Shown: in pieces, positions 1 through 25,041 of the stretch
Position numbering within the stretch: the first letter of the stretch is position 1
Layout: every line of letters starts with the position of its first letter
Source: a virus
Length of the DNA stretch: 25,041 nucleotides
Reading direction: 5' to 3' (one strand)
Virus record (IMG/VR): IMGVR_UViG_3300008459_000353
Span: 1 to 25,041 of that record
Position numbers and translations under genes: made by a program
Notes under the pieces: generated by a model
Told to the model about the DNA's origin: nothing
What the model saw: only the letters and a program-made list of their open reading frames with translations
The model's database searches: none

Positions 1-107
1 CCTGAAGTATTATAAAATCTAGTAGAATGTTCATCAAATCCTTTTTGTAAGGATTCAATAACATCACTTGGTATATCATACTCTTTATTATATAAATCTT
101 TATTCAT
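1..107 (-). CDS. Unknown protein, N-terminal 35 residues only (runs off the window)
   Basis: An open frame starts at the ATG at 107-105 and continues leftward off the window without a stop. It begins MNKDLYNKEYDIPSDVIES and is acidic to neutral and polar, with no signal peptide or membrane segment in the visible part. Its start overlaps the stop of the upstream minus-strand gene (ATGAATAA arrangement), so the two are probably translationally coupled and co-transcribed. No family can be assigned from 35 residues. Confidence 0.7.
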   Translation of the reverse strand, partial: MNKDLYNKEYDIPSDVIESLQKGFDEHSTRFYNTS

Positions 108-960
108 CTTTTTTAATCATCTTAATTAAATCTCCTAAACTAATTCCTTCTTTATCGGCCATTTTCTTTAGAGATTTAATATTATTTAAAAAAGTCTTAG
201 ACATTTTAGGTTCTTTTTTTGTAATGTCCGAATCTCTTTTATTTTTTTGAACTAAAATATCTTCGATAAGTTTTCTCGCGTCCTCATTTCTTTTTTCCTC
301 AATCTTCCTTTTTTCAAATAAATTAAATGTACCTACAAAATCTTTTTTACTCTTAATTTTTTTAGGTGTGTTTTTTTCTTTTTTATCTTTAATGTCCTTA
401 CCAAATTTTTCAGTCCTATCTTTAGCATCTTCAGGTTCCATACCCATATTTTTAACTAAATATTTGAATGTTTTTTTACCATCCATATCTTTAGTTTCTT
501 CGTACCCAAACGCTCCTTCCATATCAACCTCAAGTACAGGGCCGTCCTCAATGGATTCGCCATAATAGACTCTATATCCACGAGTAACGGGATTGTTTGT
601 TTGTCTCGTGGCAACAACTTCCTGGTCAGTAGTTTTAATTGGGGATAATTTAGGATTTATAATCGGAATTTTTGAACTTAAAAAAGTACCATCGTAATCT
701 ACCAATTCCCCAATCTCACCTTTGAAATTTTTCAGACGAGATTTCAAATCCTCCGTATTTTTTAACTTTTTTTCTTTCTGAATTTTTTTAATTTCTTTTT
801 TGATTTTCTCCACATTTTTCTTTTCAAATATCATTATTTCATCATTTTTTCTTGCTTCATTTAATGTGTTTGAAATTGAATAATACAATGCAACATCATC
901 TTCTCTTTCTTTTAAAAAGAAGTAGTAGTTGTTTGAGAAAGTTTCAATTTTATTATTCAT
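100..960 (-). CDS. Lysine-rich coiled-coil protein of unknown function, probable virion assembly gene
   Basis: This is a 286-residue protein starting MNNKIETFSNNYYFF. The frame is open further upstream (to 1029), but that extension would be a hydrophobic leader overlapping the divergent gene, and the ATG at 960 has the phage's TATTTATA element 12 nt in front of it, so I take 960. Residues about 25-80 are highly charged and predicted coiled coil (rich in K, E and I). The middle (about 85-180) is a compact, less charged region, and the C-terminal third is again very lysine-rich, ending in KMIKKDE. There are no membrane segments or catalytic motifs. The charge pattern fits a scaffold or core component of a T4-like prohead, but no specific family is recognised. 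The downstream minus-strand gene overlaps by 8 nt. Confidence 0.75.
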   Translation of the reverse strand: MNNKIETFSNNYYFFLKEREDDVALYYSISNTLNEARKNDEIMIFEKKNVEKIKKEIKKIQKEKKLKNTEDLKSRLKNFKGEIGELVDYDGTFLSSKIPIINPKLSPIKTTDQEVVATRQTNNPVTRGYRVYYGESIEDGPVLEVDMEGAFGYEETKDMDGKKTFKYLVKNMGMEPEDAKDRTEKFGKDIKDKKEKNTPKKIKSKKDFVGTFNLFEKRKIEEKRNEDARKLIEDILVQKNKRDSDITKKEPKMSKTFLNNIKSLKKMADKEGISLGDLIKMIKKDE

Positions 961-972
961 AATGTTTTTACC

Positions 973-981
973 TATAAATAC
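973..981 (-). promoter_or_regulatory. Candidate phage late promoter, GTATTTATA, for the minus-strand gene
   Basis: Read on the minus strand, this is AAGTATTTATAGGTAAAAAC followed by ATT and the ATG at 960, with 12 nt between element and start. The same downstream string GTAAAAACA recurs after the element at 10180. Read on the plus strand it is TATAAATA, the exact T4 late-promoter consensus, 25 nt before the divergent gene at 1006, so it could also serve that gene. No -35-like box is evident. Confidence 0.5.
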
Positions 982-992
982 TTTGATTATTG

Positions 993-1000
993 TATTTATT
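993..1000 (+). promoter_or_regulatory. Candidate phage late promoter, TATTTATT, for the LamG-type gene
   Basis: GTATTTATTATAAG lies directly in front of ATG 1006, leaving only 5 nt between the element and the start codon. If this is a -10-like element, the transcript would begin at or very near the start codon. There is no Shine-Dalgarno sequence. Confidence 0.45.
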
Positions 1001-1005
1001 ATAAG

Positions 1006-3126
1006 ATGAGTCAACAGAATATTAATCAATATGTGTCTAACAACTGGAAATTGAGTCCAAGTTGGAATAATATAGACATGTCTTTATCTTCAGATGAAAT
1101 AGATTTCAATGAGGAGGTTGTTTTTTCAACAGAATTAATAGGAATTAATAATGGTAACAGATTACCTATACATTTTGATTTAAATAATCTTAACTCATCA
1201 CAACAACCAACTTTAAATTATGGTGATTTTTTGTCAGGGAATACTTTAGTCTCATTAAATTATTATAATCCTAATAATGAAGATTTATCTTGTTTTACTG
1301 GTGATAGTTTGTGTGATATTGGTTTAGTTGGTACTGATAATGGTTTAGTCCCTGAAATGTCAGGTGAAACAATACACTTTAGTATGGGATTGTATACAGG
1401 GTCAACTAAATGGGATAGATACCATTTTGATAGACGTACAAAATTAATTCAAATAACGGGATATACTAACAATGTTGATAGATTTTCAGGTAATACGAAA
1501 GAAACTGTATATAATATTGTTGACAAAGAATTATCAAGTTTTGGTTATTATAATCAATTATACGGAGGTTTCTACCAAGGATTTTTTAAATTATTTGGGT
1601 ATGATTACGAGACATTTCCAAATAGATGTAATAAGGGATGGTCTGTTGAAATGTTACTAAGAGCTAGACAAGAAGACCAATTTTCTCCAACATCGGCAGA
1701 AACAACATTAAATGAGGTATACCCAAGTAATGATAATACTTTTTTTTATTTTGGTACAAGAGCTGAAAACAAATATTACCATCACGCATCAGGTTCCCCA
1801 TCATCTGATTCAGGATATACTAGAGTTACTGAAATTTTAAGTGGATGTTTACATACATGTGCATGTTCGGATACTGGAGTAACTATTTCACGTTGTTTAG
1901 ATGATATATATGAACCTTTAATTTACACCAATCAACACAATGTTAATTGTAACTGTGGATGTTCAGAAAATGTTGTTCCTAATGATGATAAAAACCCTCT
2001 GCTTGACTCAATGTCAAATACTTTTTCACTTAGACTTTCAGGAGACCCAAAAAATCCAAAAGTATGTGTTAGAGTTCTTAAATTTACCGGAGGATGTGAA
2101 ACAACGGGTAGTTGTGAAAATACAGGAATTACATATACTACAGGATATACAATAACTAATTATTGTTCAAGTAAAAATATTTTTGATTACTGTTCGTCAA
2201 CTCAAACTTATTTAGATAAAGAACATTGGTTTTTAATTGATTGTGTTTGGGAACGTAATTCATATTATGATAACTGTGATTTATTATATCGAGGAGGGTT
2301 GGATTCAATAACGACATTTTATTATGTAAATTCATTGGCGGGAAATGCGGTTAGTTTAATTACAGTACCCTATACACAATCAGGTGCAACTCCCGCCGAA
2401 CAAATCGAAGTTGTTAATTTAAATGAAGAATGGTTAATTGAAAAAGACCAAAGATTAGGTTCTTTAAAAATATACATTAATGGTAGATTATTTTACGTTA
2501 TTAATGGGTTTGAAGAGGTAATACCTAGAGGTTTAAATACCGAGAAAGAAAAACAAATAGGTGTACCATTTAATATTGGTTGGGGTGGAGGTACACAAGG
2601 TTTGAGAGAAAGTTTAACTTTTTCCGCATGTCCCGAATCACTATCAGGTTTAACCTACCAACAAGACCCGGAATGTATGCCAAATGAAACATTATCGGGT
2701 ACATCTTTATCTTCTTTAACTACAAATATTTTAATTGAACCAAATTTTGCGGGTTCTTTTGACGGAGCAATATCTCAATTTAGAATGTATACCGAACCTT
2801 TAACGTATCCTGAAGTTGTTCATAATTTTGACATATTAAAAGGTAATTTTGGATTATTTGATTATAAATGTCCAAGTTGTTCTGATGTTGTTGTTAATGA
2901 TATTATTGGTGTTACTGTCGGTTCGGATATAATATTTTCATCCAATGAATTTTCAGGAATGACATTTAACCTTTATTACTATAAAGATTCTGGGGAACCA
3001 AGGTATGTCGTTGTTGAAAATGAAACTTTCCCATATACTATGGATACTCTTTCTGTACCAAATTGTTGTAGTAATAATTTTTATTTTTATATTATTGAAT
3101 TAGACCAAACATTCCTTTACACCTAA
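1006..3126 (+). CDS. Cysteine-rich virion surface protein with LamG/concanavalin-like domain
   Basis: This is a 706-residue protein with no signal peptide or membrane segment. Residues about 210-620 have the features of a LamG/ConA-like jelly roll: a GWSVEM strand at 211-216, SLKIYINGRLFYVINGF at about 485-501 (the typical strand around a bound edge), FNIGWGGG near 525, and FDGAISQFRMYTEPL at about 585-599, the classic closing strand of LamG folds in phage and secreted proteins. It carries more than 20 cysteines, clustered in an insertion in the domain (C281, C285, C287, C297, then C315, C317, C319) and in a KCPSC motif and a CC pair towards the C-terminus. The last 80 residues look like a separate beta-rich module. 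Such folds usually bind glycans or decorate capsids and fibres. The position next to the glycosyltransferase run supports a surface role. The fold call is from pattern only. Confidence 0.75.
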   Translation: MSQQNINQYVSNNWKLSPSWNNIDMSLSSDEIDFNEEVVFSTELIGINNGNRLPIHFDLNNLNSSQQPTLNYGDFLSGNTLVSLNYYNPNNEDLSCFTGDSLCDIGLVGTDNGLVPEMSGETIHFSMGLYTGSTKWDRYHFDRRTKLIQITGYTNNVDRFSGNTKETVYNIVDKELSSFGYYNQLYGGFYQGFFKLFGYDYETFPNRCNKGWSVEMLLRARQEDQFSPTSAETTLNEVYPSNDNTFFYFGTRAENKYYHHASGSPSSDSGYTRVTEILSGCLHTCACSDTGVTISRCLDDIYEPLIYTNQHNVNCNCGCSENVVPNDDKNPLLDSMSNTFSLRLSGDPKNPKVCVRVLKFTGGCETTGSCENTGITYTTGYTITNYCSSKNIFDYCSSTQTYLDKEHWFLIDCVWERNSYYDNCDLLYRGGLDSITTFYYVNSLAGNAVSLITVPYTQSGATPAEQIEVVNLNEEWLIEKDQRLGSLKIYINGRLFYVINGFEEVIPRGLNTEKEKQIGVPFNIGWGGGTQGLRESLTFSACPESLSGLTYQQDPECMPNETLSGTSLSSLTTNILIEPNFAGSFDGAISQFRMYTEPLTYPEVVHNFDILKGNFGLFDYKCPSCSDVVVNDIIGVTVGSDIIFSSNEFSGMTFNLYYYKDSGEPRYVVVENETFPYTMDTLSVPNCCSNNFYFYIIELDQTFLYT

Positions 3127-3162
3127 TTTTATTTTTATATTTTTTGGTTAAAAGTATTAATA

Positions 3163-4407
3163 ATGAAAATTTTTATCCAAATTGCGTCTTATCGAGACCC
3201 ACAATTAATCCCAACAATTAAATCCGCAATAGATAACGCCAAACACCCTGAAAATTTAGTTTTCGCAATTGCAAGACAATTTAATGAGAGTGACGGATTT
3301 GATAATTTAGATGAATATCGAAATGATGAAAGGTTTAGAATTTTAGATATCCCATATCAAGAGTCTAAAGGAGCTTGTTGGGCTAGAAATCAAATACAAC
3401 AACTTTATCAAAAAGAAGAGTACACACTTCAAATAGATTCACATATGAGATTTGCTAAAGATTGGGATGTTGAAATGATTGGGATGATTAAACAACTACA
3501 AAAGAAAGGGTATAAAAAACCTTTATTAACAGGATACGTACCATCTTTTGACCCTGATGATGACCCTAACTCAAGAGTAATGGAACCGTGGAGAATGGTT
3601 TTTGATAGATTCATACCTGAAGGTGCGGTATTTTTCCTACCTGAAGTAATCCCCGGATGGCAAAACATGACGGAGCCAGTACCCGCAAGATTCTATTCCG
3701 CACATTATTGTTTCACATTAGGTAAATTTTCAAAAGAAGTCCAACATGACCCTGAATTTTATTTTCATGGGGAAGAAATATCTATAGCCGCAAGAGCTTA
3801 TACTCATGGGTATGATTTATTCCATATCCACAAAATTTTAATTTGGCATGAATATACCAGAAAAGGCAGAACTAAACAATGGGATGACGATAAAGATTGG
3901 GTAAATAAAAATGACTACTGTCATAAAAAGAATAGAAGTTTATTTGGAATGGATGGTGAAGAACCAATGAGTCACGGTAAATATGGATTTGGTAAAAAGA
4001 GAACATTAAGAGATTATGAAAAATATTCGGGATTACTTTTTTCTAAACGAGCCATCCAACAGTGGACAATTGACAAAAACTACCCACCAAATCCATATAA
4101 CTTTAATACAGAAGAAGAATGGATGAACTCATTTTCTTCAATATTTAAACACTGTATTGACATACAATACTCCCAAGTTCCTGAAAAAGATTATGATTTT
4201 TGGGTTGTGGCGTTCCATGATGAAAACGATGAGACACTTTTTAGGAAAGATGCCGACAAATCAGAGATTAGTCGTATGATGAATGACCCTGATGGATATG
4301 TTAAAATATGGAGAGAATTTAATATGGTTAGACAACCAAAATATTGGGTAGTTTGGCCGCATTCAGAATCAAAAGATTGGTGCGAAAGAATCACAGGAAA
4401 TTTATGA
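3163..4407 (+). CDS. GlcNAc-transferase-type glycosyltransferase (Skp1-type GlcNAc family)
   Basis: This 414-residue protein starts MKIFIQIASYRDPQL, the typical opening of the Pfam GlcNAc family (related to the cytosolic enzyme that adds GlcNAc to hydroxyproline in Skp1). Conserved stretches seen: CWARNQIQQLY at about 70-80, the metal/nucleotide-sugar site QIDSHMRF with D92-S93-H94, the ARFYSAHYCFTLGKF region, FHGEEISIAARAYTHGYDL from 201, and a HEYTRKGR segment. The fold should be GT-A with UDP-GlcNAc as the likely donor. The final ~110 residues form an extra domain of unknown role (WVVAFHDENDETLFR). It is the first gene of a seven-gene glycan block and its stop overlaps the next start (ATGA). 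A degenerate TATTAATA element abuts the ATG. Family membership is fairly sure; the acceptor is unknown. Confidence 0.85.
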   Translation: MKIFIQIASYRDPQLIPTIKSAIDNAKHPENLVFAIARQFNESDGFDNLDEYRNDERFRILDIPYQESKGACWARNQIQQLYQKEEYTLQIDSHMRFAKDWDVEMIGMIKQLQKKGYKKPLLTGYVPSFDPDDDPNSRVMEPWRMVFDRFIPEGAVFFLPEVIPGWQNMTEPVPARFYSAHYCFTLGKFSKEVQHDPEFYFHGEEISIAARAYTHGYDLFHIHKILIWHEYTRKGRTKQWDDDKDWVNKNDYCHKKNRSLFGMDGEEPMSHGKYGFGKKRTLRDYEKYSGLLFSKRAIQQWTIDKNYPPNPYNFNTEEEWMNSFSSIFKHCIDIQYSQVPEKDYDFWVVAFHDENDETLFRKDADKSEISRMMNDPDGYVKIWREFNMVRQPKYWVVWPHSESKDWCERITGNL

Positions 4408-5276
4408 TGGTGAATAATATATCTATTATAATTTACACTAATGAAACATATTATGATTTGTTAGAGTTTACTTTACCTTTTTTAATTGAAAATTTTAAAA
4501 AAATTAATATTAAAAAATATGTCGTGTCAAATAAAATTAAACAAAGTAGTCATTTTGAGGTGTCTGAGCAAATTGATTGTGGGGTTGAATTTTTAAGTAA
4601 TGGAGGACATTTTGAACAAACAATTAGTTACGCTTTAGAAAATATTAAAGAAGATTATATTTTATTTTTATGTGATGATTATTTGATAAAGTCTGAAGTT
4701 AAGTACGATATTTTAATGGGGGTTTTTAATTTTGTAATCGATAATGAAATTGACTATATGTCGTTAGGAACTCAAAAACATATGGAACCATTCATATTTG
4801 AGTGGGAAAATTTTAACATTGATTATAAAAAATATGGTTTACCCGATAAATGTTTATTTAAAACCGATGTTAACTGCCGTCATTTGTACTCTGTTCAACC
4901 TTGTATATGGAAAAAAAAATCTTTGATTGAGATTTTAAAAAATAATAAGAATATTACGTTACATGATTTGGATAATACAAACATAAAAGACCTTAATGGT
5001 AATTACCGAGAATTGGACGAAGAAAAGAATTTTATGTTTTATAAAAAAAATGAAAATTACAGAAATTATGATTTTAAAAATGTTTGTATACATTACCCTA
5101 TAATCTCATACCATGTCGATGAAAAACCAATAGACTCTGATTATTTTTTGTTGGACTATATTGAAATTGTACGTCATGGTAAATTTTTAGATGCGGAAGT
5201 TAACTCAAAATATATTTTAAATCAAAAATTAAACGAAAAATTAAATATTAAAAATAAACTTTTAAACTTTTTTTAA
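4404..5276 (+). CDS. Putative GT-A-fold glycosyltransferase
   Basis: I place the start at ATG 4404, which overlaps the TGA of the preceding gene, giving 290 residues; ATG 4407 is a near-equal alternative. An upstream in-frame ATG at 4344 lies inside the previous gene and adds a basic tail with no sense. After an ISIIIYTNE beta strand comes a helix, then YILFLCDDYLI with D91-D92, the usual metal-binding DDx position of GT2-like enzymes. The region around 135-180 is rich in aromatic residues and probably contains the acceptor site. The gene is very AT-rich and lysine/asparagine-rich like the next four. The stop TAA directly abuts the ATG of the methyltransferase gene. The enzyme family is inferred from the GT-A pattern, not from a recognised close family. 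Confidence 0.65.
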   Translation: MMVNNISIIIYTNETYYDLLEFTLPFLIENFKKINIKKYVVSNKIKQSSHFEVSEQIDCGVEFLSNGGHFEQTISYALENIKEDYILFLCDDYLIKSEVKYDILMGVFNFVIDNEIDYMSLGTQKHMEPFIFEWENFNIDYKKYGLPDKCLFKTDVNCRHLYSVQPCIWKKKSLIEILKNNKNITLHDLDNTNIKDLNGNYRELDEEKNFMFYKKNENYRNYDFKNVCIHYPIISYHVDEKPIDSDYFLLDYIEIVRHGKFLDAEVNSKYILNQKLNEKLNIKNKLLNFF

Positions 5277-5822
5277 ATGCCGGGAAATTGGGGTTATTTA
5301 GGTGAAGACACAAAGGAATATTTGTGTTCAAATTACGACAAAGATTGTACAATTTTAGATGTTGGATGCGGACATGGATTCTATTACAAATTATTAAAAG
5401 AGCACTTCAATAAATTTGACGCTGTAGAGATATGGGAACCTTACATTGAAGAATATAAATTAAGAGAAATGTATGATAACGTATATAATGTTAATATCAT
5501 GGATTTTGATTTTGAGTACTATGACATTATTATTATGGGAGATGTTTTAGAACATTTGTCAAGAGAAGACGCCTCAAAATTATTGAATAAAATTAAAGAT
5601 AAATGTAAAGAATTACTTGTTGTTGTACCGTATTATTTACCACAAGATGAGGTTTTTGGTAATAAATATGAGATACATTTACAACCTGATTTAGATGATA
5701 AAATAATGTCTGAAAATTATCCGATGCTTGAACTAATTAATTTCAATGGTAAAGATTTTAAAATCCCTATTGATATGGGTACCCATTACTATTACTACTG
5801 TGCATTCAAAAAGAAAATATGA
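5277..5822 (+). CDS. Class I SAM-dependent methyltransferase
   Basis: This 181-residue protein has the full signature of a small Rossmann-fold methyltransferase. Motif I is ILDVGCGHG with D28, G30, G32 and G34. The acidic residue at the end of beta 2 that binds the SAM ribose is in DAVEIWEP (E51). Motif IV is IIIMGDVLEHL, with D89 and the EH pair at 92-93 typical of the Methyltransf_11/23 group. The C-terminal strands (ELLVVVPYYLP) follow the family order. It acts in the cytoplasm. Sitting inside an overlapping glycosyltransferase run, it most probably O-methylates a sugar of the same glycan, for example as a capping step, although a protein or DNA target cannot be excluded. Its stop overlaps the next start (ATGA). 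Confidence 0.85.
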   Translation: MPGNWGYLGEDTKEYLCSNYDKDCTILDVGCGHGFYYKLLKEHFNKFDAVEIWEPYIEEYKLREMYDNVYNVNIMDFDFEYYDIIIMGDVLEHLSREDASKLLNKIKDKCKELLVVVPYYLPQDEVFGNKYEIHLQPDLDDKIMSENYPMLELINFNGKDFKIPIDMGTHYYYYCAFKKKI

Positions 5823-6700
5823 AATTACTTTTTAAATTTGATTTTGCAAATGGATGGGGAGATACTTTTTTAAGTCTATTTGATATTGTAAATTGTATAA
5901 ATTATGTAAAAGAAAATTACCCAAATTTTTATATAATATTTTTGATAAATGACAATAATTCTGTAGATACACTAAAGTTAGTTTTAGATTTTGAATTTTT
6001 CAATCAAATTTCTGACGAATTTAATGTTTTGTCTAAAGATAGTTTATTTAAAAATTTGAATGGTATTGGTTGGTATAAAAACGAAAAATTTAGTAGAATT
6101 TATTCAGGTAGAAATGAAGACACTAAAAATAATATACCGGGTATATTTGATGTTTTTTGCTTAGAATCTAATTTGAATGAAATAATAAATTTAAATATCC
6201 CATTTTTAAACTTCACGTTTAACGATATTGATGATAGAGTAGAATATTTCCCAATCTTTAACAAAAATTTAATTAATTTAGCTAATGATTTTATAAAAGA
6301 TAATTTTAACAGTGGATTTGAATCTATATATTTCAGAGCCTTAAATCCTTTAAATTATGAAAATATAGATTCATTTAAAAATAAATTATCTAAATTTGTA
6401 TCTAAAGAAAAAAAATATTTTATGTGTTCGAACTCTTCATTAGTAAAAAAAATAATATTAGATGAAGGGTATAATGTTATATTTTTTAGAAATTTTAAAG
6501 ACCACAATTTAGACCACATTCCTAATGGATTTACTGTTTTTGGTCAGACTGTAGAAGATGCGATTTTTCCAGTTACTGAAATGATTATATTAGGAGAATC
6601 ATCAAAAATAATATACTCTGGAGATATACAAAATGTAAGTTTATTTAATTGGTACGCAATAAACATAAAAAAAGTTAATTTAGAAAATATAATATTATGA
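5819..6700 (+). CDS. Putative GT-B-type glycosyltransferase (fucosyltransferase-like pattern)
   Basis: This is a 293-residue protein. The N-terminal FKFDFANGWGDTFLSLFD resembles the glycine-rich start of GT-B glycosyltransferases. In the C-terminal half, IYFRALN (R173) sits where fucosyltransferases of the GT11/GT23/O-FucT group have the donor-binding HxRRxD segment. It is followed by a KKYFMCSNSSLVKKI strand-loop-helix and by EMIILGESSKIIYSGDIQNV, which resembles the D-x-x-x-L-S-x-x-D-x-x-I-G-S segment of those enzymes. The match is by pattern and imperfect, so fucosyl transfer is a hypothesis only. It overlaps both its neighbours by 4 nt (ATGA at 5819 and at 6697), so it belongs to the same operon and pathway. 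Confidence 0.5.
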   Translation: MKLLFKFDFANGWGDTFLSLFDIVNCINYVKENYPNFYIIFLINDNNSVDTLKLVLDFEFFNQISDEFNVLSKDSLFKNLNGIGWYKNEKFSRIYSGRNEDTKNNIPGIFDVFCLESNLNEIINLNIPFLNFTFNDIDDRVEYFPIFNKNLINLANDFIKDNFNSGFESIYFRALNPLNYENIDSFKNKLSKFVSKEKKYFMCSNSSLVKKIILDEGYNVIFFRNFKDHNLDHIPNGFTVFGQTVEDAIFPVTEMIILGESSKIIYSGDIQNVSLFNWYAINIKKVNLENIIL

Positions 6701-7557
6701 ATATTTTAATTACAACATTAAGTTTAGGTTATAATTACACAAAAGATTATTGTCTACGAATGATTGAGGATGTCTTATCAATGACTGATATTGACATATA
6801 TATAACTACTGATTTTTCAAATTTAATTTATGATAAATTTGGGAAAAATGACAGGATTAAAATAAATGAAATTAATAGGGATGACTTAAAAATTAGAATC
6901 CCTATAGGTCCTAATAAAGGTGCGGATGATTTTAATTTTAATATGAGGTATCTTTGTTTAGAACATGTGTCAAATATTCAAGACTCAGTGGTAATTTTTA
7001 CAGATTGTGATAATTCATTTGATTGGTGGGATAAAGAAGAAGTCATTAAATTTATTGAATTAAATGAACAAAATGGATTTGATTTTTTTGGACCTAGAAC
7101 TGACTATAAACTAATTGATGTGTTTAAAGTTTTTAATACGAATTGTGCAATGAATCCATTAATTCATAATTTAGATTATGATAAATGTACTATTATGTGG
7201 CACAAATTATTTAATTACGATTTAGTAGATATGAATACTTACACTGTAATAGATTTTGAAAATCACATTTGGAAAGATTCTCCATTACCCGCGGAATATT
7301 TATTAATTTTTAACAACAAAAATAATAAGTTATATAAAATGGTTGAAAAGTGGAAATGGTTTCATGACTATTTGGTTAATAAGGATTATTCATTTGGTAC
7401 TTGGGCCGAAGGTTTTGAAATTGGAGTCTCAGCAAATTATGCCGGATTCAAACCAAAAGATATAACATTTACACATCCATTATGGAATAAAATTTTCACA
7501 CCAAATGGTTATAAGACAGGACCTAGAGGAGGAGTGGTACATGGGACTGAAAAATAA
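6697..7557 (+). CDS. GT-A-fold glycosyltransferase with DxD motif
   Basis: This is a 286-residue protein. VVIFTDCDNSFDWWDKE contains a clear DxD (D103-C104-D105) preceded by a hydrophobic strand, the metal/nucleotide-sugar site of GT-A enzymes. Downstream, EGFEIGVSANYAGF at about 245-258 resembles the acceptor/catalytic base region of such transferases. There is no membrane segment, so it is cytoplasmic. It starts inside the stop of the previous gene and its last 17 nt overlap the next gene, whose ribosome site lies within its coding sequence (the residues PRGG at the C-terminus are encoded by it). The sugar and acceptor are unknown; the GT assignment is fairly secure from the motif and the neighbours. 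Confidence 0.65.
   Translation: MNILITTLSLGYNYTKDYCLRMIEDVLSMTDIDIYITTDFSNLIYDKFGKNDRIKINEINRDDLKIRIPIGPNKGADDFNFNMRYLCLEHVSNIQDSVVIFTDCDNSFDWWDKEEVIKFIELNEQNGFDFFGPRTDYKLIDVFKVFNTNCAMNPLIHNLDYDKCTIMWHKLFNYDLVDMNTYTVIDFENHIWKDSPLPAEYLLIFNNKNNKLYKMVEKWKWFHDYLVNKDYSFGTWAEGFEIGVSANYAGFKPKDITFTHPLWNKIFTPNGYKTGPRGGVVHGTEK
7527..7532 (+). promoter_or_regulatory. Strong Shine-Dalgarno AGGAGG deciding the start at 7541
   Basis: AGGAGG lies 8 nt in front of ATG 7541 and inside the 3' end of the preceding gene. It is the only consensus-quality SD I see in the window and favours 7541 over the earlier in-frame ATG at 7505. Confidence 0.6.
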
Positions 7558-8494
7558 AATTGAAGAGATAATTATTTCGTATGACTACGGTTATAATGAT
7601 TGGTATGTAACTGAATTTTATAAATTTTTTCACAAAAAATTAAATGAAATTTTAAATGTTAATATCAAATTTGTCCCATTAAAAGATTTAGCGAAAAATA
7701 TGGGTAAAGAATTTAATGACCATAGTGATAGTCTTTTTACTTGGTTTAATTTAATAATTATGAACACTAAAACAGGTAAAATGTTTGTTCATTCATGGTA
7801 TGATTACGCCTTTACCACCTACTTGTATTGTGAAAAAAATAATTACAATGTTGTTAAATTTTCGGCATGTTCTAGTATAACTAATGAGTTTATAGAAAAT
7901 CATAAAAATGTACAACCTTCAATATACTATTTAGAAAATTGGAGTGACCAAAATTTAATTAATTTTAACCCAAGTGGCTCTAAAAAAAATAATTGTTATT
8001 TTGCGGGATGGTCTCATGGAAATCGAGAAAATATTTTAAATGAATTTAAAAAATATGATTTTTTTGACATTTTTTTAAAAGGTGGGGACAAACCAAATAA
8101 GACTAAAAAAGTTTATTATGACGACTTATCAAATTATAAATTTGGTCTCAGTTTAGACGGAGCTGCGGGGATATGTTATAGGGACATAGAGTTATTTGCG
8201 AGTGGGTCGTTAAATCTTAGACAACCAATTAAAATTAATACATACTCCCCAATTATTGAAGGAGTTCATTATGTGAATTTTGTAAATGAAGATTTAATAT
8301 CTTCAATTATAAAAGGGTATAACGTTGAGTCTGAAATTAAAGAAAATATCGAGAAAATTATAGACTTTTCAAGTACAAGTGAATACAATTTAATTATTGA
8401 TAACGCTAGAGAATGGTTTGAAAAAAATTGTTTACCTGATAATCAATTTAAAATTTTGTATTCCTTTTTAGATGAACTTGAAATATTATTTTAA
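7541..8494 (+). CDS. GT90/CAP10-like glycosyltransferase
   Basis: I start the gene at ATG 7541 because of the AGGAGG 8 nt upstream, giving 317 residues; ATG 7505 would add 12 residues. The C-terminal half has the hallmark of the CAP10/KDELC family (GT90): NYKFGLSLDG (D206), then IELFASGSLNLRQP, corresponding to the family's strand-DG...R...L-A-C/S-G-S-V-V-L-K-Q segment. An earlier CYFAGWSHGNRENIL corresponds to the family's fRG-like strand. Members transfer xylose, glucose or GlcUA-type sugars to proteins or polysaccharides. It is cytoplasmic, with no signal peptide. It overlaps the preceding gene by 17 nt and is followed after 2 nt by the next. The family call is moderately firm; the donor sugar is unknown. 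Confidence 0.7.
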   Translation: MGLKNKIEEIIISYDYGYNDWYVTEFYKFFHKKLNEILNVNIKFVPLKDLAKNMGKEFNDHSDSLFTWFNLIIMNTKTGKMFVHSWYDYAFTTYLYCEKNNYNVVKFSACSSITNEFIENHKNVQPSIYYLENWSDQNLINFNPSGSKKNNCYFAGWSHGNRENILNEFKKYDFFDIFLKGGDKPNKTKKVYYDDLSNYKFGLSLDGAAGICYRDIELFASGSLNLRQPIKINTYSPIIEGVHYVNFVNEDLISSIIKGYNVESEIKENIEKIIDFSSTSEYNLIIDNAREWFEKNCLPDNQFKILYSFLDELEILF

Positions 8495-8496
8495 AT

Positions 8497-10173
8497 ATGT
8501 CATTAATTACATTAGTTACAGGTCTTTGGGATTTAAAAAGAGACACATTGGGTGATGGGTGGGCGAGACCATTTAAATCACATTATTTAGAAAAATTTAA
8601 ACAATTATTATCTGTTAATAATAACTTAATAATATTTGGTGATAGTGAGTTAGAAAAATTTGTTTGGGAACATAGAACCCCTGAAAACACCCAATTCATA
8701 TTAAGGGAGTTAAATTGGTTTAAAAATGAGTTTTACACTAAAATTCAAAATATAAGAAAAAATCCTGACTGGTTTAATCAATCAGGGTGGTTACCTGAAT
8801 CCACCCAATCCAAACTTGAGATGTACAATCCATTAGTTATGTCAAAAGTTTTTTTATTAAATGATGCTAAAATTTTAGATAACTTCAATTCTAAAAATTT
8901 ATTTTGGATTGATGCAGGGATTACTAATACCGTACATATCGGATATTTTACTCATGATAATGTTTTAGAAAAAATATCTAAAAAAATTCAGAAATTTTCA
9001 TTTGTTTGTTTTCCTTATGATACCAATAATGAAATTCATGGATTTACCTACCCTAAAATAAATGAGTGGGCAAATAATGATGTAAAGTTAGTTGCTAGAG
9101 GTGGATTTTTTGGGGGACCTAAAGAAACCATAGGAGAAATAAATTCAATTTACTATGGATTAATGAATGACACCCTAACCCAAGGATATATGGGGACAGA
9201 AGAGTCAATATTTTCAATAATGGTGTATAAATACCCAAAACTAATTAACTATTTTGAGATTGAGTCAAACGGTTTATTAGGTACCTTTTTTGAAAATGCT
9301 AAAAATGAAACATTAGAAATTAAAAACAAATTACCATTAAATTTAACTAATAATTTTGATACAAATAAAACATCATTATACGTAATTGGTTTTAATAGTC
9401 CTAATCAATTAGAAACATTAATCAAGTCAATGATTAGTTATGATGAGGACTTTATAAATAAACCAAAAAAATATTTATTAAATAACTCTACAGATAGAAG
9501 TACAGATGAAAAATATATAGAAATTTGTAATCAGTTTAATTTTGAAATTATTTGGCCCAAAGAAAATCTTGGGATATGCGGAGGTAGACAATTTATTGCC
9601 GAACATTTTGAGAAAAGTGAAAATGATTACATGTTTTTCTTTGAGGACGACATGTTTTTTTACCCTAAAGAGGGTGAAGTTTGTAGAAATGGATTTAACA
9701 GACATATTAAAAATTTATATCAAAAATCTTTAAACATAATTAAAAATTATAATTTTGATTTTTTAAAATTGAATTATAGTGAGTTTTTTGGGGATAACGG
9801 AACACAGTGGAGTTGGTATAACGTACCCCAATCTTTCAGAGAACAACATTGGCCTGAAAAATCAAAATTACCTGAATTTGGTACTGACCCTAATTCTCCA
9901 AAAACTAAGTTCACCTCAATAACTTCATATGAGGGCATACCTGTTGCTACAGGTGAAATATTTTATTGTAATTGGCCTCAAGTGGTTTCAAAAAATGGGA
10001 ACGTAAAAATGTTTTTAGAAACAACTTGGACTCATCCGTATGAACAAACATGGATGAGTCACATGTTTCAAGAAACAATTAAAGGTAATTTAAATCCTGG
10101 ATTGTTGTTATTGACTCCAACAGAACATAATCGTTTTGAACATTACGATGGAAAACTAAGGAAAGAAAGTTAA
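8497..10173 (+). CDS. Two-domain glycosyltransferase: HtrL/YibB-like domain fused to a GT2-like domain
   Basis: This is a 558-residue protein with two parts. Residues 1 to about 290 follow the HtrL_YibB family pattern: ITLVTGLWDLKRDTLGDGW, the LIIFGDSELEKFVWEHR strand, YNPLVMSKVFLLNDA, LFWIDAG (D139, A140, G141) and GTEESIFSIMVYKYP. Residues about 300-558 begin anew with SLYVIGFNSPNQLETLIKS and carry NLGICGGRQFIAEHF and YMFFFEDDMFF (E383-D384-D385), the metal site of a GT2-like GT-A enzyme. A single chain with two transferase-type domains could add two successive sugars. It ends the glycan block; the next gene follows after 27 nt with its own promoter element. The acceptor is unknown. Confidence 0.75.
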   Translation: MSLITLVTGLWDLKRDTLGDGWARPFKSHYLEKFKQLLSVNNNLIIFGDSELEKFVWEHRTPENTQFILRELNWFKNEFYTKIQNIRKNPDWFNQSGWLPESTQSKLEMYNPLVMSKVFLLNDAKILDNFNSKNLFWIDAGITNTVHIGYFTHDNVLEKISKKIQKFSFVCFPYDTNNEIHGFTYPKINEWANNDVKLVARGGFFGGPKETIGEINSIYYGLMNDTLTQGYMGTEESIFSIMVYKYPKLINYFEIESNGLLGTFFENAKNETLEIKNKLPLNLTNNFDTNKTSLYVIGFNSPNQLETLIKSMISYDEDFINKPKKYLLNNSTDRSTDEKYIEICNQFNFEIIWPKENLGICGGRQFIAEHFEKSENDYMFFFEDDMFFYPKEGEVCRNGFNRHIKNLYQKSLNIIKNYNFDFLKLNYSEFFGDNGTQWSWYNVPQSFREQHWPEKSKLPEFGTDPNSPKTKFTSITSYEGIPVATGEIFYCNWPQVVSKNGNVKMFLETTWTHPYEQTWMSHMFQETIKGNLNPGLLLLTPTEHNRFEHYDGKLRKES

Positions 10174-10179
10174 TCAGTA

Positions 10180-10187
10180 TATTTATT
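10180..10187 (+). promoter_or_regulatory. Candidate phage late promoter, TATTTATT
   Basis: The element is followed by GTAAAAACAATAA and ATG 10201 (13 nt spacing). The downstream stretch nearly repeats the one after the element at 981-973 on the minus strand (GGTAAAAACATT), which suggests a shared initiation region rather than chance AT-richness. Confidence 0.45.
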
Positions 10188-10200
10188 GTAAAAACAATAA

Positions 10201-10569
10201 ATGGAATTTTATATTGGTCAAAATAGTAATTTACCTATTTTAAAAATGCAAGTCATTAAAGATGGTAAACATGATATTGACTCTATGTTACAACTTTTAG
10301 AAGAATCTGTTTTATATTTCTCAATGAAAGATACTAAAAACGGAAATTATAAAATATTAAATTCTTCGGCAGGTTTTGTGGAAAAAGTTTTTTTAGAACC
10401 AAATTCTGATGTCGAGTATTATCTTTATTATAAATTTTCAAAAAATGACACTTCTAAATCAGGTAGATTTGAGGGTGAGTTTTTATTAAAGTCTGAGAAT
10501 GGGACACTTTTGTTACCAATAAGGGATAGATTATTCATAAACGTTACTGAATCAACAATTATCACTTAA
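10201..10569 (+). CDS. Small BppU-N-like baseplate/fibre module protein
   Basis: This 122-residue all-beta protein starts MEFYIGQNSNLPILKMQV. The order of features (short polar strand with LPxLK, a segment predicted as YFSMKDTKNG, then EYYLYYKFSKNDTSKSGRFEGEF and a closing strand with LPIRDRLFINV) follows the N-terminal domain of phage baseplate upper proteins (BppU), an Ig-like attachment module ending in a y-x-V strand. It is clearly homologous to the first ~125 residues of the next gene (shared MEF-I--N--LP-LK, K-GR-E-E, and a closing P----F-NV strand). It may be a stand-alone version of the attachment module, for example a collar or adaptor for the adhesin that follows. The stop overlaps the next start (TAATG). 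Confidence 0.65.
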   Translation: MEFYIGQNSNLPILKMQVIKDGKHDIDSMLQLLEESVLYFSMKDTKNGNYKILNSSAGFVEKVFLEPNSDVEYYLYYKFSKNDTSKSGRFEGEFLLKSENGTLLLPIRDRLFINVTESTIIT

Positions 10570-12092
10570 TGGAATTTTTTATTAAAAAAAATGCGACGTT
10601 ACCATTGTTAAAGTTTGAAGTATTTCAAGACGGAAGAAGTGACTATAACAATTTACAAAATTTAAGTGGAGTTTCATCCACCTATTTAACTTTGGTTGAC
10701 CCATCAAATTCTGAAATAAAATTTGCCAGCAGACCGTGTTCAATTGTTACTGGTTATTCTGAATACGATGAAACACAAATAATTTACTTTGTTGAGTACC
10801 AATTTAAAAATAGTGAGACTAAAAAATTAGGTAGATATGAAGTTGAACTATCAGTAATTAATACTAACGGTACCGTAATATTTCCGTTAAAAGAAAAAGT
10901 TTTTGTTAATGTTATTGATAGCTTTTCAATAGACGGGTTTTCTTTTTCAAATAATTATGAGGTTGATTACCCGTGTTGTGAAGGTGCTCAACCCGACCCA
11001 ACACCATCAAATACCCCAACACAAACTCCAACACCGTCAAACACATCAACACCAAACCCATCACTAACCTCAACGCCTACGCAGACTACTACACCTTCCG
11101 TAACACCTACTAATACCGTTACACCTACTAATACCGTTACACCTACAAAAACTCCGACTCAAACTGTAACCACAACTCCAACAACCACGCCAACAAATAC
11201 TATAACACCAACAATAACTCCTACTAATAGTTCAACACCTCCTGTTAGTCCCTCAATGACTCCCACAAAGAGTGTAACTCCGACTATAACTACAACACCG
11301 TCAATTACTCCAACTACAACTGTAACCCCGTCAATAACTCCAACTACAACTATAACACCAACAGTTAGCCCATCTTACGTACCACCATCAGTGATTGTTT
11401 ACTCTTTTGACAATAGTGGTGTGGTTTATTCGTACAATTTTGGAACTTCTACAGTTACAGATTTGAATCCTCCTCAAAACCCGTCAATAACTACAAAAAA
11501 TTGGTTAGCATATGCAGATTCTAATGTTTTTTATACAAATAATGGTTATTCAGGATTTTACAAACAAAATAATGGAATTTCTAGTTCTACTACTTCAATA
11601 GGCATTGGTGGAGTTCCTGACCCTGGCTTTTGTGTGATACCTGGCCTGTTGTTAGCGTCAAGATATCATTTTTCCACAACACAAAAAACTATAGTTGGGG
11701 CACAAACAAGTGGATTTGGTGGGTCATTCACATTTAGAGGAAGACTACCGATAGATAGATATTGTAGTGGAGGTATGATTAGAAGTAATGGTTATAAATT
11801 AATAATAATAACAAGTAACTCATTAAATACATCATCTTGGATAACTCAATACCCATTCCAAAATACTTCTAATGATTTGGTTCCTGAATTTGAAATTAAT
11901 TTAACAAATATTATATCAAATCCTAGAGGGTTATTTGTTGCAAATAGTGAATTATATATTGCATCAAATTCAGGAGAAATTTACCATGTTCAAAAAACTT
12001 CACCATATACGATTACTTATGTTACTTCTATAGGAAGAACCGTCAATGGAATCGCTCAAAACTCAACAAATTGGACAATGCAATTTAGTTAA
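10569..12092 (+). CDS. Adhesin/fibre protein: BppU-N-like module, mucin-like Thr/Pro stalk, beta-rich head
   Basis: This is a 507-residue protein in three parts. Residues 1 to about 125 are a paralogue of the preceding protein (MEFFIKKNATLPLLKFEV). Residues 144-274 are an almost pure Thr/Pro/Ser/Asn/Val/Ile linker (repeats such as TPTNTVTPTNTV and TPSITPTTTVTPS) with few charged residues, expected to be an extended stalk and rich in hydroxyl acceptors. Residues 275-507 form a beta-rich domain opening VIVYSFDNSGVVYSYNFG, with repeated strand pairs (YSFDNS, WLAYADSNVFYTNN, LFVANSELYIASNSGEIYHV) typical of a beta-propeller, a likely receptor-binding head. There is no signal peptide, so it is made in the cytoplasm and is presumably a virion protein. 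It directly follows the glycosyltransferase block, which makes it the prime candidate acceptor. The linker is built on in-frame DNA repeats. Confidence 0.7.
   Translation: MEFFIKKNATLPLLKFEVFQDGRSDYNNLQNLSGVSSTYLTLVDPSNSEIKFASRPCSIVTGYSEYDETQIIYFVEYQFKNSETKKLGRYEVELSVINTNGTVIFPLKEKVFVNVIDSFSIDGFSFSNNYEVDYPCCEGAQPDPTPSNTPTQTPTPSNTSTPNPSLTSTPTQTTTPSVTPTNTVTPTNTVTPTKTPTQTVTTTPTTTPTNTITPTITPTNSSTPPVSPSMTPTKSVTPTITTTPSITPTTTVTPSITPTTTITPTVSPSYVPPSVIVYSFDNSGVVYSYNFGTSTVTDLNPPQNPSITTKNWLAYADSNVFYTNNGYSGFYKQNNGISSSTTSIGIGGVPDPGFCVIPGLLLASRYHFSTTQKTIVGAQTSGFGGSFTFRGRLPIDRYCSGGMIRSNGYKLIIITSNSLNTSSWITQYPFQNTSNDLVPEFEINLTNIISNPRGLFVANSELYIASNSGEIYHVQKTSPYTITYVTSIGRTVNGIAQNSTNWTMQFS
11103..11138 (+). repeat. 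Perfect 18-bp tandem duplication in the Thr/Pro stalk
   Basis: ACACCTACTAATACCGTT occurs twice in direct succession (11103-11120 and 11121-11138), and a third copy starts at 11139 (ACACCTAC) before diverging. The unit encodes six residues of the TPTNTV type and keeps the frame, so slippage changes stalk length without breaking the gene. Confidence 0.85.
11295..11354 (+). repeat. Near-perfect 30-bp tandem duplication in the Thr/Pro stalk
   Basis: Two successive 30-nt units (11295-11324 and 11325-11354) differ at only three or four positions (ACACCG/ACCCCG, ATTACT/ATAACT, ACTGTA/ACTATA). Each encodes ten residues of the TPSITPTTT type, again in frame. Confidence 0.8.
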
Positions 12093-12095
12093 CCA

Positions 12096-12127
12096 TTTGA
12101 CAAATCTTTTTTATTAGATTAAATTTA
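12096..12127 (+). promoter_or_regulatory. Candidate host-like (Bacteroidetes-type) promoter for DNA polymerase
   Basis: TTTG at 12096-12099 is followed after 20 nt by TAAATTTA at 12120-12127, close to the Bacteroidetes primary-sigma pattern (TTTG ... TAnnTTTG) with one mismatch in the -7 box. The TATTTATA element found in front of late-type genes is absent here, consistent with early or middle expression of the polymerase. Confidence 0.35.
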
Positions 12128-12141
12128 ACAACAAGGTAAAC

Positions 12142-12159
12142 TCCGACCTGCGATTCGGA
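12142..12159 (+). promoter_or_regulatory. GC-rich hairpin in the DNA polymerase leader (possible translational operator)
   Basis: TCCGA (12142-12146) can pair with TCGGA (12155-12159) around the 8-nt loop CCTGCGAT. The surrounding 22 nt (12141-12162) are about 64% G+C in a leader that is otherwise almost all A/T. The hairpin ends 24 nt before ATG 12184. T4/RB69 gp43 represses its own translation by binding a hairpin in this position, so an autoregulatory operator is plausible by analogy only. Confidence 0.4.
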
Positions 12160-12183
12160 AGCTAATATACCAAAATTTAATTT

Positions 12184-14979
12184 ATGATATCTAACGAAGA
12201 AATTGAAAATTTCCTACAAGGAAATGATGATGAAAAGTATATAATCGGTGTCGAATACGATTATGTTAAAGATTGTGTTTGGAAAATTATAGAACACCCT
12301 CTCCACGGAAAACAAATTAAAAAAGACACGTTTGTCCCATTTGCATGGGTTGGTGATTTACGTGGATTAAATTTTTACCAGTCCTCGAAAGCATTACAAA
12401 AAGAAGCAATGACTAAACATAAGATTGTCATTGAAAAATTGCGTACAGATGGTAATGATAGGTTGGAAAGAGGTCTAACTTATATGGTTAAATCTTTAAA
12501 TGGATACCGTTCTCTTATCCAATTCTTTAGAGATGGAGGTGTTGACCCTTGGGGTGAAAAAACAAAAGGATTAATTTTAATCTTACCTCCTGTTGAACAG
12601 TTTTTGGTCACAAAAGAAAAACGATTGTTCAAGGGGTTTGATGACTACAATAGTATCACAAGGTTTGTATTTGACTTGGAGACGACCGCATTGGAACCTA
12701 AAGACGGTCGTATCTTTATGATTGGAATGAAAACCAACAAAGGTTTTCGTGAAGTTATTGAATGCTCAACTGAAGAACAAGAAAGAGAAGGAATCATCAG
12801 ATTCTTCAATGCAATTGATGAAATAAAACCAAGTATTATCGCATCTTACAATGGATTCAACTTCGACTGGTTTTGGATATTTGAAAGAGCTAAAGCATTA
12901 AAGTTGGATATTAAAAAGATTGCAAAAACTTTAAATCCTGCTAATCCAATTAAACAATCTGAAAGTATGTTGAAGTTGGCAAACGAGGTTGAAAGGTTTA
13001 ACCAAACCTCAATGTGGGGTTACAATGTTGTGGATACATTACACGCAGTTAGGAGAGCACAAGCAATTAACTCATCTATTAAATCTGCGGGTTTGAAGTA
13101 TATAACCCAATATATTAAAGCTGAAGCCCCTGACCGTGTTTATATTGACCATACAGATATTGGTCCGTTCTATGCGAAGAAAGAAGAGTTTTGGTTGAAC
13201 ATCCAAAATGGTAAGTATAAGAAAGTGGGGATAGACCCCACAATTGACGAAGCTTGTTCAAAACACACAAACGTTTATATTAAAACAACAGGTGATGATT
13301 TGGTTGAGAGATATCTTGACGATGACTTGGAGGAAACTCTAACAGTGGATGAAGAATTCAATCAGGGCTCATTTCTACTTGCGTCTTTGGTACCAACGAC
13401 ATACGAAAGGGTTTCAACTATGGGAACGGCTACATTGTGGGAAATCCAAATGAGAGCGTGGTCTTACAAACATAAATTGGCAATTCCTGCTAAAAATGAA
13501 AAGACAGATTTTGTGGGAGGGTTATCACGACTACTTAAAGTAGGATTTTCAACCGATGTATTGAAACTTGACTTTTCGTCACTTTACCCATCAATTCAGT
13601 TGGTTCACGATGTATTCCCAACCTGTGATATTACAGGTGCGATGAAAGGAATGTTAAATTACTTCCGTAACACTCGTATTAAGTATAAAAACTTGGCAAA
13701 GGAATATCAGGATATTGACAAAAAACAAGCAACATCTTATGACCGTAAACAATTACCGATTAAGATTTTCATTAACTCAATGTTCGGGGCATTGTCCGCC
13801 CCACAAGTATATCACTGGGGTGACATGTATATGGGTGAACAGATTACTTGTACAGGACGACAATACTTACGTCAGATGTTACGTTTCTTTATGAAACGAG
13901 GTTACACCCCACTTGTATGTGATACGGATGGTATGAACTTCTCTTTACCTGAAGGTGGTGTGGATGGTAGAACTTATATCGGTAAGGGTAACAATTGGTT
14001 GGTTAAAGAAGGTAAGGAATATAAGGGTTATGATGCGGATGTTGCTGAGTTTAACGATATGTTTATGAAAGGTGCTATGGGTCTTGACTGTGATGGAACT
14101 TGGAAATCCTGTATGAACATTGCTCGTAAGAACTATGCAACAATGGAACACAACGGAAAGATTAAACTTACAGGTAACTCAATCAAGAGTAAGAAACTAC
14201 CTTTGTATATTGAGGATTTCTTGGATAAAGGAATTAAGATGTTGTTAGAAGGTAATGGACAAGATTTTGTTGAGTGGTATTATGAATACTTGGAAAAGAT
14301 TTATAATAAACAAATTCCACTTATGAAGATAGCCCAAAGAGCAAAGGTTAAATTATCTATTGATGATTATAAGAAACGTTCAAAAGAAAAAACCAAAGCT
14401 GGTAATGAAATGTCACGTATGGCCCATATGGAATTGGCTATGAGAGATGGTATTGCGGTTAGTTTGGGGGATGTAATATTCTATGTAAATAATGGTATTA
14501 AAGCATCACACGGAGATGTTCAAAAAGTTAACCGACCTAAGAAGGGATGGACACAATCTGATTTGGATAATATGATGGAAGGGTATGGTAAAATACCTAA
14601 TGAAATGGTTGAATCATACGTAAAACTTAATTGTTATCGTTTAGACCCAACAGAAGTTGAAAATAATCCAAATATGTTGGGAGAATACAATGTCCCAAGA
14701 GCTGTAGTGACATTTAACAAACGTATTGAACCTTTATTAATTGTGTTTGGTGAAGAAGTTAGAAATAATCTAATTGTTGATGACCCAAGTAAACGTGGAT
14801 TATTTACAAAAGAACAATGTAAATTAATCAATGGTGTTCCATTTGAACCTGAAGACCAAGATAGTATTGAGGATTTATTAACAATTACTGAACAAGAAAA
14901 AATATATTGGGAAAAACGAGGAATTGACCCTGAGTATATCTATGAATTTGCAGAAGAAGGGTGGGAAGAAATGGTGTGA
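12184..14979 (+). CDS. 43: Family B DNA polymerase with 3'-5' exonuclease
   Basis: This 931-residue protein is close to the T4 gp43 length. The exonuclease ExoI motif is RFVFDLETTALEP (D164, E166), and SYNGFNFDWFW matches ExoII. Polymerase motif A is LDFSSLYPSI (D463 with SLYPS at 466-470), motif B is KIFINSMFGALSAP (K527, N531, S532, G535), and motif C is CDTDGMNF (D580, D582). The distance from motif A to B is only about 64 residues, shorter than in T4/RB69, so the palm insertion and fingers are compact. It replicates the phage genome in the cytoplasm with clamp and helicase partners not in this window. Codon use is visibly less AT-biased than in the glycosyltransferase genes. It has its own leader with a hairpin and a host-like promoter. 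The gene number is by analogy to T4. Confidence 0.95.
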   Translation: MISNEEIENFLQGNDDEKYIIGVEYDYVKDCVWKIIEHPLHGKQIKKDTFVPFAWVGDLRGLNFYQSSKALQKEAMTKHKIVIEKLRTDGNDRLERGLTYMVKSLNGYRSLIQFFRDGGVDPWGEKTKGLILILPPVEQFLVTKEKRLFKGFDDYNSITRFVFDLETTALEPKDGRIFMIGMKTNKGFREVIECSTEEQEREGIIRFFNAIDEIKPSIIASYNGFNFDWFWIFERAKALKLDIKKIAKTLNPANPIKQSESMLKLANEVERFNQTSMWGYNVVDTLHAVRRAQAINSSIKSAGLKYITQYIKAEAPDRVYIDHTDIGPFYAKKEEFWLNIQNGKYKKVGIDPTIDEACSKHTNVYIKTTGDDLVERYLDDDLEETLTVDEEFNQGSFLLASLVPTTYERVSTMGTATLWEIQMRAWSYKHKLAIPAKNEKTDFVGGLSRLLKVGFSTDVLKLDFSSLYPSIQLVHDVFPTCDITGAMKGMLNYFRNTRIKYKNLAKEYQDIDKKQATSYDRKQLPIKIFINSMFGALSAPQVYHWGDMYMGEQITCTGRQYLRQMLRFFMKRGYTPLVCDTDGMNFSLPEGGVDGRTYIGKGNNWLVKEGKEYKGYDADVAEFNDMFMKGAMGLDCDGTWKSCMNIARKNYATMEHNGKIKLTGNSIKSKKLPLYIEDFLDKGIKMLLEGNGQDFVEWYYEYLEKIYNKQIPLMKIAQRAKVKLSIDDYKKRSKEKTKAGNEMSRMAHMELAMRDGIAVSLGDVIFYVNNGIKASHGDVQKVNRPKKGWTQSDLDNMMEGYGKIPNEMVESYVKLNCYRLDPTEVENNPNMLGEYNVPRAVVTFNKRIEPLLIVFGEEVRNNLIVDDPSKRGLFTKEQCKLINGVPFEPEDQDSIEDLLTITEQEKIYWEKRGIDPEYIYEFAEEGWEEMV

Positions 14980-14998
14980 GATTAATCTTTAACACCAT
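14971..14998. other. Inverted repeat spanning two convergent stop codons
   Basis: ATGGTGT (14971-14977) pairs perfectly with ACACCAT (14992-14998), enclosing both the TGA of the polymerase and the TAA of the convergent small gene, which are 2 nt apart. It could act as a weak bidirectional terminator or mRNA end-stabiliser, but neither strand has a following U-tract. Confidence 0.35.
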
Positions 14999-15314
14999 CA
15001 GATGAAATAATATACCAAGTGTTGAATACAAAACATAATTCAACACTTGCCCCTTTCCCAATTATCATATCGTCAAACTCCCTGTCTATTTTATATTTAT
15101 CGGGTAAAATTCTAGTTTCAGTTAACGCTTTAATAATTACATGGTCACACAAATCCGAATTTAATCTGATAAGTACTTGGTCAGAGTCTGCGGTTATAAC
15201 TAAAAATTCACCACTAGGGGTATATTCGGGTTCGCTTGTAATTACTTTTGTTGAGACTAATTTTTCAATTCCGTTAATTATTCTTTTTTCAGGTTGTGTT
15301 TTTAATGTTCCCAT
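14982..15314 (-). CDS. Small protein of unknown function downstream of the neck candidate
   Basis: This 110-residue protein starts MGTLKTQPEKRIINGIEK at ATG 15314, just 3 nt after the stop of the upstream structural gene, so it is the last gene of the minus-strand unit. It looks mostly beta (strands STKVITSE, GEFLVITAD, QVLIRLN, HVIIKAL, SVELCFVFNTWYIIS) with no catalytic motif, signal peptide or membrane helix. The beta-sandwich look and position suggest a minor virion or decoration protein, but I do not recognise a family. It converges on the polymerase gene with 2 nt between stops. Confidence 0.7.
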   Translation of the reverse strand: MGTLKTQPEKRIINGIEKLVSTKVITSEPEYTPSGEFLVITADSDQVLIRLNSDLCDHVIIKALTETRILPDKYKIDREFDDMIIGKGASVELCFVFNTWYIISSDGVKD

Positions 15315-15317
15315 AAA

Positions 15318-16439
15318 TTAAATTACATATATTTGTCTTGGGAATGCTCTGAATTTCATTTGTTTATTTAAGTTTTCCGCCGTTAAAGCCTCCCTTTCCA
15401 TAACTTTTTCAGGTTTCAATCTTGTTAAAATTCCTTCAGCCCCAATTAATTCTTCAATTAATTTTAGTTTTTCATCTTTACCTTCAGTCGCTAAAGAAGT
15501 ATAATCCATAGTTAGTTCTGAATCAGGTGTCTTTAAGTTACCTGAATATTTTCCTCTAACTTTAGATAAAGTTTCTTTACAACTTGCAATAAAGTATCTT
15601 CTAACCCATTGTTGTGCCGGATTATTTAAGTCAACCCAAGACATAGAATCTTGTGGTACATCTGAAGGTAGTCGTATGATATCAGGATTTTGTTTTAGAC
15701 ATTTGTCTCTGTCGGCTGGTCCGACATCGTAATACCAATACCAAACTTTACCTTTCATTAAACTTGAGTTACCAAAATCAAATCTACCCCCTGGTGTTTG
15801 CATTAAATGTATAGCCTTTTTACCCTCAGGTAAAGCTGTTATTCTATAAGTTAAATCTCCGGCAATGATTCTTCTTTGGATATTAATCTCTTGCATTCTT
15901 AATAACATGTCAAATGCCGGCATCATAAAATAGGAACCTGTGTACCCCATCTGAGAATATCCCGCAGGACCTCCTAAACCATAACCACCTAAAGCACCAA
16001 AACTCCATGGGTCAAATAATATATTTGTTAATTCGGACGGAGTAAACCAAAGTAATTCGTTAATTTCTCTTCCCGCAGGAATTTCATATACCTGTTGGTT
16101 TTTAACTAATTGTATATAATCCTTTTTTAATACTTCATCACCTCCAGCTTGTAGACCTACAATTTTAGAATATGCGTATGAGTATCTCTGTTCTAAATTA
16201 AAATTTTTAGTTATAAATGCTCTTGATAAGGATTCTGTATCCATATTTAATCCCCATAATTGAGCCCATTGAGATTCAATTAAAAAGTTTTGAACATATT
16301 GTGAATAATCACCTATTGCAAATTCTAATAGGGTGTCCATTTGTTCGTCTTCAAGTTCAATAGAACGTAAAGGTGCGCCAAGTACATGACGAACTTTAGT
16401 ATATAAATCACTTCTTTGTGGTTCTGCGATTACTGCCAT
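15318..16439 (-). CDS. Probable neck/head-completion structural protein (T4 gp13-like position)
   Basis: This 373-residue protein starts MAVIAEPQRSDLYTKVRHVL. The N-terminus (LGAPLRSIELEDEQMDTLLEFAIGDYSQYVQNF, residues about 19-51) resembles the helical opening of head-tail adaptor/neck proteins. A glycine-rich loop (FGALGGYGLGGPAGYSQMGY) lies near the middle, followed by helices (MQEINIQRRI) and a beta segment LTYRITALPEGKKAIHLMQ. The conserved-looking acidic and aromatic patches and the absence of enzyme motifs fit a structural protein. Its place beside two further neck/terminator candidates and the sheath matches the T4 order 13-14-15-18, which is the main reason for the suggestion; the sequence alone does not prove it. 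A TATTTATA element sits 10 nt upstream of its ATG, overlapping the end of the SOD gene. Confidence 0.6.
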   Translation of the reverse strand: MAVIAEPQRSDLYTKVRHVLGAPLRSIELEDEQMDTLLEFAIGDYSQYVQNFLIESQWAQLWGLNMDTESLSRAFITKNFNLEQRYSYAYSKIVGLQAGGDEVLKKDYIQLVKNQQVYEIPAGREINELLWFTPSELTNILFDPWSFGALGGYGLGGPAGYSQMGYTGSYFMMPAFDMLLRMQEINIQRRIIAGDLTYRITALPEGKKAIHLMQTPGGRFDFGNSSLMKGKVWYWYYDVGPADRDKCLKQNPDIIRLPSDVPQDSMSWVDLNNPAQQWVRRYFIASCKETLSKVRGKYSGNLKTPDSELTMDYTSLATEGKDEKLKLIEELIGAEGILTRLKPEKVMEREALTAENLNKQMKFRAFPRQIYVI

Positions 16440-16449
16440 AGTTTTTATT

Positions 16450-16457
16450 TATAAATA
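16450..16457 (-). promoter_or_regulatory. Candidate phage late promoter, TATTTATA, for the neck candidate
   Basis: Minus-strand sequence TGATATTTATAAATAAAAAC then T and ATG 16439, with 10 nt spacing. The TGA is the stop codon of the SOD gene, so promoter and stop overlap. The palindromic core TATTTATAAATA also contains a TATAAATA on the same strand. Confidence 0.45.
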
Positions 16458-17168
16458 TCAATCTGACTTTTTAGTTTTAGATAAATAAAGTTCATTTATG
16501 AACTTCCAATTAATAGCATCCCAAAAATTTGTAATGTACTCATCTCTTTTGTTTTGATACTTTAAATAATATGCGTGTTCCCATAAATCTAATCCCAATA
16601 TTGGGAATCCTCCTCTATCAAATATATTCATTAAAGGGTTATCTTGATTTTGAGTTGACATTACTTTTAACCTACCACTTTTTGTAATTACTAACCAAAC
16701 CCATCCTGACCCAAATCTATTTTTTGCAACTGATTCAAATCTATCTTTAAATTCTCTGTAAGAACCAAAATCTTTTTTTATTTTTTCTAAAACTTCACCA
16801 AAAGGTTTTTGTGGGGATGGGGATAACATTTTCCAAAACAATGCGTGGTTAAATGCCCCTCCTGCGTTATTTCTAATGATTGTATTGTACTTTGAAATTT
16901 TTCTAACAATATTTTCCAACTCAACGTCACCGTAGTCTTTTTTTCTAAGAGCTGAGTTTAATTTTTTTACGTACCCTTTATAATGTTTTTGATAATGAAA
17001 CTTCATTGTCTCAGGGTCAATAAATCTACGTAGAGACGCATAACCATATGGTAGTTTATCAATACCTATGGTTCTCATTTCATTAATAAAATACTTAGTT
17101 TCAGGTAAAACTACTTCTCCTGTTATTTTTTTTTGTAAAGATTCTGATAATAAATTAAGTGATTTCAT
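16458..17168 (-). CDS. sodA: Iron/manganese superoxide dismutase, manganese-type signature, with N-terminal extension
   Basis: This 236-residue enzyme converts superoxide to H2O2 and O2. All four metal ligands of the Fe/Mn family are present: H58 in MKFHYQKHYKGYV, H108 in NNAGGAFNHALFW, D194 and H198 in GLDLWEHAYYLKYQNKR, plus H62 and Y66 of the active-site gate. G104 (where Fe enzymes usually have Gln) and Q175 in QNQDNPLM are the residues that mark Mn-type enzymes such as E. coli SodA; FGSGWVWLV is also conserved. The catalytic domain begins near residue 38 (KLPYGYASLRRFIDPETM), so there is an extra N-terminus of about 35 residues starting MKSLNLLSES. I start at ATG 17168 because the upstream frame overlaps the helicase gene and a TATTTATT element precedes 17168 by 4 nt. 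Phage SODs are uncommon; its place among morphogenesis genes is odd. Confidence 0.9.
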   Translation of the reverse strand: MKSLNLLSESLQKKITGEVVLPETKYFINEMRTIGIDKLPYGYASLRRFIDPETMKFHYQKHYKGYVKKLNSALRKKDYGDVELENIVRKISKYNTIIRNNAGGAFNHALFWKMLSPSPQKPFGEVLEKIKKDFGSYREFKDRFESVAKNRFGSGWVWLVITKSGRLKVMSTQNQDNPLMNIFDRGGFPILGLDLWEHAYYLKYQNKRDEYITNFWDAINWKFINELYLSKTKKSD

Positions 17169-17172
17169 CAAT

Positions 17173-17180
17173 AATAAATA
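17173..17180 (-). promoter_or_regulatory. Candidate phage late promoter, TATTTATT, for the SOD gene
   Basis: Minus strand TAAGTATTTATTATTG then ATG 17168; spacing is 4 nt. The TAA is the stop of the helicase gene, so the whole 13-nt intergenic gap is occupied by the element. Confidence 0.45.
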
Positions 17181-17181
17181 C

Positions 17182-18939
17182 TTACTTATTATTGATTTCG
17201 TTAAGTATTTGTTCGACAATATCTGCAGACGTACCATCATCACCCATTACGGTACCTATTATTTTTTTCTTACTATCCAATATGTCATATATAACACCCT
17301 CAATTGTGTTTTCAAAAATTGGATAATAAACGGATACTGAATTTTTTTGACCATATCTATAAGCTCTGTCCTCGGCCTGTGAATGGTCGGCAGGTACAAA
17401 AGATAAATCATTCATAATACATGCTTCCGCGGCGGTTAATGTCAAACCAACACCTGCCGCTTTTATATTACCACAAAAAACTTGAACTTTATCATCAGAT
17501 TGGAATTTATCTACAGCATCTTGTCTTGCAGGTTTTGAAGTTGACCCATCTAAATAAACTGATTTTTTACCAAAATGTTCGTGTATTTTTTTTAAAGGTT
17601 CTGTAAAATTACTAAATATTATAACTTTTTTACCCTGTTCTAAAATATTTTCAGCAAGTTCAATAGTCGTTGGTATTTTTTCTTCGGCAATTACCTGTCT
17701 TACTTTCATTAATTTTGTAAACTGAATTGAAAGTGATTTTGATTCTTCTTGTCGATTATTATACCAATCATAGTATTCACCCATCAGTCCCTCATATAGT
17801 CTGGACTTTAACTTTAAATAAACAGGTGTCATAATCTTTTCAGGTAAATCTAAAACATCGGTTTTTAATCTTCTTAAAATTTGACGAGAAGTTCTTTCTC
17901 TAAGTTCTTCCAAATTTGACGCACCTGTAACATTCCAAACTTTTTTATTTCCCACTCTAAATTGATACCCATTACAATATCTTATAGCATAAGCCATCCA
18001 ATTTTGACTGACAGGACTATCAATTAATTTTAAAAGATTATAATAGTTCATAGGTCTTGATGTCATCGGTGTACCCGTTAATAACCAAAGTTTGTTAATA
18101 CTCTTGGTTAAGTCCATTATAATTTTGGTTCTTTGAGCTTGGGCATTAGAAACGTAATGTGCTTCATCAATAATAATTAAATCAAAATTGGATTTTAATA
18201 TTAATGAACTTTCTTTATCTTTTGGGTCGTGAAAGTTTTTTAGAATATCATAATTTGTAATGATATAATCTGAATCTTCAAATTTTTTACCCTCACAAAT
18301 ATAGACACTTTTTTCAGTGTAATTACGAATTTCTCGTTCCCAATTTATTTTTAAAGAAGCGGGACAAATAATTAAAACTTTTTTGGCACCACTTTCTAAA
18401 GACGCGATAACAGTACTTGTTGTTTTACCTAGACCCATGTCATCGGCCAAAATGAATTTATCATTTTTTAATAATTTCTCAATTGCCTCTTTTTGATGTG
18501 GTAAAGGTGGTCGATTATTATATTTAGAATAATCTACGTCAACCACATTTTCCTTATATTGTTTAACTATAGCGGCTTTAGGTACCCAAAAGTCATGAAT
18601 AGTTTCACCACTATGAACCTTACCCCATATATGGTATGACTTATCCTTATCAATTAAAATTTTTTCTACGTAAATTTTATCAGGTTCTTTAATGAAAGGA
18701 TTATCCTCAACAAGTTTTTTTGAAAAGTAAGAATCGATATCAACCCATTTTTTTGCAACTTTTGGAGTTGTATTAAAATAATTTATAACATACTCACACT
18801 GAGACCTTGTTGGGATATGTTTTTTATTAACTTCACACTGTTTTTTTATTTTTAGAATGTAGTTATTTGACCCCTGATAATTTTCTAAAATCTCAAGAGC
18901 TTTTTGTTCAATACTAATATTTTGTAAATTGTTTTCCAA
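17182..18939 (-). CDS. SNF2-family (SMARCAL1-like) superfamily 2 helicase/translocase
   Basis: This protein is about 585 residues long and has the complete SF2/SNF2 motor: PLPHQKEAIEKL (Q-like region, about 145), Walker A DDMGLGKT (166-173), ICPASLKINWE (Ia), IIIDEAHYVSN with DEAH 258-261, LLTGTPMTSRP (III, 286-291), VIIFSNFTEPLKKI (IV), GVGLTLTAA (V) and QAEDRAYRYGQ (VI, 521-531). The compact motor without large insertions and the N-terminal ~140-residue module resemble SMARCAL1-type annealing helicases; a phage role in fork remodelling or recombination (as UvsW has in T4) is likely. The frame opens at a TTG (18939) with no ATG before residue 168, and an in-frame stop lies upstream. An ATG at 18955 would join this frame if the GGG after it had one G fewer, giving a MELNKL start. 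Upstream is a divergent promoter region. Confidence 0.92.
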   Translation of the reverse strand: MENNLQNISIEQKALEILENYQGSNNYILKIKKQCEVNKKHIPTRSQCEYVINYFNTTPKVAKKWVDIDSYFSKKLVEDNPFIKEPDKIYVEKILIDKDKSYHIWGKVHSGETIHDFWVPKAAIVKQYKENVVDVDYSKYNNRPPLPHQKEAIEKLLKNDKFILADDMGLGKTTSTVIASLESGAKKVLIICPASLKINWEREIRNYTEKSVYICEGKKFEDSDYIITNYDILKNFHDPKDKESSLILKSNFDLIIIDEAHYVSNAQAQRTKIIMDLTKSINKLWLLTGTPMTSRPMNYYNLLKLIDSPVSQNWMAYAIRYCNGYQFRVGNKKVWNVTGASNLEELRERTSRQILRRLKTDVLDLPEKIMTPVYLKLKSRLYEGLMGEYYDWYNNRQEESKSLSIQFTKLMKVRQVIAEEKIPTTIELAENILEQGKKVIIFSNFTEPLKKIHEHFGKKSVYLDGSTSKPARQDAVDKFQSDDKVQVFCGNIKAAGVGLTLTAAEACIMNDLSFVPADHSQAEDRAYRYGQKNSVSVYYPIFENTIEGVIYDILDSKKKIIGTVMGDDGTSADIVEQILNEINNK

Positions 18940-18982
18940 TTTATTGAGTTCCCATTATCTCTAATAATAAACAAAATAAAGA

Positions 18983-18990
18983 TATTTATC
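18983..18990 (+). promoter_or_regulatory. Candidate phage late promoter, TATTTATC
   Basis: AAAGATATTTATCAAT directly precedes ATG 18994, leaving 3 nt. If functional as a -10-like element, the mRNA is leaderless. Read on the other strand it is GATAAATA, 43 nt before the helicase TTG, so it lies in a divergent region. Confidence 0.4.
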
Positions 18991-18993
18991 AAT

Positions 18994-19509
18994 ATGTCAC
19001 AGAGAAATGTACCAATAACAAGATTAGGAAAATTTTTTGGAGCCGAGGATTTTAGTTTAGATGTCGGTATGGGTAGAGAATGGTTAGAGGGGGATATGAA
19101 TTTCACTTTAGTATTATATAAAGTTGATAAAAGAAAAACTGATTTAGACGATGTATATGGTGAGGCTTTAAAAAATGGCATTAAATTTTTTCCTCCCGTT
19201 GAGTTCAAAGCTTATGTTCAGGTCATGGCTCCTGAAAATAGAAATATTGGTAACAGTAAAATTAACCAATTTGAACCAGGTAATATGAGAATATCTGTTT
19301 ACCAAAAACATTTAGACGAACTTGGTATTGATATAGATTACGGAGACTACATTGGATATTACGAAAAAGAAAATAGAGTTAGATACTATGTAATAAATAA
19401 TGACGGTAGGGTTACCTCCGACAATAAACACACTTATGCAGGTTACAAACCTTTCTATAGAACTATGATGGCATCTGCTGTAGGACCTAACGAATTTAAC
19501 GGTTTATAA
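18994..19509 (+). CDS. Probable neck/head-closure structural protein (T4 gp14-like position)
   Basis: This 171-residue protein starts MSQRNVPITRLGKFFGAEDF. It is mostly beta with a polar helix (KRKTDLDDVYGEALKNGIKF). The segment VEFKAYVQVMAPENR and the closing GDYIGYYEKENRVRYYVINND resemble the barrel strands of head-closure proteins, where a beta-barrel carries a GD-Y-x-Y-based strand. It has no enzyme motif, signal or membrane helix. It is followed after 3 nt (AAA) by the tail-terminator candidate, so both are translated from one message. I assign the neck role from fold pattern and T4-like synteny (13-14-15-18-19); alternative labels such as tail connector are possible. Confidence 0.55.
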   Translation: MSQRNVPITRLGKFFGAEDFSLDVGMGREWLEGDMNFTLVLYKVDKRKTDLDDVYGEALKNGIKFFPPVEFKAYVQVMAPENRNIGNSKINQFEPGNMRISVYQKHLDELGIDIDYGDYIGYYEKENRVRYYVINNDGRVTSDNKHTYAGYKPFYRTMMASAVGPNEFNGL

Positions 19510-19512
19510 AAA

Positions 19513-20550
19513 ATGGGTTTACCAAAAAAAATAAAAAAAGATATTAATCTAATCCCTAAAAAAGAAGGATTACCTCGTAGAATAGAAATGCTCGATATGA
19601 TTAATGAGCATGGTACGTTTTTACCAAAATCTATATTACATGAAGATTTAGATAGAGGATTTTTAGATTTTGTTAAAAACGATTTAGAAACAGTATCTGA
19701 AGGTCTAAAAATTCCTGTTATTGACATAATTATGACAACTCAGAATTGGGCGAATTTTACAAAAACGTGGGAGTTCCAAAATCTTGACAAAAATCCTGAG
19801 CCACCATTTATTACAACAATTAGAAATCCTGAAGTAAAATACGGTTCGTTACCTTCTCTTCTATGGACAATTCCAAATAGAAGACAATATTATTATGCTG
19901 CAGTTCCTACATGGGACGGGGACCGAAAAGGGTATGATGTCTACACAATACCACAACCAGTTCCTGTCGATATTACATACTCTGTTAAAATAGTTTGTAA
20001 TAGAATGAGAGAGTTAAATAAGTTCAATAAAAAAGTTATTGAAAAATTTTCTTCAAGACAAGCGTACACAAATGTTAAAGGTCATTATATTCCAATTGTA
20101 ATGAATGAAATTTCTGACGAGTCGGTTATGGATATTGAAAAGAGAAGATATTATATCCAAAGTTATGGGTTTACATTAATGGGATTTTTAATTGATGAAG
20201 ATGAATTTGAAGTTAAACCGGCAATTAACAGAGTGTTACAGTTAATTGAGACCGACACTAAAAAAGTTAAATCTAAAAAAATTAAACAAGAACCATTACC
20301 TTCAAATTATTTAACTTTTAATTTTGACAATAATAGCTATTCATCTTCTCAACAGATGAAATACACTGCAAACTTAACTGTTGAGTCATTAATTAATGTT
20401 ACTACTTATATGGTATATATAAACGGATTACTTTATGGGTCAGACACAAGATTAATTCAAATTAATAATGGCGATAATTTACAAATTATTGTACAAAAAT
20501 TAACTCTTAGTGAACCATCATCAATAAATCTTGGAATTGAATTAATTTAA
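19513..20550 (+). CDS. Probable tail terminator/sheath-stabilising protein (T4 gp15-like) with extra C-terminal domain
   Basis: This is a 345-residue protein. A basic N-terminus (MGLPKKIKKDINLIPKK) is followed by KIPVIDIIMTTQNWANFTKTWEF and by the central PVPVDITYSVKIVCNRMRELNKFNKKVIEKF, a strand-then-long-helix unit characteristic of tail-terminator proteins that cap the tube. HYIPIVMNEISDESVMDIEKR and the RRYYIQSYGFTLMGFLI strands follow. Residues from about 262 to the end (YLTFNFDNNSYSSSQQMKYTANL onward, then YMVYINGLLYGSD) look like an appended Ig-like beta domain, making the protein longer than T4 gp15 (272 residues). It lies directly before the sheath gene, as gp15 does after allowing for the missing terminase genes. 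Its stop abuts the stop of the small opposite-strand gene. Confidence 0.6.
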   Translation: MGLPKKIKKDINLIPKKEGLPRRIEMLDMINEHGTFLPKSILHEDLDRGFLDFVKNDLETVSEGLKIPVIDIIMTTQNWANFTKTWEFQNLDKNPEPPFITTIRNPEVKYGSLPSLLWTIPNRRQYYYAAVPTWDGDRKGYDVYTIPQPVPVDITYSVKIVCNRMRELNKFNKKVIEKFSSRQAYTNVKGHYIPIVMNEISDESVMDIEKRRYYIQSYGFTLMGFLIDEDEFEVKPAINRVLQLIETDTKKVKSKKIKQEPLPSNYLTFNFDNNSYSSSQQMKYTANLTVESLINVTTYMVYINGLLYGSDTRLIQINNGDNLQIIVQKLTLSEPSSINLGIELI

Positions 20551-20697
20551 TTATTCTCCGTAAATATCGTTTTTATTTGAACAACTTTTTTTAATTAACA
20601 TTTCAACAAATTTGTTTATTTTTAAACCATTCTTTTCACAATGTTTTTTTAACAAATCGTGATGATATTCTGATATTTTAAGGTTTTTAAATTTCAT
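20551..20697 (-). CDS. Small RHH-like protein of 48 residues
   Basis: An ATG at 20697 opens a 48-codon frame ending at the TAA at 20551, directly against the stop of the tail-terminator gene. The protein begins MKFKNLKISEYHHDLLKKH and continues with KNGLKINKFVEMLIKK. This is a strand (FKNLKIS), a helix, a turn NGLKIN and a second helix (KFVEMLIKK): the layout of a ribbon-helix-helix DNA-binding protein. It is basic, with two cysteines. A TATTTATA element lies 33 nt upstream on its own strand. Lying between the tail terminator and the sheath, and divergent from the sheath, it could regulate that promoter; this is inference. The coding call rests on the good domain pattern and the lack of any other gene in this 264-nt gap. 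Confidence 0.65.
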   Translation of the reverse strand: MKFKNLKISEYHHDLLKKHCEKNGLKINKFVEMLIKKSCSNKNDIYGE

Positions 20698-20730
20698 AGG
20701 ATAAAAAAGTAGAAAAAATTCATACCAAAA

Positions 20731-20738
20731 TATAAATA
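20731..20738 (-). promoter_or_regulatory. Candidate phage late promoter, TATTTATA, for the RHH-like gene
   Basis: On the minus strand the core TATTTATA is 33 nt before ATG 20697. On the plus strand it reads TATAAATA, 76 nt before the sheath start, so it could contribute to either gene in this divergent region. Confidence 0.35.
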
Positions 20739-20775
20739 GATTGAAATATGTAAAGTTTTTTGAATTTCCCCTAAG

Positions 20776-20783
20776 TATTTATA
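20776..20783 (+). promoter_or_regulatory. Candidate phage late promoter, TATTTATA, for the tail sheath gene
   Basis: AAGTATTTATATAAAAATAA precedes ATG 20815 with 31 nt between core and start. This longer, A-rich leader is shared in style with the tail-tube gene (33 nt), in contrast to the 0-13 nt of most other genes, and both encode very abundant virion proteins. Confidence 0.45.
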
Positions 20784-20814
20784 TAAAAATAAATTATAAA
20801 AAAACTTACATTAA

Positions 20815-23800
20815 ATGGCTAAATCAAACACAGTTTTCGTTTCTCCAGGTGTATACACATCTGAAAGAGATTTGAGTTTTGTGTCTCAAAACGTCGGTGT
20901 AACTACTTTAGGTATTGTTGGGGAAACGGTAAAAGGTCCGGCCTTTGAACCGATTTTCATCACAAACTATGATGAATTCCAACTTTACTTTGGTGGGACA
21001 ACACCTGAAAAATTTGTGAACACACAAATACCTAAGTATGAAGCTGCGTATATCGCAAAATCTTACTTACAACAATCTAATCAACTTTTTGTAACTCGTG
21101 TATTAGGGTTATCAGGTTACGATGCGGGACCTTCATGGTCAATTAGCACAGTAGCTAATGTTGATTGTAGTACTGTTGGATTCAACGGCTCACCAACAAC
21201 ATATACTGTTAATTTCACAGGTACTACTGCGTCAACAAACACGATTAGTTTTACAACAAGTTTCCCGTCAGTTATAAACGCGAACCTTACTGAAAATTAT
21301 ACAACTTTTAATGGTGGAACATCAACAATTTCAGATGATGTTAAAGCATTGTTATTAGGTATTATGAGAACCCCAGCGTCTTCGGCTTATACTGCAAGTA
21401 TGTGGGGAACTAATTTAGGTTCTAGTTACACTTCATTTGCTAATACATATTCAGCGATAACTAATGAATTTGGCGTTACTAGTTTATCGGCAATTACATG
21501 TAATGCAAATAATGACCCATGGTTTTATTCAAATTTTGATTTAACTACAGGAAATACTTACACAGGTTATTCATTTAATGCTGCAGTAACTACAATGACG
21601 GGTACAGCAGGTTCATTCTCAGGGATTATGTCAGGTACTTACTTTACTCTTACAGGTACTGCATTTTCAAATTACAATAATATTGTTGTAACAACTCTTC
21701 GTTCAAGAGGATTGGCAGATTATGCAAATGATGCGGGTCCAGTATACCAAGTATCTGCAACAACAGGATTAAGTATGGTTTGTTCAGGAGCTTATTCAGG
21801 AGTAACTAAAAATCCGTTCACAACTTTCTTGTTAACTGGAGTTACAATAGAAAATACTAATTTCACTTATGAAGTTAATCTTTTAGAGACAAGTCCAAAT
21901 TATATTTCAAAAGTGCTTGGGGTATCAAACTTTGGTAAACCTAGAACAACTTTCCCATTATTTGTGGAGGAGACTTACTCTACTTTATTAAATTATGCAT
22001 ATAACAAAGGGTATATTCGAGGATTAAATTGTACATTAGATACAACATCTAAAGCAAGAGATTTAACCGCAGATTCATTAGGTTGGTATTTAGAACAGTA
22101 CCAAAGTGCTGAGTCTCCTTGGGTTGTTTCTGAATTACGTGGTAATAAAGTATACGAATTGTTTAAATTCTTCACAATTGCCGATGGTAATAATTCAAAT
22201 ACTCAAGTTAAAGTAACAATTGCAAACATTTCATTTACTAATGGTACTTTTGATGTGATTGTTAGAGATTTCTACGACACTGACAGTAATCCTGTAGTTG
22301 TTGAGAAATTCTCAAATTGTAGTATGGACCCAGGATTAAACAACTATATCGCTAAAAAAATCGGTACATCTGATGGGGAGTTCCAATTGAATTCTAAATA
22401 TGTAATGTTAGAAGTTAATGTTGACGCACCGATAGATGCATTACCATGTGGTTTTGAAGGTTATATTAATAGAGAGTACCCTTCAGCTACACCGGCATAT
22501 CCAGTTTATAAGACTAAATATTACATTCCTGGTGAGACTATTTATGACCCTCCTTTTGGAAACTCTGCAGGTACAAACAATGATACTCAAAGTTCAGGTG
22601 ACAATGTAAGAAGAAGTTACTTAGGGTTCTCAAGTCAATTTGGAGTTGACGAATCATTATTAATCTATAAGGGAAAACAAAATCCTGTTAGTGATTTCTG
22701 TGATGCGACAACAGGTTCAGATTGGGCTTATCTTTCTAAAGGTTTCCATATGGACAGTGGAGCAACTGCTATTACAATATCACAGTTAAATCCTAATTAT
22801 GGTGGTTTAGTTACTTCAGGAAATCAGGCGTTTGATTGTGGTGTTGCATCATTTAATAGTGAACCTACATCAGAAACTAACCCTTACTACAGATTATTTT
22901 CACGTAAATTCACTATGGTATTACAAGGTGGATTTGATGGATGGGATATCTATACTGAAAGAAGAACTAATTCTGACAGATTTGTATTAGGTAGAAGTGG
23001 TTATTTGGCAGGAGCGTGTGTTTCTACAACATATCCTTTAGCAACTGGAACAGGAATGTTTAAACAAATTACTGTAGGTGAAAATAGTGTCGATTGGGCA
23101 AATACCGATTACTACGCATATTTGTTAGGACAACAAACTTTCTCAAATCCTGAGGCGGTTAATATAAATGTGTTTGTGACACCTGGTATTGACATTGATA
23201 ACAACAGTAATCTTGTAGAATCAGCAATTGATATGATTGAAAACGATAGAGCGGATTCAATTTATATCACAACCATTCCTGACTTCAATTTGTTACAACC
23301 ATCAACATCTATGGATAATTTATATTACCCACAAGAGGTTGTTGACATTTTAGAAACTTCAGGTATCGATTCAAATTATACGGCAACTTACTATCCTTGG
23401 GTGTTGACTCGTGATACAGTTAATAACACACAAATTTATCTTCCAGCAACTGCCGAGGTAACAAGAAACTTAGCTTTAACTGATAACATTGCGTTCCCAT
23501 GGTTCGCAGCCGCGGGTTACACAAGAGGTTTGGTAAATGCAATTAAAGCACGTAAAAAGTTAACTCAAGAAGATAGAGACACTCTTTACAAGGGAAGAAT
23601 TAACCCAATTGCAACTTTCAACGATGTTGGAACAGTGATTTGGGGTAATAAGACTCTTCAAATTAGAGAATCTGCTTTAGATAGAATTAATGTAAGAAGA
23701 TTGTTATTACAAGCTCGTAAGTTGATTTCAGCAGTGGCTGTAAGGTTATTGTTTGAACAAAACGATGCGGTGGTTAGACAACAATTCTTAGATGCGGTTA

Positions 23801-23991
23801 ACCCTATCTTAGATTCAATTAGAAGAGACAGAGGTCTATACGATTTCAGAGTGACAGTTCAAAACACACCTGAAGATTTAGATAGAAATCAAATGATTGG
23901 TAAAATCTATATTAAACCTACTAAGGCGTTAGAATTTATCGACATTGAGTTCTTAATCACACCGACAGGTGCGTCTTTTGAGAACATCTAA
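20815..23991 (+). CDS. 18: Contractile tail sheath protein, unusually large
   Basis: This is a 1058-residue protein. It forms the contracting outer sheath of the tail. The N-terminus FVSPGVYTSERDLSFV and the following VGVTTLGIVGETVKGPAFEP with NYDEFQLYFGG are the family's standard opening. The C-terminal domain (AFPWFAAAGYTRGLVNAIKARKKL, the INPIATF...GTVIWGNKTLQ region, INVRRLLLQARKLI and DIEFLITPTGASF) is the conserved polymerisation and tube-contact region. T4 gp18 has 659 residues; the extra length lies in a Thr/Ser/Gly/Asn-rich central part (about residues 100-450), presumably surface-exposed protrusion domains. Codon use is richer in G and C than in the glycosyltransferase genes, as expected for a highly expressed gene. 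It is followed by a clear terminator. The gene number is by analogy to T4. Confidence 0.95.
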   Translation: MAKSNTVFVSPGVYTSERDLSFVSQNVGVTTLGIVGETVKGPAFEPIFITNYDEFQLYFGGTTPEKFVNTQIPKYEAAYIAKSYLQQSNQLFVTRVLGLSGYDAGPSWSISTVANVDCSTVGFNGSPTTYTVNFTGTTASTNTISFTTSFPSVINANLTENYTTFNGGTSTISDDVKALLLGIMRTPASSAYTASMWGTNLGSSYTSFANTYSAITNEFGVTSLSAITCNANNDPWFYSNFDLTTGNTYTGYSFNAAVTTMTGTAGSFSGIMSGTYFTLTGTAFSNYNNIVVTTLRSRGLADYANDAGPVYQVSATTGLSMVCSGAYSGVTKNPFTTFLLTGVTIENTNFTYEVNLLETSPNYISKVLGVSNFGKPRTTFPLFVEETYSTLLNYAYNKGYIRGLNCTLDTTSKARDLTADSLGWYLEQYQSAESPWVVSELRGNKVYELFKFFTIADGNNSNTQVKVTIANISFTNGTFDVIVRDFYDTDSNPVVVEKFSNCSMDPGLNNYIAKKIGTSDGEFQLNSKYVMLEVNVDAPIDALPCGFEGYINREYPSATPAYPVYKTKYYIPGETIYDPPFGNSAGTNNDTQSSGDNVRRSYLGFSSQFGVDESLLIYKGKQNPVSDFCDATTGSDWAYLSKGFHMDSGATAITISQLNPNYGGLVTSGNQAFDCGVASFNSEPTSETNPYYRLFSRKFTMVLQGGFDGWDIYTERRTNSDRFVLGRSGYLAGACVSTTYPLATGTGMFKQITVGENSVDWANTDYYAYLLGQQTFSNPEAVNINVFVTPGIDIDNNSNLVESAIDMIENDRADSIYITTIPDFNLLQPSTSMDNLYYPQEVVDILETSGIDSNYTATYYPWVLTRDTVNNTQIYLPATAEVTRNLALTDNIAFPWFAAAGYTRGLVNAIKARKKLTQEDRDTLYKGRINPIATFNDVGTVIWGNKTLQIRESALDRINVRRLLLQARKLISAVAVRLLFEQNDAVVRQQFLDAVNPILDSIRRDRGLYDFRVTVQNTPEDLDRNQMIGKIYIKPTKALEFIDIEFLITPTGASFENI

Positions 23992-24010
23992 AAAAATGAT
24001 AGTTAAAAAG

Positions 24011-24038
24011 ACCCTCACAGTAATGTGGGGGTTTTTTT
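24011..24038 (+). terminator. Rho-independent terminator after the sheath gene
   Basis: ACCCTCAC (24011-24018) pairs with GTGGGGGT (24025-24032) around a 6-nt loop (AGTAAT), with one G-U pair, and is followed by a run of T. It lies 19 nt after the sheath stop and upstream of the next gene's promoter element, so the sheath is a separate transcription unit. Confidence 0.9.
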
Positions 24039-24049
24039 ATTTTAACCAA

Positions 24050-24057
24050 TATTTATA
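24050..24057 (+). promoter_or_regulatory. Candidate phage late promoter, TATTTATA, for the HAD-like gene
   Basis: CCAATATTTATAAGAT directly precedes ATG 24062, with 4 nt between core and start. It lies immediately downstream of a strong terminator, which independently argues that a promoter must be here. Confidence 0.6.
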
Positions 24058-24061
24058 AGAT

Positions 24062-24904
24062 ATGAAAAAAATTTTTGAAGGTTTCACAAAAGAAGGTACT
24101 CCTGATTTAAAATACTACGCATTTGATTGGGATGATAATATCATGTATATGCCAACTAAGATTATTTTAAAAGATAAAGAAGGTAAAGAGGTTGGAATGG
24201 GGACCCATGATTTTGCAAAATATCGTACATTAATAGGTAAAGAAGATTTTGAATATAATGGTAATACAATTGTAGGATTTTCAGAAGACCCATTTAGATA
24301 TTTTGGAGAAAAAGGTGACGAAGAGTTTTTAATAGGTTGTATGATGGCAAGAAAAGGTCCGGCATGGAGTGATTTTGTGGAAGCAATAAATGGAGGGTCT
24401 ATTTTTTCAATTATTACTGCGAGAGGTCATCATCCTAATACTTTAAAAAAAGCGGTTAAACAATTAATTGAAGGTGAAATTGATGGTATCTCTAAAAGTG
24501 AATTGGTTAAAAATTTAAAAAAATATCGTAACAAAGTTAAAGGACTCCCAACTGAAAAATTGGATGATAATACACTTATAAATTTATATTTGGAAATGTG
24601 TCAGTTTTATCCTGTCACACATGGTGAGGGTAGTGCGACTAATCCTGAAGATGGTAAAGTTAAAGCGATGAGAAAATTTATATCTTATGTTAGACAACAA
24701 GCAAAAATTTTACAACAAGACGTAGAAATGATTGACGATGTATCCAACTCTTTCATTCCACAAATAGGTTTTTCAGATGATGACGAAAGAAATTTACAAG
24801 CAATGATGAATAAATTATCAGATGAGGAAGAAAAATCTTTAAAAATGTATACTACTAAAACTGGTGAAAAAAGAAAATTTCAAGGAACTAGTAATGAAGA
24901 CTAG
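24062..24904 (+). CDS. HAD-superfamily phosphatase-like protein
   Basis: This is a 280-residue protein. Motif I is YYAFDWDDNIMYMP with nucleophile D22 and D24. Motif II is SIIT119ARGHHPNT. A lysine for motif III is in EDGKVKAMRKF (K199 or K201), and the acidic motif IV is GFSDDDERN (D239-D241), so the catalytic set is complete. A cap-like insertion of about 90 residues lies between motifs I and II. It should hydrolyse a phosphomonoester; the substrate could be a nucleotide, a sugar phosphate or a nucleic acid 3'-end, as in the T4 polynucleotide kinase/phosphatase, but no kinase domain is fused. A short extra N-terminus (MKKIFEGFTKEG) precedes the fold. It stands between the sheath and tube genes, where T4 has no gene. 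The C-terminus is charged and probably disordered. Confidence 0.75.
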   Translation: MKKIFEGFTKEGTPDLKYYAFDWDDNIMYMPTKIILKDKEGKEVGMGTHDFAKYRTLIGKEDFEYNGNTIVGFSEDPFRYFGEKGDEEFLIGCMMARKGPAWSDFVEAINGGSIFSIITARGHHPNTLKKAVKQLIEGEIDGISKSELVKNLKKYRNKVKGLPTEKLDDNTLINLYLEMCQFYPVTHGEGSATNPEDGKVKAMRKFISYVRQQAKILQQDVEMIDDVSNSFIPQIGFSDDDERNLQAMMNKLSDEEEKSLKMYTTKTGEKRKFQGTSNED

Positions 24905-24956
24905 TACAAATATTTTGAAAAAAAAACAAAAGTAAATAGATTTTTCTTTTGTGATA

Positions 24957-24964
24957 TATTTATA
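24957..24964 (+). promoter_or_regulatory. Candidate phage late promoter, TATTTATA, for the tail-tube gene
   Basis: GATATATTTATAAGAGAATA lies 33 nt before ATG 24998, with an A-rich leader in between (AACAAAAAGAAACT next to the start). A weak 7-bp stem, ACAAAAG/CTTTTGT at 24926-24932 and 24946-24952, precedes it and might end the HAD transcript, but it has no U-tract. Confidence 0.45.
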
Positions 24965-24997
24965 AGAGAATAAAACAGAAAAAAACAAAAAGAAACT

Positions 24998-25041
24998 ATG
25001 GCTGATTTGCTGATGAAAATGCCGATTCCCTACGAACCGAA
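24998..25041 (+). CDS. 19: Tail tube protein, first 14 residues only (runs off the window)
   Basis: An ATG at 24998 opens MADLLMKMPIPYEP, which continues off the window. The opening and the position right after the sheath (and HAD) genes fit T4 gp19-type tube proteins, whose N-terminus is similar in other contractile phages. The leader and promoter element match those of the sheath gene. With only 14 residues the identity rests mainly on synteny; the gene number is by analogy to T4. Confidence 0.6.
   Translation, partial: MADLLMKMPIPYEP

Follow-up and report, generated by a model that had tools for sequence, protein, structure and literature searches.

Why does a freshwater jumbo phage carry seven consecutive genes for apparent glycan enzymes directly before a threonine- and proline-rich stalk protein, and which molecule do these enzymes modify? 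The window, that is, the whole 25,041-nucleotide stretch analyzed here (IMG/VR record IMGVR_UViG_3300008459_000353), contains such a run. Our best reading of the comparative evidence is that the locus encodes cassette-swapped, mucin-type virion O-glycosylation, which would be a new form of phage virion glycosylation.

Organization of the gene run

Every ORF of the seven-gene run and the stalk region was found where the preliminary description had placed it. All lie on a single strand, and at 4404-4407, 5819-5822, and 6697-6700 the stop codon of one gene overlaps the start codon of the next as ATGA. The features are as follows.

1006..3126, + strand: conserved virion-type protein upstream of the run (comparison with relatives)
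3163..4407, + strand: GT60/PF11397 GlcNAc-transferase, proposed initiating enzyme and fixed left bracket (Pfam, PHROG, DxH)
4404..5276, + strand: gene D, variable cassette, putative transferase (two diverged cassette homologues)
5277..5822, + strand: gene E, variable cassette, SAM methyltransferase of class I that may cap sugars by O-methylation (Pfam)
5819..6700, + strand: gene F, variable cassette, without family match
6697..7557, + strand: gene G, variable cassette, GT-A-like (invariant D103xD105)
7541..8494, + strand: gene H, variable cassette, GT-B fold glycosyltransferase (predicted structure; the ATG at 7541 is its presumed start)
4408..8505, + strand: exchanged block (DNA breakpoints versus sister phages)
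8497..10173, + strand: HtrL_YibB-GT2 fusion, the right-hand fixed bracket (Pfam, comparison of loci)
10201..10569, + strand: small conserved protein, paralogue of the stalk-protein N terminus (60/68 loci)
10569..12092, + strand: stalk protein with conserved N-domain, Thr/Pro stalk, and variable C-terminal head
10998..11375, + strand: Thr/Pro/Ser stalk of 126 amino acids, proposed O-glycan acceptor (composition)

Two fixed enzymes bracket the run

The first ORF (3163-4407), described earlier as a GlcNAc-type glycosyltransferase, retained that label, matching PF11397 (GlcNAc) with an E value of 2e-65 (221.8 bits in two segments against a curated cutoff of 21) and the glycosyltransferase PHROG 24687 with 4e-172. 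Its D92-S-H94 forms a DxH motif in place of DxD and was invariant in 20 of 20 aligned phage GT60 enzymes; the motif is a reported trait of GT27/GT60 (PMC7185993). The CAZy family GT60 takes in Skp1 Gnt1 and the Trypanosoma cruzi polypeptide alpha-GlcNAc-transferase (PMC6939170), the latter of which puts the first sugar of mucin O-glycans onto Thr (PMC3769586). By analogy with these distant eukaryotic members, from which donor and acceptor are carried over, the phage enzyme may transfer alpha-GlcNAc to Thr. The HyPro route used in Skp1 is unlikely in the phage locus, because a prolyl hydroxylase (PF13640) was present in only 1 of 14 records, far from the cassette. PDB sequence searches with GT60, genes D, G, and H, and the fusion returned chance-level matches only, and our literature search found no paper on GT60 in phages.

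At the other end, the HtrL-GT2 fusion proposed at 8497-10173 was recovered, with an HtrL_YibB match of 2e-14 and a weak GT2 match of 0.03; the GT2 half also weakly matched a PHROG labeled beta-glucosyl-HMC-alpha-glucosyltransferase (E value of 9e-4). GT60 and HtrL-GT2 were both present in 68 of 80 fetched relatives, with median identities of 76% and 64%, respectively. Because this outer pair recurs in approximately 70 independent contigs and cultured phages, the gene run is not a chance arrangement.

The middle genes are exchanged as a block

Between the two brackets lie 1 to 22 genes that are exchanged as a block, and the 68 bracketed loci contained 47 distinct middles and 41 gene families. 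In one sister phage, DNA identity of 85% ends at base 4408 and picks up again at 8506; among the sister phages, similarity ends at 4405-4408 and returns at 8506-8507, with the breakpoints at the ends of the bracket genes. The ordered seven-gene glycan run of the preliminary description is real, while its main feature, a swappable middle between two fixed enzymes, had been missed. Cassette glycosyltransferases among the loci belonged to GT10, GT25, GT34, GT11, GT7C, and GT61, including fucosyltransferases; the other enzymes were FkbM and CmcI methyltransferases, a carbamoyltransferase, UDP-Galp mutase, a nucleotidyltransferase, and an epimerase, and the swapped genes include O-methyltransferases and nucleotide-sugar enzymes.

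In the window, gene E (5277-5822) matched a SAM methyltransferase profile at 1e-8, as proposed, and gene G (6697-7557), taken earlier for a DxD glycosyltransferase, carries a D103xD105 that was invariant in 12 relatives. Structure prediction likewise agreed with a transferase at 7.5 to 8.5 kb, as gene H (7541-8494) was modeled as a GT-B transferase (pLDDT of 88) resembling A075L of chlorovirus PBCV-1. The glycosyltransferase labels of genes D (4404-5276) and F (5819-6700) found no backing: neither had a family match, and the predicted model of F (pLDDT of 46) was discarded. In the viral scan, gene D had no relative outside the window's own contig, and genes D, F, G, and H had 0 to 3 relatives compared with 253 IMG/VR relatives found for GT60 in the same way; this near-absence was read as evidence for variability.

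Thr-rich stalks accompany GT60

The Thr/Pro/Ser stalk described for ORF 10569-12092 was confirmed and measured at 126 amino acids (residues 144-269), with 55 Thr, 28 Pro, and 15 Ser. Stalks were rich in Thr and not in Ser, with a composition of 45% T, 7.2% S, and 21% P versus background values of 8.0, 7.2, and 4.5%. The neighborhood of glycosyltransferases plus stalk, which the preliminary description had suggested looking for in other phages, was found there: stalk ORFs made up 16 of 106 ORFs in the locus interval versus 14 of 817 elsewhere (odds ratio of 10, P value of 1e-8). When records of at least 15 kb were chosen by the pattern TPTxTPTxTPT alone, GT60 was present in 17 of 61, versus 1 of 45 control records, and that single control record carries a stalk too; many of the 44 stalk records without GT60 were fragments. 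Thr/Pro stalks occurred in all nine GT60 jumbo records checked, whereas the repeat was absent from 11 large phages without GT60. GT60 phages had 4 to 14 stalk ORFs each, and CBB and Atu_ph07 had none. Ten of 52 distinct loci had no stalk within the fetched stretch, and the strict repeat motif was not found in RAS14/CM1, the stalks of which are Ser/Pro-rich. Since the records are not independent, the association could reflect a common lineage of stalk and GT60 and not a common function. No report of phage enzymes glycosylating mucin-like stalks of phages turned up in a literature search.

Two other labels were not borne out. The two proteins called BppU-N-like had no Pfam or PDB match, even with a 27-member profile, and the protein at 1006-3126, called LamG, matched no Pfam or NCBIfam family. 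The latter had also been named as a possible glycan acceptor next to the stalk; comparison supports the stalk, but the window's 1006-3126 protein has no Thr/Pro stretch (at most 21 of 60 residues) and is therefore the weaker candidate here, although many of its relatives carry a Thr/Pro stalk.

The same pair was found outside this phage group. On the Bacteroidota chromosomes of Jiulongibacter and a member of the Saprospiraceae, GT60 and HtrL-GT2 adjoin a Thr/Pro/Ser stalk gene with a Tat signal, and these loci hold only stalk and enzymes; across 396 Bacteroidota genomes, GT60 gave only weak partial matches besides the starting genome. The cultured jumbo phage XacN1 has the GT60/HtrL-GT2 bracket together with 14 stalks. 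Its published account reports at least two glycoproteins in the virion, unnamed in the main text, and names only two glycosyltransferases and no cassette (PMC5852040).

Probable acceptor of the glycans

No membrane segment was found in any of 178 cassette proteins at three thresholds, compared with 7 to 15% of phage ORFs. The membrane-embedded parts of an O-antigen or seroconversion cluster, namely a flippase, a polymerase, an enzyme for lipid-linked initiation, and a Gtr-type glycosyltransferase or anchor, are therefore missing from the cassettes, which argues against the cluster remodeling host surface polysaccharide during infection and so shutting out competing phages. That is the published reading of polymorphic glycosyltransferase clusters in jumbo cyanophages (PMC7824862), and GT25 and FkbM enzyme types are found in LPS loci too, but we regard it as unlikely here: the first enzyme comes from a protein-glycosylating family, the locus is strongly associated with Thr stalks, and the bacterial version adjoins one stalk gene, outside polysaccharide loci.

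A similarly low probability is given to glycosylation of virion proteins with the capsid or tail tube, and not the stalks, as main acceptor. In mycobacteriophages Che8 and Rita, the major capsid protein and tail proteins reportedly bear glycans (Freeman 2023, cited in PMC11256854 and PMC12619734), and the unnamed XacN1 glycoproteins would allow such an acceptor; against this, the presence of GT60 follows that of Thr/Pro stalk genes both among phages and in bacteria, where there is no virion. Seroconversion and DNA modification both ranked low, and a restriction shield made by glycosylating hypermodified phage DNA is very improbable, for although DNA glycosylation is a known role of phage enzymes (PMC12619734) and the GT2 half has the PHROG match given above, carbamoyl-, fucosyl-, and O-methyltransferases are swapped among close relatives, no DNA-base enzyme is among the cassette families listed, the locus lies amid virion genes with a GT60 enzyme and linked stalks, and the enzyme pair is on bacterial chromosomes too.

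From gene content, we consider it likely that at this locus the phage encodes its own cytosolic system for mucin-type O-glycosylation of proteins, in which the elaboration cassette can be swapped, and changeable sugar chains are probably built on the phage's own Thr/Pro-rich stalk proteins. The earlier proposal of a glycan pathway acting on the phage's own stalk gains from the GT60 family, stalk co-occurrence with negative controls, the lack of membrane proteins, and the bacterial loci of only stalk and enzymes. As its family suggests, GT60 would use UDP-GlcNAc as donor and attach GlcNAc to the Thr hydroxyls in (TPTx)n stalks of the phage's tail/fiber proteins while these are synthesized in the host cytosol. 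The fusion, judging from its invariant co-occurrence, would add the next one or two sugars to give a common core. That core may be extended and capped by the enzymes of the cassette, in the window a methyltransferase and two to four further transferases. The whole middle block between the fixed genes is replaced in sister phages at the sequence level, and close relatives should therefore carry different outer glycans. A changeable coat on long stalks would likely give protease protection and stiffness and likely serve in evading or binding molecules that recognize surface glycans.

A broader proposal, to which we give slightly less than even weight, is that GT60 and HtrL-GT2 form a general prokaryotic cytosolic pair for mucin-type O-glycosylation, with HtrL/YibB as second-sugar transferase; the targets would be jumbo-phage fiber stalks, bacterial stalk proteins exported by the Tat pathway, and perhaps T6SS or eCIS-like contractile injection machines, and the phage version would be a serotype-like swapped locus that makes sister phages display different sugars.

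If the preferred reading is true, mucin-type O-glycosylation would occur in bacterial viruses and some bacteria, and phages own an analogue of bacterial serotype loci, in which the initiation core stays fixed while the sugar-elaboration cassette is freely exchanged. Outer virion chemistry could then change while virion proteins stay, as a switchable sugar coat, which would bear on our understanding of how phages adsorb, how predators or immunity clear them, and how they persist in the environment. A testable role would also be offered for the uncharacterized HtrL/YibB domain, and XacN1 with its deposited proteomics data (PXD008065) makes virion glycosylation testable at once.

Comparison with known systems

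According to work by Freeman in 2023, virions of Che8 and Rita are reportedly glycosylated by phage-encoded glycosyltransferases. Such genes are shared with the window, and these phages are described as having virion-protein glycans that form a glycan shield (PMC11256854, PMC12619734). Che8 modifies capsid and tail subunits, and bracketing by GT60, a swappable cassette, and stalks of mucin-like type are not described for it in the passages considered here. Chlorovirus PBCV-1, which glycosylates its capsid autonomously, resembles the system proposed for the window in its virus-encoded, cytosolic multi-enzyme glycan assembly, but it is a eukaryotic algal virus with an N-linked glycan on its capsid protein, and GT60 is not known to be involved.

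Bacterial O-antigen and capsule loci share with the phage locus the conserved flanks, the exchanged glycosyltransferase middle, and the enzyme families, whereas the phage locus is without flippase, polymerase, lipid-linked initiation, and membrane proteins. XacN1 and the Stenotrophomonas phages RAS14 and CM1 have, like the window, the bracket (with a carbamoyltransferase inside) and many Thr/Pro/Ser stalks, and represent a diverged lineage (DNA polymerase identity of 27% over 255 amino acids). The GT60 enzymes of T. cruzi and Dictyostelium have the family and the DxH motif in common with the phage enzyme, for which a protein acceptor like theirs is proposed, but they work in the Golgi (T. cruzi) or in a HyPro-dependent cytosolic setting (Skp1). 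In the Skp1 pathway, GT60 is followed by a bifunctional two-domain glycosyltransferase (PMC6939170), to which the phage fusion can be likened. The acceptors of T. cruzi GT60 are Thr/Pro mucins, comparable to the phage Thr/Pro stalks, and the proposed coating of phage stalks would resemble the mucin coating by animal or parasite cells.

Annotation of the gene run

The window, contained in a 55.9-kb IMG/VR contig, belongs to a large phage with a tail of the contractile type (sheath, 20815-23991; family B polymerase, 12184-14979). All of the ORFs named in the preliminary description are present, and ATGA overlaps at three gene junctions of the glycosyltransferase run suggest translational coupling. 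The GlcNAc-transferase at 3163-4407 matched PF11397 (E 2e-65) and the SAM methyltransferase at 5277-5822 gave a firm family match, whereas in the HtrL-GT2 fusion at 8497-10173 the HtrL_YibB part was firm and the GT2 second half matched only weakly. Family searches with genes D (4404-5276), F (5819-6700), G (6697-7557) and H (7541-8494) gave no match, and the GT-A and GT-B-like labels of D and F are putative. The DxD motif noted in gene G is unchanged (D103xD105) across 12 relatives. The predicted structure of gene H, of good quality (pLDDT 88), resembles GT-B enzymes, namely CAP10/GT90 proteins of giant viruses, PBCV-1 A075L, exostosins and the peptide GlcNAc-transferases GtfA and SdgB. Profile searches supported neither the BppU-N label nor the LamG label (protein 1006-3126). 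An Fe/Mn superoxide dismutase gene (16458-17153, minus strand; NCBIfam E 6e-58) lies between the neck and helicase genes and is kept at 53-66% in related loci.

A bracketed, exchanged cassette

Scanning IMG/VR with the window GlcNAc-transferase returned 253 relatives. Both GT60 and the HtrL-GT2 fusion were present, in conserved order, in 68 fetched loci (median identities, 76% [72-91%] and 64%, respectively), and a small protein follows the fusion in 60 of the 68. These two genes bracket a cassette of 1 to 8 genes in fully bracketed loci and 22 in one 295-kb record. The cassettes fall into 47 length signatures and comprise 41 gene families; beyond the contig that contains the window, the same kind of scan found no relatives of D or H, one of F and three of G. 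The 85% DNA similarity between the window and the related locus L004 stops at 4408, one base past the GT60 stop codon, and restarts at 8506, nine bases inside the fusion gene. Breakpoints fall at 4408/8506 in L006 and 4405/8507 in L076, and these loci, cassette breaks notwithstanding, have polymerase regions 83-85% identical to the window DNA. At the DNA level, cassette exchange between the brackets is exact. Exchange also affects the head of this locus's stalk protein: L004 similarity ends at 10981, just ahead of the Thr/Pro stalk (10998), and is mostly back at 11885. Stalk and head (10981-11885) form a second exchange module, which sister phages replace independently of the cassette of sugar genes.

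Pfam scans of 88 cassette representatives identified GT10 fucosyltransferases (7), FkbM methyltransferases (5) and GT25 (4), together with GT2 types, GT34, GT7C, GT11, PLOD-type GT, CmcI-type rhamnosyl O-methyltransferase, UDP-galactopyranose mutase, carbamoyltransferase and HAD proteins, the last fused to a nucleotidyltransferase in L031. The largest cassette is the following:

G002:C1:61214-78710, 22-gene cassette, 17 kb

It includes GT11 and GT25 and also encodes a nucleotidyltransferase, a sugar epimerase/dehydratase, a uridine-kinase-type protein, a class II aldolase and GT61, and this phage may make its own nucleotide sugar. Together, these genes amount to an oligosaccharide toolkit. None of 178 cassette proteins had a membrane segment at three thresholds, compared with 7-15% of ORFs in one phage (G001) and 18-25% in bacterial flanks, which speaks against O-antigen, capsule and Gtr routes of the usual lipid-linked kind and is in line with modification of protein in the cytosol.

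Thr/Pro stalks as probable acceptors

PF11397 corresponds to CAZy GT60, whose members include Skp1 Gnt1, a cytosolic enzyme, and the polypeptide alpha-GlcNAc-transferase of T. cruzi (PMC6939170); the latter initiates the O-glycans of mucins at Thr residues (PMC3769586). GT60 and its sister GT27 have in common a DxH motif and the glycosylation of Ser/Thr in polypeptides (PMC7185993), and the motif (D92-S-H94) was unchanged in 20 of 20 aligned phage GT60 enzymes. Record G002 carries two 2OG-Fe(II) oxygenase (prolyl-hydroxylase type) genes (288908-291681 of C1), the only record of 14 with them.

A stalk is present in 42 of 52 distinct loci. Stalk ORFs, defined by at least 40 of 60 residues being T, P or S, made up 16/106 ORFs in the locus interval versus 14/817 elsewhere (five records; P = 1e-8). 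Thr makes up 45% and Pro 21% of stalk residues, and Ser is at its background frequency. Among records of at least 15 kb picked solely by the pattern TPTxTPTxTPT, 17 of 61 carried GT60, versus 1 of 45 reversed-pattern controls (P = 4e-4), and above 40 kb the counts were 15/38 and 1/18 (P = 0.01). The sole GT60-positive control also carries a stalk. The TPTx-type repeat was absent from each of 11 large phages without GT60, RaK2 and CBB among them. No stalk ORF occurs in CBB, or in Atu_ph07 over its first 400 kb (maximum, 29/60), compared with 4 to 14 in GT60 phages. All of these tests assume independent records, an assumption that holds only in part. The family's protein glycosylation, the invariant DxH, stalk enrichment and co-occurrence together suggest that the Thr/Pro stalk is probably the glycan acceptor. 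The analysis shows the architecture, the exchange, the kinds of enzyme, the lack of membrane proteins in the cassettes and the co-occurrence; we infer GlcNAc on Thr, a step order and a coat function. Additional clusters, made up of giant genes for Thr/Pro stalks, lie distant from the glycan locus (G001:277981-293788, G003:142615-152498 and XacN1:124048-133104), and these three phages seem to carry many mucin-like proteins.

Bacterial loci

GT60 is rare in Bacteroidota; of 396 sampled genomes, none but the starting genome gave a full match. GT60 and HtrL-GT2 adjoin each other in the isolate Jiulongibacter sediminis, whose locus also has a carbamoyltransferase, and in a Saprospiraceae bin:

L145:8944-15142, stalk, GT60 and HtrL-GT2; stalk gene divergent
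L141:8507-13089, stalk, GT60 and HtrL-GT2; stalk gene divergent

Both Thr/Pro/Ser stalk proteins have Tat-like N termini, assigned by eye (LNRRLALRELFLGSS and LNRRKALKTILGASS), and one of them has a type IX sorting domain at its C terminus. The Tat route carries proteins that have already folded in the cytosol, which fits prior glycosylation there. Across the stalk gene in L145 is a second, diverged GT60-like gene (306 amino acids, 32% identity).

In Burkholderiales and Neisseriaceae, GT60 relatives lie within T6SS loci (L151, L152, L154, L155 and L156, with TssF, TssG, gp25-like TssE and VgrG). Two such loci have a VgrG with a Pro/Thr-rich tail near GT60, with (TP)n or (PPTE)n in L154 and L152. 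A Sphingomonas bin has a GT60 relative in a contractile-injection-like locus (L158), which also encodes a Thr/Pro-rich protein of 1,205 amino acids. Directly 3' of GT60 in L151, a standalone protein (11375-12211) is 63% identical over 275 amino acids to part of the fusion, visibly its GT2 half; thus, the two halves occur apart.

Comparison with known systems

In the open-access literature we found no description of phages with the GT60/HtrL-GT2 bracket, with a swapped cassette or with mucin-like stalks that serve as acceptors. Glycosyltransferase clusters of jumbo phages have been interpreted as host O-antigen modifiers (PMC7824862), and the moraphage paper describes four core glycosyltransferase orthogroups for jumbo phages of Bacteroidota from fresh water, with DNA, host or virion as possible targets. 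Phage-encoded virion glycosylation is already known from the capsid and tail of Che8 (as cited in PMC11256854 and PMC12619734). Among cultured phages, Xanthomonas phage XacN1 and Stenotrophomonas phage RAS14, lineages whose DNA polymerases are hardly alignable, have the bracket (GT60, 45-50%; fusion, 40-43%) enclosing a carbamoyltransferase, and encode 14 and 11 stalk proteins, respectively. The structural genes of XacN1 are described as closest to those of Rak2-like phages; at least two glycoproteins were detected in its virion, and its authors suggested that phage enzymes produce them (PMC5852040).
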